Shown here one piece after another: positions 1 to 64,000 of a stretch of DNA of 64,000 nt. The position numbers were made by a program, and so were the translations under genes. The notes under the pieces are model-generated. The model had not been told where the DNA came from. It did not search any database and saw nothing but the letters and a program-made list of their open reading frames with translations. Position 1 is the stretch's first letter. Each line of letters opens with the position of its first letter. Source of the stretch: a virus; IMG/VR virus record IMGVR_UViG_3300033182_000652, positions 1 through 64,000 of that record. One strand, written 5' to 3'.

Positions 1-44
1 GGTTTAGCGGGCGCAGTTTTTTTAACAGCTTTCTTTCTAGCCAT
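1..44 (-). CDS. Unknown protein, N-terminus only (cut by window edge)
   Basis: Only the first 14 codons lie in the window. The start is the ATG at 44-42, and a GGAG ribosome-binding site lies about 8 nt upstream. The visible N-terminus is rich in Lys and Ala (MARKKAVKKTAPAK). It follows the M15 endolysin gene on the same strand, so it belongs to the end of the late operon. No function can be inferred from 14 residues. Confidence 0.55.
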   Translation of the reverse strand, partial: MARKKAVKKTAPAK

Positions 45-86
45 GACACACTCCAAAATAGACTACACAAGTATTATAACACATTA

Positions 87-1046
87 TCAACCAAACATCG
101 CTTTCCAAGTGTTAGGACCTACCAGTCCGTCAGCGGTCAAACCCTTAGCGGCCTGCCACGCCTTGACAGCCTTTGCAGTCTTCGGCCCAAAATCACCATC
201 AACGTGGGCGTCTACCACAGCCTGAACTGCTCTAACATCGTCACCCTCGGAGCCTACCTTTAAAGTGCTTCCAGGGTAAGGACGAGCGATCTTCTCTTCA
301 CCGCCAAACATAGCCTCCCAGCTTTTACGTCCAATTACGCCGTCTGCGGTCAAACCATTCGCTTCTTGCCACGCTTTCACTGCTGCTTCTGTCTTTGGGC
401 CAAAATCACCGTCTACAGTGACACCAATTTCCGACTGGACCATCATTACCTCATCCTTATTGTCATGTCCTCTGCGAATCGCATGACCTGGGTAATCGTC
501 GCCCGTGGGGTTATCAACAACATCTGGAGCATCAATAACCACCGCTGGCTTAGCAGGCGCTTCGGGTTTAATGCCCATAATCAGCTCAGGCATTTTGTTA
601 TTGTAAAAATCAGCATCGTCGGCATACTTATTAGAAATTTCTAGATGGAACCAATCTCCAGGGGCACCAGCTAAAGATTTCTTTGTGTAATTTACCGTAG
701 CGTCTCTATTGCACTTATAGCCACGACCGTATGGGCGGGGATAGTAGTCAAAAACTACTTCAATTTCTAGCTCGTCGGCGTGTTCGCAAAAAAAGTCATA
801 CCAAACTTTGACCTTATCGTAGTCGCCGTATCCGCCGTATTTTCCGCCACGCCAAGAAATATCAAAAGCACGACCCGTTCCGTGAACACTAGGTCTCGTC
901 TTGCCTCTCATTGGCCTCACTACCCAAGAGCCATTATGCCACAGGCCCCCGCCGCTCCAAAACTTAATTTGGTTAATAAGCGCTTCAGTGCCTGCACGCC
1001 TACCAGAACTGTTCCGGTCCCAACCGGTATAAGGTCGTTTTGCCAT
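87..1046 (-). CDS. Endolysin: M15-type peptidase with two peptidoglycan-binding domains
   Basis: A 319-aa cell-wall hydrolase. The N-terminal domain has the zinc-ligand pattern of M15 D,D-/L,D-carboxypeptidases: SVHGTGRAFD (His55, Asp62) and DWFHLEI (His134). Two PG_binding_1 repeats follow (about residues 190-250 and 255-319), each with the VDGDFGPKT signature and an AVKAWQ helix. Expected role: cutting peptide stems of host peptidoglycan at lysis. The ATG at 1046 has an AAAAGGA Shine-Dalgarno sequence about 10 nt upstream. It lies 91 nt after the lipoprotein gene. A second M15 enzyme is encoded at 10239-10976, so one of the two may act at entry rather than lysis. The family assignment is firm; the exact bond cleaved is inferred. 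Confidence 0.88.
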   Translation of the reverse strand: MAKRPYTGWDRNSSGRRAGTEALINQIKFWSGGGLWHNGSWVVRPMRGKTRPSVHGTGRAFDISWRGGKYGGYGDYDKVKVWYDFFCEHADELEIEVVFDYYPRPYGRGYKCNRDATVNYTKKSLAGAPGDWFHLEISNKYADDADFYNNKMPELIMGIKPEAPAKPAVVIDAPDVVDNPTGDDYPGHAIRRGHDNKDEVMMVQSEIGVTVDGDFGPKTEAAVKAWQEANGLTADGVIGRKSWEAMFGGEEKIARPYPGSTLKVGSEGDDVRAVQAVVDAHVDGDFGPKTAKAVKAWQAAKGLTADGLVGPNTWKAMFG

Positions 1047-1137
1047 GTCAGAAAATCCTTTTCGCTAGAAGTTATGTAATCACTTATAGTCTAGTCAGAA
1101 AAATTAACGGGATAGACAACTTGATAAAATTAGGTAT

Positions 1138-1863
1138 CTAGCACCAGTTGCCCGACATATACCAAGGCTGCCACTTGCAGCCAGCCCAGCTAGCAGCCGA
1201 ATCCGCAATATACTTTGCCTGAACCAGATTAGTGTACGGATCAAGCAAATCTTCACGACTAATACCAATACTCGTCAGCCGTCCCCCATGTGCAGCCCAG
1301 TTGATCTGAGTCAAACCATAATCTTTCGTGGGACTAATAGCTTCTGGCCGACACGTAGACTCCTTGTACATAATCCGTCCAAGTCTAGGTAGGTCTTCTT
1401 CAGCCCACCCTGCAGATCGAGCCACATCCCACCATTCAGTGCACTGAGGAGTCAGATTGAAGTTTGAAGTGGACACTGCCAGTACACCGGGGGTGTCTGG
1501 AACATTCTCCGTACTCCATCCCACACTTTCTAACAGTGAAATGTGGGCCGTTTGGGTTTGGGGACCGTACTGGCCGTCTACTGTAACACCCAATAACTCC
1601 TGCAAGTCTTCTACGTTATCGCCGTCACCCCAAGCATATTGATCTAATAGAATCGCTGTAACTGGTTGCAGTACGGTAAAGTCTATGTGGGAGGTGGGGA
1701 CATGGGTTGGTTCTAGCACAGCCGTAGGCTCTTCTTCAATAGGCGCAAGTTCCACAGGGGGAAGGTAAGGCTGCACTTCAGGTTCGTTAATGTTTAGCGG
1801 GTCATCGGCTGCGCACCCTGAAAGCAGTAGAACTGCGACAAGGGTAAGGATTTTGGGAAACAT
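1138..1863 (-). CDS. Secreted lipoprotein with peptidoglycan-binding and lytic-transglycosylase-like domains
   Basis: A 241-aa protein that starts with a lipoprotein signal peptide: short N-terminus, hydrophobic run LTLVAVLLL, lipobox LLSGC with Cys17 as the lipidation site. A Pro/Glu-rich linker is followed by one PG_binding_1-type repeat (VTVDGQYGPQTQ, about residues 85-115). A C-terminal lysozyme/SLT-like domain follows, with the catalytic-type glutamate in MYKESTC and the GLTQIN motif. It is probably anchored on the outer face of the cell membrane, where it would act on peptidoglycan. A phage-encoded lipoprotein hydrolase is unusual. Options are a role in lysis from outside the membrane or in altering the surface of infected cells. 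The ATG at 1863 has an AAAAGGAG site 6 nt upstream. Confidence 0.8.
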   Translation of the reverse strand: MFPKILTLVAVLLLSGCAADDPLNINEPEVQPYLPPVELAPIEEEPTAVLEPTHVPTSHIDFTVLQPVTAILLDQYAWGDGDNVEDLQELLGVTVDGQYGPQTQTAHISLLESVGWSTENVPDTPGVLAVSTSNFNLTPQCTEWWDVARSAGWAEEDLPRLGRIMYKESTCRPEAISPTKDYGLTQINWAAHGGRLTSIGISREDLLDPYTNLVQAKYIADSAASWAGCKWQPWYMSGNWC

Positions 1864-1890
1864 GTTTAGCTCCTTTTGATTGCTTCCAAT

Positions 1891-1919
1891 ATTGTATTAC
1901 ATACCGGTTACAGAAGCAA
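1891..1919 (-). promoter_or_regulatory. Promoter upstream of the lipoprotein gene
   Basis: On the minus strand TTGCTT (1919-1914) and TACAAT (1896-1891) are separated by 17 bp. The start codon is 28 nt downstream of the -10, with its own Shine-Dalgarno site. It would let the lysis-type genes be expressed separately from the fibre gene. Confidence 0.5.
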
Positions 1920-1941
1920 CCTTGTTTTCGTAAATATCGAA

Positions 1942-3945
1942 TTATTGGGCCTCTAGCGCAGCAATCCTGGCCTCTAGCGCTGCTTCCCGAGTGCGCAGTG
2001 CTTTGATCTCGGCCACAGCCGCAGCAATCACGCACTCCCATTTCCAACCAGTGGGGTCGAGTCCGCCTTCACCGTTGTCGCTCACCTGAGCAAAATGATC
2101 TGTGTCGGGATTAGAAAGAACATCGTCAGCAATAAAGCCAACCTGCATGTCTGCTAGACGGAACTCACGAGCATCTGCGGGTTCGTCGCCTTCACCCAGC
2201 CATCGTGAAACGTAGGTAACTGGCTGCAATGCGTCAATCCAGCGACCTGAATCTTCAGCAGTAACATTCGTGATCTGGTCTTTGGTGTCACGAATTGAAT
2301 TAAACTTCCAGAACGTGTTATAGTAATCGTTCTGCAGAACATAATGGTGGCTTGTCGAAGAAGTCGTCTCAGCAAGCGGTCCACCAATGCCGCTGCTGTT
2401 GCGCCAGTAGAAGTACGGCGCAGAATTAATACCTTGGTTCAGATAGAACTGGGCACGGTCCGTATAAATATGGCAATAAGTCGTGTTTTGTGGACCAATG
2501 TCAATGTAACCATAACTAGTCGTGGCTCGTAGCCGCTGACCCGGGTTTGAAAGTGTTACTGTTCCCAACCCAAAGCTAGAAGCGCTGATAGTTCCAGTAG
2601 AAGAGTCGCTCTGATCTGATCTTAGGAACGAAGCAGCCTCCACCCCGTCCACCGTATCAGCATCTAGACCCGAGTACGCACCATCATTACCAGCGTGCCA
2701 GATTTGGTGACCGTCGGCATACAGCGTATATTTGTTGAAATAAAACGAACCACGATCAGTGTCAATGTTGCAGTAAGTAGCGCTCTTAGGACCGATGTCG
2801 ATGTAACCGGTGTTACCCTGTACACGCATCGACCCATCAACATCAGCCTCAGTCAAATGAAGAGCACTCCCCAAGTTGATCTGAGTATCAGCATCTAATG
2901 CCCCCGTAAACCTACCTGTCCCATTCACATCCAGAGTGTACGACGGGGTGGAGTCGTTGATGCCCACACGACTATTCACGTCGTCATAATAAAGCGACGA
3001 AGCACCACCAAACACGCCGCCATCATTGTACTGAACCAACCCATCAGAACCACCCGGCGTTGTCTCACCACCATCTTGCCACGTCACCGAACCAGAACCA
3101 TCAGTAACAAGCACCTGATCCGCCGTTCCATCAGCCGTAGGAAGCGTGAACTCACCAGTAACCGCAAGCGCTGTAGCAGTAACCGTGCCAGTAGCATTAA
3201 CCGCCCCAATAGACCAAGCATCCGCAGACTCATCCCACAAAAACGACACATTCGTTTCAGAACCACGCTCAACCTCAATACCCGCATTCAACGACGGAGT
3301 ACCAGTAACATTAGAGTTAAGTAAAATAATGTTATCTTCAACAGTCAAAGTTTCAGTATTCAGCGTGACCGTGGTGCCGTTAACAGTCAAGTCGCCGCCA
3401 ACAGTTGCATCGCCCGATGTTGTCAGGGTCGTAGCCGAGATGCTGCCGCCCGACTGGTTGCCCGTGACGTTGCCGGTGACGTTGCCGGTGACGTTGCCGG
3501 TCAGATCACCTGTTACATCGCCTGTGACATCACCCGTGACATTACCAGTAACGTTACCAACCAGATTAGCATTCACAGTAGTAAGCGTGATATTGTCGTC
3601 AAGATTAACAGTGATCGACCCGCTCGTGCCGCCACCACTCAAATTCGTGCCAGCAACAATCTCCGTAATATCACCCGCAGGGTCACCAGTGTTTCCCGCA
3701 CCCACCACGCCCGTAAACGCAACAAACGACCCAGACTTACCCTCCAAAAACCCAACAAACACAACATCGCCAGCAGCAGGCGTCGGCCCCGCATACGGAA
3801 TACCTTCGTAAACGTTATTCAAACCAAGCTTAGGAATCTTCAGCCCCAGCAAATTATCATCACCAATAGAAACAACTGTTCCCCGAAAAATCCCGCTAAC
3901 AGCCACACCAGAACTTGCAGATGTGTTAAAACTTGTTCTTCTCAC
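1942..3945 (-). CDS. Tail fibre/tailspike with C-terminal S74-type intramolecular chaperone
   Basis: A 667-aa receptor-binding or fibre protein. The N-terminal part is Gly/Thr/Val-rich. It includes a run of four-residue repeats of the NVTG/DVTG type (about residues 130-163), as in trimeric beta-helical or collagen-like fibres. Two similar blocks later in the protein carry YIDIGP and a following TYC. The C-terminus (about residues 555-667) looks like the endosialidase chaperone/peptidase S74 domain: SIRDTKDQI near the predicted self-cleavage point, then ALQPVTY, VGFIADDV and a terminal coiled coil rich in Ala/Glu. Such domains trimerise the fibre and then cleave themselves off. The start overlaps the hub stop codon by 4 nt (ATGA), indicating translational coupling. 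Confidence 0.82.
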   Translation of the reverse strand: MRRTSFNTSASSGVAVSGIFRGTVVSIGDDNLLGLKIPKLGLNNVYEGIPYAGPTPAAGDVVFVGFLEGKSGSFVAFTGVVGAGNTGDPAGDITEIVAGTNLSGGGTSGSITVNLDDNITLTTVNANLVGNVTGNVTGDVTGDVTGDLTGNVTGNVTGNVTGNQSGGSISATTLTTSGDATVGGDLTVNGTTVTLNTETLTVEDNIILLNSNVTGTPSLNAGIEVERGSETNVSFLWDESADAWSIGAVNATGTVTATALAVTGEFTLPTADGTADQVLVTDGSGSVTWQDGGETTPGGSDGLVQYNDGGVFGGASSLYYDDVNSRVGINDSTPSYTLDVNGTGRFTGALDADTQINLGSALHLTEADVDGSMRVQGNTGYIDIGPKSATYCNIDTDRGSFYFNKYTLYADGHQIWHAGNDGAYSGLDADTVDGVEAASFLRSDQSDSSTGTISASSFGLGTVTLSNPGQRLRATTSYGYIDIGPQNTTYCHIYTDRAQFYLNQGINSAPYFYWRNSSGIGGPLAETTSSTSHHYVLQNDYYNTFWKFNSIRDTKDQITNVTAEDSGRWIDALQPVTYVSRWLGEGDEPADAREFRLADMQVGFIADDVLSNPDTDHFAQVSDNGEGGLDPTGWKWECVIAAAVAEIKALRTREAALEARIAALEAQ
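3458..3560 (-). repeat. 12-bp tandem repeats encoding the (N/D)VTG run of the fibre
   Basis: About eight degenerate copies of a 12-bp unit (plus-strand form close to gttgccggtgac) encode NVTG/DVTG/DLTG. Some adjacent copies are identical and others have diverged synonymously (acc/acg, gtc/gta), so there are both recent and old duplications. Copy number could change by slippage and alter fibre length. Confidence 0.8.
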
Positions 3946-5165
3946 AATGCCGCCTTAATCATTGCCCAGTCGTCAGCGTCAACCTGACCAGTTACCGGTA
4001 GTCCGTTTAGTTCTTGAAATTTACGTACAGCTCTTGCTGTCTGTGGACCAAAAATACCGTCAATCGCTAAACGATAGTTTACTGTCTTAACATAAGACGT
4101 ACTGGTCACGTTGGCACCAATGCTTGTCGCATGTGCAATTTCTTCAGCGGTCATCTGGACGGTTACCTGCCGTTTGCCGTTGTACGAGGCAGCCACCGCC
4201 TGCTGAATACGCTTAACACATTCACCACGAGAACCTTCAGCGAACGTCTGAATCTCACACTGCATATCGTCCGAGTCTTCTGGACAAGTACCCGACACGC
4301 TAACGAACCCTGCTTTAGACGTATCGAAGCTTACTCGGTCAACCATAAACTTTTTATCAAAGTTATTTAATCCTTTAATAGTTAATCCTAGCCCCGGAAA
4401 AACAGTGATGGATGACGTAGACTTTATCATGTTGATATTGCACGTCGATGCTGAATCTTTGCTGTCTACAGATCTACGCACAGTCAGGTTCGCTGCAAAA
4501 AACGGATCATCCTCGTTAGAAGGAACAGTAACCTCAATAGACGGCTGCCTAGATATGATAAACTCCTCTGAAGCAAAAAACATCACACCATTAGCCTCAA
4601 AAAACATAAACTCCGCTTCTCGGGCTAAACGTACAAGAACATCATACGTTGATTCGTCTTTCTGCTCAGTCTGTTCCCGAACAATATTACCGTCAACCGG
4701 AGTATCTTCACCAAAAAACTGTAAACCAAACCGAGCCGCCGCCGCCGCCGCAAAAGCTGTAGGAGAAATCCGCCCAAACGACTCCTGCCCCTTTTCCCTA
4801 CGCATTTGCTGCATCTTCCGATTACGAGCGGTAACCATTACCGTATCACTAGCTCCGTGCTCTACCGAAACCGCAGCAATCTCAAAATCAACCGTCTTAA
4901 CTGAAACAGTAACATCATCGCCACCACTATCTTCGACCACTAGAGTGTCAGGTAAAACAAACGCAACACGTCTACCAATCATAAAATAGTTACTATTAAG
5001 CATCTTAAAGCCGGGATCGTACAAGCGAAGCTTTAACTCACTGATCATTTTTGCAGTCATATCGAACTGAGCAGACAATACTGATTCCCGTACAAGGACG
5101 TTCTCATTCCCAATTTCACCAATATACAGGTACTCATTGTCTGTGAAAGCTGCAGAAATAGTCAT
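3942..5165 (-). CDS. Baseplate hub protein with C-terminal peptidoglycan-binding domain
   Basis: A 407-aa protein resembling the XkdQ/gp27-type tail hub of contractile phages. It has an N-terminal beta-rich half, a central SPTAFAAAAAARFGL segment and a second barrel-like part (STYDVLVRLAREAEF, FFEANGVMFFAS). After about residue 335 comes a peptidoglycan-binding repeat (AIDGIFGPQTARAVRKFQ). A cell-wall-binding module on the hub would place wall recognition at the tail tip during penetration. It lies between a tube-baseplate adaptor gene and the fibre gene. Start ATG 5165; no Shine-Dalgarno is visible, but a TAGAAT box lies exactly 6 nt upstream (leaderless pattern). The hub assignment is by pattern and synteny. 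Confidence 0.75.
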   Translation of the reverse strand: MTISAAFTDNEYLYIGEIGNENVLVRESVLSAQFDMTAKMISELKLRLYDPGFKMLNSNYFMIGRRVAFVLPDTLVVEDSGGDDVTVSVKTVDFEIAAVSVEHGASDTVMVTARNRKMQQMRREKGQESFGRISPTAFAAAAAARFGLQFFGEDTPVDGNIVREQTEQKDESTYDVLVRLAREAEFMFFEANGVMFFASEEFIISRQPSIEVTVPSNEDDPFFAANLTVRRSVDSKDSASTCNINMIKSTSSITVFPGLGLTIKGLNNFDKKFMVDRVSFDTSKAGFVSVSGTCPEDSDDMQCEIQTFAEGSRGECVKRIQQAVAASYNGKRQVTVQMTAEEIAHATSIGANVTSTSYVKTVNYRLAIDGIFGPQTARAVRKFQELNGLPVTGQVDADDWAMIKAAL

Positions 5166-5177
5166 GATAGTATTCTA
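5166..5177 (-). promoter_or_regulatory. Leaderless-type -10 element before the hub gene
   Basis: TAGAAT (5177-5172), then six bases (ACTATC), then the ATG at 5165. No good -35 is visible at 17 nt. It matches the -10/N6/ATG spacing seen at recA and other genes in this window. Confidence 0.4.
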
Positions 5178-5206
5178 CCTACTTGAAAACAAGCGATCCA
5201 GTATTA

Positions 5207-5989
5207 TTAGTTGGGTTCGATAATATCGGCATCTGGAACAGGACGGTCAAGAATCACCGACGCTTGACTGTCCACAATAATCGTAATACCCTCTCCGCCG
5301 TCTTCCGGAGGAGGAGCAGAACCAATAGGGGTAGGAGCATTAGGTGTAAATACAACTGCCGCTAACTCAACAATCTTCTGGTCGTATAACGGCGTTTCCG
5401 TCAACTGCAAATCTACAGAAACCTGCGTAGGATTACCATCAAGATCCCTACGAACAGTGGTGAAAGACATCTTAGTTATCGTAACCGTATAAGGAACGGC
5501 TGAAACTCCGTACACAAACTTGCACGGAATTGAGTTAGCCGCAATAAGCTCGATCTTATCCAAAATTTCAATAACAGGAAACGGATCACAACCACCAGTT
5601 ACTTTATCTGCAATCATAGCTGAGAACGTAATCGTCCTCAAAGACGGGTTCTCAAAAACAAGCAAAGGAGCTTTCCCTGGCCTCGGAATCTTTTTCGTAA
5701 CACCAGCGTACTCATCAAACTCTAGATTCTGAGGACCATACGGAAACTCTACTTGAAAATCTTCCCATGTTGTCCCGTCCGGAAGATTATACTTATACGG
5801 ACCTACGTCTACCCTTTCAAAGTCTCGGAATACATCATCAGGCCCAGTAACGGGGGCTGTTGATGTGAATTTGAAAGGCTGAAACGGTTTTAGCACGGCA
5901 CGGCCAGGATTCACCGAGTGGTAATCCAGCGTATCAAAAATATCTATTTGATTTGTTATATCAACTACTTTTTGTTGCAAAATAGGCAC
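5207..5989 (-). CDS. Tail tube-baseplate adaptor-like structural protein
   Basis: A 260-aa protein between the tape measure and hub genes. That is the usual place of the XkdP/gp53-like protein that joins tube and baseplate in contractile tails. The core (about residues 60-215) is predicted beta-rich, with FENPSLRTITFSAMI and LQLTETPLYDQ. The C-terminus has a Pro/Gly-rich linker (PIGSAPPPEDGGEG) and a short terminal segment. I do not see a clear LysM repeat. The assignment rests mostly on gene order. It starts at 5989, 15 bp after the tape-measure stop. Confidence 0.55.
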   Translation of the reverse strand: MPILQQKVVDITNQIDIFDTLDYHSVNPGRAVLKPFQPFKFTSTAPVTGPDDVFRDFERVDVGPYKYNLPDGTTWEDFQVEFPYGPQNLEFDEYAGVTKKIPRPGKAPLLVFENPSLRTITFSAMIADKVTGGCDPFPVIEILDKIELIAANSIPCKFVYGVSAVPYTVTITKMSFTTVRRDLDGNPTQVSVDLQLTETPLYDQKIVELAAVVFTPNAPTPIGSAPPPEDGGEGITIIVDSQASVILDRPVPDADIIEPN

Positions 5990-6004
5990 AATTTACCCCT
6001 ATAA

Positions 6005-9000
6005 CTACTCAATCACGCCGGTCAAGTAAGCAATTGACACTCCACGCTCATTAACGAAAGCGGCCTCTCTTACCTTAACACCGTTTTCATTCAAAGACTT
6101 AATATCAGTCATAATCTCGTAAAGATGCTCATTACGTGTCGTGTCAAGCTGCTCACTAGCTTCCATAAACCCTGCCCCTGCTAGTGACTGCAACAGAATC
6201 GAAGTAGTGTCAGCACCAGCAGCTTCTGCCTGCTTAAACAAGTCTACTGTTCCCGTAGCCGCCCCAGCAATAGCACTAATCCCCAATTCTTTAATCAACT
6301 CTCCCCTCACTGCCTCAGCTGCAGCACCTGTCGGAGCCGCCCCGGCATTAAGAAGACCTTGATAACGCTCAGACCCCGTCAAACCGCTACGAAGATTAAG
6401 CGCTGACCGAACGTTAGCCCGATTAGCAATAAAGTTCTCGATACCACGCAGTTCAGAAGCATCGGTACCAATAATTCCGTCATCTCCAGCAAAAGCCATA
6501 ATTTTATCTAACGGAATTCCGTAAGCCTGACTCATAGCTGTAGCGGACTCAAGAGTTCCAGTCGCCAACATTGCCAACAGGCCACCAGCCTGATCTGCAG
6601 ATACATGAGGTAGAACCTTTTCTATCAACTCAAAATTCGAAGAAAAACCTGCAATATCTGGAGACACGCCCATAGCTATTTCATACGCAGCAAACGACTC
6701 AAATGCGTCTCGAACCAAATCAACAGTTAACTTATCGGCATTAGCTAACGTAGTAAACGCAGCGTTTGCTGTGGCTCTAGCTTCCGACTGGCCCAAAGGT
6801 GAAGTAGAAAAAGTAGGGAAAAACCCCCGGTTTCTATCAATAAGAGGAAGAATTTGCGCAGCGAAAACAGCGCTAGCGCCTGCAGCATTAAGCAAACCCT
6901 GAGTTAAATCAATGCCTAACGCAGCAGCAGTTTCTTCAATTTGCTGATTAGTTAACGATGTAGTTCTACTAAGCATATCAAGATTAGTGTCAAACGTTTC
7001 CAGTTCTTCATCAATCCGTGCAAACATCATCTGCAGCTCGTTACCGAGTTTACTTCCGGGTCTTAACCTCTCAGTGATTTCTACATCTGTCAAGCCCTCA
7101 AAACTGACACCAAGCTCCTCTTCAATGAACTTCAATAAACCTAACGTGGACGGATCTTTTAGATCTATGAGATTGGTAAGCTCGCTACCTTCGCCTTCAC
7201 TCCACCCGCTTCCTAAAAAAGACGTAGTCCAGTTTAATGCTCTAGTAGCGCTGGCTACTGTATCACTCCACCAACCTCCGCTATAGTCTAAAATCTCTCC
7301 GTTCGTACGATCCGTCACAAGACGCCTCTGAGTTGCAAAAAATAAGCTCGGGTCATAAATTTCGCCAGCTTTTTGAATCCTTCTTCGGTTAGCATTAATA
7401 TCTGCAAAAGATGCCCCTGCAAAAGAAACCTCTGAAGCAAGATTAGCCGCTTGGCCAAACAGATCATCCAGCTCACTGCGACGCCTATTCACACCAGCTC
7501 TTCCCGAAAGCACATCGACAATAGCACCACCAACCGCCCCCGCAATTAGTCCCGGTGCACCAAAGCTTGCCCCCAACATAGCCCCACCAGCAATAGTGCT
7601 CATAGAGCCTATATCTGAAGGCCCGTTGTAATAATTGCTTGCGGCTCCAAAACCGAGAAAACCTGCACCAGTCATCATGGAACCTTGACGGGAGGCTAAG
7701 AATCCGGGTGTGGCCCGAGCCATACCGGGTATCTTCTCGGCAAAGGTTAACGCCCTTCCTGGCCGCATTAATGCCAACAAACCCAACCCGCCAAGCACGC
7801 CACCAGCCGCACCTGCACCCATAACAGCGCCCAAAAGATCACCTATGGTCTTAATAGCAGGAGCAAGCGTATTCAAAACAGAGGCCAACCCACTAAGCGC
7901 ATTCGGAAGTTGTTCTAAAACAGGAACCAGCGCATCCAAAAGCTGACCAATAGCCGGAATAACCTCAGAGGCTACAGTGTTCATAGCATCAGCAAATAGA
8001 TCTAACTTAGCAAAGAACCCCGACTGGCCAGACTTCAACAAATCAAAAATAGCACCAAACACATTACCAATAGACGCACCAAACGACTGGAAAGCCTCAG
8101 CATTCTTCACAATAAGATCACTAAACGACCTAAACAAACCACGACCGCCACCCGTAGCGCCCATAGCCCTAAACATCTCAATCACAACATCAGCAGCAGG
8201 CTCAAACTGAACCAAGAACGCCCCAATGCCGTGGAAGAAATCACGGATACTACGGAAGAACCCTACGAAGCTTTCACCCATTTGCTCAATGTTTTCAAGA
8301 TGATCAAAGATGTTGCTCCGGATGAAATCCATCGTTTTTTCAACGAGAGTTACCAACGTGGGGGCAAACGAATCAGCACCAAAACGTTGAATGAGTAGCG
8401 ACATGCCCACGAAGTTTTCACGAACAATACGGGCCATATCCATCATTGCGTCACGGAACGGGTTCAGAAGCGGCTGACCCATATCCGCAAACATGTTCTT
8501 CATGCCTGAGAATTCTGTTTTAGCTGTGCCGATAAACGTACCGGCAAGTCCAGCGCCTACGCCCCGATAATTTTCAGATACGATAGATCCGCTGGAGAGA
8601 GCAGCCAGTAACTGATTTGTTGAAAGGCCCTCTTGTAAAGACCCTGATCGGAATCCGGCTGCGCCACTCAGTGCTGAACGTAATTCTGCAGAGTCTTTAG
8701 AACCGATTGCTTTTGCAATTGATTGAACGGCTGCAGCGTCTCCCCCGGTCAGGTTAATAAGCTGACGGGCGATGCCGCCCGAGGCTGTCGGTGAAACTCC
8801 TGCTTTTGCGAGACCTGCCAACAGGTCGGTTGTGGCTTCACCGCCAAGAAGACCTGTTGTTCTAGAACCAAGGCTGCGGCTCAGTAAAGCTGAGTTTTGA
8901 GCACCACGACGAGTCATGCCTCCCCCAACAGACGGGATAAGCATCGCTTCATTAAATTGCCGCATGGCTGCAGCCGCAACAGATACCGCTGTCGCTACAC

Positions 9001-9439
9001 CGGCTGCCGTAACTGACAAACCTTTCAAAGCTATCTGATAAACTTGAACTGCAGCTCTACCGGTTATCAATGCGAGTTTGGCTGAAAGCAAACCTATAGT
9101 AAACAAGCCAATCTGACCGATTAATGCAACAAAAGACAGCTTAGATAATGTAGTGATAAACTTCTTAAGTGGTGCAATGGCCCGATCTAAAGTTCTTGCA
9201 AAACGACGATGACGGTGGTTAATGCGATCCATATGCCGATCGTGTTTACCTAGGTGTGTGTTTGCTCTATTAAGCGAATTGCTGAAGCGATCTGACTCTC
9301 GTCGTGAATCGCCTATACGATCAGCAAACCTACGACTTCTCCTATCAAGCTGATCAAACCTTTGCTCAAGCAACGTAAGCTCGGATAAGTCATCAACCTT
9401 AACATCGACCTTAATAACTACACTATCTTGAACAGGCAT
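6005..9439 (-). CDS. Tail tape measure protein
   Basis: A 1144-aa protein. Residues 1-95 are charged coiled coil (QLDRRSRRFADRI and similar). Hydrophobic stretches follow (about 100-160, 530-560, 610-640), with many Ala/Gly-rich helices. This is the usual make-up of tape measure proteins, which set tail length and are expelled into the host envelope at injection. It lies directly downstream of the two-frame tail chaperone genes and upstream of baseplate genes, as in most long-tailed phages. At about 1.5 angstrom per residue the tail would be near 170 nm (family rule of thumb). The ATG at 9439 has a strong GGGGGAGG site. I see no lysozyme or peptidase motif inside. Confidence 0.9.
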   Translation of the reverse strand: MPVQDSVVIKVDVKVDDLSELTLLEQRFDQLDRRSRRFADRIGDSRRESDRFSNSLNRANTHLGKHDRHMDRINHRHRRFARTLDRAIAPLKKFITTLSKLSFVALIGQIGLFTIGLLSAKLALITGRAAVQVYQIALKGLSVTAAGVATAVSVAAAAMRQFNEAMLIPSVGGGMTRRGAQNSALLSRSLGSRTTGLLGGEATTDLLAGLAKAGVSPTASGGIARQLINLTGGDAAAVQSIAKAIGSKDSAELRSALSGAAGFRSGSLQEGLSTNQLLAALSSGSIVSENYRGVGAGLAGTFIGTAKTEFSGMKNMFADMGQPLLNPFRDAMMDMARIVRENFVGMSLLIQRFGADSFAPTLVTLVEKTMDFIRSNIFDHLENIEQMGESFVGFFRSIRDFFHGIGAFLVQFEPAADVVIEMFRAMGATGGGRGLFRSFSDLIVKNAEAFQSFGASIGNVFGAIFDLLKSGQSGFFAKLDLFADAMNTVASEVIPAIGQLLDALVPVLEQLPNALSGLASVLNTLAPAIKTIGDLLGAVMGAGAAGGVLGGLGLLALMRPGRALTFAEKIPGMARATPGFLASRQGSMMTGAGFLGFGAASNYYNGPSDIGSMSTIAGGAMLGASFGAPGLIAGAVGGAIVDVLSGRAGVNRRRSELDDLFGQAANLASEVSFAGASFADINANRRRIQKAGEIYDPSLFFATQRRLVTDRTNGEILDYSGGWWSDTVASATRALNWTTSFLGSGWSEGEGSELTNLIDLKDPSTLGLLKFIEEELGVSFEGLTDVEITERLRPGSKLGNELQMMFARIDEELETFDTNLDMLSRTTSLTNQQIEETAAALGIDLTQGLLNAAGASAVFAAQILPLIDRNRGFFPTFSTSPLGQSEARATANAAFTTLANADKLTVDLVRDAFESFAAYEIAMGVSPDIAGFSSNFELIEKVLPHVSADQAGGLLAMLATGTLESATAMSQAYGIPLDKIMAFAGDDGIIGTDASELRGIENFIANRANVRSALNLRSGLTGSERYQGLLNAGAAPTGAAAEAVRGELIKELGISAIAGAATGTVDLFKQAEAAGADTTSILLQSLAGAGFMEASEQLDTTRNEHLYEIMTDIKSLNENGVKVREAAFVNERGVSIAYLTGVIE

Positions 9440-9464
9440 AAAGCACCTCCCCCAAAAAGAGAAA

Positions 9465-9500
9465 GCCAGGAACTTCTATTATTCTATAGAAATTCCCGGC
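9465..9500 (-). terminator. Terminator/attenuator between chaperone and tape measure genes
   Basis: An imperfect hairpin. Outer arms GCCgGGAA and TTCCtGGC enclose inner arms TTCTAT and ATAGAA around a 6-nt loop. On the minus strand it is followed by TTTCTCTTTTT. It lies after the end of the -1 frame extension (9503) and ends 25 nt before the tape-measure start. It could lower tape-measure transcription relative to the chaperones and tube. Confidence 0.6.
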
Positions 9501-9502
9501 TG

Positions 9503-10212
9503 TCAGTAACCACCAGTGCTACCTCTTCTCTTTTTTTCTCTAGCTTCATGATCTGCTGACAACGCCTGCGCAGCAGCCATCCTAATCAACCACTCATCCA
9601 AATCCGAATCCAAAATCTGAATCGGATCACAATGAAAAGCCTCAGCTAACCTAGCCGAAGATTTAATACGTGGATCGTCGGCTAGTCTATCAACTAGCCC
9701 TGCGTAGGGTCCTCCGCATCAACGTCGTCCCCATACCCAGCAAAATCCAGAATCTTCAAAGCAACATTCTCAAGATGCGGATCAACACCATAGAACGCAC
9801 GGATAGCATCGGGCAGCGGACGATCAGTATTAGTCATCTCCATCATCACAGGAGAAGCAAACGTGATAGCGTTACCCTCATCATCCAACACAAGCTCATC
9901 ATCAAAATAGATTCCTGACACAGTGTTACCAATCACGTAGCAAGAAAACTTGATTGAATCCAGCTCGTCAGTCTTGCGGTTCGTGGAGTTACGACGCCAC
10001 GCCTTCAACTGCTCATTCGTGATGTTAGGAGAGAAACGTACCGACACGCCCTTACGCTCCGGAACATCCATCTCAACCTCAGGACGAGTCACTTCACGAG
10101 AAATCTCGTCCTTAAGCATGTCAAGAACAGACACTCGCTTACTTGACTTGCCTGACGTTGGCTCCGCCTTAGCAGGAGTAGTACCAGCTACCTCAATAAT
10201 ATCATCAGCCAT
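9503..10212 (-). CDS. Tail assembly chaperone, long product by -1 ribosomal frameshift
   Basis: Reading the 172-codon chaperone gene into the -1 frame near its stop gives an extension of about 67 codons ending at the TGA at 9505-9503. It contains DPIQILDSD, DEWLIRMAAAQALS and a basic C-terminus, the typical make-up of the downstream half of phage tail chaperones. The -1 frame is closed by a TGA just upstream, so the shift must fall between about 9719 and 9697. Candidate slip points are C CCT (9709-9706, tRNA-Pro) and G GGC (9700-9697, tRNA-Gly) just before the zero-frame TAG. The product would be about 236 aa. The extension has no start codon of its own with a ribosome site. The frameshift is inferred from architecture. 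Confidence 0.75.
9694..10212 (-). CDS. Tail assembly chaperone, short product
   Basis: A 172-aa acidic protein encoded just upstream of the tape measure gene and downstream of the tube gene. This is the place of the G-type chaperone that coats the tape measure during tail assembly. The sequence has a charged N-terminus, an ITNEQLKAWRRNS segment and a C-terminal helix (ENVALKILDFAGYG). No enzymatic motif is seen. The ATG at 10212 has an AAAGGAAGAAAGG purine run upstream. It terminates at the TAG at 9694-9696; the long form reads past it in the -1 frame. Confidence 0.8.
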   Translation of the reverse strand: MADDIIEVAGTTPAKAEPTSGKSSKRVSVLDMLKDEISREVTRPEVEMDVPERKGVSVRFSPNITNEQLKAWRRNSTNRKTDELDSIKFSCYVIGNTVSGIYFDDELVLDDEGNAITFASPVMMEMTNTDRPLPDAIRAFYGVDPHLENVALKILDFAGYGDDVDAEDPTQG

Positions 10213-10238
10213 TATTAGCCTTTCTTCCTTTAACTTAC

Positions 10239-10976
10239 TCAGTCAGCCAGCGCTGCCCAAGTCTTAGCACCAACAACACCGTCAGCAGCAAGACCCTCGT
10301 CACGCTGGAACTGCTTCACAGCCTTCAACGTCTTAGGACCAAAGTCGCCGTCAACACCAGAATTCTTACGAGGACGAGAAGTCAGCTTGTAACCGTTCTT
10401 GTCCAGAAGCTTCTGAAGGAACTCCACAACCGGACCCTTATCGCCCTTACGTACAACAGTCTGGAAACAAGCCGCAATGAACTCAAGAACCTGAGCCTGC
10501 TCAGACTTAACCGAAGCAGCTCTCGGAACCGTAATATCGCCCTTAACAGGGAACCAGTCCATCTTCGAACCGCTAACACGGCACGGCTGATGATGCCACC
10601 ATTCCGAAGCCACGGTCTTACGAATACCGTACTCCTCAGCAATCTTGTTTACCTGCGTGGTAGAGATAGCGCCCTTCTTGATAATACGGAAGTCAACCGC
10701 ATAGCCGTAACCATCAAACTTTGGCTGGCTCATATGATATGAACCCTGGAAGCCTGCACGGTTGATGCGGTCAGGGTTAGCTGCCAGATTGAAACCGGGC
10801 TTGCGGCTCTTATAACCATCATACAGATACTTCTGCTGCTGGTAGGTACGAACACCAGACACAACAGCGACCTTGCCCGCAATGCGTGGATCAGCGAAGA
10901 ACGCTTCCAGACGGGCCTTAAACTTCGGGTGAAGATCCTTCACATTCACCCTGCTACTTGTAACAGGAATAGTCAT
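10239..10976 (-). CDS. M15 D-Ala-D-Ala carboxypeptidase-like endolysin with peptidoglycan-binding domain
   Basis: A 245-aa cell-wall peptidase. The N-terminal VanY/M15 domain shows GVRTYQQQ, then SYHMSQPKFDGYGYAVDF (His81, Asp95) and EWWHHQ (His128), the zinc and catalytic pattern of the family. The C-terminal PG_binding_1 domain (about 165-245) has the VDGDFGPKTLKAVKQFQ signature and a final GAKTWAAL. It sits inside the tail gene block, between tube and chaperone genes, with its own promoter and after a terminator. That suggests separate expression; it could be the main endolysin or a virion-associated hydrolase. ATG 10976, with an AAAGGATT site upstream. Confidence 0.88.
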   Translation of the reverse strand: MTIPVTSSRVNVKDLHPKFKARLEAFFADPRIAGKVAVVSGVRTYQQQKYLYDGYKSRKPGFNLAANPDRINRAGFQGSYHMSQPKFDGYGYAVDFRIIKKGAISTTQVNKIAEEYGIRKTVASEWWHHQPCRVSGSKMDWFPVKGDITVPRAASVKSEQAQVLEFIAACFQTVVRKGDKGPVVEFLQKLLDKNGYKLTSRPRKNSGVDGDFGPKTLKAVKQFQRDEGLAADGVVGAKTWAALAD

Positions 10977-11012
10977 TCGATAATCCTTTGCTAGAGAATA
11001 ACTTGCCTACCT

Positions 11013-11042
11013 ACACTACCAAAAACCTACACACCTAGTCAA
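11013..11042 (-). promoter_or_regulatory. Promoter of the M15 endolysin/tail chaperone segment
   Basis: TTGACT (11042-11037), 18-bp spacer, TAGTGT (11018-11013). The -35 lies in the context TTTTGCTTGACTAG, shared with other promoters of this window. It sits just past the tube-gene terminator, so transcription restarts here, with a leader of about 30 nt and a Shine-Dalgarno site. Confidence 0.6.
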
Positions 11043-11056
11043 GCAAAATAAAAAAG

Positions 11057-11086
11057 AAAAAGCGCCACCCGAAGGTGACGCTTTTT
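11057..11086 (-). terminator. Intrinsic terminator after the tail tube gene
   Basis: AAAAAGCG c CACC / CGAA loop / GGTG a CGCTTTTT: a strong hairpin flanked by A and T runs, so it can work in both directions. It lies 40 nt after the tube stop codon. It gives sheath and tube an independent, probably highly expressed transcript. Confidence 0.85.
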
Positions 11087-11126
11087 CTCAAGTGTCTAGT
11101 TTAAGTTGAAATAGATAACGTATTTA

Positions 11127-11573
11127 TCAGGTACTCTGATCCACAGATGAAACTGAGAAAGTCAGAGAAAGAGTAGCGGGAGCGCCAGAAGAAGCGTCAC
11201 CATCAGGCTCAGTCAGACCCACCAGCAGGCATCTCGCATAACTGCGCTCGGAACCCGGAACCTGAAGGTCACAATCCAGCGTGAAAACGCTAATGTCATA
11301 GTACGCACGACCAACAAGCTGTCTTAATGCCTGAAGGTGAGCATAGTCATCGGCATCATCTGTAGCAAACCGGCTAACAGTAATGTCACCGATTTCAGAT
11401 GGAGCACAAAGGACCTCTGGATGAATCTTACCGCCGTCATAAACCTTTTCAACCGCAGCACTAATCTCACCACCGCTTACGGTAGTAAAATAATTCCCGT
11501 TGTTAAAATTGGGGGCAGTACCGTCACTAGACTGAATCTGAGCGACAATTTGCCGTTGTGTTGCTTTAGCCAT
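11127..11573 (-). CDS. Tail tube protein
   Basis: A 148-aa protein directly downstream of the sheath gene (13-bp gap), the classic sheath-tube pair of contractile tails. It has a compact beta-rich sequence with few charges at the C-terminus (GAPATLSLTFSVSSV), fitting the beta-sandwich of tube monomers that stack around the tape measure. A strong AAGGAGATATG element precedes the ATG at 11573, and a strong terminator follows. The assignment is by size, position and composition; no short diagnostic motif exists for the family. Confidence 0.78.
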   Translation of the reverse strand: MAKATQRQIVAQIQSSDGTAPNFNNGNYFTTVSGGEISAAVEKVYDGGKIHPEVLCAPSEIGDITVSRFATDDADDYAHLQALRQLVGRAYYDISVFTLDCDLQVPGSERSYARCLLVGLTEPDGDASSGAPATLSLTFSVSSVDQST

Positions 11574-11586
11574 TAATCATATCTCC

Positions 11587-13134
11587 TTAAACTAGAGGAT
11601 CACTCAGATTGCTCTTCGTGACAACAATGTCAATCAAATCAGCCACGCCAGAAACACGCACACCAACAGTAGCTTTAACTAAACCAGTAGCAAGCTGCGA
11701 GTTGGGGTTGTTGGCAGCGGAAACCGAAACCGTATAACCCGGATCAATCTGCGCCCCTTCAACATCAAACGCAGCATACAGGCCATCCTGAAGAGCGATC
11801 GGCTGAAGGAAGTTCTTGATTGAAGAACGAATGTTAGCAAACAGGTTACCTCGTGCATCAATCGTAGAGAACACAAACTGTTCCATACGATCCTCAATAC
11901 CAATCGCAATGTAGTTCATTGTGTCCTGCATGGTGATGTAACGCCAGTTGGTCTCATCGTTAGAAGCCGAACGAGCACCATACACACGAATAGAATTGTT
12001 TACCTTGCGGATAGCGTTGATTCTGGCCTTATCAAGAGTTTCAGCAGTAGTAGGAGTAACATCCTGATAGAGATCAGAAATGCTAACCGCTGAAGAAATC
12101 ACACCGGCACCGGCACGCCACGGACCGCCCGCCACATCAACCGCTTTAGCTCTAGCAGCCGCAGCATAGCTTTCCGGAGAAATGTTGATAGTGGAAGTCG
12201 TAACCGTTGACTCACCCGTCGCCAGCTCAGCAGCGTTAGGTGCAGGCACCTTAATGTGTGGCCAGTAGAAAGCCATGTGCTTAGCGTTTGCGTCAGAGTA
12301 GTATGATGAAACGCTGGTTTTAGCCGAAGATGAAGAGTCACCCAGGGTGAACCCACACAAGGCAATACGGTTATTGTTAGCAGCGTGGGTACGCAGAGCG
12401 TTCCAAACCGCAGAACCGGTGTAGCCTGGAGCAGCCACAGCACCGCTCCGAAGGTTTATGCTGAAACACGTTGACACATCAGGATCTGAATCAAACGTAC
12501 CATCAAGCGCATCCACGATGTGATCCGCTGTGACTGCCGTACCATCTGCACCTCCAGAAAGGTTCGTATCAGCCAGCGAGTCCGGGTCATTTGCTGAAGT
12601 CGTGTTGTCGGCGGCAACGACCAGATGATTGACCGGTGAAGCATTAATAAACGAAACCGCATCATCAACATCCACAAGATCACGACTAGATAGAAGAAGC
12701 TCGCTATCTAGTGAAATCTTGATCCGGAAATAGCCTGAAAGAATATTGCTATCATCGCTGGTGTTTTCAACAGCGACAGAAAGGTTATTGCCCCAAGCGC
12801 CCTTGTTCTTTGACGTAACCGTCATAGTAGCAGAACCACTTGAATCGTTCAACGTGATCGAAGAAGTCGTAGCATCATCTGCATCATAGTTGATCGCACG
12901 GAACACATAGCAACGAGAACCGCCCTCATCAAAGAAGGTCTTTACGTGGGAATACAGGTTCCCTGACTGGTAGTTACCATAGTAGGTTGTGTAGTCGCTG
13001 AAGCTGCGAAGGAGCGTAGGCTCAGTCGTTGATCCACGCTCAGCGGTGCCAACCATAAACACCTGTCCAGCCACATTGTCAGTAGTGCCCACAGGACCAG
13101 TACGCACTGCAGTGGTGACATTAACTCCCGGCAT
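11587..13134 (-). CDS. Tail sheath protein
   Basis: A 515-aa contractile sheath subunit. The N-terminus (MPGVNVTTAVRTG...) matches the usual PGV start of sheath proteins. The C-terminal region has the conserved run VYGARS, WRYITMQDTMNYIAIGI and SSIKNFLQ found in phage and type VI-like sheaths, then GYTVSVSAANN near the end. The central part (about 80-290) is a variable beta-rich insertion domain. The ATG at 13134 is preferred because GGAGG lies 5 nt before it; the in-frame ATG at 13146 overlaps that site. This gene proves the myovirus tail type. Confidence 0.93.
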   Translation of the reverse strand: MPGVNVTTAVRTGPVGTTDNVAGQVFMVGTAERGSTTEPTLLRSFSDYTTYYGNYQSGNLYSHVKTFFDEGGSRCYVFRAINYDADDATTSSITLNDSSGSATMTVTSKNKGAWGNNLSVAVENTSDDSNILSGYFRIKISLDSELLLSSRDLVDVDDAVSFINASPVNHLVVAADNTTSANDPDSLADTNLSGGADGTAVTADHIVDALDGTFDSDPDVSTCFSINLRSGAVAAPGYTGSAVWNALRTHAANNNRIALCGFTLGDSSSSAKTSVSSYYSDANAKHMAFYWPHIKVPAPNAAELATGESTVTTSTINISPESYAAAARAKAVDVAGGPWRAGAGVISSAVSISDLYQDVTPTTAETLDKARINAIRKVNNSIRVYGARSASNDETNWRYITMQDTMNYIAIGIEDRMEQFVFSTIDARGNLFANIRSSIKNFLQPIALQDGLYAAFDVEGAQIDPGYTVSVSAANNPNSQLATGLVKATVGVRVSGVADLIDIVVTKSNLSDPLV

Positions 13135-13159
13135 AATTGCCTCCATATTATTGTAGTTA

Positions 13160-13173
13160 CAATACTAGTATTG
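13160..13173. promoter_or_regulatory. 14-bp perfect palindrome upstream of the sheath gene
   Basis: CAATACTAGTATTG is a perfect inverted repeat. On the minus strand it ends 4 bp before a TACAAT box (13155-13150), so it would lie in the -35/-10 spacer. This is an operator-like position for regulating the late tail transcript. The -35 is weak. Confidence 0.45.
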
Positions 13174-13267
13174 AACATGCCCTGCGGGGATACGCAAAGC
13201 GTACGCTCTATCAAAATTTATTTTACCATGCAAGCAGTAAAGTCGAGTGTAACTAACGTGACTACGG

Positions 13268-13492
13268 TCAAGAATCAGATTGTTTGTTTAACTTTTCACG
13301 TTCTTCTTCGATAACAGCCTGCCAATCAACAGTACCCTCATCGTTTAAAGGAAGACTTGTGCGTTTCACAACCTCCGCATATCGCTCCAAAACTCCCTTG
13401 CGATACTCACGCACATCCTCATCAGTAATCGGCTCTGTAAGAGAATACCCTGATACTTCTTGAATTTGTCTTTGTAGTTCTTCTGGACTCAT
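13268..13492 (-). CDS. Small acidic protein of unknown function
   Basis: A 74-aa, mostly helical, charged protein (SPEELQRQIQEVSGY...REYRKGVLERYAEVVKR). It lies between the LLSDPAA-tagged small genes and the sheath gene. The ATG at 13492 comes 4 nt after the upstream TAA, so translation is probably coupled. In other phages this position sometimes holds small tail-completion or assembly proteins. I recognise no family. Confidence 0.6.
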   Translation of the reverse strand: MSPEELQRQIQEVSGYSLTEPITDEDVREYRKGVLERYAEVVKRTSLPLNDEGTVDWQAVIEEEREKLNKQSDS

Positions 13493-13496
13493 ATCG

Positions 13497-13664
13497 TTAG
13501 TCTAACTCATCTAAGGTCGCAGCGGGGTCGCTGAGTAAAGAATTCTTTTTGTTAGGCTTACCCTCCCAAAACTCCGGACGCCGATGCGAATAATCTAACA
13601 TCCTAGCAATTTCCGGATCATTCAATACTTCACTTGCCAATCTGCCTTTTTTAGTCTTTGCCAT
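13497..13664 (-). CDS. 55-aa protein with C-terminal LLSDPAATLDELD motif
   Basis: A short gene missed by a 60-codon cut-off. ATG at 13664 with an AGGAATAG site 4 nt upstream; TAA at 13497-13499. Basic N-terminus (MAKTKKGRLASEVL), then PEIARMLDYSHRRPEFWEG, and a C-terminus NSLLSDPAATLDELD. The last part is nearly the same as the C-terminus of the neighbouring 78-aa protein (DLLSDPAASIDDFGTE). The shared tail suggests binding to a common partner or a common processing signal. Function unknown. Confidence 0.65.
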   Translation of the reverse strand: MAKTKKGRLASEVLNDPEIARMLDYSHRRPEFWEGKPNKKNSLLSDPAATLDELD

Positions 13665-13672
13665 TTCTATTC

Positions 13673-13909
13673 CTATTCTGTACCAAAATCATCAATCGAA
13701 GCTGCAGGATCACTCAACAAATCAGTATCCACAACGGGTTCCCAATAGCCCCGAGCCAGAAGACTATACCACGAAAACGGCCCAGTCTTTTCACCGGTTT
13801 CAGTGTCTTGCAACATGACTTGAACACGCTGGTCCGCAGGGTCTGCGTCCTCTGCAACTAACGCTAAAGTTTCGGTGCCTCGCTTTGCAATAACTTTCAT
13901 TTTTGCCAT
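13673..13909 (-). CDS. 78-aa protein with C-terminal LLSDPAAS motif
   Basis: Start taken at the ATG at 13909 (MAKMKVIAKRG), 1 nt after the stop of the giant upstream gene. An earlier in-frame start would overlap that gene for no reason. Beta-rich body (ETLALVAEDADPADQRVQVML) with TGPFSWYSLLARGYWEPV, then the C-terminal tag DLLSDPAASIDDFGTE shared with the next gene. It is translationally coupled to the polyvalent protein gene. Function unknown; possibly a small head-tail or assembly factor. Confidence 0.65.
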   Translation of the reverse strand: MAKMKVIAKRGTETLALVAEDADPADQRVQVMLQDTETGEKTGPFSWYSLLARGYWEPVVDTDLLSDPAASIDDFGTE

Positions 13910-13910
13910 T

Positions 13911-16900
13911 TTATCTCGCACTTTCCGGATCGACCACCAAATAGTCATAAAGATATTCAGCAGTCACTACCTCTTCTAACGCTTCAACATCTCCAAACTT
14001 GAGAGTGATTCCGGCATCCTGAATAACTTTAAAAAACGCATCAGCCTCTTCACGAGTCTCAAACTTTTTTGTACCGGTAGTAAAAACGATTTCGTCAACA
14101 TCTTCCAACCCTAGAATACCATGAAATTGCAGCTCTGCATAGATTGATTCTCCGCCGCTGTTCAAATTCGTTTCATTTTCAAGCCACACGTTTGCAATCG
14201 AAAACTCTTCGATAGCGTTACCCAACCGTTCGGGATCGACAGAGCCATCACGAAGATCACTAATCCTCACCCCAAAAACCCTATCATCTAGTGTGTCACC
14301 AAATGAAACTGTTGTTCGATCAGCAACTTCATCTTTGAAACGAACATTAACATCTCCGTACCCCTGTAATATGTTACGGGTTTCTGCTTCGTCCCAAATA
14401 GTTCCCTCAACATAACCATACTTTGGCCTTAACGCTCCTTCAACGGTCTCATCAACCCCCAAACCCTCTTCAAGCGCCCTACGAAAACTTGGATCAAAAT
14501 AAGCTTGTGACCTGCCCGTCTCGAATTGATTCTTGAACCGACCATCTCCGGCAATCAGCTCCCGAAGACCAGATCCAGGCATCCTCATCGACAAACTTCC
14601 ATCCTTCAACGAGTCAGCCAAATACTTAGACACCCTACTCGTTAACTCCGCCTCAAACTCTTCCCGGCTCATACCAGAAACTCTTTCAGCTTCCTCAAAA
14701 TCTTGCGAACCTATCAAATAGTAAAGAGTATCTTTTACTTCCTCTAGGCTACGAGGAGTGATCGCACTACCGCTAAATGTTTCACGCCCAACAGAATCAG
14801 GCAAAGTGGCTTTTGAAACGGATTGAGGAACAAGCGGCTCACCATTAACAAGCAAATACTCCGGAGGAATCCGATCACTAATCACAACAGTATCCGGCCT
14901 CGTCCCGTCAATACTTTCCTCAGGTACAAAATCGTCAACAGCGAAACTGCTGGCAATTCCTGTCAACACTTCGTTGCGGATCACATCCGGTTCCCTATCC
15001 AAACTATCAACAGAAATTACCCCATCCTCAATAGCTCTAGGCAAATCAATCTCTACCACAACATCATAACTAGCCTCAGCCACATCAGCAGTCTCCGACG
15101 TATACACAGCATCACCCACACCCCTGTTAACGATACCTCTAGTGTCACTACGTGGATCCAAGCCTTCCGTCCTGATAGTCTCCAAAGCTTCTGCTGTAGT
15201 GCCGTGGAAGACAACTGTGCGCTTTGCGTCATTTTCACGCCAATCTTGTAAAGCTTGCTCTTCTAACTCGGAAGTATCAATACTGTAAACAAAATCATCA
15301 AAGCTTTCAAAAGTTTCAATTTCGGTAGGCCCGTCACCCGAATCGTCTAATGCAAAATAAAGATCTGTCTCCATGTCGTAGAAAATGCGAGAGCCAGAGT
15401 CCAGTCTGGTTTCCAAATCTTGTAGAGCGAACTGTTCCTGAATGCGTTCAACGCTGGCGGTCAAATCATCAACACCAGTTAGCTCATCCGCACTGCTAAG
15501 ATTACCCAACTGAGTTATCTTGGCGTCGCTTGATAAGTAATCAAACACAGCATCTTCTGACAATCTAAAAGCACTCTCTTCTCTGTCAATGATAAAGTTA
15601 CCAGAAGGTTCTCGGTGAAGATCCAAAAAATCGTCTCCCAACATGTTAACACGCCGTGAGCTACCTCCAAGAACAACAACTTCTTGCTCGACAGAAATAC
15701 CAAACCGGAAAGATTCCTTGTGAGCGTCGCTAGCAAACCCAAATATTAACTCAGCAGGAACTACATCATGTAGCAAAACATGCTCAGGCATTCCAAGATC
15801 TTCACCGCTATCTTTAATCTTTTGAATTTCATCCTTAGCAGTTTCGTATTTATTACCTAAAAACAGAAGAGCCGTGTCTAACCTGCTAGTCCACGACTGT
15901 AGACCACGTGCCCTGGGTACGCCACGATCAGTCGTCGTGCCACGAGGAACTTCGGACGACTTTGACCTCGGAATAAACAAACCTCGATACAAGTTAACTT
16001 CTGTAATATCATTTTCTTTCAAATACTGCTGTGTTGCAGAATACTGGCTTCTCGCCCAAGCGTCAACAAACGGTGCAAGAGCCTCCTGTAGATTTCGGAT
16101 ACTTTCAAAATCAGAAGGCGACTCTCGTCGTTCATGCTGTATAGAAACTCCAAACTCGTCCCCTAAAACTGTTTGAACACGTTCCGACAAAAAGTCCCAA
16201 TGAAACACTTCACTTCTTGCTGATCCCCAATGATGGCCAATAGCGTTCCTTAGCTGTATCGCAAGTTCTTCTTCGGCCTCACGTATACGCTGCTGCTGGT
16301 CCGCACTTTCATCAGAAGACGATCTGAAAGCAATCAAATCATCTAATGCCTGTATCACTTTAAATGTTTTCTCGTCACCAAGACTGCCTCGCTCTGCTTC
16401 TAGATACAGCGGGCTGCCTTCATCTTCAACTGCTTGCCGTAAAGCTTCCTGCAACGGCACAAGATCCTCTTCAGTAGCCGCCTCAGCTACAAAACGATTC
16501 AAAGATTTTTGATCCTCCCGCAAGCCCTCACCATCAAGCGCACTAATATTCGTGGGAGGCTGAGTGAAACCGTCTAGTCTGTCAGCATTAGACAAGCGTT
16601 CCCTGTCCCATTCTGTAGGAGAATCAGGCCCTGGAGGAAGACCAAAGTTGGGGTCAATGTCATCACTTGAACGGGCCATGAACGAAACCACTTCATCCCC
16701 AGCATCATCTAAATCATCAATCGTAGCAGCAGCATCAGCAGCCACTGCGTCGATAGACTGTCCGGCTCGTTCTGCTGCACGCTGGGCTTTGATAGCAGCA
16801 ACTTCACTTTCAGGCGTAAGATCAGGAATACCTTCGGGTATGCCAAGCTTCTTCCTTTCTTCCAGCGTGGCGTTTGGGATCTCAGCGGCGATAACTTCAT

Positions 16901-19900
16901 CTGATCGGAAGTTTCCAAAAATTTGAGTTTCCAAATACTGAAAGTAACCGGTAGGGACATACTCTTGCCTTCTTTCATTTAGACCCCCTCTCCTTGAAAG
17001 AACGGTCGAATCACTGCCGCTGAGCGCAGCGAAAAAATAGGTAGGGTTAATCGTATTATCTCCGGGTGTGCTCGACTTTTTAAACACGATTTCTAATAAG
17101 TCTTGATCAGTCATGTTTGCACTGACAGGAACCGGACTGCCACTATTGTTAATTGAGTCGCCATCTGAAACGCTGGAGCGGAACAAAACCTTTGGATCTA
17201 ACATCATTGTGCCGCCACGCACTGCCCCAGGACTTATCAACCCAACTTCCTTATCATTAAACTCAAGTCTCGCCTCTTCCGTAAGATACCCTAAACCGAA
17301 TCGCTCAAAGACTTTATCGTTAACAGCAGCAACAGCAGTTTCTTTATCAGCGTCGGGCAGGTCACTAAGTCGCTGTACATCAGGGAACTCTTCTAAAACT
17401 TCTGAGACTATTGAGCCGATTTCGGCTTCCGCCTCCTCAGTCATAACACCCCGAGACTTAACAACCCCATCAGAGTCGATCATAACTGGAGACAAATCTT
17501 CCAAAGCTAACTTGCGGGCCAAACGTCGCTGCTCGCCAGGAATAAGAGATCCATAACTGGGACGTAATTCGGGAGGAGAATCAGCATGAACACCCATCAT
17601 CGACGCTTCAAAGCCCTCACGCACACTACCCGGTCCGCCCGAACTAGATCCCGATCTCACCTCGGGGAAATGGCTATTTTTATTAATACCGTCCCTGAAA
17701 ACATCTCGTATATAATCAGAATCAACCACCACAGTAGTGTCAGGATCATCAAAAATGTTTCGCAAATAATCAACAACAAGCTGCTTACGTTCTTCAAAAG
17801 TCAAAGATTCATACGTCTCAATAAAGTCTTTACGCCAAGCAAGCTCCCGATTTTGGGAAGGAGTGTCCCACGTATCTGGCCTTTCTCTTATACGTTCCTC
17901 CATTGTTTTGATCTGCTCTTCATTCTCAGCCATAAGGCGACCAAAAACACTATCCAACTGGGCATCATCAAGAGGTTTACCTTGACCAAAACGGATGGTA
18001 TTACCCCTCGGAAGATTAGCCGTACGACGCTCCTCCCACTCCTCAGGAGAAAGCTTATTCATCCGCTCAAGACTAAAACCATACGAAGCAAGCTCCTCCA
18101 AAATACGGGCATTATTCGCCATAACAGGATCATCCGCCGTAGCAGCATCCAACTCGCCCGCATCAGCAAACCCCAACTGGCGGGCAATATCGTCACGAGT
18201 CACCGGATCAGGAACATACCCATCCATATGAACATGCAACCCATCCCGCACCGGAATCTCCTCACCACCATCAAGACCCTCAGCACCCATAACAACCATT
18301 TCAGAAACCGCATCATCCGAATCAGCACGCAACTGATCAGACAAACCACGCAACTCCGCCAAACGCTCCTTCTGCCGCAAAAACTCAGCAACCTTACCAT
18401 CATACTCAGCAAAATCTTCACGCTGACGCTCCAACCCCGCAACAGGATCAAGACCATCCAACGGCACATCATTCTCATCCATATAATCCAACAAACGCCA
18501 CAACACCTGACCCGTCATCTCCGAATCAGCATCAGCCGTATGCCACGAAAAATCCTCCAACCCGAAAAACTCCTGCAACTTCTTCAACGACGCACTACCC
18601 GGACCATCCTCAATCCCAGCACGCTTAGCAATATTGCCCAAACCCATCGTGTCAAAATACGTCACCTCATCCAAATCAAACGACGGCACACCATCAGGAT
18701 CATGACGCTGACGCTCCAACTCCATACGCTTCAAATCAAACGCAGCATTATGCGCCATAAACACCACATCAGAACCATCAGAATCGCCATTAGCAAAACG
18801 CATAAACTCCTGCAACACCGTAGGCATATCAGGCTGCTTCGCCAAAAACTCCGGAGACATAGGCTTACCATCAGCATCAATCAAATTCGCTTGAGACCAA
18901 TCAGACAACTCATCATAATCCACATTCACATACATGGAGAAACGATCAACAAGCACACCATCAACATAAACCACGCCACCCAACTGAACAATACGATCCT
19001 CATCAACCTCATCCGGATCCATACGCCCAGCAGTCTCCGTATCAAAAACCACCACACGCTTACCCTTAAGAAGCTGCGACACCTCTCTCCACGAAGTCGC
19101 CTCAGCCAACTCATCACGCAAACCCGAACCGGCAAGATGCGGAGGAGGAGAGAACGGCGACCTCACACTATCTACAAGCACACCGTCCCTAAACAACTCA
19201 GGTTCGTCTATCTCTGCCTGCGCTAGCTCGCCAAGGATTCGATGATATCTATCTTCCGACGCAGCGTCCGAAAGCATCTGAGACGTGGCTGAAGGATCGC
19301 CAGCAACCCTAGGCAGTAAGCTTCCCCTCGGCTCTCGATCTAACAAACTTTCTGGAGTAGCGGAAGCAATATCTAATTCTTGTCTACCTGCCAAAGCAGT
19401 CAAAGGAGGAAGCTGGTCATCTCGCCAGTTCGGGTCAGACAAAATAAACTTAAGTTCTTCAGGAATAATCTGCTTCGCATAGTTATCAAGCATTTCAGGC
19501 AGATGACTGTCTGTTCCGCTAGTGCCTGCAGGAATTCTTCGATTGCCTAAAACCTGGGAAGAAATCACTTCTGCCAACGTTTCGACCCGATCAGTCGTAG
19601 TTATTTTATCTTGAATCTTTGAAGGTATAATCTTGCTATCCCTTTTGTACCCGAACCTCTGGGCAATATAGTCCGAATTTGAATCGTACCCTAAAATAGA
19701 TAGCAAGTAAGCTTGGTTGGAGAACGTAGGAGCCAGCTCCATCTCTTCAGTAAATGCTTCAAGCCACGGCGTGCTCTCATCTATCCACTGTTGTGAAGCT
19801 AGACGGATAGGACTATCTTTAGCTGCAGCATAACTACCACGCTTTCTTTGTCTTTCAAGACTACGTAGCTCACTCTGCATCTGGCGTCGGCGCTTTAACA

Positions 19901-21881
19901 AAGGAAGCTTGCGGACATTGTTTCCTGTGAAGGCGTCTATTTCTGCCGTAATCTTACGGATATCTGCTTCAAGGCGTGATTTGTTCCTAAAGAAAGCATC
20001 CGCACTCAACAACGTATCAATTCTATGAACCGTCTCATGAATAGCTACTTGCTCAAGACCGCTACCTCGAAGTGAAGTGATTTGGTACTGCTTAATATTA
20101 CTCAGCAACTTTGCAATTTCAGGAGTATTCCCCACACCCAAAGGCAACTCTACGCCGTCAGGCCCATCATCAGGACCAAACCTTCTAATAGTTCCATTTT
20201 TACGATCAATAACTAAATGCTCTTCTAAGCCCAACACTCGTGGAGAAAGGGTTAGTACCCCAGTTTTATGGTTGAAGGAACCACCTGCAAAAAGGTTTCG
20301 TTTACCATCGGATTTATCGTAACCAATACGAATTTCTTTAGGCCGAAACTCGGGACTTAAACCATCCGTTGCGGTTTTAATTTTACGCAACAACCCCTCA
20401 TTCTCCACACCCCCAGGGATATAACTAAGAATACCTGAATCCCCAAAAAGATCCTGAAGTTCAGCATCAAATTTTACTTCAATGTCTCTCGGAGTAGTAG
20501 CGTCTTTAAGCTCAGCTGTTAACTCCGATAAACGCACACGAAACTGGTCAGCCAACACATGATCGCCTTCAGAATCAAGTCGCTGAATCTCAAGCTCCGC
20601 AATTTCTATATCTCTCAAAACTTGAGTGATCACATCAAAGTCCTGATATTGCCCACTCAACTCACCAGCACGCTCAACAAACCTACTGTCAGAAGTTATC
20701 TCTTTGCTCGAACTAATACCAATACGCTTATCAGCACGCCTCGCTGCTTTATCAGAAAGAGTACGAATCGCTTCGCCAGCAATATCGTCAGTTTTACGTC
20801 TAAAAGTGTAACCTGTCAGATAATCATAATCTTTAAATTCACGACTCTTTCTAAACAAATTATCTAGCAGCTCAGGATTATCGACCATGTACTGCAGCTG
20901 ACTATAGTAGCCAAGATGATCTTCAAGCGAAGATGTGTTTTTAGTAAGCCAATCCGCATGATAACGAACTTTGTCAAAATCACGATTAACGTAAGCATCA
21001 ATCAACTCTTTTATGTGGTGATCATGCCAAGTCGTCACAGGAATAGTAGAAACCAGCGTTTGTAAAAGGCGGGCATTATTTTCATCAATTGGCCCGATTA
21101 CATCTGCTACAGATCGGTTCTGTCTACGAGCCTCGGTTTGTAACTCATTTAAACGACTACTAAAAGCAGTAAACGACACTGATCCCCCAAATTTAAGCAT
21201 GTCGCGTAATTCTGCGCCCAACGGTAGGCTCTCATACACCTGCTCCGGAGAATCCATGTAATTACCGAATAAACGCCCCTCCATAGCCAAAAACAAAAAC
21301 TGACGATTACCGACAGCCTTAGCATCCATGTCAGTCACATCTTCAACAGAAATCTTATACAAAGCACGCAGTTTGTCTTGAGTCTCTTGAGTAATCAAAC
21401 CACTCTCAACAGCCTCCGGTAACAAAAGACCAGCTATTTTATCATCAATGTACGCCCGACGCTGATCCAACTTCGTTGTCGCATTAGCCGCATCAAACCC
21501 AGCAAGACGTACATCATCACCAGCATCATCAAAACGAGACTCATCAGCCAAAGAACGCCCCAAAAACCCACGAGGCAAAATGCCACGAGACTCCAAAAGC
21601 GAAGGCGAATCATCACCCAACGTCCCCAAAGACCCACCCAACGTGGAAGAATCAGTATCTCTAAACGACGGCGTAAAATCCCAAACAGACCCGTCAGCAC
21701 GAACAAACTCTACCCGATCACGATCAACCTGACCGTACTCGCTCCAAATCTCACCCGTGTCAATAAAGCGCAAATACGCCCCTTTAGGGCGCTCCCAAAT
21801 CGTTCCATCCTGAACAAGACCATCAAGGTCACCGTCACGAGGAAACGGCACAAAAGGTACAACACGAGGTTTCCTAGCCAT
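13911..21881 (-). CDS. Giant polyvalent protein: metallopeptidase-like, DnaQ exonuclease and two ADP-ribosyltransferase-like domains
   Basis: A 2656-aa protein. N-terminus (about 10-70): DGDLDGLVQDGTIWERP segment common in large actinophage proteins. Residues ~540-800: zinc-peptidase-like region with HETVH (His615, Glu616, His619) and a downstream acidic helix TLAEVISSQ. Residues ~940-1130: DEDDh 3'-5' exonuclease with VVVFDTETAG (Asp947, Glu949), AHNAAFDLKRME and WHTADADSE. Residues ~1960-2075: ADP-ribosyltransferase of R-S-ExE type, LYRGL (Arg1966), SWTSRLD, EQEVVV (Glu2065/Glu2067). Residues ~2220-2330: second, PARP/KptA-like ADP-ribosyltransferase with VFHGTT (His2226) and AVYTSET. Such fusions, called polyvalent proteins, are thought to enter the host with phage DNA and modify or cut host targets. 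It lies between connector and sheath genes. Domain calls rest on motifs seen by eye; substrates are unknown. Confidence 0.78.
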   Translation of the reverse strand: MARKPRVVPFVPFPRDGDLDGLVQDGTIWERPKGAYLRFIDTGEIWSEYGQVDRDRVEFVRADGSVWDFTPSFRDTDSSTLGGSLGTLGDDSPSLLESRGILPRGFLGRSLADESRFDDAGDDVRLAGFDAANATTKLDQRRAYIDDKIAGLLLPEAVESGLITQETQDKLRALYKISVEDVTDMDAKAVGNRQFLFLAMEGRLFGNYMDSPEQVYESLPLGAELRDMLKFGGSVSFTAFSSRLNELQTEARRQNRSVADVIGPIDENNARLLQTLVSTIPVTTWHDHHIKELIDAYVNRDFDKVRYHADWLTKNTSSLEDHLGYYSQLQYMVDNPELLDNLFRKSREFKDYDYLTGYTFRRKTDDIAGEAIRTLSDKAARRADKRIGISSSKEITSDSRFVERAGELSGQYQDFDVITQVLRDIEIAELEIQRLDSEGDHVLADQFRVRLSELTAELKDATTPRDIEVKFDAELQDLFGDSGILSYIPGGVENEGLLRKIKTATDGLSPEFRPKEIRIGYDKSDGKRNLFAGGSFNHKTGVLTLSPRVLGLEEHLVIDRKNGTIRRFGPDDGPDGVELPLGVGNTPEIAKLLSNIKQYQITSLRGSGLEQVAIHETVHRIDTLLSADAFFRNKSRLEADIRKITAEIDAFTGNNVRKLPLLKRRRQMQSELRSLERQRKRGSYAAAKDSPIRLASQQWIDESTPWLEAFTEEMELAPTFSNQAYLLSILGYDSNSDYIAQRFGYKRDSKIIPSKIQDKITTTDRVETLAEVISSQVLGNRRIPAGTSGTDSHLPEMLDNYAKQIIPEELKFILSDPNWRDDQLPPLTALAGRQELDIASATPESLLDREPRGSLLPRVAGDPSATSQMLSDAASEDRYHRILGELAQAEIDEPELFRDGVLVDSVRSPFSPPPHLAGSGLRDELAEATSWREVSQLLKGKRVVVFDTETAGRMDPDEVDEDRIVQLGGVVYVDGVLVDRFSMYVNVDYDELSDWSQANLIDADGKPMSPEFLAKQPDMPTVLQEFMRFANGDSDGSDVVFMAHNAAFDLKRMELERQRHDPDGVPSFDLDEVTYFDTMGLGNIAKRAGIEDGPGSASLKKLQEFFGLEDFSWHTADADSEMTGQVLWRLLDYMDENDVPLDGLDPVAGLERQREDFAEYDGKVAEFLRQKERLAELRGLSDQLRADSDDAVSEMVVMGAEGLDGGEEIPVRDGLHVHMDGYVPDPVTRDDIARQLGFADAGELDAATADDPVMANNARILEELASYGFSLERMNKLSPEEWEERRTANLPRGNTIRFGQGKPLDDAQLDSVFGRLMAENEEQIKTMEERIRERPDTWDTPSQNRELAWRKDFIETYESLTFEERKQLVVDYLRNIFDDPDTTVVVDSDYIRDVFRDGINKNSHFPEVRSGSSSGGPGSVREGFEASMMGVHADSPPELRPSYGSLIPGEQRRLARKLALEDLSPVMIDSDGVVKSRGVMTEEAEAEIGSIVSEVLEEFPDVQRLSDLPDADKETAVAAVNDKVFERFGLGYLTEEARLEFNDKEVGLISPGAVRGGTMMLDPKVLFRSSVSDGDSINNSGSPVPVSANMTDQDLLEIVFKKSSTPGDNTINPTYFFAALSGSDSTVLSRRGGLNERRQEYVPTGYFQYLETQIFGNFRSDEVIAAEIPNATLEERKKLGIPEGIPDLTPESEVAAIKAQRAAERAGQSIDAVAADAAATIDDLDDAGDEVVSFMARSSDDIDPNFGLPPGPDSPTEWDRERLSNADRLDGFTQPPTNISALDGEGLREDQKSLNRFVAEAATEEDLVPLQEALRQAVEDEGSPLYLEAERGSLGDEKTFKVIQALDDLIAFRSSSDESADQQQRIREAEEELAIQLRNAIGHHWGSARSEVFHWDFLSERVQTVLGDEFGVSIQHERRESPSDFESIRNLQEALAPFVDAWARSQYSATQQYLKENDITEVNLYRGLFIPRSKSSEVPRGTTTDRGVPRARGLQSWTSRLDTALLFLGNKYETAKDEIQKIKDSGEDLGMPEHVLLHDVVPAELIFGFASDAHKESFRFGISVEQEVVVLGGSSRRVNMLGDDFLDLHREPSGNFIIDREESAFRLSEDAVFDYLSSDAKITQLGNLSSADELTGVDDLTASVERIQEQFALQDLETRLDSGSRIFYDMETDLYFALDDSGDGPTEIETFESFDDFVYSIDTSELEEQALQDWRENDAKRTVVFHGTTAEALETIRTEGLDPRSDTRGIVNRGVGDAVYTSETADVAEASYDVVVEIDLPRAIEDGVISVDSLDREPDVIRNEVLTGIASSFAVDDFVPEESIDGTRPDTVVISDRIPPEYLLVNGEPLVPQSVSKATLPDSVGRETFSGSAITPRSLEEVKDTLYYLIGSQDFEEAERVSGMSREEFEAELTSRVSKYLADSLKDGSLSMRMPGSGLRELIAGDGRFKNQFETGRSQAYFDPSFRRALEEGLGVDETVEGALRPKYGYVEGTIWDEAETRNILQGYGDVNVRFKDEVADRTTVSFGDTLDDRVFGVRISDLRDGSVDPERLGNAIEEFSIANVWLENETNLNSGGESIYAELQFHGILGLEDVDEIVFTTGTKKFETREEADAFFKVIQDAGITLKFGDVEALEEVVTAEYLYDYLVVDPESAR

Positions 21882-21894
21882 ACTATCTATTATA
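21882..21894 (-). promoter_or_regulatory. -10 element close to the start of the giant gene
   Basis: TATAAT (21894-21889) lies 7 nt before the ATG at 21881, and no Shine-Dalgarno sequence is present between them. This is close to the 6-nt leaderless spacing seen elsewhere. No clear -35 is visible. Confidence 0.4.
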
Positions 21895-21906
21895 GCTCAA
21901 CCGGAC

Positions 21907-22779
21907 CTACGAAGACGGCGTGACCTCTAACGAACTCGCAGAATACGCACCAGTACCGCCACCATTCAAAGCAGCCACCCGGAACATGTAGCCAAAACCA
22001 TTCGTCAAACCCGTCACCCGATAAAACCCCTCGACCGAACCCGTATCGGCAACAACCGTAGACCACGTGTCACCATCATCAATGCTTTGCTGAATCGTAT
22101 AACCAGAGATCTCGTACACGCCACCATTCCACGTAGACTCAACCCAAGCCAACGTAGCTTCAGTATCGCCAGCAACTGCAACAACGTTTGTGGGAGCATT
22201 CGGGGTAGCCGCCATTTTTTCCACAGTAGCCTCAGAAGACTGCATAATGCCTAATGGAGTGCGGGTCAGAACTTCTTCAAGGGTTAAAGAGTAACCTATG
22301 TATGACCCCGCCAGTAACCGCTCACCTTTAATCAAAGTCAAATCAGAGAACTGCTCGACAATAGTCCCCTCATCAATCTTGGGTGAACACGGCACGTCAG
22401 AATCGTAAGCAGAAAGCGAAGGATGATCCATCAACGCTTCACGAACAACGGTTGTCAAGTTATCTCGTTGATCAGTGACAGTCTGTGCACCAGCATCCCG
22501 AACCCAAACATAGGTACGCATATCATACACAACCTGCAAATCAGGATCAAATGCGGAAGTATAAGCAGTCCGGTTAATAGAATCGGTGCTCATCACAATA
22601 GTAATAATGGTTGGCCATCTATCAAGCTGAAACGGCTCATGGCTAACATACAAACGAGGATCAGGCAACTGGCTGGCGCTCAGGTTCCAATGGTTCCTGT
22701 AAGCAACCAACCTAGAAGGCAGATCTGCTGCTAAATAATTGGTAACAAACTGTTTAGCCAAACGGCTTCCACTCATCAT
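21907..22779 (-). CDS. Neck/tail-terminator-like protein with C-terminal fibronectin type III domain
   Basis: A 290-aa protein. The N-terminal ~190 residues lie where head-tail completion or tail terminator proteins are encoded, next to the gp10-like connector gene. The C-terminal ~95 residues form a fibronectin type III/Ig-like domain: APTNVVAVAGDTEATLAWV, GYTIQQSIDDGDTWS, FRVAALNGGGTGAYS. Fn3 domains on virions are usually displayed on the surface and may bind cell-wall sugars. Start at 22779 (a second ATG follows at once). The terminator role is from gene order; the Fn3 domain is clear. Confidence 0.65.
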   Translation of the reverse strand: MMSGSRLAKQFVTNYLAADLPSRLVAYRNHWNLSASQLPDPRLYVSHEPFQLDRWPTIITIVMSTDSINRTAYTSAFDPDLQVVYDMRTYVWVRDAGAQTVTDQRDNLTTVVREALMDHPSLSAYDSDVPCSPKIDEGTIVEQFSDLTLIKGERLLAGSYIGYSLTLEEVLTRTPLGIMQSSEATVEKMAATPNAPTNVVAVAGDTEATLAWVESTWNGGVYEISGYTIQQSIDDGDTWSTVVADTGSVEGFYRVTGLTNGFGYMFRVAALNGGGTGAYSASSLEVTPSS

Positions 22780-22790
22780 AATTCAAACAC

Positions 22791-23417
22791 CTACTGTCCT
22801 AACAAATCGCTGCCGCTGTACGTCTTGCTCCAATACGGAATATTAGGACCAGACAGACCCGTCTTCTTCAACCAAGTATAGTACTTGCCTACCGAACCAC
22901 CGTAAATAACTCTCTCAGCAATAGCAGAACCCAGCTTTGAAGAGAAGTGACGGCCCTTCGGCTCGCCAAAATTAAACAAGAACGGTCGAGCAGGCATCTT
23001 ACTTGTACCGTATTGAATGAAACTTGCATACGGAACAACTCTACCATCAATCCCATCTCTCGTTAAATCCGTACCAAACTTCATACTATGCGACTTATAC
23101 TCTCTAACCGCTCCTCGTGCATTGTCAACAGTAAGGCTCTTTCTTAAATCGCCAGTTCTAACAAGCACACCTTTATTGCCATATCCCTCTTCTATTTTCC
23201 ATGCAACAGTTTCAGGCGCTAGTACGGTCCATGTCCCACGACCGTTATTGCGAAAATCTTCCCGAATCTGACGTTTGACCCTTGTAGCTGCCCACTCAAA
23301 CTGCGACTTGAAACCTTTTGCAGAACGGCGACGCATAGCATTAAAATGCTTAGTCATTTCCCGCTTGTCAACTTTGACACTATACGTCAGAATCGGCCTT
23401 TTTCTTCTACGTGCCAT
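22791..23417 (-). CDS. Head-tail completion protein, HK97 gp10/virion-morphogenesis-like
   Basis: A 208-aa basic protein. The central motifs VLVRTGDLRKSLT and YASFIQYGTSKMPARPFL are the typical signature of gp10/gpS-like proteins, which complete the head-tail interface. The N-terminus is strongly basic (MARRRKRP). The start at ATG 23417 is chosen over an upstream TTG that would overlap the preceding gene; an AAGGG lies 9 nt before it. It overlaps neither neighbour by more than the stop region, so it belongs to the connector set 21907-24063. Confidence 0.8.
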   Translation of the reverse strand: MARRRKRPILTYSVKVDKREMTKHFNAMRRRSAKGFKSQFEWAATRVKRQIREDFRNNGRGTWTVLAPETVAWKIEEGYGNKGVLVRTGDLRKSLTVDNARGAVREYKSHSMKFGTDLTRDGIDGRVVPYASFIQYGTSKMPARPFLFNFGEPKGRHFSSKLGSAIAERVIYGGSVGKYYTWLKKTGLSGPNIPYWSKTYSGSDLLGQ

Positions 23418-23418
23418 A

Positions 23419-24063
23419 TCAAGCAACCCTTACACGGCGATACTTCCGAAGAGTAAACAACTCCCTATCAGAAAAACCAGTCTCCAACGGTGCGACATTC
23501 CTCGTTGTCAAATCCTTCAAACCAACCACATCATCATGCATGTTTTGCATCTCACGAGTCGCCGCCCGCAACATCAAAATTTTAAACGCTTTAATGTTCG
23601 GACCATCCAACCCAGCCGTATACGTAACCTCAATGCGATCATTCGCAAAAGCATTAAACAAATCAATACCATAATCACGAGTCACATAATCACGCTCCGC
23701 AACCTGAGCCGTCGCCGTAGCAGACGCAGAAGCAGGCGTAATCGAAACAGAAGACACCGAAACAACCGGACTATTATCCAAATACAACGTATACATAGGC
23801 GTATAAATAATCCCAGGAGAAGTCAACATAGAAGCAGGATCCGTAGTGTAATTGTAATAGTACTGCTGATTTACAACACCCCGACCAACATCAGGAACAC
23901 GATACGTTTCTGTAAACTCAGTCTGCTCGACAGGGCGACGCAAATACGCCTCTAACTCAGACTGTAAACCTTCAATTATAAACTCGGCAGCGTTTTCCTG
24001 AGTGTTCGTGAGCGTAATGTCCATGTAGGTGGTAATATCAGAGACTGTAATAAGAGCCATCAT
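23419..24063 (-). CDS. Head-tail connector (gp6-like adaptor)
   Basis: A 214-aa protein. The N-terminal helical part (TVSDITTYMD, NAAEFIIEGLQSELEAYLRRP) is the pattern of gp6/gp15-like connectors, which form a ring under the portal. A beta-rich middle and a C-terminal helix (LMLRAATREMQNMHDD) follow. It precedes the gp10-like and terminator-like genes, in the usual order portal-side to tail-side. Start at 24063; an adjacent second ATG has better spacing from an AGG. Confidence 0.72.
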   Translation of the reverse strand: MMALITVSDITTYMDITLTNTQENAAEFIIEGLQSELEAYLRRPVEQTEFTETYRVPDVGRGVVNQQYYYNYTTDPASMLTSPGIIYTPMYTLYLDNSPVVSVSSVSITPASASATATAQVAERDYVTRDYGIDLFNAFANDRIEVTYTAGLDGPNIKAFKILMLRAATREMQNMHDDVVGLKDLTTRNVAPLETGFSDRELFTLRKYRRVRVA

Positions 24064-24075
24064 CGCCTACTTTCC

Positions 24076-24438
24076 CTAAAGCGGTCTGCCGGTATTTTTA
24101 CGAGCAGCTCTCTTAGCTGCGGCGGTTTTCTTTTGGTCCGCTTTTAGCTGTGCAAGAAAACGCTCTACCTGTTCGGGGGTCCTATTAAATTTAAGCTGCC
24201 CTACCGTAGCGCCCGTTAAGTTAGCGCCCTTTTTGTTGTATTTTTGTCGCCACTCTTTGCGAAGATTCTTCATATCGTTAGCGTTATCAAAAATACTCTG
24301 CTGGGTTTTTGTCAGGCTCCCATTCTTCTTTCGTAAAGCACGCAAAGACGTAAGAATTCGATTAAGTTCCCGGTCGCTTTTACCATCCAGCTTATCGTCA
24401 GGTTTAACTTTCCCGACACCCTCAATAACCACAGCCAT
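24076..24438 (-). CDS. Basic Lys/Ala-rich small protein, possibly virion-associated
   Basis: A 120-aa, strongly basic and mostly helical protein (DRELNRILTSLRALRKKNG, LKADQKKTAAAKRAARKNTG). It is encoded immediately before the connector genes. Composition suggests DNA or acidic-protein binding, for instance a head-internal or capsid-associated protein. No known domain recognised. Start ATG 24438 with GGGG 6 nt upstream. Confidence 0.55.
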   Translation of the reverse strand: MAVVIEGVGKVKPDDKLDGKSDRELNRILTSLRALRKKNGSLTKTQQSIFDNANDMKNLRKEWRQKYNKKGANLTGATVGQLKFNRTPEQVERFLAQLKADQKKTAAAKRAARKNTGRPL

Positions 24439-24500
24439 AACAGCCCCAATCCAAAAACAATACTGATACTATGATACCGTATCCAGCAACAGCATTAATC

Positions 24501-24971
24501 CTAATCTGCCATTTGCTTCAAAAAGCTACCATCCAAAAGCATCAAACCAATCGTGGAATAGCCAACAATGTCCAGATAAGTGTCCTCCACCGCCTCATTC
24601 TCAGGCAGACGGCCAGAATCCAACAGATTCTCTAAACGTGCAACCTTGTCGTGGAGACGAACAATCAGACCACGATGCCCAAACCTGAGAATGTTCTCGG
24701 AACCATAATCTCGCTGCTTATTGCATAGCGTCCGCCACACAAAATCCTTTTCTAGCGAAATATCAGCATGCTTGGTCATCACCGCTAGCTGAAACCAAAC
24801 CTCAGGATCAACCAACTCCTTATTGCCGACAAAATAGGTTTCAATAAGCGAATCAATATACTCCCGAATGTCTTCCACCGTAGTAACCTGGGCCGACTCG
24901 GCCTTCCACACGCTGTCAATATGTGTCAACGCATGATCTTCCCACGTCAACAAATCGTCAATTACTGTCAT
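24501..24971 (-). CDS. DUF1599/Nmad1-like nucleotide-modification-associated protein
   Basis: A 156-aa protein. Its C-terminal half matches the DUF1599 (nucleotide modification associated domain 1) pattern: CNKQRDYGSENILRFG, RLHDKVARLENLL, NEAVEDTYLDIVGYSTIGL. Family members are common in phages next to DNA-base modification genes and have been proposed to act on modified nucleotides. It overlaps the preceding membrane-protein gene by 4 nt, giving a small operon 25661-24501. It sits away from the other possible modification genes (48-57 kb). The family call is by motif; biochemical activity is unknown. Confidence 0.65.
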   Translation of the reverse strand: MTVIDDLLTWEDHALTHIDSVWKAESAQVTTVEDIREYIDSLIETYFVGNKELVDPEVWFQLAVMTKHADISLEKDFVWRTLCNKQRDYGSENILRFGHRGLIVRLHDKVARLENLLDSGRLPENEAVEDTYLDIVGYSTIGLMLLDGSFLKQMAD

Positions 24972-25282
24972 GACTTCGCACCCTTCGACATGCTCAGCTT
25001 CACGGAAAATAAAATCCAGAGAATAGATGAAACTAGAAAAGCGTCAGTGTAACCAATACCGGGTCGGAACGCCATCAGGTTAGGCCATGCAGAATTAGCA
25101 ATGCTGTTTAAAAACATCAGGCCCAAAGCGCCCGTGCCTGCAAGAAAAGCAAAACCGAAAATACTCTGCAAAACCGTGATAAGCACTGCCTGCTTGACTA
25201 CCTGCTGAACGTTCTCTTCTAACTCTGTCGAAAGCTTGCCGGTGAACCGGCTCCAATCTTCAACACCTTGCCTATTTGCCAT
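24968..25282 (-). CDS. Small membrane protein, two transmembrane segments
   Basis: A 104-aa protein. Two hydrophobic segments are visible: VLITVLQSIFGFAFLAGTG and FLVSSILWILFSV, with a Lys-rich C-terminus (SMSKGAKS) expected in the cytoplasm. The N-terminal 30 residues are amphipathic (KLSTELEENVQQVVKQ). The start at ATG 25282 is favoured by AAGGA 8 nt upstream; the ATG at 25288 is also possible. It overlaps both neighbours, so it is translationally coupled. Function unknown; it could act on the host membrane during takeover. Confidence 0.6.
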   Translation of the reverse strand: MANRQGVEDWSRFTGKLSTELEENVQQVVKQAVLITVLQSIFGFAFLAGTGALGLMFLNSIANSAWPNLMAFRPGIGYTDAFLVSSILWILFSVKLSMSKGAKS

Positions 25283-25661
25283 TTTCATATTCCTTTACTA
25301 TCTGATGAACCCGCTGACGGGACAACCTATACCGAGCACCGATCTTAGCTAACGTCTCACCGTTAGCGTACTCACTATAAATCTGACTATTTCTTTCTGC
25401 AATAAAATCCTTCGACTTCGGTCCCGGTCTAACAGGACCCCACGTCCAAGAAGAAAGACTTTCCAATAACTGAATCCGGTTAACAGCCAATGCGTTCTGC
25501 CTGTATCTCGTCCGCATGTAACTAACCCAATTACCCAAACTGATACATTCACCAGAGTCTAAAAACTCTACGTGATCTGTCGGCACGATAGCGTCACCAT
25601 AGCGTTTCTCATATGCGCATAGGGCCTCGTAATGCTTATACCATCGTTGTTCATGCCTCAT
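25272..25661 (-). CDS. Helicase-associated-domain plus helix-turn-helix protein
   Basis: A 129-aa protein. The N-terminal ~80 residues have the helicase-associated (HA, PF03457-like) pattern: RWYKHYEALCAYEKRYG, VPTDHVE, LGNWVSYMRTRYRQN, WTWGPV. The C-terminal ~45 residues are a sigma-70 region 4-like helix-turn-helix (TLAKIGARYRLSRQRVHQIV). It is probably a DNA-binding regulator. It has a strong promoter of its own with no leader: the transcript is expected to start at the ATG (25661). It heads a three-gene operon with the membrane protein and Nmad1-like protein. Confidence 0.65.
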   Translation of the reverse strand: MRHEQRWYKHYEALCAYEKRYGDAIVPTDHVEFLDSGECISLGNWVSYMRTRYRQNALAVNRIQLLESLSSWTWGPVRPGPKSKDFIAERNSQIYSEYANGETLAKIGARYRLSRQRVHQIVKEYENGK

Positions 25662-25667
25662 AGTGGT

Positions 25668-25696
25668 ATCTTAGTAAAGCCCCACCACCATGTCAA
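25668..25696 (-). promoter_or_regulatory. Strong promoter giving a leaderless transcript (HA/HTH gene)
   Basis: TTGACA (25696-25691), 17-bp spacer, TAAGAT (25673-25668), then exactly 6 nt to the ATG at 25661. There is no Shine-Dalgarno site. The -35 lies in the 15-mer GGTTTGCTTGACATG, also found upstream of whiB (60021-60007 region). Confidence 0.75.
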
Positions 25697-25710
25697 GCAA
25701 ACCCCATAAA

Positions 25711-26085
25711 CTAACGTGGCTTATACAGCCTAGCGTTAGCTACCTCACCGGCTAAAGACTTAATAGTCTTGTACGCCTCTTCACTGCCAACCCGCTCAGA
25801 CCAATCCACGATGTCTTCCCCAACAAACATCTCAATAGCTTCCCAACACCTGATAAAGTTAGCTCTCCTGTTAGCTGGTATCTTATCTAACAGTTCGTCA
25901 AAATTATTAGACAGGTTGCGCTCTGGCATCAAACCAACAAAGACAGCAATTGCTGCAGGTAAAGAAAGCCGCTTCTCATCATCAATCGGAACAGTCTCCG
26001 CTAAACCATGCTTACAACAAGCCGCAACAAGAAGCAACTCGTGCTGCACACCATTAAGCCTTAAATCCCTCAAAGAAAAAGCCAT
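25711..26085 (-). CDS. Unknown cytoplasmic protein
   Basis: A 124-aa helical protein (MAFSLRDLRLNGVQHELLL...). It contains two Cys residues in VAACCKHG and the helix KIPANRRANFIRCWEAIEMF. The start at ATG 26085 is chosen because a TTGACT/TATGAT promoter lies exactly 6 nt upstream. The same frame stays open back to a TTG at 26190, but that extension would run through a terminator hairpin. No family recognised. Likely early gene, given its own promoter. Confidence 0.6.
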   Translation of the reverse strand: MAFSLRDLRLNGVQHELLLVAACCKHGLAETVPIDDEKRLSLPAAIAVFVGLMPERNLSNNFDELLDKIPANRRANFIRCWEAIEMFVGEDIVDWSERVGSEEAYKTIKSLAGEVANARLYKPR

Positions 26086-26091
26086 ATTCAT

Positions 26092-26121
26092 ATCATAACG
26101 TAAAAAGCGGGGTTCAGTCAA
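26092..26121 (-). promoter_or_regulatory. Leaderless promoter overlapping a terminator
   Basis: TTGACT (26121-26116), 18-bp spacer, TATGAT (26097-26092), 6 nt, ATG 26085. The -35 and part of the spacer are the loop and 3' arm of the terminator hairpin at 26102-26138. Termination of upstream RNA and initiation of the next gene therefore share the same bases. Confidence 0.6.
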
Positions 26122-26138
26122 ACTGACCAAACCCCGCC
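26102..26138 (-). terminator. Intrinsic terminator
   Basis: On the minus strand GCGGGGTT...CAGT..ACTG...AACCCCGC followed by TTTTTA. Strong GC stem, U tract, correct polarity for RNA coming from the right. It ends the endonuclease VII transcript or the small structured RNA described next. Confidence 0.8.
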
Positions 26139-26265
26139 CTAGACGTGCGATTGCTTTTACGGCTACCGGCACGTTAGCCGATAAACACAATCTCCTCCTT
26201 CGGGGTTAGTCAAATTTGCCGGTACACAAATACTTTAACTTCCCAAATTGCGACAGATTGCAACT
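26102..26265 (-). ncRNA. Candidate structured RNA or attenuator (unnamed)
   Basis: A 160-nt stretch between two genes, without an ATG. A long imperfect hairpin lies at 26149-26192: arms GATTG/CAATC, TTTA/TAAA and CGGCTA/TAGCCG, with a 9-nt loop. Six loop bases (plus-strand ccggca, 26066+100..71) are complementary to tgccgg at 26217-26222, which allows a pseudoknot. An upstream segment (26201-26214, plus-strand cggggttagtcaaa) nearly repeats the terminator arm at 26108-26122. It could pair with the other arm as an antiterminator. A TATAAT box lies at 26277-26272. This is the design of a riboswitch or of a small stable RNA with its own terminator. I cannot match it to a known class. An AAGGAGGAG tract in the middle is probably a ribosome site or purine linker. 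Confidence 0.5.
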
Positions 26266-26285
26266 TTGCGTATTATAATATCCCG

Positions 26286-26891
26286 TTATCGACCACACCA
26301 TGTTAGCAGCTTGTCGATATCCATCTCGGGCGTTTTCTCAATACCACCGACAACAATGTTGCAAATGTGACAAAGCAGCCCACGCACCTCGCCAGTGTCG
26401 TGGTTGTGATCTACATGCAGCCACGGACTTGTGGCCCACTTAGACTCCGTGGAGCCACACAAGGCGCAACCGCCACCTTGCTTATCAAGCATCTCCATGT
26501 ACTCATCTTCAGAAATACCATACTTTGATTTTAGGTTTCTGACACGAGAAGCGCCGGGGTTCTTCTCACGCCAAGCATCATGTGCCTTTGCGCTACACTG
26601 TTTGCAGCGAGCACGAAGAGCCTGCCCGTTACCACGCTCGGGCCGCGCATCAAACGAAGAGGCAGGCAGAGTTTGATCGCACCCTTTACAGAACTTCTCT
26701 GTAGGAGGCACGTACTCTGCCCGCCCCTTACGAGGTCGCCCCGGCTTCTCATTCCACTTTTTCTTGCAACAAGCAATGCAATAAGAATTCTTACCGTCTT
26801 TGTTGCGTTTGTTATTCCAGTACTCATCCAAGGGCAACAGTTCGTTACACTTACGACAAGTCTTCATTTCTTTTCCAGATACATACATCAT
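26286..26891 (-). CDS. Endonuclease VII-like HNH nuclease with two zinc-knuckle motifs
   Basis: A 201-aa protein. C-terminal ~90 residues: recombination endonuclease VII fold, with CALCGS, LHVDHNHDTGEVRG and LLCHICN (HNH/zinc site). T4 endonuclease VII of this family resolves Holliday junctions and debranches DNA before packaging. The N-terminal ~100 residues carry two repeats of the type CRKCNELLPLDEYW...YCIACCKKKW and CKGCDQTLPASSF...RCKQCSAKAHDAW, probable zinc ribbons for DNA binding. Expected role: resolving recombination intermediates made with RecA/Rad52, or homing. Start at ATG 26891, leaderless pattern. Confidence 0.82.
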   Translation of the reverse strand: MMYVSGKEMKTCRKCNELLPLDEYWNNKRNKDGKNSYCIACCKKKWNEKPGRPRKGRAEYVPPTEKFCKGCDQTLPASSFDARPERGNGQALRARCKQCSAKAHDAWREKNPGASRVRNLKSKYGISEDEYMEMLDKQGGGCALCGSTESKWATSPWLHVDHNHDTGEVRGLLCHICNIVVGGIEKTPEMDIDKLLTWCGR

Positions 26892-26906
26892 GATATTATT
26901 ATAGCA
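26892..26906 (-). promoter_or_regulatory. Extended -10 leaderless promoter (endonuclease VII gene)
   Basis: TGCTATAAT (26906-26898) then six bases AATATC and the ATG at 26891. No usable -35, but TGn before the -10 compensates. Same nine bases and same spacing as at 29755. Confidence 0.6.
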
Positions 26907-26942
26907 TGTAAATGTACGAGTGGCGCTTACTGCGACACTAGG

Positions 26943-28892
26943 TCATCTCACGGGACAACTTCCGGTAGAGCATTCTGCATCGAACTCGTCATCCGACATG
27001 ATCGTGGAACCCGACAGCTTCTCGCCAAGAGGTGACGTAGTGCTGAGTACATGCTCGTACTCTTCCTTCGTCAACTCGCCCATCGGAGCCTGATCGAAAC
27101 CATGCTCGCTGTGCAGCAAGAACGAAACAGACTTCATCTCGCTCCAATGCTCCGCAAGGTACTCACGGATACCATCAAGCTCTTCGCTCTTGTAGTAGAC
27201 AGTCACCGAAATGGCGTTGTCTGCCCACACCCTCTGGAGACGACGGACGAGATCCATCTGCTCAATCGCAGTCATGTCCTTAGCTTCGATCGTCCCGTCA
27301 GGGAACGCACACGGGAACTCTACAACAACAGTCCGGTCATCTTCTGAACCATCAAAGTTGCGGAGAGGCTCAACGTAGAAGCCCTTCGACTTGCAGTAGT
27401 TGACAAGAACATCGGTAGATGCCATACGCATACGCTTGACAAAGTACTGGCTAAACCCAGGGTGAACGCCAGGAGTCACACCCGGAAGAAGGCTCAACGT
27501 GCCAGAAGGCTTGATCGTGGTGAGACGAACAGACTCAGGCCAGCCACGCTCTTCCGACCACTCGGCATCAAACTCACGCAGAGCGACATAGGTATCGTCC
27601 AGCCAATCAATCTTTTCCATGGCCTGCGTCACGCCAGTGATACCTAGACCGAGACGCATGTTTGTTGACGTGATCTTGTCTGAAGCAGGGTCAAGGTAAG
27701 ACAGCGCCGCTGTCGCCTTCTGAACCTTGTAAAGCAGCTGTGCTACGTCCTGAAGCTCTTCCTGGCAGCAAATCATCGGCAAGAAAATCTCAGACAAGTT
27801 GCAAGACTCACGGTTCGCCAACGGGATTTCAGCGCAAGGGTTAACGCCCACAATCGACGGATCGGGACGCTCTTCACCCATACGTCCAAACTGGCGTGAA
27901 GCTTCGAGGTTGAAGAACCCGTACGGTTCACCGTTACCCTTGTAACCTTCCCAGATAAGCTCCGGCATGTCCTTCATTTGTTCCGGAGAAACGAAAACAG
28001 TGTTGTTTGACATGGCTCGCTCAATCGGGATCTCACCAAGGTCCCAACGCTTCGCCATCAGGTAATCTTCATCGTCTAGACGGCCAACAGCAATTTCAGC
28101 GCTGCGGCGAACGTTACCGGCAACAACGATAGAGCCAATGATGTTCATGCAGTCAAGAACCTCAACTGAAGTCAGCGTGCGACCGACAGCGCCGTCAAGG
28201 ACAGCACAAATCTTCTCAATACCCGAAACGAGAATCTCGGGACCTGAAGCAGTACCGCCGAACGTCTTAATCGGCACACCGGCCTTGCGGATCAAGTGAG
28301 TAGCGTACGTCATCTTGCGGGGATTGTCGTCGTCGCCCAAGTAGCACTCAAAGACCTTCCGTACCGCTTCGCCCCAACCCTCACGGGTATCAGGCACAAT
28401 GAAATCAGAATCGTCAGCGTCATGATGCTCAACCCACGCTGAACGCACAACACCCAGACGCTCAGGCTGGTCACAAGAGAAACCAACACCGCCGCCGAGC
28501 ATCAACCGCTCAACAGCCCAAGAAAAATCCGTGGGCTTCTGAACATCGACAAACCAGCAGTTCACCAGACTGTCGCCACCCAGACGCTTGTTGTTCGGGG
28601 TACCCAGCTGCCAAAGCATTCGACCCGCCACAGACGCCTTCAAGTTAAACAGGTAGTCATACAGACGGACAGCCTCATCTTCCGACAACTGCGCCCCAAT
28701 ATCCTGGGCACCGTTAACGACACGCTGAATCGTTTCGTGCCATTCCTCAGTACGAACAATTGTGTCGCCCTCAAAAATAGGACGGGCATAGGTTCGCTTG
28801 TAAACAATATAGCCTAATCCGTTGAATCCCCACGGCGGCATCTTGTCGGCGTATGAGGCGGCATGGTCATCGGAAATAAAAAAGGGGTCCAC
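26943..28892 (-). CDS. nrdJ: Adenosylcobalamin-dependent ribonucleoside triphosphate reductase (class II)
   Basis: A 649-aa reductase resembling the monomeric Lactobacillus-type RTPR (739 aa, so this one is shorter). It converts ribonucleotides to deoxyribonucleotides for phage DNA synthesis using coenzyme B12. Key residues are present: Cys112 (LVNCWF) and Cys364 (RESCNLSE) as redox pair, Cys353 in NPCAEI as thiyl-radical site. The 11-residue gap from 353 to 364 equals 408-419 in the model enzyme. A C-terminal shuttle CSTGSC (Cys641, Cys646) is also present. A GTG start at 28892 has an AAGGAGAACG site upstream. It sits inside the late structural region, an unusual place. The host must supply B12. 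Confidence 0.93.
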   Translation of the reverse strand: MDPFFISDDHAASYADKMPPWGFNGLGYIVYKRTYARPIFEGDTIVRTEEWHETIQRVVNGAQDIGAQLSEDEAVRLYDYLFNLKASVAGRMLWQLGTPNNKRLGGDSLVNCWFVDVQKPTDFSWAVERLMLGGGVGFSCDQPERLGVVRSAWVEHHDADDSDFIVPDTREGWGEAVRKVFECYLGDDDNPRKMTYATHLIRKAGVPIKTFGGTASGPEILVSGIEKICAVLDGAVGRTLTSVEVLDCMNIIGSIVVAGNVRRSAEIAVGRLDDEDYLMAKRWDLGEIPIERAMSNNTVFVSPEQMKDMPELIWEGYKGNGEPYGFFNLEASRQFGRMGEERPDPSIVGVNPCAEIPLANRESCNLSEIFLPMICCQEELQDVAQLLYKVQKATAALSYLDPASDKITSTNMRLGLGITGVTQAMEKIDWLDDTYVALREFDAEWSEERGWPESVRLTTIKPSGTLSLLPGVTPGVHPGFSQYFVKRMRMASTDVLVNYCKSKGFYVEPLRNFDGSEDDRTVVVEFPCAFPDGTIEAKDMTAIEQMDLVRRLQRVWADNAISVTVYYKSEELDGIREYLAEHWSEMKSVSFLLHSEHGFDQAPMGELTKEEYEHVLSTTSPLGEKLSGSTIMSDDEFDAECSTGSCPVR

Positions 28893-29020
28893 AGTACGTT
28901 CTCCTTGTGGTCTAGTGGGTCTTCTGAAAAGAGGTGGTTTTAGTATTCTAGGGCGGATGAAGTATCTTCCGGCGTCAAGTTATCACGAGATTGGAAGAAA
29001 TCAAACCTATTTGCTACAGA

Positions 29021-29755
29021 TTATTCTGTCAGTTCAGCTAGCCGCCTAGCTAAATCTTCTCTGTTGGAGAACAACAGGAAGATGCCCGCCGCTTGAGTAT
29101 TTATGGAAAGGACTCCATCTGATTCGTTATCTAAATAGATGTTAAACAAACCAACTTCTGCAAGCTTTAACAAAATTCCAATCAGTAACAAATCATCTAG
29201 AGGGATATTCTTACTAGCCTTCAAGTACTCGACTAGGAAACCTATCTTAGTGGATGTCTGACCCATAGTCAACAAAGATTGTAATATCACGCCAGAAATA
29301 GTTTCCCACTCGCCAAACAACGCCAACGAAGGCCGCACAGCATCGTATCGAAACATGGAAGAAGCTCTGCCAGACAAGCACACAGCCGCATCCAAAGCAG
29401 CACCATTCGACTCGTTCAAAGCAAGAAACAACACACCGTTATCCTGCAGCTCTACCGCTTCAAGAGACTGCCGATCATACAAACAGTCCAGTAAACAAAA
29501 CTCGCTAGCGACCCCAATAACAGCCTCAGTTTCATCCAACGAATAAATGTCTTCTCTGGAATCTTTATTTGCCACAGCATGCATCAACAGTAGCAGATCA
29601 AACTTTTCATTATCTACCATGCCGTTACGGGTCACAAGGTATTCGACAACATTCGTCAACCCATACAGCAGGAACGGATCAATCGCCTCCAACAAATCAA
29701 CATCATGCTGCGTCCACGCAGGGAACGGAATGTCGTCGTCATCGAATATAGGCAT
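29021..29755 (-). CDS. Unknown acidic helical protein
   Basis: A 244-aa acidic protein (starts MPIFDDDDIPFPAW). Mostly Leu-rich helices (LLIGILLKLAEVGLFNIYL, GIFLLFSNREDLARRLAEL). The ATG at 29755 is chosen because an extended -10 lies 6 nt upstream and the region before it is a terminator; a TTG at 29800 is in the hairpin. It lies between the capsid and ribonucleotide reductase genes. Amphipathic helices suggest a soluble bundle; no family recognised. Confidence 0.65.
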   Translation of the reverse strand: MPIFDDDDIPFPAWTQHDVDLLEAIDPFLLYGLTNVVEYLVTRNGMVDNEKFDLLLLMHAVANKDSREDIYSLDETEAVIGVASEFCLLDCLYDRQSLEAVELQDNGVLFLALNESNGAALDAAVCLSGRASSMFRYDAVRPSLALFGEWETISGVILQSLLTMGQTSTKIGFLVEYLKASKNIPLDDLLLIGILLKLAEVGLFNIYLDNESDGVLSINTQAAGIFLLFSNREDLARRLAELTE

Positions 29756-29770
29756 GGGCTTATTATAGCA
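29756..29770 (-). promoter_or_regulatory. Extended -10 leaderless promoter
   Basis: TGCTATAAT (29770-29762), AAGCCC, ATG at 29755. The spacing is again six bases. It lies directly after the second capsid terminator and so restarts transcription after it. Confidence 0.6.
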
Positions 29771-29772
29771 AA

Positions 29773-29798
29773 GGCCCCCCGACCGAAGCCGAGGGGCC
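29773..29798 (-). terminator. Second terminator after the capsid gene
   Basis: GGCCCC / GGGGCC outer stem, a short inner stem closed by a TTCG tetraloop, then TTT on the minus strand. It backs up the hairpin at 29805-29835. Confidence 0.7.
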
Positions 29799-29804
29799 AA
29801 TAAG

Positions 29805-29835
29805 AGAACCCCCGGCCCAAAGGACCGGGGGTTCT
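29805..29835 (-). terminator. First terminator after the capsid gene
   Basis: A perfect 11-bp stem AGAACCCCCGG / CCGGGGGTTCT with a 9-nt loop, 26 nt after the capsid stop codon. The two tandem hairpins fit a very strongly transcribed gene. Confidence 0.8.
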
Positions 29836-29861
29836 CAACTTATCCAACTACCCCGAAGGGA

Positions 29862-31157
29862 CTAGGATAAGCTCGGAGCGGCGTCGAAGGTGACCTTGAC
29901 GAACGACTCCGGACGCTTGACAGCGAGAGCCAGACGCTCTTCAGCAAGCACCACGATGGCGTTGCGGACGAAGAAGTCTGAGTGCTGCTCCGAAATACGG
30001 ATCGTAGCAGCCTCACGGTCGTAAAGCTGAGCGCCAGTACCGAAAGCACCAACAAGAGCGGTACCTGAAGCAATAGCAGGAGTGTCGATGACGGGGATAC
30101 GCCAGACACGTGACTCAGCGCCACCGGCAACTGACATAGCAAGCAGGTAGGTGCCCTGCGAGTTCTTGGTCAGCTCGATGTCTTCCCAATCTGACGGGTG
30201 GACGATGATGCCGGTCGGCTCGTAGTAGGCAAGGTATGCCAGAGTAGCCGCACGACGGAGAGCATCGGCCTTGGTGTCAGCGACAGGTGAGGTTTCACCC
30301 GATGACCATGAGTAGGTCTGAATGCCTGAGGTGTTGAGGACACCAGTAAGGTCCTCACCAGTACCAGCACCGTTCAGGATCTGCTCGTCCTCGTGAAGAC
30401 GAAGACCGTAAAGAAGCTCGTTGTCGATGATTGAACGCAGCTGCGGCTCATCGGCAAGAACGTTACGGTGGGCAGCTTCCCAGTGAGCGATGGTACGGAC
30501 CGGAGCCTGCTCACCAACGAAGGTCATCGTTGACTGAGGCTTCGCACCAAAGTTACCGCTGGAGTACTCCGGAACAACTGAAGCGTTGTTCGTGAAGCCA
30601 CTCTGACGGAAATACTCAACAACGGCGGCATTGGTGGTACGTGACGGGAAAAGGTCACGAACACGGCTACGACGCTGAGCAATCGGGACAATTCCGTCAC
30701 GCTCAACAGCACCAAAAGCATCAGGATCGCCCGTGGGCAGCCCTGAGTAAATGTCCTTCTGGGAAAGTGACTTAGCCTGGAAAGGCGCAACCATGTTTAC
30801 GCCAGCCTTGCCGCCCTGAAGTGACTTAAACTCGTCAGAAGCAAGGAAAGCCTCACCAACTGACTTGTGATGAGCAGCAACCTCGCGCTCAACACCAGCA
30901 GCTACCTCAGCAGCAACTGACTTGTACTCGGCCTCTGAGGACCAAGCCGAAACGTCACGAAGTGAAGTCATGCCCTCAATGAGGCTCTTCATCTCGTTAA
31001 TCTCAGCCATGTTTGACTGGAAAGCAGCCTTCTTTTCCGCATCAGCGATAACAGTGGTGCCTTCCACCTGCATCGAATCAACGATCTCCTGCTGCTCAGC
31101 CATCTTAGCTGACAGAGCAGTCTTGACCTCGTTGAGCCGACTCTCATCAAAACTCAT
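29862..31157 (-). CDS. Major capsid protein (HK97 fold)
   Basis: A 431-aa protein. Residues 1-110 are a charged coiled-coil delta domain (SRLNEVKTALSAKMAEQQEI...) expected to act as built-in scaffold and be removed by the prohead protease. The rest shows HK97-type features: RSRVRDLFPSRTT, ESRVWRIPVIDTP, DFFVRNAIVVLAEERLALAVKRPESFVKVTF. It has a strong AAGGAG site before the ATG at 31157 and two terminators behind it, so it is probably the most abundant product. It is separated from portal and protease by five large or unusual genes. Confidence 0.92.
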   Translation of the reverse strand: MSFDESRLNEVKTALSAKMAEQQEIVDSMQVEGTTVIADAEKKAAFQSNMAEINEMKSLIEGMTSLRDVSAWSSEAEYKSVAAEVAAGVEREVAAHHKSVGEAFLASDEFKSLQGGKAGVNMVAPFQAKSLSQKDIYSGLPTGDPDAFGAVERDGIVPIAQRRSRVRDLFPSRTTNAAVVEYFRQSGFTNNASVVPEYSSGNFGAKPQSTMTFVGEQAPVRTIAHWEAAHRNVLADEPQLRSIIDNELLYGLRLHEDEQILNGAGTGEDLTGVLNTSGIQTYSWSSGETSPVADTKADALRRAATLAYLAYYEPTGIIVHPSDWEDIELTKNSQGTYLLAMSVAGGAESRVWRIPVIDTPAIASGTALVGAFGTGAQLYDREAATIRISEQHSDFFVRNAIVVLAEERLALAVKRPESFVKVTFDAAPSLS

Positions 31158-31189
31158 GTTTATCTCCTTAAGGTATTTAACATGTTTTA

Positions 31190-31203
31190 CTGTCTAATGA
31201 CAG
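31190..31203 (-). promoter_or_regulatory. Small hairpin in the capsid leader
   Basis: CTGTC TAAT GACAG, about 30 nt before the capsid start codon. It may stabilise the mRNA or space the ribosome site. A possible promoter further up (TTTACT, 17 bp, TAATAT) is weak. Nothing else is seen in the 186-bp gap 31158-31343. Confidence 0.3.
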
Positions 31204-31343
31204 GCGACCCAACACAATGTGGTAACACCGGTCAAATATTATGCTATCATCAACGTAAAGTAAATCACGGGAACTTTTCTAAGTTTCTGCAGCTACTGTT
31301 ACAAGTAATAGTCTAATGTATAGCAAAAATGAAATCCACTAGC

Positions 31344-32861
31344 TTAGGATTTAGTTCTACGTGGATGTTTCTTAGGGAGAAGATCGTTATCGGTCGTGTA
31401 CTTAGGATTCGACGGGTTACCGCTAGACACAAGTTTCAAGAATGCATTGACACGGCCCATCGCCCACTGCTGACGGCCCATCTTCGGACGGTGAGTAGCT
31501 GAGAAAGCACCGGCGCCTCTACGCCACACGGCCTTAAGCATACCTAACGTCACCTTACGTTCAGGCTTGTTACGCTTCTCCATCTTCTCATTATGCTCTT
31601 TTACCTTGTTTTTCAACGAAGCCTCAACCGTAGCAGAAAGTTCAATCCCACCCAGCGTATTAGAAGCAGTCCCCGGCTTATTTCGTCTAGAACCACGGAT
31701 ACGTTCCGAAGGCTTCGCAGGCGTCTTAGGATCATTCGGGCCATAACGTCTAGCAGCCTTTTGACGAGTCTTCCAATTCTCAGGAATCAACTCGGTACGG
31801 CCCAAAGCACGAGCACGCTTCATAATATGCTTTTTCGCAGCTTCAGCATCCTTACCCAAACCATAAGCCTGGATAGCGTTACGCAAATCCCCAACATCCC
31901 GAATCGGGAACGAACCATCAGGCAACGCCCAACCACGCTTCGCATACTCCATCCGGCGACTACGAGTATAAAAACGTTTTTCCTCAATCGAATTAAACGA
32001 CTTCTCAGTACCCTCTACACGAGCCACAATATTCTTCGCCCATGTATATCCCGCATCGCCACCCCACAAAGCGTGAGCAATTCGACCATTCGAGGGAAAG
32101 CCCTTTTCGCCCGGTCTAAACCCGTCAGCTTTTGCGTCAGACTGGTGTCTATCAAAAAACGCCTTCATCCTCTTCACGGTCTTATACGGAAGATTCTTAC
32201 CATTCGCAATGTCTCTAGCACGAGCAATACCTACAGCAGTGCCGCCACGCTTAAATTCTTTACGCCACTCCAACGCACGCTTCGCTTCCGCAATCATACC
32301 TTTCGTCGGAGTGAACGAATCAGAAGCCGTCACGGATTTAGCCGAAACCAAACCACCACCCGGCAACGTCTCAATACCACGTGGGCCACGCTCCCGAAGT
32401 TTCTCCCAGGCCCGCAAATCTGTAGCGACACGACGAGTTGGTCGCTTCAAACGCAAAACCGGAGAACCCCCGACACTCAAATGGCCATGAGCCGCATTGT
32501 AATCTTCAGGAGTCATACACGGCGCCCAAACCCCTTGCCGGGTCTGATGTGCACCGGCACACCCCATCTTGCTTGCGGCCTGTTCTGCAGCTTCACGAGT
32601 CGGGAACTTGTTCTTCCCTTTACCCTTCGCTTTCAACTCTAAAAAGTCGTAGAAGTTTTTCTTCTTCTGTTGACGCTTCTTCCACTCACGAAAAGCCGGG
32701 TTGCCGACAGCAATAAGCTTCTTAAGATCCTTGGGCGACTCACAAGGCCCCCAAGCATCCTCACCCACTTTGTGCGCCCCAGAACAACCCAAAATCTTCG
32801 ACAGCTCTTTCGCCATCTTTTCGGTAGGGACAGTTTGTTCTTCTAATGGATCTTTAGCCAT
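31344..32861 (-). CDS. Basic capsid-cluster protein with two Cys/His mini-domains and an LPDGSFPI module
   Basis: A 505-aa, strongly basic protein of unknown role. Near the N-terminus are two copies of a short Cys/His unit: GCSGAHKVGEDAWGPC (about residue 25) and GCAGAHQTRQGVWAPC (about 100). In the middle, ALPDGSFPIRDVGDLRNAIQ with KKHIMKRARALGRTELIP (about 315-370) is a module also found in the acidic protein at 41575-43506. The C-terminus is Lys/Arg-rich. It precedes the capsid gene. It might bind DNA or the acidic scaffold-like protein inside the head (inference). ATG 32861 with GAGGAAAG upstream. Confidence 0.6.
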   Translation of the reverse strand: MAKDPLEEQTVPTEKMAKELSKILGCSGAHKVGEDAWGPCESPKDLKKLIAVGNPAFREWKKRQQKKKNFYDFLELKAKGKGKNKFPTREAAEQAASKMGCAGAHQTRQGVWAPCMTPEDYNAAHGHLSVGGSPVLRLKRPTRRVATDLRAWEKLRERGPRGIETLPGGGLVSAKSVTASDSFTPTKGMIAEAKRALEWRKEFKRGGTAVGIARARDIANGKNLPYKTVKRMKAFFDRHQSDAKADGFRPGEKGFPSNGRIAHALWGGDAGYTWAKNIVARVEGTEKSFNSIEEKRFYTRSRRMEYAKRGWALPDGSFPIRDVGDLRNAIQAYGLGKDAEAAKKHIMKRARALGRTELIPENWKTRQKAARRYGPNDPKTPAKPSERIRGSRRNKPGTASNTLGGIELSATVEASLKNKVKEHNEKMEKRNKPERKVTLGMLKAVWRRGAGAFSATHRPKMGRQQWAMGRVNAFLKLVSSGNPSNPKYTTDNDLLPKKHPRRTKS

Positions 32862-32862
32862 G

Positions 32863-33441
32863 TCACTTTCCTCGCTCTTCGCTAGGAACCGTCCCGCCGG
32901 TTAGTTTGATAAAGTCATAAGCGTACTTAGGGTTTTGTTCTTTCTCGACCTTGTTCAGTATCGCATAACTATATTCTAGTATCTCTCGCTGTGTAGCGTC
33001 GTCAATATCCGCTTCCGCCCCGGGCATGTTGATATTAATGCCCCAACCGAAAAAGATAGCTTCCATAAAAGCATCAACATCGGCAGGGGTCATCAAGCGA
33101 GTGTTCATCGAAAAGAAAAAGATGTAATCTGCCAACTCGCTATCAGGTATGGCCTCAATGCGCTGCTTAGTCAACATCGCCTGAGCGTTAAACTCATCAA
33201 TGTTTGTGTACGCCTCAGAATACTCTGACCTGTCAATCTCAGACAGCTCGGGAAAGAAGAACCTGAGACGCTGCTCAGTAAACATGGGGACATCAAGTGG
33301 ACGAAGCTTCTCTATCTCAGCAAACGCACGATCGACCTTGGCCTGACTATGCATAGTTGAATGCGCCTCAGCTGACCGAGGGTCCTGCACTCGGATAATA
33401 ACGAAAGCATCATCTGTTGTCTTGTAGTATGTCTCGTTCAT
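32863..33441 (-). CDS. Unknown acidic protein
   Basis: A 192-aa acidic helical protein (RSEYSEAYTNIDEF, EAIPDSELADYIFFFSMNTRL). It is tightly coupled to its neighbours (1-bp gap downstream, 4-nt overlap upstream). A GAGG site precedes the ATG at 33441. In phages of this type, small acidic proteins in this position can act as assembly or tail chaperones. No known family recognised. Confidence 0.55.
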   Translation of the reverse strand: MNETYYKTTDDAFVIIRVQDPRSAEAHSTMHSQAKVDRAFAEIEKLRPLDVPMFTEQRLRFFFPELSEIDRSEYSEAYTNIDEFNAQAMLTKQRIEAIPDSELADYIFFFSMNTRLMTPADVDAFMEAIFFGWGININMPGAEADIDDATQREILEYSYAILNKVEKEQNPKYAYDFIKLTGGTVPSEERGK

Positions 33442-33644
33442 ACGTTAACCTCTTCAATGTTCCACATGGTTGCACCACGACCCACTAGGTCTCTAATGCT
33501 AGTGAAATTTTTACCTTCTGCCCATTGAGTCATATCTAAGTGTAGTTGAGGATCATAGAACTGCATGTCGATTAGTTCACCATTTTCAAAAACGACGTAA
33601 CCGTAAGGTTTACCATCATAGGAGAAGTTGTATCGCTTAGCCAT
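33438..33644 (-). CDS. Small beta-rich unknown protein
   Basis: A 68-aa protein starting MAKRYNFSYDGKPYGYVVFENG. The ATG at 33644 has GGAG about 8 nt upstream and overlaps the previous gene by 8 nt; a longer in-frame start at 33689 lies well inside that gene and is not preferred. Aromatic, beta-strand-rich N-terminal half. Function unknown. Confidence 0.5.
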   Translation of the reverse strand: MAKRYNFSYDGKPYGYVVFENGELIDMQFYDPQLHLDMTQWAEGKNFTSIRDLVGRGATMWNIEEVNV

Positions 33645-33870
33645 CTGACTGCTCCATTTCTTCCATGAGTTGCTCATACTTTCGAGCAAGACTCTCGAAA
33701 CCTTCGTTTCTAAAATGTTGAATTAAGTTAGGATAGTCAACTTCTAGTTCGTCTTCCCCCAACTCTTCGTCTCTAAGCTGCTCCATCCCTAATTCAACGT
33801 CAGCCCTTGAAGAAAAATCAGAATAATCTACCTCTACAAAAGAATTTTCATTAAAAGTACTCATGCTCAC
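33637..33870 (-). CDS. Small acidic unknown protein
   Basis: A 77-aa, very acidic protein with a helical C-terminus (GFESLARKYEQLMEEMEQ). ATGA overlap with the stop of the 902-aa gene indicates coupled translation. No recognised family; perhaps an accessory factor for the large upstream protein. Confidence 0.5.
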   Translation of the reverse strand: MSMSTFNENSFVEVDYSDFSSRADVELGMEQLRDEELGEDELEVDYPNLIQHFRNEGFESLARKYEQLMEEMEQSDG

Positions 33871-36575
33871 ATTAGTCCAGTCAGTAGTCCTGCTCTATCT
33901 TCAATCTCAGTATATTGTTCAGTCGGTAACGTAGCGCCTACAGCCTCAGCGTACTTCTGTAAGTACAAAGCTCTAAACTGTTCTTCATCTATAACACCCA
34001 TTTCTCTAAGAGTCTTATAAATATCTTCAGCGACACCATCTTTCAAATCTGAGTTTATCCACAGTCTCCGTTGCTGCTCCCACAAAATTGACTGCATTTC
34101 TCTTGGTAAAATACCATATTCAGCGGCTTTGCGCAAGGCGGCTTCTCTAGCCAGCCAATACCCGCCACTGAAACCGCCCGTGGTAGATTTAGTAGCGAAC
34201 ATAGAGGAGATGCTTTCAATACCCTTTTTGGGAATTATACGATCTTTCCACGGCGCAGGGTTATTTTCTTTAGTTATTGTAAACGATCCGCCCGCCGGTA
34301 TAAGCGACACAGCATTGAAATGATGGGTATCAGCAGTTAAGCTCTGAAAGCGAGTGTCTGCAGGATCTACAATATTATTATAAAATGACCTAACTTTAGC
34401 ATCAGTCCCTAACTCGCCTGAAATATGCGTTGTCACATATTCTTGGGTAGTCATGTCTTTACTGGCTTCATCCGCAGCTAATAAACGAAAAGCTTTTTCA
34501 TAAGTAGATGCGCCCTGACGAGCCTCTTCAAAAAATTCTTTTTCTGCCGCAGATGCTTTATTAGGATTGTAAGCTTTTCCAAATTTTTTGAAAAACTTTT
34601 CCTCAGCACCTCTGAATTTATAGGTACTATGCATACCAGTCGAAGCGTCGCCATCTAGCATAGTCAACGAGTAGGAACCATCACCTGATTGTGAAGGAGT
34701 AATCCCTACTTTCTTTAAGCCGCCTTCTCCACCAAAATCTTTTACCTTACTTCGCAAATACACCGAAACAAACCCACCACCCTGATCCTGTAGTGGCTTA
34801 CCTGCTTCCCCACCCAAGCCTTCCATAAACTCAGCAGGAGATAAACTTTCAATATCAGCAACGTGTGCTTCAGCTTCAACTAGGGCTTCACCTTTTTTAT
34901 ACTTGAGACCATTCCTCTTCGCTTTTAAATAAGAGTCTTGAACTTTTTTCGCAGCAAACTCATCAATAACATCATTTTGCTTCCACACTCTAGCAGCGTG
35001 GACAGCTAACGCAACATTGTCTCTCCAGTCAGTTCCCGCTGAAAATATGGCTAGTAGTGCAGCAGCCGTTTCTGGGCGAATACCCAACTCATCCGCCATG
35101 TTCCCTGCCAAATTGTTTGCCACACTGTACCAAGCCTGAGTTTCTTTTGCAGCATCAGTGAGTTGCCCATCAACTAACATTGGGCTATCATAACCCGGCG
35201 CAGTTTGAGATAACAATAAATCAATATTTCCCTCAAAGTGAGAAATAATAGATTCTAAAGCTTCTTCAACTTGATCTTCACGTAAATTACGCAAGTTACC
35301 TGCCTTGCGTTTACTGCCTTTACCACCACTACTCTTATATGTCAGGTTTAAGCCAAGTACCTGCTCAAGATGAGGCATTGACTTTACAATATCAGCAAGA
35401 ACCGCTTTCTTCTCTCTAGCCTTTAAAGCAGAAAAATCTTGACTTCTAGCAGCAGCACTTTTAGGGGCTGTACCGCCAACTACACTAGCGCCCGAACGCT
35501 GCGGAGCTTCAGCACCATCTAACAAATCTAATATCTCTTCAGGGGCAACCAAACGCAACGTCGCCATCCGATCCGAAACCGAATCATGCTTACTACGCAT
35601 ACCGTCCCTATTAGAAGTCGGTAACCTGCCAGTATCGGCCATAAAACGTTTAAGACCAGCAATATTTCCCTCATCATTAAGTTGCGCCGACAAACGCTGC
35701 AACGACTCTAAAACCTTCTCCCGATCATCACTACCCAACCTACGCTGCAACTCCACCACAGCCGGATGGTTAGCTTCCACAGCATCCTCAACAAACCGTT
35801 GCAAACCCTGACGATCTCTCCGCTCAACACCTATAAAATGCCCAGAATGCGAAACCGGATGCAAACTTACACCATCATCATCCGAAGAACCCATAATGTC
35901 CAAAGGACTACGAGCCGGGTTAGACAAAACAAAATCCATCAAAACCATACGAACCACGTCATCCGTATCAGCCTCTGACAAACTTTGCGCCGGAACTAAG
36001 TCACGAGTATCGCCAGCTACAACCGAATCAGGCATCTCAATCAACACCGCAAACGACCCATTCTCGCCCAGGTCACTAGCAACACGAATACGGCCCTGAG
36101 CAAACCCAAACTCTTCAGCAACACGAGAAGCCAAAATCTCTACACGGCCAGAATCTGCCACAGTATCGTTACCATCATACCTCTTCAAACCATACACAAT
36201 CCCATTAGACGTATCCCGAACCTTCAACATCCCTGCTTGATCCGAAATGGTTTCAAAACGCCCACTTCCATTGGCAATATCCTGCACAATCGTCTCGGCT
36301 AAAAGCTGGTCAGGTACCGCACCCAGCGAACCATTCTGACCAGAAACATGCGTTACAGCAGCCTCAATATCAGTAATCGCCGTGGATTGAATGACCTTAG
36401 GCGCTCCGCTAGGCTCACGATCCGGAGCCATATCCGAACGATAGTTCGGACTATAACGCTGAGCCACCCCATTAGGTTTACGTGGACGCTTAGGATGAAC
36501 CTCACAGAAAAGCTTTTCAGAAATCTGTTCAATTATTTTGTTAGTAATAAAACTCTGTGTAGAAAAATCAGACAT
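33867..36575 (-). CDS. Large head-cluster protein with degenerate kinase-like domain
   Basis: A 902-aa protein. N-terminal Pro/Arg-rich segment, then about residues 85-250 resembling the HipA/PI3-4-kinase-like domains of actinophage polyvalent proteins: IVYGLKRYDG (possible ATP-binding Lys), VEILASRVAEEFGF, VLIEMPD, then MDFVLSNPARSPLDIM and SHSGHF. Those last two align with the usual D.l..N.DRH..N and DHG.aF motifs but have lost key residues, so this may be a pseudokinase. The C-terminal half (about 500-870) is rich in helices, with LAGNMADELGIRPETAAALLA, TDWRDNVALA and DTHHFNAVSLIP, a pattern seen in large actinophage capsid-region proteins. Role unknown; likely virion-associated. It starts 2 bp after the 1602-aa gene. 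Confidence 0.5.
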   Translation of the reverse strand: MSDFSTQSFITNKIIEQISEKLFCEVHPKRPRKPNGVAQRYSPNYRSDMAPDREPSGAPKVIQSTAITDIEAAVTHVSGQNGSLGAVPDQLLAETIVQDIANGSGRFETISDQAGMLKVRDTSNGIVYGLKRYDGNDTVADSGRVEILASRVAEEFGFAQGRIRVASDLGENGSFAVLIEMPDSVVAGDTRDLVPAQSLSEADTDDVVRMVLMDFVLSNPARSPLDIMGSSDDDGVSLHPVSHSGHFIGVERRDRQGLQRFVEDAVEANHPAVVELQRRLGSDDREKVLESLQRLSAQLNDEGNIAGLKRFMADTGRLPTSNRDGMRSKHDSVSDRMATLRLVAPEEILDLLDGAEAPQRSGASVVGGTAPKSAAARSQDFSALKAREKKAVLADIVKSMPHLEQVLGLNLTYKSSGGKGSKRKAGNLRNLREDQVEEALESIISHFEGNIDLLLSQTAPGYDSPMLVDGQLTDAAKETQAWYSVANNLAGNMADELGIRPETAAALLAIFSAGTDWRDNVALAVHAARVWKQNDVIDEFAAKKVQDSYLKAKRNGLKYKKGEALVEAEAHVADIESLSPAEFMEGLGGEAGKPLQDQGGGFVSVYLRSKVKDFGGEGGLKKVGITPSQSGDGSYSLTMLDGDASTGMHSTYKFRGAEEKFFKKFGKAYNPNKASAAEKEFFEEARQGASTYEKAFRLLAADEASKDMTTQEYVTTHISGELGTDAKVRSFYNNIVDPADTRFQSLTADTHHFNAVSLIPAGGSFTITKENNPAPWKDRIIPKKGIESISSMFATKSTTGGFSGGYWLAREAALRKAAEYGILPREMQSILWEQQRRLWINSDLKDGVAEDIYKTLREMGVIDEEQFRALYLQKYAEAVGATLPTEQYTEIEDRAGLLTGLM

Positions 36576-36576
36576 C

Positions 36577-39500
36577 CTAACACCCTATCTCATTAATGTC
36601 TGCCGAAGAAAGATCAATAACACCTTCACCAAGCGCAAACTCACCAAGATTCTGATTGCTTCTATCTGCATAACTACCCAAATTATTAATCTCATCAACA
36701 GATGTTATTCTACTACCAGAACCTGCCGGAATAAAGTCATTGACTTCATCCATCAAAGCGAGGGCCTCAGCATTGTTAAATGATATATAAGAGTCTTTGA
36801 ACAACTTCACAACATGGCCCTCATGTTTGCTACCAGTCTCAGGCCGCAAAGCTTGTATGAATTCAGGATGCTGTGCCCAGTCTTTAAATTTCTCATCACC
36901 GAGCTGCAAATTTTGATTTAGTAGCGAGGCTACACGATCTCGCTTACTGTCGTCTCCGTTGAAAACCAGCAATGCAGTAATCTGGTAACGAGACAACGAC
37001 TGACCTTTATCTATAGCGTCTTTAGCCCCGTCATAGTTCTTAACCAAATCCCTAAACGCTAAATTCAGATTTTTAATCTTATACTCCGAGGTAGAACGGA
37101 CACCTTTCTTCGGCCAAACGTATTTACCGTCCCAACCCACATCAAGCTTATGATTCTCTTTAAAGCCCGCAGCAAACGCCATACCTAAGTATCTAGCGTT
37201 AAGCATATCAGAAATTCCACGCTTTCTATTGTCCAACTTTAGAATACTGCCATCAGGTAAAGGCACTGAAAAAGGAAACTCTGGATTATCTCTAGAGTTT
37301 ACAACTACATAGTCGTGCTGTACGCTATAACCTCCATCAGATGAGAAAGCTAAAGTACGTACCACATTACCCGTGGGGCTGACCTTCTGACGAGTTAACT
37401 CATTCCCGTCCTCATCAAATACCGTCACATAGAAATCAGAAACCAAACCCAATTCACCGTATGTACCAATATAAACACTGTCTACATTTGACACATTATC
37501 AATCTCAACCCTTACTGGTCTATCGTCATCTGTTCTAGCGTCATACGCAGCTACGATCGTACGCTTGCTGCGATCTCTAGCATCTTTTGTATCAGACGCA
37601 TTTAACAGCTTCATCGCCCACTCGCCTAGTTTTCCTTCAGACTGAAGCCGATTTAAAGTGTCATGAGGTGTTTCACCCGGAAGCGAAACATCATATTCCT
37701 CTGGTGTTAGCCCCGAAAGCCCAAACGTCAGAATTCCCTGCGTGCTTGCTTTCTTCCTTTCCCGGATAGCAACCTGCCAGACAGGAACATCGTTTGGTCC
37801 AGGCAGCAAATCAGGGTCATTCACGACATAATTAATTTTTCCAGCAACATCGCCTATTGATTTGGCACGGGCATCTCTAAATTCTGTTTTGAAAGCAATC
37901 AAAGCCGCCAAATTTTGTTCTGCGCCGTCCACCCCATACAAGTTATCAATAGACATCTGCAAAGATGCCATAGCGACCACAAACTCACGATCACTAATAC
38001 TTCTGGCAAGTCTCTCAATATCTCGATCGTTATCTAAGAACTGACTATACAATCTGTCCAGATCCTCGCCCGCTCTAGACATGTTTGAGCTAACACGCTG
38101 CAACTCAAAACCACGCTTCATATGAGAGATCGTGTCTTTCAGAACTCGTTCAGTCACTGCTTTATCTTCTGCTGAATAAGTTAATCCAGCAGCATCGGCA
38201 CGCCTAAACATATCACGAATCCTGACATCAGCAACTGATTCATACATGCTCACGTTGTCTACATTAAAAACAAAATGTCTCAACACTCTCTCAAGCTCTT
38301 TTTCCATGACAACGTTCTTAGTGAAAAGATCGTACGCATCGCCTTCCGAAGCATTTAACTGAGCGTAAACACGGTCAACCATGCGTGCCGCATAATCGTC
38401 AACATTATCAAGATACTCGTTTTCTGAAGTAGACGTGATGAGGTAAATCAAAGCCTCTTCAGATCTTTCAGAACTTGGCCGATCCAACTGACCTAACTCG
38501 CGCCTTCTTCTGTCTGCCGTTAAATCGTAAATGTTGTCATAAGCCATGCTTAACGTTCTGCGATCGGGGCCGTATCCTTCCGTCTCAGCAATCCGCCCTA
38601 ACGCATAAGACAAATACGAGTACTCTTCCAAAGAAAGACTATCCGGATCCTCATCAACTTTCGCCACATACTTCGATACCTGATTCACCATGGCATCACG
38701 GAATTGCGCCTGCGTAAACCCCAACCTGCGATCTTCCTCATCAGTTTCAGGCATCGGTAACTGGTCAAGCAGATCAGCATAATCAACCATGCTTGCCACG
38801 TCCCACAAGCCATCTTGATCGTTCAAATCTATCAAAGCTTCAATGCGTTCTTCTGCGCGCTCGCCCGCCGACAGGGCCGTCACGCCCTCTTCTGTAACTT
38901 CATCAACCGTAGTAGCTACACGCTGATTATTCGCAATATCGACCAAACGCTCAGCTATAGATTCAATTCTACTTTCAGCACGAGCATCTCTAAGTCGAAT
39001 ACCATAAAAATCTAGATACGCCTGACGTTGCGCCTCAATCGTGGCAATGTCCTGCAATCGTGAAGCCAGCGCCTCCCACGAAGGCTCATCCAACTCTTCG
39101 CTGCCATCTACAAACTTCAGCTGGTTCAATGCAGCCAATAAATCTGTGCCGATATTATCTAAAGCCGCACGCACATCATCAGTCAACTGAGGAGCGCTCA
39201 CAGGAGTCAGCCTATCCAACTGATCGACAGGAGGAAGCCGCTCTGACAACTTGTCAAAGTCCTCCATAACCTCATCAAGAGCAGCCTGAGTCTTAAATAC
39301 ACTTTGCCTGAAACTGCCCTCTTCGATATCATCTACAACGACACCAGCCAAGCGGCCCGAGCCAGGTCTGTTGCGGGCAAACGTACCGCGAGCATCCTGC
39401 AAATTGCCCAAACTCAACATCGTGGAAGTATTCAAGCTACGGCCACAAGTAGTGCCCCGCATATTCGTTAACTGACCGCCCCCAGTAAAACCAGGGGGAC

Positions 39501-41385
39501 AACGATAACGACTAATCGACGGATCAAAAAACGCCAACGCCGAAGCAAACCCGCCCAACGCCCGGCGCAAAGGAACACCGCCAGGACGAACACGTTTAAA
39601 GTTCACACCACCCAAATACGCCTGATCCTTATAGGCGTCCACCTTAAACGCAATATCCGCCTGATACTCTTTATAGAGTGTATCGGGTTGGACCGCCTTT
39701 GCGGTTATGAAAAAAGGGTTTACGGACTTGCCCTCCGGAACAAGTTCAAAGATCGGGGCGTCCTTAGCACGACGTGGTGCAGAACGAGACAAGAACGTTT
39801 CGTAAACCCACTGAGGAACCTGAAGAACCTTACCCCCAGGACCCTGTACCTTAACCAGTGTATTATCGGGCTTTTCAACAGTAAGGCGGCCCTGCTCGTT
39901 GAGGTTACCGAACTCAACCACGAACTTGCCGCCAGAGTCGTCAGCGAACCCTCGCAGACCGGCAGTCGGGTCGGGAAGATCAGCGTCACGAGAAATACGG
40001 GTAGGTAGGGCACGAGTTAGTGAGCTACGATCCGCAGGACTAAGCTCGCCACCTTCTCTACCGAAACGAACAACACCAACCTCAGGAATAGCAAAGTACA
40101 CATCTCTAAAGCCAGCGTTCAAAGACTGTACGGCTTCAATGACTTCCGGAGTGTCAAACGAAGCATCAGTGTTTCTAACAACTAGCGAACCATCGACAAC
40201 ATCGTCAAAGTCGCCTGTCTGGTTAGCGAAGAAACTCAAACCGGCTACGGGTTCTAGAATCACGCCGTCTCGCTTGGACACTCGAATATTCCAACGAGTA
40301 TCACCAATAGCGTTAAGAATAGTGTTCACACCAGAAGCTCTAGCAGTAACATTCACTTTCTTCGGAGTTGACGGAATCTGCGCAGCACGAATAAACACGC
40401 CAGGGTTTTTCTGAGACCGCAAATCGCCAATACTCGAAATAAGCTCAGCGTTTCTCGCTAACCGGGCAAGTGCACGACCCGTACCGCCAAGAAGCGAACC
40501 CGGACCAAAGTTCGGAATACCAAGAATCTGAGCACCGCAAGTACTGAAACGGCGATCCGTGAACGTACCGCCGTTCTCAAACCCAGGCGGACAACGGAAC
40601 CGGTTACGAGCACCACGCCCCGAACGGCCCAATAGGCGACGACCCGCACCCGCCAAACGACGGCCACGACCGCTACCTCCACCCGGTGTCAACGTTCGAT
40701 AAATTCCGGAACGCAGCGCAGAACGAGGCGACCTGACAGGGCTGATATTTCCAGGCAGCGCAGTAGAACCGACAGCCTGAGCTGCCTGACCAAAGCGACT
40801 GTTCGAACCGAAAATACCTACACGCTTAACAGAAAGCTCATCATTCTCAACAGCAACAGGCGTATCCAAATACTGCCTAAAAATAGCAGCCTTCATGTCA
40901 ACAACATTCTGACGGCCAGCAATCGGTTGAACCAAAATACCACCATAAGCACGAGACTCACTCACAGCATAACGCAAAGAAGAACCAGAATACTCTGGCC
41001 GACTCAAATCAACAGACTTCGCTTTTCTAACAGCAGAACGAACACGACGAGTCAACTTACCACGACGCTTACGCTTACCCTTACCGCCACGGCCATGATG
41101 ATTGCCCTCATTCGGCCACTTACCAGTCAACTCGTGGTGAAGCCAAGCACAAATACGCTGAGGCCGACCACCAAACTGCGGCTTGTCCATCAAGATAACA
41201 ACACACCGACGGAAGCCACCCGGCTTCTTCATGATCGGACGCCAATACTTCAGCAGATCTTCAAGATTGCCACGACGAGGACCACGGCCACGAGTTAAAG
41301 CAGTTAACTGATCGGCGTTAGGGCCAATTTCAGGACCAACCTTAGCAAAATAAGGCCCGATTTCAGGAGTTTCAATTTCCATCAT
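36577..41385 (-). CDS. Giant head-cluster multidomain protein with repeated CPPGF motifs and a GNAT-like domain
   Basis: A 1602-aa protein. N-terminal ~110 residues: LLKYWRPIMKKPGGFRRCVV...ICAWLHHELTGKWP followed by a basic stretch (KGKRKRRGKLTRRVRSAVRK), a motif pair known from actinophage head proteins. Two copies of a Cys motif, RFRCPPGFENGGTFT...STCG (about 265) and RYRCPPGFTGGGQLT...TTCG (about 630). The middle (700-1200) is long helical. About 1300-1450: HDYVVVN, LNARYLGMAFAAGF, GKYVWPKKG, resembling the acetyltransferase-like (GNAT) fold of phage polyvalent proteins. The start at ATG 41385 is favoured by AAAGG upstream. It probably travels in the virion. Domain calls are tentative. Confidence 0.55.
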   Translation of the reverse strand: MMEIETPEIGPYFAKVGPEIGPNADQLTALTRGRGPRRGNLEDLLKYWRPIMKKPGGFRRCVVILMDKPQFGGRPQRICAWLHHELTGKWPNEGNHHGRGGKGKRKRRGKLTRRVRSAVRKAKSVDLSRPEYSGSSLRYAVSESRAYGGILVQPIAGRQNVVDMKAAIFRQYLDTPVAVENDELSVKRVGIFGSNSRFGQAAQAVGSTALPGNISPVRSPRSALRSGIYRTLTPGGGSGRGRRLAGAGRRLLGRSGRGARNRFRCPPGFENGGTFTDRRFSTCGAQILGIPNFGPGSLLGGTGRALARLARNAELISSIGDLRSQKNPGVFIRAAQIPSTPKKVNVTARASGVNTILNAIGDTRWNIRVSKRDGVILEPVAGLSFFANQTGDFDDVVDGSLVVRNTDASFDTPEVIEAVQSLNAGFRDVYFAIPEVGVVRFGREGGELSPADRSSLTRALPTRISRDADLPDPTAGLRGFADDSGGKFVVEFGNLNEQGRLTVEKPDNTLVKVQGPGGKVLQVPQWVYETFLSRSAPRRAKDAPIFELVPEGKSVNPFFITAKAVQPDTLYKEYQADIAFKVDAYKDQAYLGGVNFKRVRPGGVPLRRALGGFASALAFFDPSISRYRCPPGFTGGGQLTNMRGTTCGRSLNTSTMLSLGNLQDARGTFARNRPGSGRLAGVVVDDIEEGSFRQSVFKTQAALDEVMEDFDKLSERLPPVDQLDRLTPVSAPQLTDDVRAALDNIGTDLLAALNQLKFVDGSEELDEPSWEALASRLQDIATIEAQRQAYLDFYGIRLRDARAESRIESIAERLVDIANNQRVATTVDEVTEEGVTALSAGERAEERIEALIDLNDQDGLWDVASMVDYADLLDQLPMPETDEEDRRLGFTQAQFRDAMVNQVSKYVAKVDEDPDSLSLEEYSYLSYALGRIAETEGYGPDRRTLSMAYDNIYDLTADRRRRELGQLDRPSSERSEEALIYLITSTSENEYLDNVDDYAARMVDRVYAQLNASEGDAYDLFTKNVVMEKELERVLRHFVFNVDNVSMYESVADVRIRDMFRRADAAGLTYSAEDKAVTERVLKDTISHMKRGFELQRVSSNMSRAGEDLDRLYSQFLDNDRDIERLARSISDREFVVAMASLQMSIDNLYGVDGAEQNLAALIAFKTEFRDARAKSIGDVAGKINYVVNDPDLLPGPNDVPVWQVAIRERKKASTQGILTFGLSGLTPEEYDVSLPGETPHDTLNRLQSEGKLGEWAMKLLNASDTKDARDRSKRTIVAAYDARTDDDRPVRVEIDNVSNVDSVYIGTYGELGLVSDFYVTVFDEDGNELTRQKVSPTGNVVRTLAFSSDGGYSVQHDYVVVNSRDNPEFPFSVPLPDGSILKLDNRKRGISDMLNARYLGMAFAAGFKENHKLDVGWDGKYVWPKKGVRSTSEYKIKNLNLAFRDLVKNYDGAKDAIDKGQSLSRYQITALLVFNGDDSKRDRVASLLNQNLQLGDEKFKDWAQHPEFIQALRPETGSKHEGHVVKLFKDSYISFNNAEALALMDEVNDFIPAGSGSRITSVDEINNLGSYADRSNQNLGEFALGEGVIDLSSADINEIGC

Positions 41386-41554
41386 CAGAAGCCTTTCCAT
41401 CGTCCAAGGGGACGTACTCTACAAGCACATCATCCTGATAAAAGTATTTTACCGTATCTTCGTGCCAACTATCGCCTACAACAGCATTGCTGCCTACATT
41501 AAATAACGCCTCATTTGCCTGACTGATCACTTGCTCTAAGCGAGCGGGTCTCAT
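41372..41554 (-). CDS. 60-aa unknown protein
   Basis: A short ORF (MRPARLEQVISQANEALF...) between the acidic protein and the 1602-aa gene, overlapping the latter start by 14 nt. Acidic C-terminus. AAGGGG lies about 11 nt before the ATG at 41554. The coupling on both sides supports a real gene. Function unknown. Confidence 0.5.
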   Translation of the reverse strand: MRPARLEQVISQANEALFNVGSNAVVGDSWHEDTVKYFYQDDVLVEYVPLDDGKASDDGN

Positions 41555-41574
41555 AAGCTACAACCCCTTCCGGA

Positions 41575-43506
41575 TCAGGCCAAATCTTCACCATCAAGCA
41601 TGTTCTGGAATTCAGCCAAAGCGTTGATAAGCTCAACGTCTTCTTCCTTCTCAGCAGGAGCATCAGCCTCCGCCTCAGGTGCCTCAGGCTCTTCCTCATT
41701 CCAATCAGCAGGAATCATGTCTTCCTTACCAAGCTCCTTAGCACGCTTCATGATGTGCTCCTTAGCCGCAGCCTTATCCTTGGCACGACCGTAAGCCTGA
41801 ATAGCGTTATCCAGATCCGCTGCATCAGCAATCGGGAAAGAACCATCGGGAAGAGCGTCGCCAGACTCAGCCATGGCCTCACGCTGTTCACGGGAGTACA
41901 TGCGCTTAATCTCAAGCTCAGCTTCAAGAGCCTTCAGTTCATCTTCCTCGTCCATGTCGTAGTCGAAAGGATTCTCAACTTCGTACTCATCAAAGCCAAG
42001 GACCTTGCCCTCAGGAGAAACGAACACATCGTAGCTCTTCTCGTCAGTGTCAACCTCAACGACATAGACATCCTGATTAGCAAACACATCGACCAGAACA
42101 CCCATCACGTCGCCCTTGATGTCAAGATCCTCAAGAGCCTTAACGGCAGCATCCTCAGCATCAGCCTGAGAGACAATGTCCTGAACCTCACCAGACTTAG
42201 CATCAATCTCATCTTCATCAATGCGCAGCCAGCCCATCTCCTCGCCCTCACCGGACAGGAAAACCTGAATGCACGAACCATCGGCACGCTTAACATCGAC
42301 AACAAAGATATCGTCTGCAGTTGAATACCCAGAGCCAACAATCTCTGAACCTTCATATAGTGACTTGACCTGGGACTCAATATCTCCTAAACCAGGGAGA
42401 TCTTCGGTAGGCATACACCCTCCTTGACAAAAATCGCACGGTTGATTAACTGACTTGCGGCTAAATCCGCAAAGGAAGTCGTCTGACTTCATGCCCTCTT
42501 CAGGCATTCCTGCAGGTGCAGGGGCCTGAGCGGGAGCAGGACCAGCGCCCTGCGCCTGCTGCTGAGCAGCCTGGGCTGCTTGAGCTTGTCTGGCTGCACG
42601 AGCAGCTTCAGCCTGAGCCTCTTCACGTTCTTTCTTGGCAGCCATTTCTTTCTTGCTCAACTCCATCCACTCATCGTGGGAAGCGCAGGGCATGAACATC
42701 TTGCCCGCACGATGTGTGCCTTCGCATCCGAGAGCTTCGGCACGTTCCATAGCTTCATCGGCAGTTTCAAACACGTCTTCAACAGCGTTCTCATCTTGGG
42801 CTTTGCGCATAGCGTTCAGCTCAAGAGGGCTGCGTCGGCGGTAACGCTGGCCATAGCCCTTGCCGGTGCCTTCCTCGTAAACATCGACAGCTTCAAACGC
42901 TCCCTTAGCATCTTCATCAAGACCTTCGTAATCTTCATCAGAAACCAGCTCGCCGTCATCCATCATTTCCTTGAAGCGAGAATCGGTCAAGAAAATTGAA
43001 GGCTTATCGTTCTTAGGCTTACGCATCATTGACATGATTACTGCAGCCTTTTCGTTAACCTCTTCATCTTCAGCTTCATCTTCATCTTCTTCGGCTTCTT
43101 CCTCAGCCTCTTCCTCAGCCTCTTCTTCGGCGTCTTCCTCAGCCTCTTCTTCGGCTTCTTCCTCAGCCTCTTCTTCGGCTTCTTCCTCAGCCTCTTCCTC
43201 GGCCTCTTCCTCGTCGGTCTCCTCATCATCTTCCGACTTGAAACGGAACATCCACCCCATAGGAGTCTCACCCTTCTCGTCCATGACAAGAACCTTCTCC
43301 ATAAGCATCTGCTCTTCTTCCGAAAGCTCAGCAAACGCCTCTTCAGAAATCAGCTCACCAGCATCCTGCATCTCCTTGAAACGGATATCGGTCATGAAAA
43401 CAGAAGGACCACCCTTCTCTTCATCTTGCATGCCCTTCTCTTCACCGTCCAGCATCGCCTGAATTTCTTCAAACTTCTGAAGGTCTTCGTTAAGATTTTC
43501 ACTCAT
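41575..43506 (-). CDS. Acidic scaffold-like protein with Glu/Ala repeats and a Cys/His mini-domain
   Basis: A 643-aa, very acidic protein. Two homologous blocks PSVFMTDIRFKEMQDAGELI (about 34) and PSIFLTDSRFKEMMDDGELV (about 173) flank a run of EEAE repeats (about 97-140). Then the mini-domain GCEGTHRAGKMFMPC, an Ala/Gln/Pro linker, a Cys cluster CDFCQGGC, two PepSY-like beta-rich units (FVVDVKRADGSCIQVFLSG; YVVEVDTDEKSYDVFVSPEG), and a C-terminal LPDGSFPIADAADLDNAIQ module. It lies directly after the prohead protease, where scaffold genes usually are. It could act as scaffold or internal head protein (inference). Confidence 0.6.
   Translation of the reverse strand: MSENLNEDLQKFEEIQAMLDGEEKGMQDEEKGGPSVFMTDIRFKEMQDAGELISEEAFAELSEEEQMLMEKVLVMDEKGETPMGWMFRFKSEDDEETDEEEAEEEAEEEAEEEAEEEAEEEAEEDAEEEAEEEAEEEAEEDEDEAEDEEVNEKAAVIMSMMRKPKNDKPSIFLTDSRFKEMMDDGELVSDEDYEGLDEDAKGAFEAVDVYEEGTGKGYGQRYRRRSPLELNAMRKAQDENAVEDVFETADEAMERAEALGCEGTHRAGKMFMPCASHDEWMELSKKEMAAKKEREEAQAEAARAARQAQAAQAAQQQAQGAGPAPAQAPAPAGMPEEGMKSDDFLCGFSRKSVNQPCDFCQGGCMPTEDLPGLGDIESQVKSLYEGSEIVGSGYSTADDIFVVDVKRADGSCIQVFLSGEGEEMGWLRIDEDEIDAKSGEVQDIVSQADAEDAAVKALEDLDIKGDVMGVLVDVFANQDVYVVEVDTDEKSYDVFVSPEGKVLGFDEYEVENPFDYDMDEEDELKALEAELEIKRMYSREQREAMAESGDALPDGSFPIADAADLDNAIQAYGRAKDKAAAKEHIMKRAKELGKEDMIPADWNEEEPEAPEAEADAPAEKEEDVELINALAEFQNMLDGEDLA
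43080..43215 (-). repeat. 12-bp tandem repeats encoding EEAE
   Basis: About ten copies of a 12-bp unit (plus-strand form tcttcctcagcc, with tcttcttcggct variants) encode the EEAE run of the acidic protein. The antisense strand therefore shows an artificial Ser/Ala-repeat ORF. Confidence 0.85.
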
Positions 43507-43536
43507 TATAAACTCCTAAATCCTTTATAGAGTATC

Positions 43537-45114
43537 TTATTGAGCACCCTCATCGGTGTCAATGGGTTCAGTAATGCTAATGTTAGGAACAAATTCCAAA
43601 GTAGCCAAAGAATCCGCTACCTTAACCATAAGTTCATCATGATCCATCTTCGTAGAGAAGTGAACATCCACGCCCTCATCTGTCTTGAAGGAGAAAACAG
43701 GCACAGCCGAAAGCGCAGACGAAACATCAAGAGCCTCATCATCAGAGCACTTAACGTGTACCACGAAACCAGAAACAGCCTTTTCGCCCTGCTCCATCGG
43801 ACGAGACATCGGAGCCTCAGTCAAATACTCCTCGACCCCTGCAATAAGCTCAAGCGTGGCCTCACGAAGCTCGCCAGCACCACGAAGCTTCAACATTTCG
43901 TTGTAAGCCATCAAAAGAAGTGCCATGGGATCTTTAAGATACTCAGGCTTCTTTGACTCTCCGTAGCCGTGGCCCTTTTCCTCGGTACCACAGGAACAAC
44001 CGCCAGTAGCATCCTTGGCCTCTTCGACCTCTACACCAGCCAAGAAGTTGTTGTGAACATTGATATTAGCGTTACCATCAAAACGCTTCAGGGCCTCAAG
44101 GTACTCCTCGTGCGTATCGCAAGGAAGATAGCCACCACCATGTGAATGAACTCCTGAACAGCCAAACGTCTTCGACCATGCCAAAGCAATGTCTGGCGTC
44201 GCCCAAGTACCGTGCTCGTCCTCGGCGTCACGAATACCGTCAGGCTCTTCAGCGTCCTTCTCTTCAGGACCTTTAACCATCATCGACGGAGGAGCCGAAT
44301 CACCAACCGGCGTGTACGATACAGTAGGCTTCACTCTGGTAGGCTTCCCAACCATAAGGTTGTCGCCGTCCATAGAGAACGTGGCCATCCACGCCATGTC
44401 CTCACCAGTTTCAAAGATGACGGAGTTTCCGTCAACACTAATAATTTTTACCGGCTTACGAAGAGCTTGCGAAAGAGCGCTGCCAATCATTGATGACATT
44501 GCGTCCGCTCTGTTTGACGGTTTGTCCATTCCACTGTCATCCATGTGCATTTTTGTCACTGTACCTTCTTCGTCGTCTTTTACAGAAATAGTGCCGGTTA
44601 GCTGGTTAGCGCCGTGCAGTACGGGAGAAATCTCGTATAATTCAACTTCTTTAAGCATGTTTGCTTTTTGAACAGCATCGTAATCGGCGGTTAATGTTTT
44701 GTAACCAATCGACCATTCTTGCTCATTTCCATAAAATGCAACATTTGCGAACGCTTCACGACCACGTTCAGTATTTAGGTTAAACTGAACCTTTGCATAG
44801 AGTCCGCCAATCTTAGCATTTTTCATCTTTTCAGGCAGTCTTGGATCATTTCTAGAAACTTCGTAAATCTCCAGAACTTTACCAATAGGCTGATTCCAGT
44901 CGTGGCCCCACACCACTCTGGGCTTGCGACGCTTCAAAGATTCGTTAAAAGCCCCAGAAATGACAATATCGCCAACTGAATCGCGATTACCAATGCCTGA
45001 AACAAACGCTTCGACAATACCTTCGGCTTTATCAATGCCAATCTGACCTGAAATAGCCTTAAAAGTGAAGTCGGCTTCCTTTTCTGATGCGTTTTCCATA
45101 ACGGCAGAAGTCAT
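43537..45114 (-). CDS. Prohead protease (HK97/U35 type) with C-terminal extension
   Basis: A 525-aa protein. Residues ~15-180 are the capsid maturation protease: GIVEAFVSGIGNRDSVGDIV, VVWGHDW with catalytic-type His71, EWSIGYKT with Ser135, LYEISPVLHGA. It would cut the capsid delta domain and scaffold during head maturation. The remaining ~340 residues are unusual: a second beta-rich part, the mini-domain GCSGVHSHGGGYLPC (about 320) and a C-terminal helical/beta part. A CSCG pair is present near residue 375. The AAGGAGAGAC site precedes the ATG at 45114. It follows the portal gene after a 102-bp AT-rich gap. Confidence 0.85.
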   Translation of the reverse strand: MTSAVMENASEKEADFTFKAISGQIGIDKAEGIVEAFVSGIGNRDSVGDIVISGAFNESLKRRKPRVVWGHDWNQPIGKVLEIYEVSRNDPRLPEKMKNAKIGGLYAKVQFNLNTERGREAFANVAFYGNEQEWSIGYKTLTADYDAVQKANMLKEVELYEISPVLHGANQLTGTISVKDDEEGTVTKMHMDDSGMDKPSNRADAMSSMIGSALSQALRKPVKIISVDGNSVIFETGEDMAWMATFSMDGDNLMVGKPTRVKPTVSYTPVGDSAPPSMMVKGPEEKDAEEPDGIRDAEDEHGTWATPDIALAWSKTFGCSGVHSHGGGYLPCDTHEEYLEALKRFDGNANINVHNNFLAGVEVEEAKDATGGCSCGTEEKGHGYGESKKPEYLKDPMALLLMAYNEMLKLRGAGELREATLELIAGVEEYLTEAPMSRPMEQGEKAVSGFVVHVKCSDDEALDVSSALSAVPVFSFKTDEGVDVHFSTKMDHDELMVKVADSLATLEFVPNISITEPIDTDEGAQ

Positions 45115-45216
45115 GTCTCTCCTTAAGGTCTAAGAGCGCCCTGAGTATATGTTATCGGGGCAATGGTTGATACTTGAGCGTATTTATATAAACTCAAAAA
45201 AGGGTAATTATATAAA

Positions 45217-46719
45217 CTATAGTGCGGATTCGCTAGGAACTCTTGATGCAGGAGCTTCAATATTATCAGTACCCTGCACAGTGCCAGCAGGAACAAACCC
45301 GCCAACCTCAGGACTAAACTCGGCAACATCCTGACTAAACGCAGCAGACCTCTGGGCATCCAACGATTCACCAACACCAGCACCGGGAGCACCGCCGCCA
45401 GGAGCAATACTAGTCGGAACTGCACCGCCCTCAGCCGCCGCCGCTTCCTCCTGCTCAGCAGCAATCTCCTCCTGCGTCTTCTCAGTATTCGCAATCGGCG
45501 TCTGATTTGGATTAGCCAACAACGAATCAGCAATATCGCCATCAACACGCTTACGGCCCACCGCATGACGATACTCATTAACACTAATTAGACCCTGCTG
45601 GAACTCTGACAAATGATGCATCGCTCGCTCCTGGCTAGCCAAAACCAATGTGGGAACATTGCCTGTATCGAAATCAATGTAGTAACTATCGTCAATCTTA
45701 TCAAACGAACGTGCAATCAAATCCAAATGAGGAGACATAGTTTCCATCCAGAAAACCTTACCCTCTTCAGAAGCATTTGCAAAAGTACGGTTAGAAGAGT
45801 TACCAATAATCGACTCAGGAACACCAAATGCTGCCAAAATCTCTTCTTTCGTAATAGTACGCATCTGAATGTAAGCAGCATCACGTGGGCTAGCAGCGGT
45901 ATCAACGAAATCTGCCCCATCATCCGCAGAAATAACGCCTACAGCGCCCGCTCTACCAATATTTCCACGGAAACGTGAACGCAACTCGTCCTTATCCTCC
46001 TCAGCGATCTCGCTGCGAAGAACAAGCAGACCACCCGGGCGACCGTCATTAATCAAGAAGTTTCTGTTGTAAATCTTTGCCAAGCTCTCAACTTCAATAG
46101 CAACACCAGAAGCTTCCATTGGGGTCATTGACAAATAAGGATCGAGCGGGTGCGGACGACGAATCCAAATAACATTTTCTGGACGCAGCGTCCGCTTTTC
46201 GTGCGCACTAATCTTAACTTCAAACCCTTTCACAAACTTCTGAACATCCGGGATCGGTGAAGTATTCTGAGGCGGCAATAGATGAAGTGCAATAGGTACA
46301 CCGCCCCTACCTCGAACAATCTCCACAAAAACACCACGGCTACTCATTAAAAGCTGAGCAGACAACCGATATCTAAACGCAAACGCATTTTCGCCCTGAT
46401 TCGCAGTGTTATTAAAGATTTTCAATAAATCAGCGTCTTCAACAATCTCGCCAAACGGATTATTATCCTTGCGTAAAATCATCGGAAGACGTGCCTGATT
46501 TGAAGCAATGACATCAATGCTTCTAAACACCCAAGTGACCTTAGCGACACCTTCTTTGTAAGCCTTAACAATATCCCAACCATCATGATAACCACGATTA
46601 TCCGCAAGAGACGGACTGTACGACACCGGGGCACCAACAGAAATAGGAGCAGCCTTCTGCTCCACCGGATTCATAGCAATATTGCGAAGTGATTTATTGG
46701 ATGTGGAATTCCATGCCAT
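45217..46719 (-). CDS. Portal protein
   Basis: A 500-aa HK97-type portal: TWVFRSIDVIASNQARLP, FRYRLSAQLLMSSRGVFVE, NVIWIRRPHPLDPYLSMTPMEA, LLVLRSEIAEEDKDELRSRF and EILAAFGVPESIIG are all family landmarks. It forms the dodecameric ring through which DNA is packaged. The C-terminal ~100 residues are a Pro/Gly/Ala-rich tail. The start codon overlaps the upstream stop (TAATG), so it is translated together with the small membrane protein. The gap 45115-45216 behind it holds two copies of ttatataaact (45184, 45208) and no gene. Confidence 0.92.
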   Translation of the reverse strand: MAWNSTSNKSLRNIAMNPVEQKAAPISVGAPVSYSPSLADNRGYHDGWDIVKAYKEGVAKVTWVFRSIDVIASNQARLPMILRKDNNPFGEIVEDADLLKIFNNTANQGENAFAFRYRLSAQLLMSSRGVFVEIVRGRGGVPIALHLLPPQNTSPIPDVQKFVKGFEVKISAHEKRTLRPENVIWIRRPHPLDPYLSMTPMEASGVAIEVESLAKIYNRNFLINDGRPGGLLVLRSEIAEEDKDELRSRFRGNIGRAGAVGVISADDGADFVDTAASPRDAAYIQMRTITKEEILAAFGVPESIIGNSSNRTFANASEEGKVFWMETMSPHLDLIARSFDKIDDSYYIDFDTGNVPTLVLASQERAMHHLSEFQQGLISVNEYRHAVGRKRVDGDIADSLLANPNQTPIANTEKTQEEIAAEQEEAAAAEGGAVPTSIAPGGGAPGAGVGESLDAQRSAAFSQDVAEFSPEVGGFVPAGTVQGTDNIEAPASRVPSESAL

Positions 46720-46877
46720 TATTCAGCCCCTAAGAGATATCCATAAATACCGCACGCAAGGCCAGCACTTGCCAAACCCCACCCTAAACTTAGTATACTA
46801 ATACCAAGCCCAATCAGAATTACAGAAAGACACATAAGCAGATGGGCGCACGTTGATCGACTAAAAAAATTCATCAT
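46719..46877 (-). CDS. 52-aa small membrane protein
   Basis: A short gene below the usual ORF cut-off. ATG at 46877 (a second ATG follows), TAA at 46721-46719 overlapping the portal start by one base. Hydrophobic through most of its length (LLMCLSVILIGLGISILSLG, then WGLASAGLACGIYGYLLG), suggesting two short membrane helices. It is first in the portal/head operon, with a leaderless-type promoter. Function unknown; a holin-like or membrane-targeting role is possible. Confidence 0.6.
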   Translation of the reverse strand: MMNFFSRSTCAHLLMCLSVILIGLGISILSLGWGLASAGLACGIYGYLLGAE

Positions 46878-46883
46878 GTTTAT

Positions 46884-46912
46884 ACTTTACCGGTAAATAG
46901 TCAAGGATTCAA
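46884..46912 (-). promoter_or_regulatory. Head-operon promoter with 12-bp palindrome
   Basis: TTGAAT (46912-46907), 17-bp spacer, TAAAGT (46889-46884), 6 nt, ATG 46877. A perfect palindrome TTTACCGGTAAA (46886-46897) overlaps the -10 and lies in the 41-bp divergent gap to the terminase start. It could bind a regulator of both directions. Confidence 0.55.
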
Positions 46913-46918
46913 GCACAT

Positions 46919-48235
46919 ATGTCTAACGAGGCTCCAGACTGGAACAAAATTCGGCAATACTTGGAACCGAAACGTTCCGAATATTGGATCGAAGAGCCGT
47001 CGATCACACAAAAAGTCTTCCTAAAAAGCACCGCACAAGAAGTACTTTTTGGTGGAGCAGCAGGCGGCGGCAAATCTAGCGCCCTTATCATGGCTGCCCT
47101 ACAGTACGTCGATGTTCCCGGTTACAGCGCAATCCTGTTTAGGCGCACATACGCTGACCTTGCACTACCCGGCGCTCTCATGGACCGCTTCCGAGATTGG
47201 ACCATGCACTACGACGACGTTCATTGGAATGCCAACAGCTACACAGCCACGTTCCCTAGCGGAGCCAGAGTAACATTCGGTTACCTCAACAACGTCAACG
47301 ACTACCTCAGATACAAGGGTTCCGAGTTCCAATTCATCGGAATGGACGAGGTAACAGAAATCAGAGAGTCTGACTACCGTTACATGTTCTCCCGTCTTCG
47401 CCGTCCGGCATCAGGCCCGCTGGCTCAAGTCCCGTTGAGAATGCGGGCAGCCACAAACCCTGCACCTAACTGGGTACGTCAGCGATTCCTTGTTGAAGGC
47501 AAAGATCGTGGAAGAATCTTTATCCCGTCCATGCTAACAGATAACCCCGGCATCGACCCCGCCTCTTACCGGGCCGTTCTTCAAGAGCTAGACCCTGTTG
47601 AGCGGAAGCGGCTTGAGTTCGGTGACTGGTGGTCAACCGCTCTAGGATCACTTTTCAATCGCGAAAGTTTTGAGATCATAGATGACAGCGAAATCCCATC
47701 GTTCTCTAACGATACACAAATCGTAAGATTCTGGGACTTAGCTGGCTCAGAACCAACACAATCTAACCCAGACCCTGACTGGACAGTTGGTTGTCTCGGA
47801 GCGTTTGATAACGGAGTGTTCTACATCTTGGACATTCGCAGAATCAGAGCTAAGGGAGATAAAGTAGAAAAGTTTATTCGAGCCACGGCTGCAGAAGACG
47901 GTCCAGAAATTCCTATTATGATGGAGCAGGAACCAGGGTCTGCAGGTAAAAACCTTATTGACCAATATGCCCGATATGTGCTTCCAGGCTACAACTTTAC
48001 AGGCCAACGTGCTACTGGTGATAAAGCCACAAGGGCAAAGCCACTTTCAGCAGCCGTAGCTAACGGTAACGTTCGCTTAATCCGGGCAGCATGGAACACA
48101 GACTTTCTAGATGAGGTCTCGGCGTTCCCCGAAGCACGTGTGCATGATGACCAAGTGGATGCGACAGTCCACGCTTTCAATCACTGCGCCGGACTGGGTA
48201 TGGGCATTCGCCGTAAAATTGAAATAATTATTTAG
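46919..48235 (+). CDS. terL: Terminase large subunit
   Basis: A 438-aa packaging ATPase/nuclease. Walker A FGGAAGGGKS (about residues 44-53), Walker B FIGMDE (Asp143, Glu144), nuclease domain with FWDLAGSE, IMMEQEPGSAG and DDQVDATVHAF, the three acidic sites of the RNase H-like nuclease. It powers DNA translocation into the prohead and cuts the concatemer. It is the only plus-strand gene between 1 and 60 kb. It starts 41 bp from the divergent head operon and ends overlapping the convergent methyltransferase gene by 4 nt. AAGGA about 10 nt before the ATG. No small terminase was recognised nearby. Confidence 0.93.
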   Translation: MSNEAPDWNKIRQYLEPKRSEYWIEEPSITQKVFLKSTAQEVLFGGAAGGGKSSALIMAALQYVDVPGYSAILFRRTYADLALPGALMDRFRDWTMHYDDVHWNANSYTATFPSGARVTFGYLNNVNDYLRYKGSEFQFIGMDEVTEIRESDYRYMFSRLRRPASGPLAQVPLRMRAATNPAPNWVRQRFLVEGKDRGRIFIPSMLTDNPGIDPASYRAVLQELDPVERKRLEFGDWWSTALGSLFNRESFEIIDDSEIPSFSNDTQIVRFWDLAGSEPTQSNPDPDWTVGCLGAFDNGVFYILDIRRIRAKGDKVEKFIRATAAEDGPEIPIMMEQEPGSAGKNLIDQYARYVLPGYNFTGQRATGDKATRAKPLSAAVANGNVRLIRAAWNTDFLDEVSAFPEARVHDDQVDATVHAFNHCAGLGMGIRRKIEIII

Positions 48236-48822
48236 AGAACGTCCCAGCGGAGATGGGGTCGGAACAAATCCTGGCATACGGCAGCAGGGTCTACCCACCA
48301 GTCTTCATGAATTGTTCGGACAACAAGCGTATACCCGAGAGCATCTAAAATCTCTCTTTGGGCATCACGGATAGACTTGTTCCTAAAATACATGTTGACG
48401 TCGTGCTCAAACGTGATGACTGAGAAACGAAACGTGTTTAAAGGCAGCGAAATCAATCCCAGCAAAGAAGTGTACGCACTGCCTTCAGGTCGCATGGCCG
48501 GATCATAACCATTGTCAATATCTACTTGTAGAAAGTCAATTTGTTTAGGCCACTGAGCAGCCTCAAAAAACTCAGTATAATTAAAAGCTAATGCATCCCC
48601 ATAACAAGGATTTGATCTGTTGCTCACAAACTGATCTCGCCGCTTATCATCAATCTCAAACGAAACACCGTGCCAGCCAAAGTCTTGCTCTAGTACACGG
48701 GTGTTGCTGCCGTCGTGAGAGTGGAAAGCACCAAGTTCTACATAGTGACCGGCCTGCTTCATTTGCGTCATTTCGATGACAAAGTTTTCTTGCTCACTGG
48801 GACTAAATTGCTGAATCTGCAT
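48232..48822 (-). CDS. FkbM-like SAM-dependent methyltransferase
   Basis: A 196-aa Rossmann-fold methyltransferase of the FkbM type: motif I YVELGAFHSHDGSNT, acidic loop FEIDDKRRDQF, FLQVDIDNGYD and VITFEHD. FkbM enzymes usually O-methylate sugars or small molecules, so the target may be a glycan or modified base. A GGAGAG site precedes the ATG at 48822, inside the end of the 2OG-oxygenase gene (20-nt overlap). It is last in the 60-48 kb operon and convergent with terL. Confidence 0.78.
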   Translation of the reverse strand: MQIQQFSPSEQENFVIEMTQMKQAGHYVELGAFHSHDGSNTRVLEQDFGWHGVSFEIDDKRRDQFVSNRSNPCYGDALAFNYTEFFEAAQWPKQIDFLQVDIDNGYDPAMRPEGSAYTSLLGLISLPLNTFRFSVITFEHDVNMYFRNKSIRDAQREILDALGYTLVVRTIHEDWWVDPAAVCQDLFRPHLRWDVL

Positions 48823-49366
48823 TTTTATCTCTCCAAAATTTAGTAGACGACACCTTGATGCCGCCTTTCACTGTGTTACCTTTATGCCTGTAATGGCACC
48901 CAAATAGCACCATCAGATTTTCTTTAGGACTAATCGTTACATCCAGATCAGGAAATACTAGCTCTCCACCACAGTAACCAGCATTCAAGTAGTGTACAGA
49001 ACTAAAAACATGTATTTTTTCTCGCTTCTCCGGATCATCTGCGTTGTGATACATGTCATCGTGTAACCCCATATCGCATCCTTCAGGATAAACCACACCA
49101 GTTAGGTTAGCGGTTGTTGCAGCGTCAAAATCAAAGATTTCCTTCAATGCTTCTGCTATTGACTGACAATAAGTCAAAATGATTTGATCTTCCACGCTAT
49201 CGGGATTGTCCTGGTTGACGACAGGTCGGCTAAAAAAGTTATGGCACCGACCGGGCTTTTCCTCAACCTCCCCCGGACGCGGATTCTGTACCATGTGTAA
49301 CAAATCACGACAATATGGAGAAAAGTCGTGGATCACAACCAAGTCGTCTCTTATGAAGTTAAGCAT
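48803..49366 (-). CDS. 2-oxoglutarate/Fe(II)-dependent oxygenase (prolyl-4-hydroxylase-like)
   Basis: A 187-aa oxygenase. Metal-binding HxD in GCDMGLHDDMYHN, then VFSSVHYLNAGYCGGELVFPD, and the distal His with 2OG-binding part in RHKGNTVKGGIK. It uses 2OG and O2 to hydroxylate a protein, base or small molecule. Similar genes are common in aquatic phages and their substrates are mostly unknown. The start at 49366 (MLNFIRD) overlaps the DUF932 stop by 8 nt; an ATG at 49387 is also in frame. Confidence 0.8.
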   Translation of the reverse strand: MLNFIRDDLVVIHDFSPYCRDLLHMVQNPRPGEVEEKPGRCHNFFSRPVVNQDNPDSVEDQIILTYCQSIAEALKEIFDFDAATTANLTGVVYPEGCDMGLHDDMYHNADDPEKREKIHVFSSVHYLNAGYCGGELVFPDLDVTISPKENLMVLFGCHYRHKGNTVKGGIKVSSTKFWRDKNADSAI

Positions 49367-50300
49367 CTCGGACCGCATTAAATACATTTACTTTAATACG
49401 ATGGCTAAAGTTGTCTAACTCTAACGAATGCTGTGCCGCTTCAATAGCCGGAATGTCCCTATGAAAATCTATGTATTCCATAATAGCACTGTAAGCAGCC
49501 CATTTCGTATCACCAAATCTACCGAGGTTATGTGGCTGACGATAAATCATCTTGATCTTCTCATGAACATCTTCGGCATTAGAACGCTTCTTAGCAGAAG
49601 AAGCGCCCTGCGTTGACCAAAACTTTTCCATTACCCCGAACAGCTTATCAGAAGACATATGAGAAGATGTGAATTCACTAATGATAAGATCAAGCTTCTC
49701 AGACCAAATCTGACGCATCGTGAGAGCTTCTGTCGCATCCATAGGATCAATAGTCTCATTAGGGGTGTGACGCTTACGTAAACTGAAATCAGCATCGGAG
49801 GAAAAACGATACACGGAATTGGTTTCCGCTCGCACATCCAGATTGTAGTAACACACCGGCATACTTCCATCGTGGGAAGTGATAACAACAATGTAGTTAT
49901 CAATCGCATCTTCACCCATGGTAGAAAGAATCGTCGTACTGCTGTGCTTAACAGCTACAAAAAACTTACGGCCTTCTTCCAGCACGCCACAGCTATGTAA
50001 AGATGCTGCGCCGTTTGCCTTCGACACGATATCTCTAGCCCTATCCAAAATGCTAGAGTTGGGCACAACCGAATAACGCTCTTTCACGACTTCCCACATG
50101 ATGCGGTGAGTCTGATCCAAACTAACTCGGTTAATAATAAAGCGGTTAGGAAACGTGACGATCTTACCCATCACATCGTCGTGCATCAATACTGGACTTA
50201 ATGTGACCGTGTAGTCGCCCTTGGACTTCAGCAGAATTTCGTTATTGGACTGCTCCGAAGAAACACGGGTCCCCAGGTCAAGCCAAGACTTATCGCTCAT
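49359..50300 (-). CDS. DUF932-like phage/plasmid protein
   Basis: A 313-aa protein resembling the DUF932 family of phage and plasmid proteins. It has an N-terminal beta-rich part, FPNRFIINRVSLDQTHRIMWEV-type central segments and a C-terminal helical part ending NRPHN-like with AAYSAIMEYIDFHRDIP. The biochemical role of the family is not established. It overlaps the MazG gene by 11 nt. Context suggests a nucleotide- or DNA-related role. Confidence 0.6.
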   Translation of the reverse strand: MSDKSWLDLGTRVSSEQSNNEILLKSKGDYTVTLSPVLMHDDVMGKIVTFPNRFIINRVSLDQTHRIMWEVVKERYSVVPNSSILDRARDIVSKANGAASLHSCGVLEEGRKFFVAVKHSSTTILSTMGEDAIDNYIVVITSHDGSMPVCYYNLDVRAETNSVYRFSSDADFSLRKRHTPNETIDPMDATEALTMRQIWSEKLDLIISEFTSSHMSSDKLFGVMEKFWSTQGASSAKKRSNAEDVHEKIKMIYRQPHNLGRFGDTKWAAYSAIMEYIDFHRDIPAIEAAQHSLELDNFSHRIKVNVFNAVRDA

Positions 50301-50640
50301 CCCCGGACCCCTGAATCATATTACGATCATATCTGTCAAAAAGCTTCTCAATATTTTCTTTAGCAATATCGTTGAAATCAATACCAAGTTCCCAAGCAAG
50401 CACAGCAGCATACCAAAGCACATCACCGATTTCTTTGCTGATAGCAGAGCGGAACACCGAATCAGTATAGTCCCCATCGCTGTCTCTAATGTGCTTCTTC
50501 ACCTTGTCAGCAACTTCACCTGCTTCGCTAGCAAGACCAAGAGTCAAATACTCAACTGCTGATTCCTTGGGGTAAATAGCGGTTGTCTTAGCACCGACCT
50601 GATACGCATTAAATTCCATTCCCATTTTATCTCCTGTCAC
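50290..50640 (-). CDS. MazG-like nucleoside triphosphate pyrophosphohydrolase
   Basis: A 116-aa all-helical protein with the MazG metal sites SEAGEVADKVKK and KEIGDVLWYAA (ExxE...ExxD pattern). Such enzymes hydrolyse (d)NTPs to monophosphates. In phages they may clean non-standard nucleotides from the pool or lower ppGpp. Start ATG 50640 (ATGA overlap with the ParB-like gene). Placed right after a ParB/PAPS-reductase-like set, it could remove unmodified or toxic nucleotides (inference). Confidence 0.85.
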   Translation of the reverse strand: MTGDKMGMEFNAYQVGAKTTAIYPKESAVEYLTLGLASEAGEVADKVKKHIRDSDGDYTDSVFRSAISKEIGDVLWYAAVLAWELGIDFNDIAKENIEKLFDRYDRNMIQGSGDER

Positions 50641-51164
50641 AACGACTCAGGCTCGCCCGTCGGTCGCTCAATCTGAACATTTTCCCCAGTCGCTGATTCA
50701 ATTGGTACCCACGCAGGCGAATACTTATGCTCTCTAATCTTACGCATTTTGATTAACGAACCCTCCATCAGCAACATAAACTCTTCATCTTCTAACCCCA
50801 ACTGCTCTTGAAAGTCTTCAGGGTCAACATCGTTGTCAAAAAATATCTCCCGTAAAAGCTCGGACAAGAACTTATTTACGACAATGCCTCGATTTCGATT
50901 CATACTAACGTGGAGTAGTGCTGCTTCAACATCATCTACATCGACGGTTACAACAGGGATTTCTTGCAAGTCTAGGAGCTTAGCAGCCTTCCAACGATGT
51001 AAACCATCAATAATACATGCAGTAGACTTTTGACATACGATGGGCTGAAGAATCCCAAACTTTTCAATAGAAGCTGTCAATTTTCTAAAGTCCGGCGCAA
51101 CAACATAGTTTACCGAACCCCAAAAAGCTGGTTGTATTCTGTCGGGAGTAACTGAAATATACAT
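50637..51164 (-). CDS. ParB/Srx-like domain protein (IbrB-like), partner of the PP-loop protein
   Basis: A 175-aa protein. Residues ~25-85 are a ParB N-terminal/sulfiredoxin-like domain: LTASIEKFGILQPIVC, ACIIDGLHRWKAAKLLDL, EIPVVTVD. The GxHR motif is the NTP-binding/catalytic site of the fold (ParB is a CTPase; Srx an ATP-using enzyme). The C-terminal half is helical and acidic. It lies 4 bp after the PAPS-reductase-like gene, as IbrB lies next to IbrA in E. coli. Likely works with that protein. Confidence 0.8.
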   Translation of the reverse strand: MYISVTPDRIQPAFWGSVNYVVAPDFRKLTASIEKFGILQPIVCQKSTACIIDGLHRWKAAKLLDLQEIPVVTVDVDDVEAALLHVSMNRNRGIVVNKFLSELLREIFFDNDVDPEDFQEQLGLEDEEFMLLMEGSLIKMRKIREHKYSPAWVPIESATGENVQIERPTGEPESL

Positions 51165-51168
51165 GTGC

Positions 51169-52338
51169 TTAACTTAACCTAAAATCGTCTTGCAAGTCAA
51201 GGCTGTCGGCATCAGCCATGTCCTGATAGAGGGCTTTCATCCTCTTCTTATGTGCAATAGTTTGTGGCCCAACGGGTGAAGGATTACCAACAACAGAATT
51301 GAGTAGCAAAGTTCTTACTAAATGGTCAATCGGGTAAGCGAAAGGATCTTTGTTATGTGACGTTCTAAACTTGTCCGCAAAAGAAAACGCTAAACGACGA
51401 TAGTCAACATCATCAAAATGCGTTTCAATGCACTCTTTAACACCATCCCAACCATTTGCGGCAAACTGATCCACAACTGCCTCAATATCATACTCCCCCC
51501 AAAGTTGGCGCTGAGTATCTATCTCGGGAAACACCTCAACTAGTCGGTCATAAAACTCCGGCTCAGTTTTAACTACGTCAGTCAGCCTTCTAGCTGCCGT
51601 AGAAAACAAAGGCGTACCAACCCGTTGATTTGCACCACCTAACATGGCGTAATCATAGTACTTGCAGTAAGAAGCACCGTGTTCTTCAGTGATAAACTTC
51701 AGAACATCATCAGAAGTCCAATCGTAAATCACTTTAGCAAACCTCAATGGTATTGCTTTAGGCAAGCCTTGAGGACGATTGATATAATTTTCGTGAAGCT
51801 TCTGAGTAACGGATCGGTAACGAACCATTGACTCATTCGCCCTTACCCCGGTAATAAACGCAGTACGGCCACGCTTCCCCTGCATTGTATACTCATCTAT
51901 TCGTTTAGGAAGAGGTAGATTGCCAGACAACCCAAAGTGCTCGGCTCGAATACAGTTCGGCGGGAAGTCTCGGACCAGCATGCCACACTCTTCCCGAAAC
52001 GCAGACCACAGTAAAACCAGTTCACGGGTACCCATGTACCAAACCTCTTGCAACTGAGGAAGGCAGTACCATTCCATGTCCACCCAGTCATAGTTACTTA
52101 CTTTAGTAACAAACTCTTCCGCCGCAGGCGAAATAATTTCTTCGTCACGAAAAATCGCTTTGACAGGTCCAAGCCCGCGCTCTTCATGAACCTCTTTCGC
52201 AAGATACAACGCAGCGGTGCTATCTTTACCGCCACTAAACTGAACACAAACCGTGTCAAAAATATCGTAGACGTGACGAATCCGCTGCCTAGCGGCCTCT
52301 ACACAGTTTATGTCCAGATACATTTGCTTACGAGGCAT
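51169..52338 (-). CDS. PAPS-reductase-like PP-loop ATP pyrophosphatase (IbrA/DndC-related)
   Basis: A 389-aa protein. The PP-loop VCVQFSGGKDSTAALYLA (residues 31-48) is diagnostic for the adenine nucleotide alpha hydrolase/PAPS reductase superfamily. Further conserved parts are RGRTAFITGVRANESMVR, PLRFAKVIYDWTSDDVLKFI, and Cys residues at CGMLVRDFPPNC that may bind metal or carry sulfur. True assimilatory PAPS reductases have a C-terminal ECGLH, which is not seen here. The closest architectural parallels are IbrA and DndC, acting in regulation or DNA phosphorothioation. It is flanked by two ParB-like genes. Substrate unknown. Confidence 0.82.
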   Translation of the reverse strand: MPRKQMYLDINCVEAARQRIRHVYDIFDTVCVQFSGGKDSTAALYLAKEVHEERGLGPVKAIFRDEEIISPAAEEFVTKVSNYDWVDMEWYCLPQLQEVWYMGTRELVLLWSAFREECGMLVRDFPPNCIRAEHFGLSGNLPLPKRIDEYTMQGKRGRTAFITGVRANESMVRYRSVTQKLHENYINRPQGLPKAIPLRFAKVIYDWTSDDVLKFITEEHGASYCKYYDYAMLGGANQRVGTPLFSTAARRLTDVVKTEPEFYDRLVEVFPEIDTQRQLWGEYDIEAVVDQFAANGWDGVKECIETHFDDVDYRRLAFSFADKFRTSHNKDPFAYPIDHLVRTLLLNSVVGNPSPVGPQTIAHKKRMKALYQDMADADSLDLQDDFRLS

Positions 52339-52343
52339 GCGAC

Positions 52344-53126
52344 TTACTCCAAATGCTGGTTAAAGAAATCAAACAAAAGCTCCGTCGTTGTAGCGCCCTC
52401 ATATGCAGGACTTTCCTTCAACTTGTGAAGAATCCTATACCACCCAGCCTGCTGATCGGTGTTTTCAAAAACAAGAGTAAACTGAATAGCGACGTTCTTG
52501 CTGCCCGAAGCCCCAACGGTCGTACTGCCTTGAGTTACGATCGTGTCAGTACTTACACCTTCAGGATTAAACGTCTGAGTCGGAGCGTCATCTTTGCCGT
52601 CGCTTACAAAAGCAGGCAAGTTATTTTCTTCAGGAACCCTGTTTACCGTAATCTGTGGAGCAGTCCAACCATCGTTAGGAGCGCTTGATACCTGTGAAGA
52701 AATTACATTGTTTTCGATCGTGGCAATCGAAAAATCATCCCAACCGAGGGTGCTGTAAAAATCTTCGTCCAGGCTAACAGCATCCGACAGCAAGTCGATA
52801 AGAGCGCTTTCATCAGTCTCACCAAGCTCGGAAATCCTATTGTCTGCCAACGAGAAGGCGAGGGCGTCTTCTGAATCTAAATCAACGATGGACACAGCAA
52901 TTTCTTGCCAACCCAAACGCTTAGCTGCCTCTAGCTGATGATTTCCTGCGATAACTAAGAGCTTGTCGTCATCTTCCACGGCGACAATTGGCTTTACTTG
53001 CCCAAACTTGTTGTAAGACGCCATGATTGCTTCAACGTTGCCACGACGTGCGTTAACCTCAAGAGGCTTCAGTAGCTCAATGTCTACAGCTAGGGACTGA
53101 ATGTTTGAAGCGATGTTATGGATCAT
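52344..53126 (-). CDS. ParB-like protein, second copy
   Basis: A 260-aa protein. ParB-like domain at residues ~10-95: KPLEVNARRGNVEAIMASYNKFGQVKPIVA, VIAGNHQLEAAKRLGW, IAVSIVD, AFSLADNRISELG. It has GNHQ where the other copy has GLHR; this is the variant seen in DNA-modification-associated ParB proteins. After a helical linker (~100-215) comes a beta-rich C-terminal domain (VAIQFTLVFENTDQQAGWYRILHKL). The ATG at 53126 overlaps the methyltransferase stop (ATGA); an upstream in-frame start would add residues from the overlapping gene. Together with 51169 and 50637 it forms a three-gene set. Confidence 0.78.
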   Translation of the reverse strand: MIHNIASNIQSLAVDIELLKPLEVNARRGNVEAIMASYNKFGQVKPIVAVEDDDKLLVIAGNHQLEAAKRLGWQEIAVSIVDLDSEDALAFSLADNRISELGETDESALIDLLSDAVSLDEDFYSTLGWDDFSIATIENNVISSQVSSAPNDGWTAPQITVNRVPEENNLPAFVSDGKDDAPTQTFNPEGVSTDTIVTQGSTTVGASGSKNVAIQFTLVFENTDQQAGWYRILHKLKESPAYEGATTTELLFDFFNQHLE

Positions 53127-53737
53127 GACGGCGCATACCCCATAACTGCACACTGCCAATGCCAATAACCAACGACAGGCCAAGTGATATTGTTTTCATT
53201 ATCCTTCCAAGATTTCATTCCGACGTTTTTCTCCACTTTATCGGTAAACACATTACACTCATCAAATACTGTAGACATTATTGAAAGCATTCTCTTTTCA
53301 TGACAGTTCCAGTGATGAGCAGCACCGTCCCACCACTCGGGGGTATTTGTGGAGTAGGCATCAGAATTTATGAACGATGTATACCCTCCGTACACGTCCT
53401 GATGCTCCATAACGGATTCAACCATATGCCAAGGCTCTTCACCGTTTTTCCAGCGTTGTATAGTTCTATAAACATCTGGACCCACAGCAAGTACAGGAGC
53501 ATTAGGTTTAGCAATCCTATTCATATCCTGTAAGAAAGGAAGAACGTCGTGCCAATCAATATGCTCCAGAACGTGGCCAAGAAATATGGCGTCAAAAGTA
53601 TCATCATCGAATGGGTATGGCTGACCGGGTTCTACAAGAACATCAGGCTTAGTCGCATGATCCTCCCAAACGTCTGTGTTTGTCCATCCTTCAGCGTAGT
53701 GTGTACCACATCCCACATTAAGTAGCTGCTTTTCCAT
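53123..53737 (-). CDS. Class I SAM-dependent methyltransferase
   Basis: A 204-aa protein with LLNVGCGTHYAEGWTN (motif I), PYPFDDDTFDAIFLGHVLEHI (motif IV-like) and FLQDMNRIAKPNAPVLAVGP. This is the pattern of small-molecule/sugar methyltransferases (Methyltransf_11-like) rather than DNA adenine or cytosine enzymes, as DPPY or PCQ motifs are absent. It sits before the ParB/PP-loop set in the same operon. The start at 53737 has a GGAGAACGAC upstream. Substrate unknown. Confidence 0.8.
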   Translation of the reverse strand: MEKQLLNVGCGTHYAEGWTNTDVWEDHATKPDVLVEPGQPYPFDDDTFDAIFLGHVLEHIDWHDVLPFLQDMNRIAKPNAPVLAVGPDVYRTIQRWKNGEEPWHMVESVMEHQDVYGGYTSFINSDAYSTNTPEWWDGAAHHWNCHEKRMLSIMSTVFDECNVFTDKVEKNVGMKSWKDNENNITWPVVGYWHWQCAVMGYAPS

Positions 53738-53746
53738 GTCGTTCTC

Positions 53747-54097
53747 CTAAAACTTGACTTGTGATCTTACGTTTGCGGCAATCGTACGCAAAGCATCACA
53801 TGCCGTTCGTAGCGAATGAAGACGTTCACGCTTTGCCTTAACCAAGGCTTCAGCGATCATTGAATCGTACTGAAGATCACTTGTCTTGTAACCCGCCCAG
53901 CTTTCTTTCTGCTTAACAGCGCCTTCCGCTGCTAAATATTCTTTGTACCAAGCACTCTTATAGGACGCTTCTTTTTGGGCATGATCCTTACACAGGATCT
54001 CAAACGCTTCAGTTTCTTGCTCAATTTCGCCAATCAAGCGGACAAGTTCAGACTCAACTTCAACCTGACTGATTGGCGCAGTTCTCGTACTATTCAT
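53747..54097 (-). CDS. Unknown coiled-coil protein
   Basis: A 116-aa, all-helical, charged protein (EVESELVRLIGEIEQETEAF, AKRERLHSLRTACDALRTIAANVRSQ). The YDSMIAEALVKAKRE segment is frequent in small early phage proteins next to recombination genes. No enzymatic motif. It lies between an HNH nuclease gene and the methyltransferase gene. Confidence 0.55.
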   Translation of the reverse strand: MNSTRTAPISQVEVESELVRLIGEIEQETEAFEILCKDHAQKEASYKSAWYKEYLAAEGAVKQKESWAGYKTSDLQYDSMIAEALVKAKRERLHSLRTACDALRTIAANVRSQVKF

Positions 54098-54106
54098 GTC
54101 GCTATT

Positions 54107-54487
54107 CTATCCGTTTCCACTCATCTCGTCAATAATAGACTGCAGTCGTTCAACTTCGCTACCCCAATCAACTTTCACGCCCGAAACGCCACGTTCCAGC
54201 AAATCGTCTAAATGCTCTCTACCTAGCTCGTCTTCAAGCCACCTCGCCCAAACCAGCGGGTTTTTAGATTGCTTCCAATGGCACGACGCACACAACGCAA
54301 CGGCATTCCTTTCATCAGTCCTAGTAGCCGAGATAGACCGACTGATTATGTGAGCGCACTGTATCTGCTTGCCGTCATCTTTATGAACGCCACACCAGCG
54401 ACAGCGGAACCCATCACGAGTCCTTACAAGCAAACTGTGTAGCTTTGTAGCCTTAGCTTTAGCCGCTGTCCCGTAATTGGCAGCCAT
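54107..54487 (-). CDS. HNH endonuclease
   Basis: A 126-aa protein. Zinc pairs CRWCG and CASCH with the HNH core IQCAHIISR and ERNAVALC. The ATG at 54487 (MAANYGTAAKAKATKLHSLL) is one base after the TGA of the dioxygenase gene; an upstream start would overlap it. Similar to NinG/Rap-like or packaging HNH proteins by pattern. Could be a junction nuclease or a free-standing homing-type enzyme. Confidence 0.75.
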   Translation of the reverse strand: MAANYGTAAKAKATKLHSLLVRTRDGFRCRWCGVHKDDGKQIQCAHIISRSISATRTDERNAVALCASCHWKQSKNPLVWARWLEDELGREHLDDLLERGVSGVKVDWGSEVERLQSIIDEMSGNG

Positions 54488-54488
54488 C

Positions 54489-55388
54489 TCACAACGGAAT
54501 GTTTTGGTTGATTGGGAAGAACCATCCACCACCATCATACTGATGCGCTTGCGGCATATCGGGACGATGATTCACACCCGAATAATGAAGAATTGCTGTC
54601 TCTCGCCACAAGTCAGGATTGTTTGGAATAGAGCCACGATGCATCAAACGAGCATGCCAAATCAACACATCACCCTTCTTGGCAATAAACTTTTCAGTCT
54701 CAAGATTGCCGCGATTTAGGATATCTTCAAACATGGGAGTGAGGAAACGCTCCGAGTACTTAGGCCAGTTAGGATCATCTCGCTCATGCGGCTCTAGCCT
54801 AGCCATCGTCGCATCTTGAGTAATCACAGGAAGAACATGACTGCCCGGAACATACTCAAATGGACCAGAATCCTCGTGCACGTCATCCAACGCAACCCAC
54901 ACAGCCAAGTAATGATCTTTATTAGTGTCCGGATTCAAGTAGCCGTCCTGATGCCAGTTGCGTTGTGTGGACTTCCAGCCAGTCAAGTTCAAATGAATAC
55001 CCATCTGATCGCCAATAAGATGCTCAAGGATATTATGCAATGGGGCGTAAGTGGCGATGTTCATTAGGCTTTCTACCTGAAAGTAAGCACACTCGCCAGG
55101 GTAACCCAAAGGGCGGTCGTGGTTGACACGATTGTGTTGAATCCAGTCTTGGCGGTATGCTTCAATCATGTCGTCAGGAATCAACGAGTCAACGATTACA
55201 ACACCGTTCTGGCGCCACCCCTGCTGAATATTAGACAGGAACGCTTCGTTAACATTCTCCCTATCTAGAAATGGAAGATCGCTATCAGCGAATCCTCCAG
55301 ATAGGCTATTGATTTCATCTAATAGATCAGGATGCTCCGTCAGAGCCGAACCAATAAGGTTCTGCAGGAGTTCCTTTTTTCCAGGCAT
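54489..55388 (-). CDS. Phytanoyl-CoA dioxygenase-like (PhyH) 2OG/Fe(II) oxygenase
   Basis: A 299-aa oxygenase of the PhyH family: iron ligands RNWHQDGYL (HxD) and distal LMHRGSIPNN with a following Arg for 2OG; DDVHEDSGPFEYVPGSH is a family landmark. Such enzymes hydroxylate lipids, small molecules or, in some phages, unknown targets. AAAGGG precedes the ATG at 55388, which supports that start although the gene then overlaps the upstream HNH gene by 62 nt. Second 2OG oxygenase of the operon. Confidence 0.85.
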   Translation of the reverse strand: MPGKKELLQNLIGSALTEHPDLLDEINSLSGGFADSDLPFLDRENVNEAFLSNIQQGWRQNGVVIVDSLIPDDMIEAYRQDWIQHNRVNHDRPLGYPGECAYFQVESLMNIATYAPLHNILEHLIGDQMGIHLNLTGWKSTQRNWHQDGYLNPDTNKDHYLAVWVALDDVHEDSGPFEYVPGSHVLPVITQDATMARLEPHERDDPNWPKYSERFLTPMFEDILNRGNLETEKFIAKKGDVLIWHARLMHRGSIPNNPDLWRETAILHYSGVNHRPDMPQAHQYDGGGWFFPINQNIPL

Positions 55389-55812
55389 TTCTTACCCTTT
55401 CTGCTTCGAGAAAATGCGACATTTTGTTTGATGTGCTTTTTAAATGAAGGCCAAGCATTTCAGAAATTAAAGGTTCTGTAGTTATTCTACTATGACACGG
55501 CCTACACACCGCAAGTAGATTTTCGTGATTCAAGATGCTGCCACCTTGTGATCTGTTTACGAGTTCATGAATGTCTTTACTTCTATGGCGAATAGCGAAC
55601 AGCGATTCACTACTGCCAGTATAGTAGTCGTAAGACGCCCAAACTAGGCAAGCTTCACAATACTGGCGATCAGAAAGCAATTCCTTAACAGTCTTTCGAC
55701 GGTCAACGTACTTTTCAGACATCTTGTCAGAACGCTTCTTTAAAGGCGTTCTCTTTAACTGACTACTTCCACGCTTCAACGGCGTTCTCTTTAAAGGTTT
55801 GCCTCGCTTCAT
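55327..55812 (-). CDS. HNH endonuclease with basic repeat N-terminus
   Basis: A 161-aa protein. N-terminus has three KRTPLKRG-like repeats (strongly basic, DNA-binding). HNH core: CEACLVWASY, DIHELVNRSQGGS, NLLAVCRPCHSRI. ATGA overlap with the glycosyltransferase gene. The end overlaps the PhyH gene by 62 nt in another frame. Third HNH-type nuclease in the window. Specific role unknown. Confidence 0.75.
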   Translation of the reverse strand: MKRGKPLKRTPLKRGSSQLKRTPLKKRSDKMSEKYVDRRKTVKELLSDRQYCEACLVWASYDYYTGSSESLFAIRHRSKDIHELVNRSQGGSILNHENLLAVCRPCHSRITTEPLISEMLGLHLKSTSNKMSHFLEAERVRNAWKKGTPAEPYWFGSDGAS

Positions 55813-56906
55813 CTTGCACGCTTCACTAAGTTATTGATTGTTTTAATAAGACGAGTCGCCCCGATCCTTACATCAAATTTCTTGACCCGCTTCCAATTCA
55901 AATCTGAAATTTCTTGCCGATAATCAACGTCTTGGTACTTCTTCAAAAGCTTTACGAAATCCTTCGGGTCACGAGCAATCTCACCGATGCCATGTACTTC
56001 CGCTAGCTCTTCATACTGAGGTGACCAAGACGCCACAAACGGAACACCTCCACAAGCATACTCAAGACCCTTGATGTAAGACTTGGCATGGTTGAAAGGA
56101 ATATTTGTAAGCGGCACAATCCCTACATCAAAGAGGAAACCCTTCTCCAGCTCATAAGGAGCTAAGAAGGGATGGGTCGTTACACAACCCGCACTAACTT
56201 TAATTTCCTTATGGAACAAAGGAATGTTGGGAGCCTGCATATGTCCAGTATGATGCCACGTAGCAAACTTGCTGATAGAATCTGAATAAGGCTGAAGAAT
56301 CTCCAAATCACCACTTCTATGGGCAGTAGACCCCATCCATCCTACAACCATCTTATCGCTACGTTTTTCGTGAATGCGGCGAGTGGCATACTTTGAACGA
56401 TTCACATAGTTGCCATGCAGCATAGTATTCGGATTCCACTCCTTCATTTTTTGATGAAGAAATGGAGTAGACGTAATGATCCCGTCACACTGCTCCAAAA
56501 TGTTCTTATACCACAAAACATTTTCGTTCTTGTTCAACTCCGGATCTGAAGCTGCCTTGGCCTGATTCTTATCACTAAGACCCCAATACCAATCATCTAC
56601 ATCATTCAAAATGATCTGCCCAGCCGCCTGCGCACGTTTCATATCAGGAAGCACCTGCATATGCATGTAACGCTGCATAACAATCACATCACAATCAAAA
56701 TAGTCATGCCCATCCCACGCATGCACGCCGAACGTTCCGGTCAACTTGTTCTGCGCCAAGATACCAATCACGACATTATAACCAGCGTCACGCAAAGGCT
56801 TAATATACTGCCCAATGCGAATAAAGCCAGAACCGCCAATCACAGGATGCCCCATAGTATCCGTAGCACTACGAGACCAGTCGTTCGTGGCAAACCCAAT
56901 CTTCAT
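55809..56906 (-). CDS. Glycosyltransferase (GT-B, family 4-like)
   Basis: A 365-aa protein. The N-terminal half has IGFATNDWSRS, IVMQRYM, IILNDVDDWYWG, and the C-terminal half MVVGWMGSTAHRSGDLEIL, FDVGIVPLTNIPFNHAKSYIKGLEYACGGVPFVAS, the usual C-terminal nucleotide-sugar site of GT-B enzymes. It transfers a sugar to an unknown acceptor, possibly modified DNA, a capsid protein or a host glycan. The ATG at 56906 shares one base with the previous stop (TAATG). It is near oxygenase genes, as in phages that glucosylate hydroxylated bases. Confidence 0.82.
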   Translation of the reverse strand: MKIGFATNDWSRSATDTMGHPVIGGSGFIRIGQYIKPLRDAGYNVVIGILAQNKLTGTFGVHAWDGHDYFDCDVIVMQRYMHMQVLPDMKRAQAAGQIILNDVDDWYWGLSDKNQAKAASDPELNKNENVLWYKNILEQCDGIITSTPFLHQKMKEWNPNTMLHGNYVNRSKYATRRIHEKRSDKMVVGWMGSTAHRSGDLEILQPYSDSISKFATWHHTGHMQAPNIPLFHKEIKVSAGCVTTHPFLAPYELEKGFLFDVGIVPLTNIPFNHAKSYIKGLEYACGGVPFVASWSPQYEELAEVHGIGEIARDPKDFVKLLKKYQDVDYRQEISDLNWKRVKKFDVRIGATRLIKTINNLVKRAR

Positions 56907-57364
56907 TAGAAACCCCAAACCCCGTCTAACGCTTTATACAAGCAATCATCGCCTTCTGAATTAACCATGTCGTTATCTATATGCCACTGCTTGTGAGCTA
57001 AAATTGCATTTCGCAAAAACGTGGCAAGCGAAAGTTCAGGGTCGGCTTCTTCTCCGAGAGTAAGCAACCTGTCTACTTCGACCAAGCGCTTTTCCGCATA
57101 AAACCGGAACCGTGCGGCTTTGTCACGCTGTTCTTCTAACCCAGCAGCAGGGTCGATCGTGAAGGTAGTGTATGTTCCACGAAGACGAGCAATCTCTTCG
57201 TCCAAACTTGTAATCTTTGCTGTGACTGTTTCAACGATCGTAATTAAAGCGTCTCTCCACTTTAACTGATTCTCTGGCAGACGAAGAAAGTCTTTATCCT
57301 GCTGAGAAGCATTGTTCTTAATATCTTCAGACACCAACATTGCAAAGTTATCGTTCTGCGACAT
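56906..57364 (-). CDS. Unknown helical protein
   Basis: A 152-aa, mostly helical protein (WRDALITIVETVTAKITSLDEEIARLRG, EKRLVEVDRLLTLGEEADPE). GGAGG 10 nt before the ATG at 57364. Encoded between the Cas4-like nuclease and glycosyltransferase genes. No family recognised. Confidence 0.55.
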   Translation of the reverse strand: MSQNDNFAMLVSEDIKNNASQQDKDFLRLPENQLKWRDALITIVETVTAKITSLDEEIARLRGTYTTFTIDPAAGLEEQRDKAARFRFYAEKRLVEVDRLLTLGEEADPELSLATFLRNAILAHKQWHIDNDMVNSEGDDCLYKALDGVWGF

Positions 57365-57367
57365 GAC

Positions 57368-58162
57368 TCAGCTACCTCCAAACTCAGGACAGATATGCTG
57401 ATAATCGCACCAGTTACAAAGAGGACCAGTCCGGGTTTCAAACTCGCCCGACTCACACATGGACTTCACTTGATCCCATGTGTTACGAACCTCAACACGA
57501 ACAGCGTTCTCAAGCTCTTCGTCCACTTTATAACGGGCAAACTGGCCAGACTTAACATAGAGCAGCTCTGCACGCTTAATGTCCATACCTGTCATCTCTT
57601 TGAGAAGAATGCTGTAGATCGTAATCTGCATCTTCTTCTCCCACTCGTACTGCTTGCGAGGCTTCTTGCCTGTCTTATAATCCGAGATTACTAGCTTGCC
57701 GTCCTCAATCGTGTAACGGTCAATGATGCCAAAGATCGGTACACCGTCAATATCGCCATCCATCTTGGCTTCAATGCCTTCAGCGTCAAACTTCGTGGGG
57801 TCTTCCATACCGAAGTAGTTTTCGATACACCACCACGCCTTCCACTTGAAGTTATTAGGATCATCGTCACGGTCGTCTAAACCAAAGTACTCATCAGCCC
57901 ACTTCGACTCCCACAAGCTCTTCGCAAGACTGCTCGCAGACTTTTCCGTTCGCTCTTCTGCTGGCAGCTTGAACAACTCTTCTAGCACTTCATGTACAAA
58001 AGAGCCAAGCACTTGAGGTTCTGTGGAGACACTCGGGAGCTTGTCCAGCTTGGCGTACTTGTACTTCAGAGGACACTGCTGAAAAGTACTAATCGAACTT
58101 GGCGACATGTACTTCGGGAACTCATAAGGTACCGGATCAATCGGTAGAGGACTCTGCATCAT
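57368..58162 (-). CDS. Cas4-like PD-(D/E)XK exonuclease with iron-sulfur cluster
   Basis: A 264-aa nuclease of the RecB/Cas4 family. Cys30 (FQQCPLKY) with Cys249, Cys252, Cys258 (CNWCDYQHIC) form a predicted 4Fe-4S site. The nuclease core has HEVLEELF, IFGIIDRY and VISDYKTGKKPR (Asp and Asp-x-Lys). With the adjacent Rad52-like protein it probably forms an exonuclease/annealing pair like RecE/RecT for phage recombination and repair. No cas1/cas2 genes are present, so a CRISPR role is not supported. ATGA overlap with the upstream gene. Confidence 0.85.
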   Translation of the reverse strand: MMQSPLPIDPVPYEFPKYMSPSSISTFQQCPLKYKYAKLDKLPSVSTEPQVLGSFVHEVLEELFKLPAEERTEKSASSLAKSLWESKWADEYFGLDDRDDDPNNFKWKAWWCIENYFGMEDPTKFDAEGIEAKMDGDIDGVPIFGIIDRYTIEDGKLVISDYKTGKKPRKQYEWEKKMQITIYSILLKEMTGMDIKRAELLYVKSGQFARYKVDEELENAVRVEVRNTWDQVKSMCESGEFETRTGPLCNWCDYQHICPEFGGS

Positions 58163-58800
58163 TGTGCTTCAGCATTACGTAGCGACTTTACAAAAACCAA
58201 AATCTTCTGAAGAAGATCGTTCGTGACGTTTGCGTTCACAAACTCTTTGCCTTCCGAGATAGTCGCCCAATACTCCTTACACTTTACAACGTGTTCCTGA
58301 TCTAGAGAATTAAGAAGTTCTCGTAGCTTTGCAAAATGCTCTTCCGCTACAGGCTTATCAGACATCTCTTCAACATATTCGAGATTCATTGCCTCTTCGG
58401 AACGGGCAAGATAAATACCGACGCCGAGATGCTGCGCCGCCTTCTTGAGAGCGTCTGAAACGGCCCCCTTCATTTCGTCGCCCAGATCAACAATGTCTCC
58501 AGCCCGTGTACGCTTAATCTTCTGCCCACCAATGCCGTCCTTGACAACGGTAAGGGCAGGTGCGCTGTCTGTGGGCACAAACGTGGCCGTCAGACGTACA
58601 TGAGCCACAATATAGTCAGGGTCTAGTGAGTCTCTCGCGCAAGAGACAACCTCATACGACCACATGTCTACACCCAGTACCTTGTTTAGGCGCGTGATGA
58701 CTTCACTAACCGGGATGTATGTTAGAGAAGCGCCGCCCTTCTTTAGCTGGCGCTCAACCTCTCTCGGAAAAGGCTCCGACAATGCTTGCAAAATACTCAC
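58159..58800 (-). CDS. Rad52-family single-strand annealing protein
   Basis: A 213-aa protein. Residues 1-130 match the Rad52/22 double-stranded-break repair domain: VERQLKKGGASLTYIPVSEV, MWSYEVVSC, VAHVRLTATF, DEMKGAVSDALKKAAQHLGVGIYL. It anneals complementary single strands during recombination-dependent replication. 4-nt overlaps (ATGA) with both neighbours. Works with the nuclease at 57368 and with RecA. Confidence 0.85.
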   Translation of the reverse strand: MSILQALSEPFPREVERQLKKGGASLTYIPVSEVITRLNKVLGVDMWSYEVVSCARDSLDPDYIVAHVRLTATFVPTDSAPALTVVKDGIGGQKIKRTRAGDIVDLGDEMKGAVSDALKKAAQHLGVGIYLARSEEAMNLEYVEEMSDKPVAEEHFAKLRELLNSLDQEHVVKCKEYWATISEGKEFVNANVTNDLLQKILVFVKSLRNAEAQ

Positions 58801-59315
58801 TTATCTCTCCTAATAACTAGACTCTTCTTCGGTTCTCCAACTTCGCAGTAGTCATCTGCGTCAATATGAAGATCTTTCAAGTTACCGACCTTCCAATAAG
58901 AAACGCCCATGTACTCCATAGCGTGCTGAATCATCTCCTGCGACGACATGGTAATTTCGCCAGTCTCCATATCCACGCTCTTATCAACGATCCGGCGACT
59001 CACTTCGTTCATCAGCGCCTTATGATCCCACGTCTTGCGTGCAGAACCAGACTTAATTTCTACCGTGGCCCCATCAACAGCCACGGGAGTGGGAAGACTG
59101 CCGATCTTCTCAGTCAACAGAGACTGAAGCTCATTAAACAACTCAGTAGCATACGACTTAACTAAGTGAGCGTCGCTAGCAAGCTGCATCATCTCTTCAA
59201 CAGACGCATAATCCAAGTTTGAGATACCGTCCATCTCTCGGATGTCGCTCTCAAAACTTCGCAGTGCTGTGAAAGCTTCCTGTAGCGAATGCGTCGGATT
59301 TTCTAGTACAGACAT
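58797..59315 (-). CDS. Unknown protein, possibly recombination-associated
   Basis: A 172-aa protein with helical N-terminal half (SLQEAFTALRSFESDIREMD, LVKSYATELFNELQSLLTEK) and a mixed C-terminal half (MEYMGVSYWKVGNL). The first gene after a possible new ribosome site (AAGGAAACATA). Directly precedes the Rad52-like gene with 4-nt overlap, a position often held by accessory recombination proteins. No family recognised. Confidence 0.55.
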   Translation of the reverse strand: MSVLENPTHSLQEAFTALRSFESDIREMDGISNLDYASVEEMMQLASDAHLVKSYATELFNELQSLLTEKIGSLPTPVAVDGATVEIKSGSARKTWDHKALMNEVSRRIVDKSVDMETGEITMSSQEMIQHAMEYMGVSYWKVGNLKDLHIDADDYCEVGEPKKSLVIRRDK

Positions 59316-59348
59316 TATGTTTCCTTAGTAAATAGTAACAAGCCTATT

Positions 59349-59741
59349 TTAGTCTTCTTCCAAGAGCTTGTCAATCAAAATGTCAATGTTGGTTGTCTCT
59401 GTAGGGACATCTTCTGTAAGTATCAAAGCATCAATAATGTTTTCTAAAGCTTCAATCAATAACTCTTTGGAACGTTCACGCACATACTCTTCTTGATCGA
59501 CTTGAGTGGATTCCAACTCATCAAGCTCCCGAATAATGTCCGAAACAATTTTTGAATCAAACTCGGAATTTAAAAACTCGTCCGCAAGACCAACCAGCAT
59601 GTAATCCTCATCCCACAACAATACTTTGTAATCTTTACCATCAAGAGTAACAGCCTTACTGACAACAAACTGGATTCTGGTGCCGCTGCGTTCAAGAACA
59701 GCTAAAGTATCGTGGGACATAGACTCGTCATCCAGCATCAT
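59349..59741 (-). CDS. Unknown acidic protein
   Basis: A 130-aa, very acidic protein. Beta-rich N-terminal half (VLERSGTRIQFVVSKAVTLDG) and helical acidic C-terminal half (EYVRERSKELLIEALENIIDAL). Overlaps the whiB stop by 14 nt; two adjacent ATGs, the second better spaced from a GGAG. Could be a small regulator or DNA-mimic-like protein, judging only from composition. Confidence 0.55.
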   Translation of the reverse strand: MMLDDESMSHDTLAVLERSGTRIQFVVSKAVTLDGKDYKVLLWDEDYMLVGLADEFLNSEFDSKIVSDIIRELDELESTQVDQEEYVRERSKELLIEALENIIDALILTEDVPTETTNIDILIDKLLEED

Positions 59742-59964
59742 GCTCCACCAACCTCGCTAGCTCCGGTCCCGTTTTACCTCCCCAAACACCGATGGTGATG
59801 CCCTCTGAAACGGCAAACTTCAAACATTCAGAACGATGACTGCATTCAGAATTGCATACCTTGACAGCAAGACGCCGGTTCAACGGTTTCGATGAGAAAA
59901 ACAAACGATCTTGCCCAGAACACGGAGAATCTTTGAACCAAGACGGTGACTTAACTACAAACAT
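59728..59964 (-). CDS. whiB: WhiB-family iron-sulfur transcriptional regulator
   Basis: A 78-aa protein with four Cys for a 4Fe-4S cluster: Cys15 (SPCSGQDRLFF), Cys37, Cys41, Cys47 (VCNSECSHRSECL), then the family GVWGG turn and a C-terminal helix. Chromosomal WhiB proteins have CxxC for the middle pair; here it is CxxxC. WhiB proteins bind sigma factor region 4 and change promoter choice. It is the first gene of the 60-48 kb operon, so it probably controls phage or host transcription early. Strong AAAGGAG site before the ATG at 59964. Best evidence for an actinobacterial host. Confidence 0.88.
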   Translation of the reverse strand: MFVVKSPSWFKDSPCSGQDRLFFSSKPLNRRLAVKVCNSECSHRSECLKFAVSEGITIGVWGGKTGPELARLVEHDAG

Positions 59965-59993
59965 TTGACTCCTTTTCGATCAGTAACAAAAAT

Positions 59994-60015
59994 ATTATAA
60001 ATCTTTCATGTCAAG
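59994..60015 (-). promoter_or_regulatory. Promoter region of the whiB operon
   Basis: TATAAT (59999-59994), 30 nt upstream of the whiB ATG. A TTGACA (60015-60010) is present only 9 bp above it, too close for a normal -35, within the shared 15-mer GGTTTGCTTGACATG. This may mean a different factor reads the TTGACA element. Confidence 0.45.
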
Positions 60016-60035
60016 CAAACCAGAAGAAACGCTGC

Positions 60036-60064
60036 TTGACTGACAGCAGCCAGAACGGTAGGCT
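60036..60064 (+). promoter_or_regulatory. Plus-strand promoter in the gap
   Basis: TTGACT (60036-60041), 17-bp spacer, TAGGCT (60059-60064), in the context GCTGCTTGACT shared with other promoters here. An AAGGAG follows at about 60079 but without a start codon in range, so the RNA may be untranslated at its 5' end. Confidence 0.6.
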
Positions 60065-60144
60065 ACCTGCAAACTACAGAAGGAGACACACGCCACAAGA
60101 CTGAATCCGGGAAATCCCGATGACATAAACGTTCACTAAAGGAC

Positions 60145-60224
60145 CGGTGGGTTACACTTGTTACGCAACTGGTACTTACACGATCGGTAAGTTACACTTG
60201 TTACGCAACTGGTACTTACACGAT
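60145..60224 (+). repeat. Two tandem 40-bp repeats
   Basis: Copies 60145-60184 and 60185-60224 differ at only two bases (cggtgg versus cggtaa at the start). Each has the core gttacacttgttacgcaac, with short repeated gtta/ttac elements. Two copies are too few for CRISPR; iteron-like protein-binding sites or a duplicated RNA element are better options. Confidence 0.8.
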
Positions 60225-60256
60225 TAAGAGGGCACGCCTGCCCAAAGAGGAACGAT

Positions 60257-60385
60257 ATGGATCACACGATACACTGGAACAACATCCTTGACGGGATGCC
60301 AGTCACTGCACGGAGAACATCAAGCCTTGAGGAACAGGTTCGGAACAAGCAAACGCCCATGCGGTTCCGGCACACGGGCTACTAG
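60257..60385 (+). CDS. 42-aa unknown protein (small ORF)
   Basis: ATG 60257 preceded by AGAGGAACGAT (GAGGA 7 nt upstream), TAG at 60383-60385. The product starts MDHTIHWNNILDGMPVTARR and is basic, without a known domain. It is on the plus strand behind the promoter at 60036. Size makes it uncertain, but ribosome site and codon make-up are good. Confidence 0.45.
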   Translation: MDHTIHWNNILDGMPVTARRTSSLEEQVRNKQTPMRFRHTGY

Positions 60386-60556
60386 AGCCATATCTAGGGA
60401 GAGTGGGCATCACTGAAAAAATAGGCGGTGTTTGGGGTCCATGAAGTGAACAGCCTTGAATAAACCAATTGGGTTCGTCCCGTCCTCTCGTGCGCTAGCG
60501 TCAACTACCACACGAAAGGGAGGGACCTCCATGCCAAAAAAAACACTTCAGGGCAG

Positions 60557-60925
60557 TCACTTCAAAATACTACGTAACTGCTGAGCATCAATAAATATGG
60601 TTGCAGTACTGCCCCTCAACTCAACCTGATCCAAAGACACATCAAAATGCGAAGCAAGCGTAGCCTTTGCTTTCAACTCCTCCATTGGATCGTAATGATC
60701 AAAAAAGTCACGATCTTCCCTGTTTTCAGATAGTGCTTCCATGAGCGTTAACGGAGCAGGGGGAGCGATACAAGTCTTACAACACAAGCGATCCTCGCTG
60801 ACCTTGGGCTTCCGGGCGCTGGCAACAGTGTGCCCACATTCTAACTCAATATGCCATTTAGTTTTTCCGTACTCACCCAGACGTACTGCCTGAGTGACCA
60901 ACCGCTTCGGTCCACGTTTCTCCAT
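60557..60925 (-). CDS. Unknown protein with zinc-ribbon-like N-terminus
   Basis: A 122-aa protein. The N-terminal part has IELECGHTV and CCKTCIAPP (possible zinc ribbon, C-x-H...C-C-x2-C). The C-terminal part is an acidic helix region and a beta-rich end ([17 protein letters not shown]). Divergent from recA, with its own leaderless-type -10. Perhaps an early DNA-binding protein. No family recognised. Confidence 0.6.
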
Positions 60926-60937
60926 ACATTTATTCTA
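60926..60937 (-). promoter_or_regulatory. Leaderless-type -10 before the 60557 gene
   Basis: TAGAAT (60937-60932), six bases AAATGT, ATG at 60925. No clear -35. It lies back to back with the recA promoter. Confidence 0.5.
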
Positions 60938-60946
60938 CAAGCACAC

Positions 60947-60975
60947 TTGACCCGCATCCACTAGACACATACAAT
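60947..60975 (+). promoter_or_regulatory. recA promoter, leaderless
   Basis: TTGACC (60947-60952), exactly 17 bp, TACAAT (60970-60975), then six bases AGAAAC and the recA ATG at 60982. No Shine-Dalgarno sequence, so the transcript should begin at or next to the start codon. Confidence 0.75.
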
Positions 60976-60981
60976 AGAAAC

Positions 60982-61971
60982 ATGGTAGATAGAGAAAAAC
61001 TTTTAGAAGACGCCTTAGGGCAAATTGAAAAACAGTTCGGTGCTGGAACAGTCATGCGCCTAGGCGACGCAGCATCTATGGAAATCGAAACCGTCTCAAC
61101 CGGCTCCATTGCCCTAGACCTTGCACTAGGCGCAGGCGGGCTGCCCAAGGGACGAGTCACCGAAATTTACGGTCCAGAGTCATCAGGTAAGACCACTATC
61201 GCACTACACGTTATCGCAGAAGCACAGAAGCTTGGAGGCAAGTGTGCTTTCATTGACGCAGAGCACGCTTTAGATCCCGTGTACGCTAAAGCTATTGGAT
61301 GCGACGTAGACAACCTTCTAGTCAGTCAGCCAGATACCGGCGAGCAGGCACTCACAATTACGAACAAGCTCATTGAGTCAGGCGCACTAGATGTGGTCGT
61401 TGTTGACTCGGTTGCGGCCCTTACGCCCCGAGCCGAAATTGAAGGAGAGATGGGTGACAGCCACGTTGGTCTTCACGCCCGCCTGATGTCTCAGGCCATG
61501 CGCAAGATTGTCGGAAACCTGAACCACTCAAACACCATTCTGATTATGATCAATCAGCTGCGTGAAAAGATTGGTGTCATGTTCGGGTCACCAGAAGTAA
61601 CCACAGGCGGTAAGGCGCTGAAGTTTTATGCATCAGTACGTTTGGATATTCGCCGTATTGAAACTCTCAAAGACGGCGGCGAAGCGTCCGGAAACAAGAC
61701 CCGAGTAAAGGTTGTCAAGAACAAAGTCGCTCCCCCGTTCCGTCAGGCCGAATTTGAAATCACCTACGGCGAAGGAATCAACCGTACCGGCGATATTGTT
61801 GACATTGCTACAGAGATGGGCATTATCGACAAGAAGGGCGCATGGTACGCTTACAAGGGCGAAAATATCGGTCAGGGCCGAGCCAACACCAAGATCTATC
61901 TTGATGAAAACCCCGATGTTAGAGAAACGATTGCAAACACAATCTACTCTGTGCTTCCAAATATTTCCTAG
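60982..61971 (+). CDS. recA: Recombinase RecA
   Basis: A 329-aa RecA. Walker [10 protein letters not shown] (about residues 65-73), [12 protein letters not shown], Walker [22 protein letters not shown] and the loop-1/loop-2 DNA-binding segments; LRQKIG-type [20 protein letters not shown] is complete. The C-terminal acidic tail of cellular RecA is short. Forms filaments for strand exchange in recombination-dependent replication and repair. Encoded on the plus strand with its own leaderless promoter, divergent from 60557. Confidence 0.97.
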
Positions 61972-61976
61972 ACAGG

Positions 61977-62005
61977 TTGGTGTTTACCTTCTTTCGTGAT
62001 ACACT
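61977..62005 (+). promoter_or_regulatory. Promoter of the small basic protein gene
   Basis: TTGGTG (61977-61982), 17-bp spacer, TACACT (62000-62005), starting 6 nt after the recA stop codon. Confidence 0.5.
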
Positions 62006-62031
62006 ACGTATTACGAAAAGGAGATAACAAT

Positions 62032-62352
62032 ATGCCTAAAGTTAAAAAAGCAAAGGTTCCGGTCCAGCCGCCAGAGGGATGGGTGATTGAAAATCATTTC
62101 ACCATCTCTCCTCAGGTTACGCTGTACTCGGGCGACAAGTGCCGAGTGAAGGGCGAGCGTGGAGTCTTCACATTTAAGCGCCACGTAGTCAACACAAAGT
62201 TTAACCCGATCTCAGAATGGGTTGATGTGTACGGCGGTTCATACGGGCGTGAACAATACCGCTCGCTGCCTGTGGAACGGATCAAGCACATTCCTAAGCG
62301 TCGTACAAAGAAGAAGTCCCCGACCAAAAAGCCGGGGACCTCAACTCGTTAA
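62032..62352 (+). CDS. Small basic protein, unknown (DUF7246-like by pattern)
   Basis: A 106-aa protein. The start at ATG 62032 is set by AAAAGGAG 8 nt upstream, better than the longer in-frame start at 61996. Beta-rich core (VTLYSGDKCRVKGERGVFTF, EWVDVYGGSYGREQYRSLPVERI) with a very basic tail (KRRTKKKSPTKKPG). Similar short proteins with a GERG...F and EWV.vYGG pattern occur in many actinophages. Role unknown; the tail suggests nucleic-acid binding. Confidence 0.6.
   Translation: MPKVKKAKVPVQPPEGWVIENHFTISPQVTLYSGDKCRVKGERGVFTFKRHVVNTKFNPISEWVDVYGGSYGREQYRSLPVERIKHIPKRRTKKKSPTKKPGTSTR
62316..62339 (-). terminator. Possible terminator for the lysis operon, inside the 62032 gene
   Basis: GTCCCCG / CGGGGAC 7-bp stem; on the minus strand it is followed by TTCTTCTTT. 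It would stop RNA from the holin operon before it runs into recA on the other strand. It overlaps coding sequence, so confidence is limited. Confidence 0.4.
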
Positions 62353-62443
62353 GGATAAGTACAAAAGGAGCTAAAAACTTACCGCTCAACTTTATCTATA
62401 TTAACACCTGCTAGATAGCTCCGTCAAGCGGTGCTCTTTACTT

Positions 62444-62641
62444 TCAGATGAGTGAAGCGGAGGACTTGTCGCCAATCTTGGTGGCGACAAATGACTTCAG
62501 TACTGAAAGGGCGGCAGCCACACCAGCTGTCGCAGCACCCTTGGCTGACGCCATGTCAGTCACGACAAACATTGCCAGAAAAGTCTGAGCGAATGTCATG
62601 ATAGCACGTTCGGCAACCTGCTTGTACATGTTCATATCCAT
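62444..62641 (-). CDS. Holin (r1t-type)
   Basis: A 65-aa membrane protein: short charged N-terminus, first hydrophobic helix AIMTFAQTFLAMFVVTDMA, Ala/Gly-rich second helix AATAGVAAALSVLKSFVA, and C-terminal KIGDKSSASLI. This is the pattern of r1t-type actinophage holins, which form the membrane lesion that releases endolysin or triggers lysis. AAGGAG site before the ATG at 62641. Last gene of the lysis operon. Confidence 0.78.
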   Translation of the reverse strand: MDMNMYKQVAERAIMTFAQTFLAMFVVTDMASAKGAATAGVAAALSVLKSFVATKIGDKSSASLI

Positions 62642-62670
62642 TTAGTTTTCTCCTTATCAGGGAATAGTTT

Positions 62671-62699
62671 TAGAAGGAATTCCTTCTACATATATTGTA
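62671..62699 (-). promoter_or_regulatory. 18-bp perfect palindrome behind a -10 box, holin leader
   Basis: TAGAAGGAATTCCTTCTA (62671-62688) is a perfect inverted repeat. It begins 5 nt after a TACAAT (62699-62694) on the minus strand, so it covers the expected transcription start. Operator-like, or a 5' hairpin in the holin mRNA. It lies in the 105-bp gap between the two small membrane protein genes. Confidence 0.55.
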
Positions 62700-62746
62700 C
62701 AGCATAAACTTTTAGCACATAGATGCAGATTTATGTAAACGTTACC

Positions 62747-63001
62747 TTAGTTTTTCTTAGGCTGTGTCATGCTAAATGCTGCGTCAATCTCGTCAACAGT
62801 AATCTTTCCGTCATCAGCATACGCAGCAGCAAGCTTCTGAATAACAGTCGCAGCAGACGTAGCACCCGCCAACACGGCAGCCGTCCACGGATCAATACCA
62901 CCAATGAGGCTAGAGCTACCAACAATAGCCATAGCATTCATACAGAACACTGCCGCAATGCGGCCTATGGTATTCCAGATAAGTTTATTAGTTGCTTTCA
63001 T
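62747..63001 (-). CDS. Small membrane protein with acidic EF-hand-like segment
   Basis: An 84-aa protein starting at ATG 63001 (MKATNKLIW), with GAGAG just upstream; a longer start at 63016 is possible. A hydrophobic N-terminal helix (IGRIAAVFCMNAMAIVG) and a second Ala-rich one (WTAAVLAGATSAATVIQ), then DDGKITVDEIDAAF, which looks like one EF-hand loop (D-x-G-K-I-x-x-x-E-I). Second holin-like protein of the lysis region. Overlaps the previous gene by 14 nt. Confidence 0.6.
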   Translation of the reverse strand: MKATNKLIWNTIGRIAAVFCMNAMAIVGSSSLIGGIDPWTAAVLAGATSAATVIQKLAAAYADDGKITVDEIDAAFSMTQPKKN

Positions 63002-63209
63002 TTTCTCTCTCATCATCTACATAGTCTAATACAGTGCCCAACAGATGCAGCGCAAGACCGGCAAGAGAAATATATATTCCCTGCCTTAACGTGGTCGATG
63101 ACAAGGTGATCAACACCAGCCCCGTACCCGCTAATGTCCATCCAAGGTAAAGCATTTCTCTACCCATACGCCGGATGGCTCCTACTGTTAGTTTGATTAT
63201 GTTTTTCAT
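62988..63209 (-). CDS. Small membrane protein
   Basis: A 73-aa protein; the ATG at 63209 (MKNIIKLTV) has a near-perfect AAAGGAGG 4-5 nt upstream, so the longer GTG start at 63224 is rejected. Two hydrophobic segments (LYLGWTLAGTGLVLITL and GIYISLAGLALHLLGTVL), acidic C-terminus. Possible holin/antiholin partner. Confidence 0.6.
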   Translation of the reverse strand: MKNIIKLTVGAIRRMGREMLYLGWTLAGTGLVLITLSSTTLRQGIYISLAGLALHLLGTVLDYVDDERENESN

Positions 63210-63220
63210 GGTGCCTCCTT

Positions 63221-64000
63221 TCACCGAGACCTTCTTCTAGAACTACCCTTTTTACCTTTACCGCCACCGGAGTCACCGCCGGGGCCTCCTCCGCCGCCAC
63301 CGCCGGAAGGACCGCCACCGCCGCCACCGGCAGGACCGGCAGGACCAGCAGGACCAGCAGATGTCGCAGCAGCAACGCTTACAGCTGCAGCAGCGGCAAC
63401 AACAGTACGGCGAGTTTCCGTGTCAACCACAGAACCCTCAGCGATGTACTCATTGAAAGCCTCGTCGTCAAAGATATCTACAGTCTCTTCAAACTCTGCC
63501 TTCACTTCATCGTCCGCTTCGTTAACGGCAGCGACTAGAACAACTTTGGCATCGTCAGAGATGTCATCAAATTTTTCGTCAGTGACAAGGCTTTCAATTT
63601 CTTCCGTGGTAATTTCGCCGTCAACAACGTCCAAGAACTCTTCAGCAAGTTCTTCGTCTAAGGCGTCAAGTTCTTCAACGACTTTTTCCTCGGCGGCATC
63701 AACTTCAGACAACTCGACGCCTTCGATGTCAAGTCCAAGGCTGTTTAGCTCCAGCGCCAGTTCTTGATCTTCTTCTTCAACGTCGAATTCTTCAAAGAAC
63801 TCTGCAACGGTTAACGATTCGCCTGTGTCTTCGTCAACAAACTCAAACTCAATTTCTTCACCGTCTATGGTAACGATCTCCGGCTCGGGTTCCGGTTCAG
63901 GTTCAGGCTCTGGTTCGGGAGGGAGCGTTGTTGTTGTCGTTGTTGTCGTCGTCGGAGGAAGCGTTGTTGAGGTGGTTGTGGTGGTGCTTGTAGTTGTAGT
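63221..64000 (-). CDS. Thr-rich, acidic and Gly-rich protein (start beyond window edge)
   Basis: The frame stays open from the stop at 63221 to the right edge (259 codons visible). Order from the visible start: Thr-rich run (TTTT with LPP breaks), a Pro-Glu repeat (PEPEPEPEPEP), an acidic beta/helical part (IVTIDGEEIEFEFVDEDTGE, then helical EEELA-type stretches), an Ala/Val helix (TVVAAAAAVSVAAA) that could span a membrane, GPAGPAGPAG and poly-Gly runs, and a basic end (KGKKGSSRRRSR). The Thr/Pro region resembles surface stalks. Could be a host-envelope or virion-surface protein. A shorter start at 63712 (TTG) is not preferred. Confidence 0.6.
   Translation of the reverse strand, partial: TTTTSTTTTTSTTLPPTTTTTTTTTLPPEPEPEPEPEPEPEIVTIDGEEIEFEFVDEDTGESLTVAEFFEEFDVEEEDQELALELNSLGLDIEGVELSEVDAAEEKVVEELDALDEELAEEFLDVVDGEITTEEIESLVTDEKFDDISDDAKVVLVAAVNEADDEVKAEFEETVDIFDDEAFNEYIAEGSVVDTETRRTVVAAAAAVSVAAATSAGPAGPAGPAGGGGGGPSGGGGGGGPGGDSGGGKGKKGSSRRRSR

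Follow-up and report, generated by a model that had tools for sequence, protein, structure and literature searches.

Three adjacent minus-strand genes in a viral DNA appear to constitute an ATP-dependent phage DNA-modification cassette that works via adenylation and whose ParB proteins target the DNA, a reading that we consider reasonably likely. The genes lie in a window of 64,000 nucleotides (positions 1 to 64,000 of IMG/VR record IMGVR_UViG_3300033182_000652) and encode, in order, a ParB-like protein (ParB-a), a PP-loop protein, and a second ParB-like protein (ParB-b), with gaps of 5 nt and 4 nt, respectively, followed by a MazG-like gene (Table 1). This order and spacing, and the exact coordinates, agree with a first-pass annotation of the window. 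An ATP-driven modifier of the phage's own DNA is the most likely function because related phages carry known modification genes in the same genomic slot, behind a ParB of the same type.

Table 1. Genes and motifs of the cassette and its surroundings (window coordinates)
Feature	Coordinates	Strand	Description
Phrog_1389 small protein	53747..54097	-	No assigned function; PHROG match
Methyltransf_11-type methyltransferase	53123..53737	-	Overlaps ParB-a by 4 nt; variable neighbor
ParB-a	52344..53126	-	260 aa; motif VIAGNHQ; upstream ParB of the AGNHQ...ADNR subfamily
PP-loop ATP pyrophosphatase, IbrA / "PAPS reductase-like" family (phrog_2302)	51169..52338	-	389 aa; FSGGKDS at residues 34-40
SGGKDS PP-loop	52219..52236	-	Residues 35-40 of the PP-loop protein; from sequence
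ParB-b	50637..51164	-	175 aa; IbrB-like ParB, partner of the PP-loop protein; IIDGLHR, NR.RG, C-terminal YSPAWVP
MazG-like NTP pyrophosphohydrolase	50290..50622	-	PF03819 at 4e-11; non-core neighbor, window's lineage only
Large terminase	46919..48235	+	Opposite strand to the cassette; context only

The slot argument draws mainly on actinophages, which are related, non-independent genomes. In these phages, the same ParB stands at the front of a modular slot that often adjoins the terminase gene and otherwise holds DNA-modification enzymes, including DpdA/QueCDE, a TET/JBP oxygenase with an amino-acid:DNA transferase, a TET-associated glycosyltransferase, or Mom. In cluster B3 mycobacteriophages, this slot is occupied by the PP-loop/IbrB pair. 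In mycobacteriophages of cluster B and in related phages whose TerL is homologous, the region between ParB and TerL contains DpdA-QueCDE-FolE, Tet_JBP plus ADDT, a GNAT/formyltransferase, or the PAPS reductase-like gene plus ParB; that is, the pair substitutes for known modification genes at the same position. Phage Suffolk (B1) lacks both the ParB and all of the slot's enzymes.

ParB-a carries an AGNHx...ADNR signature and shares homology with the ParB found at the head of established modification loci. For example, the slot ParB of NHagos is 42-43% identical to the ParBs of PP-loop cassettes (E 2e-22 to 3e-21). When ten further ParB-a loci were fetched blind to their neighbors, nine carried DNA-modification genes: four had Dpd genes, two had Tet_JBP, accompanied in one case by ADDT (6e-26), and the others had TAGT (7e-36), a ParB-N6/N4-methylase fusion, or Mom (4e-61). 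Of the substrates named in the first-pass annotation (DNA, RNA, or a nucleotide pool), these observations support DNA.

DNA of Mycobacterium phage Rosebush contains dPreQ0 at ~28% of G, as determined by LC-MS (PMC6884629). Such Dpd loci share the slot position, a homologous ParB at the head, and the adjacent terminase, but employ unrelated enzymes (a transglycosylase and preQ0 synthesis) in place of the PP-loop protein and IbrB. Likewise, a ParB gene heads the thymine hypermodification loci with TET/JBP and ADDT/aGPT in Lolalove, CloverMinnie, and Tonitrus, although these encode an oxygenase and an amino-acid:DNA transferase; a ParB has been placed within a thymidine hypermodification cluster (PMC11955845). 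The CmoX/CmoY system for carboxymethylcytosine hypermodification also pairs a phage ATP-dependent, AMP-forming enzyme with ParB-domain genes in its neighborhoods, and a ParB adjoins AMP-forming ligases and CmoX (PMC12783734). CmoY, however, is an asparagine-synthetase homologue and has no PAPS_reduct domain. Our literature search found no DNA analysis of any phage carrying the ParB-PP-loop-ParB cassette; its carriers include Athena, Akoma, Laroye, and Salgado. Cultured cluster B3 mycobacteriophages and Arthrobacter Laroyevirus make the DNA-modification reading directly testable, and the ParB-headed slot offers a simple guide to new phage DNA modifications through inspection of the genes that follow a ParB-a-type ParB.

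The three-gene linkage is conserved well beyond the window, as the first-pass annotation had suggested checking. A ParB gene is present on both sides of the PP-loop gene in 70 of 80 close IMG/VR loci, and in a further six one side is missing solely because the contig ends. In a set reduced to PP-loop proteins no more than 75% identical, 34 of the 37 independent phage loci still have a ParB flanking the PP-loop gene, which is far above chance. The same order occurs in phages of Arthrobacter, Mycobacterium, Bacillus, Rhizobium, and Faecalibacterium, and 4-nt overlaps between the PP-loop gene and ParB-b are common in phage loci. Counting against the three-gene model, ParB-a does not adjoin the PP-loop gene in some phages; among such cases, however, all four contigs longer than 70 kb still encode a ParB-a elsewhere. 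The lineage of the window itself showed no slot swapping. In it, three contigs (L405, L406, and L410) carry ParB-b but lack both ParB-a and the PP-loop gene, and only structural genes follow, with no alternative cassette; thus, ParB-b may serve another role.

The PP-loop protein matches PF01507 (PAPS_reduct; 5e-7), whose fold it shares, and phrog_2302 (1.7e-70 across residues 1-350). Its conserved elements are FSGGKDS, D65.E67, G.RA.ES..R, DW...D, Y..YD, and R239. The top fold match is the FAD synthase domain (Z 17.9 over 172 residues; profile E 5e-9). FAD synthase is an AMP transferase. The eukaryotic enzyme (FMN adenylyltransferase) is the closest solved fold and shares the PAPS-reductase-type nucleotide-binding fold and a Y-C-x-x-Y-D type motif, but has a different C-terminal domain and no ParB partners. 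The C-terminal domain of the phage protein (residues ~260-389) is helical and gave no fold match in searches that hardly probe that region.

Judged by sequence, the PP-loop protein and ParB-b are an IbrA/IbrB pair, a kinship that the first-pass annotation had also noted. In E. coli and other bacteria, as in the window, a PP-loop gene is directly followed by a ParB-like gene. The phage protein retains the invariant PP-loop residues, including the GGKDS and G.RA.ES motifs, and ParB-b shares with IbrB the DGxHR, NRaRG, and C-terminal (Y/F)S.(A/S)W motifs, the last appearing as YS.AW. Identity between the bacterial IbrA and phage PP-loop proteins is about 20-25%, and the phage cassette differs by adding the upstream ParB-a of another subfamily, which is usually missing from bacterial loci (64 of 80). 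A C-terminal CxC...C motif occurs in 42 of 79 bacterial IbrA homologues but in only one phage locus (L088), and is absent from the window protein. Because this motif is not universal even among the bacterial homologues, we do not take it as defining IbrA.

The two ParB proteins belong to different subfamilies. ParB-a matches phrog_723 (1.1e-35) and falls just short of the cut-off for PF02195 (1e-4), whereas ParB-b matches PF02195 at 2.3e-10. ParB-a comprises a CTP-ParB/Noc-like N domain, a disordered linker, and a small conserved C-terminal domain (FD..QQ..WY.F..WL), and it matches ParB N-domains that head DNA methyltransferases. The first-pass annotation suggested that the two ParBs could be two specificity or NTP-sensing units; they are better described as a general slot-heading ParB and an IbrB partner.

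We propose that the PP-loop protein would consume ATP, release pyrophosphate, and adenylate its target, which could be a chemical group of the phage DNA itself or else a small molecule that is later attached to DNA. The AMP might remain on the target or be displaced by a nucleophile, as with FAD synthase, TilS, and GMP synthetase. ParB-b would act as the dedicated partner of the PP-loop protein, probably binding an NTP and being required for activity or substrate recognition. ParB-a would be a general targeting subunit that carries the PP-loop enzyme to phage DNA, much as it may serve DpdA, TET/JBP, Mom, and glycosyl- and methyltransferases in other phages. More broadly, and tentatively, it is possible that the IbrA-type "PAPS reductases" are an unrecognized class of DNA-modifying proteins that transfer a non-sulfur group via AMP activation and use a plug-in ParB adaptor shared by many chemistries.

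An unlikely alternative is that the targets of the cassette are free nucleotides, a host protein, or signal molecules, which it would adenylate, degrade, or alter, perhaps in anti-defense, rather than DNA. The nearest fold, FAD synthase, works on a small nucleotide, and proteins of the ParB/Srx group include kinases and NTPases (SerK, Srx). The two ParBs themselves might likewise have nucleotides, in place of DNA, as their substrate. The MazG gene that adjoins ParB-b would fit as well, but this neighbor, included in the first-pass description, lies outside the conserved unit: only some members of the window's lineage have it, loci L051-L053 and L059-L080 lack it, and the annotations of the named cassette phages examined show no such gene next to the cassette. 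In addition, ParB-a is common to DNA-acting enzymes and DNA methyltransferase fusions, which counts against this alternative.

Transfer of sulfur to DNA, as a phosphorothioate-like group or a thio-base, was raised by the first-pass annotation and now seems improbable. Under this scheme, a DndC-like PP-loop protein would receive sulfur from host IscS, and the ParBs would replace DndB. Both systems combine a PAPS_reduct PP-loop protein with a ParB-superfamily protein, as DndB itself is counted within that superfamily (PMC10853773), and a similar role has been proposed for a prophage gene (PMC8092301). A weak local match to the PADLOC DndC model also exists (4e-6, residues 157-219). However, the protein scores only 17.8 bits against the NCBIfam DndC model TIGR03183, whose curated cut-off is 290.4. 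The 66.5-kb viral record, possibly a fragment, yielded no cysteine desulfurase (Aminotran_5), an activity that host IscS could supply, and no DndD above cut-off. Moreover, the conserved cysteines expected of a DndC (Fe-S ligands and a sulfur-accepting dyad) are lacking, as no cysteine is invariant in the family or even within the window's clade. Cys92 and Cys225 are both substituted among relatives (at position 225, L080 has Thr and L158 has Ser), and phage homologues carry zero to nine cysteines, one being cysteine-free. After the cysteine and family tests, we do not adopt sulfur chemistry by analogy to DndC or CysH as the main model, and the nearest fold is that of FAD synthase.

It is doubtful that the pair simply activates prophage or host transcription, with the ParBs binding DNA. 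Database records annotate IbrA/IbrB only as co-activators of prophage gene expression, and the ParB N domains resemble those of the CTP-gated DNA clamps ParB, Noc, and KorB. Yet the slot is elsewhere occupied by DNA-modifying enzymes rather than regulators, a strictly conserved ATP pyrophosphatase site would be superfluous in a plain regulator, and any regulatory effect could follow secondarily from DNA modification.

Finally, a CysH PAPS reductase that raises host sulfate assimilation, as the Pfam and PHROG names and many virome papers would have it (e.g., PMC8725595), is highly implausible, given that the catalytic ECG.H motif is found in none of 117 homologues, the NCBIfam CysH model is unmatched, and the linkage is to ParB genes and not to sulfate genes. 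The frequent cysH label for this family is probably wrong. IbrA/IbrB-like genes are common in phages and bacteria, and the phage copies are routinely tallied as cysH auxiliary metabolic genes of sulfate assimilation. If they encode DNA-modification enzymes, claims about sulfate-assimilation ecology need revising for the IbrA-type family, and a new DNA modification awaits discovery. The cassette genes are usually mislabeled as one sulfur-metabolism enzyme and two partition proteins.

Other neighbors are variable. The upstream methyltransferase accompanies the cassette at some related loci but, like MazG, is missing from many of them; thus, we reject both as core parts. A conserved methyltransferase partner was also considered, but the "methyltransferases" near the Salgado, prophi79-1, and Bacillus 031MP004 cassettes have weak or no Pfam matches, and the gene labeled "DNA methyltransferase" in RHph_I4 encodes a ParB-domain protein; hence no shared methylation step is proposed. 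A role in tRNA modification was dropped, since ARAGORN finds no tRNA gene in the window and nothing suggests such a role. In some loci, the interval from ParB-a to the PP-loop gene contains additional ORFs, mostly small and mutually unrelated. Where the PP-loop/ParB-b pair sits elsewhere in the genome, the phrog_1389 small protein usually accompanies ParB-a.

The three genes lie exactly where the first-pass annotation placed them in the window sequence, separated by 5 nt (ParB-a to PP-loop gene) and 4 nt (PP-loop gene to ParB-b), and HMM searches confirm their families and that of the adjoining MazG. The virus record that contains the window is 66.5 kb long, and terminase-, portal-, tail sheath- and RecA-like ORFs in the window were judged directly from translations. 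The linkage on which the proposal of a sulfur- or nucleotide-transfer system had depended is conserved. Specifically, the ParB-PP-loop-ParB order is kept in 70 of 80 close IMG/VR relatives (contig ends truncate 6 more), and a ParB is present in 34 of 37 phage loci in a set reduced at 75% identity. The same order, interrupted by small genes in some cases, is found in phages of Arthrobacter (Salgado), Mycobacterium (prophi79-1 and Athena), Bacillus (031MP004), Rhizobium (RHph_I4) and Faecalibacterium (Taranis). In bacterial genomes, the downstream ParB alone accompanies 64 of 80 hits, which is the IbrA-IbrB arrangement. The module is real and conserved. Its best-conserved member is the PP-loop protein, with the ParBs at ~35-44% identity where it shows 62-65%.

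Judging from their motifs, ParB-a and ParB-b are two different kinds of ParB. ParB-b carries DG(F/Y/L)HR, NR.RG and a C-terminal YS.AW, all common to bacterial IbrB. In ParB-a the motifs are AGNH(Q/T) and ADNR, together with a small C-terminal domain (FD..QQ..WY.F..WL). Structure and profile comparisons predict a CTP-type ParB/Noc domain at its N terminus (Z 13.9 against 7bnr; 6e-15 for the Noc profile), and ParB-headed DNA methyltransferases are among the relatives that it has outside cassettes.

Twelve contigs have no ParB-a near the PP-loop gene. All four that exceed 70 kb encode a full-length ParB-a elsewhere (E 1e-101 to 1e-106; 20 to 86 kb from the PP-loop gene), accompanied in three by phrog_1389 or RuvC-like genes. 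One contig (G013) has a piece of ParB-a at its end, and the remaining shorter contigs give a weak match at most. Because ParB-a is still encoded when unlinked, and PP-loop and ParB-b generally remain paired, these data argue that the association is functional and not just one of position. Three related contigs (L405, L406 and L410) carry a lone IbrB-like ParB-b behind a phrog_1389 gene and neither ParB-a nor a PP-loop gene anywhere, which suggests joint loss of the two.

The PP-loop protein has a good AlphaFold model (pLDDT 89). Among solved structures, human FAD synthase matches it best through its PAPS-like domain (Z 17.9, 3.3 A, 172 residues), and a profile search agrees (5e-9); CysD and APS/PAPS reductases rank lower (Z about 15). 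The invariant residues (R19, S35-S40, D65, E67, W111, R123, G164, R166, E169, S170, R173, D206, W207, D211, Y228, D229 and R239) comprise the PP-loop and acidic or arginine positions. No cysteine is invariant among the homologues: Cys225 is Thr in one close relative (L080) and Ser in another locus (L158), Cys92 is replaced by Ala or Thr in phages of Arthrobacter and Bacillus and in their relatives, and the phage Hendrix homologue has zero cysteines. Moreover, the CysH ECG.H motif occurs in 0 of 117 homologues, and the score falls far below the curated DndC cut-off. Given these three observations, the most economical reading is adenylation without protein-bound sulfur. Another protein may donate sulfur to the reaction; non-sulfur chemistry is nevertheless more likely than the sulfur transfer originally offered as one option. 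In contrast to the phage clade, bacterial IbrA has a C-terminal CxC...C motif in 42 of 79 homologues, a hint that this form might bind metal or Fe-S.

Gene context bears on the substrate. Among Bclasvirinae and relatives that share a homologous TerL, the genes at the left end, ahead of TerL, differ. Suffolk (B1) lacks ParB; ParB-DpdA-Que genes are present in LizLemon (Rosebush species), Funsized, Quesadilla and Saguaro; Lolalove has ParB with a Tet_JBP oxygenase (5.5e-6) and ADDT, an amino-acid:DNA transferase (4.5e-9); and Athena (B3) has the ParB-PP-loop-ParB cassette. In Rosebush DNA, dPreQ0 amounts to about 28% of G; Orion, with a DpdA homologue only, has DNA without 7-deazaguanine (PMC6884629). 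DNA-modification genes occur in 9 of ten further ParB-a loci, a small, actinophage-heavy sample that we ourselves picked for spread with neighbours unseen (table). By the logic of this slot, the DUF4417 domain of ChisanaKitsune may modify or recognise DNA. Finch has its Dpd set behind ParB in a region where no terminase is annotated, so these genes are associated with ParB itself, not just with the terminase. The NHagos slot is a candidate for another DNA modification. Athena TerL aligns with related TerLs in two pieces only, with an intein-like insertion mid-protein.

The ParB/PP-loop/ParB module is probably a DNA-modification cassette. Based on its ParB/Noc fold and partners, ParB-a would load on or near phage DNA, and the PP-loop/ParB-b pair would adenylate a target with ATP, with AMP left in place or swapped for another group. 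Like 7-deazaguanines (PMC6884629), the resulting mark would shield phage DNA against restriction by the host.

Our searches of an open-access library turned up no report of DNA modification by IbrA/IbrB-type pairs, which does not prove absence. A thymidine hypermodification cluster includes ParB (PMC11955845), ParB has been noted next to CmoX/AMP-forming ligases (PMC12783734), and DndB has been assigned to the ParB superfamily (PMC10853773). A prophage PAPS reductase has been likened to DndC (PMC8092301), and phage PAPS-reductase homologues have been called worth further investigation (PMC11437467).

Features of the window and of the compared loci
Locus	Feature	Position	Strand	Remark
Window	ParB-a	52344-53126	minus	
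Window	PP-loop gene	51169-52338	minus	
Window	ParB-b	50637-51164	minus	
Window	MazG		minus	next after ParB-b
Window	small phrog_1389 protein	53747-54097		59-100% identity
Window	PhyH dioxygenase, 2OG-oxygenase-like ORF, glycosyltransferase-like ORF, two HNH endonucleases	48232-49387, 54489-56918		around cassette
Window	large terminase	46919-48235	plus	
Window	2656-aa ORF	13911-21881		structural region
L405, L406, L410	lone ParB-b	about 6299-6895		
Athena (L084)	TerL (846 aa)	2696-5236		
NHagos (Gordonia phage; L094)	slot protein with ABC-ATPase-like and GNAT segments; formyltransferase-domain protein	630-2470		
Quesadilla, Saguaro, Finch, Nadezda	Dpd (DpdA/QueCDE)			four of the ten further ParB-a loci
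CloverMinnie	Tet_JBP (weak, 6e-4) and ADDT (6e-26)			further ParB-a locus
Kharcho	Tet_JBP (1e-6)			further ParB-a locus
NTR1	TET-associated glycosyltransferase (7e-36)			further ParB-a locus
Zartrosa	Mom (4e-61)			further ParB-a locus
Vincenzo (Mycobacterium phage; L261)	ParB-N6/N4-type DNA methylase fusion, then PLP-dependent enzyme	1-2275		further ParB-a locus; in slot
ChisanaKitsune (Gordonia phage; L264)	ParB N domain fused to DUF4417	3414-4997		tenth of the further ParB-a loci

The small phrog_1389 protein of the window is highly conserved, and its gene goes together with ParB-a and a RuvC-like gene. The large terminase of the window is inverted relative to its neighbours, including portal, which lie on the minus strand, and this inversion is kept in close relatives.
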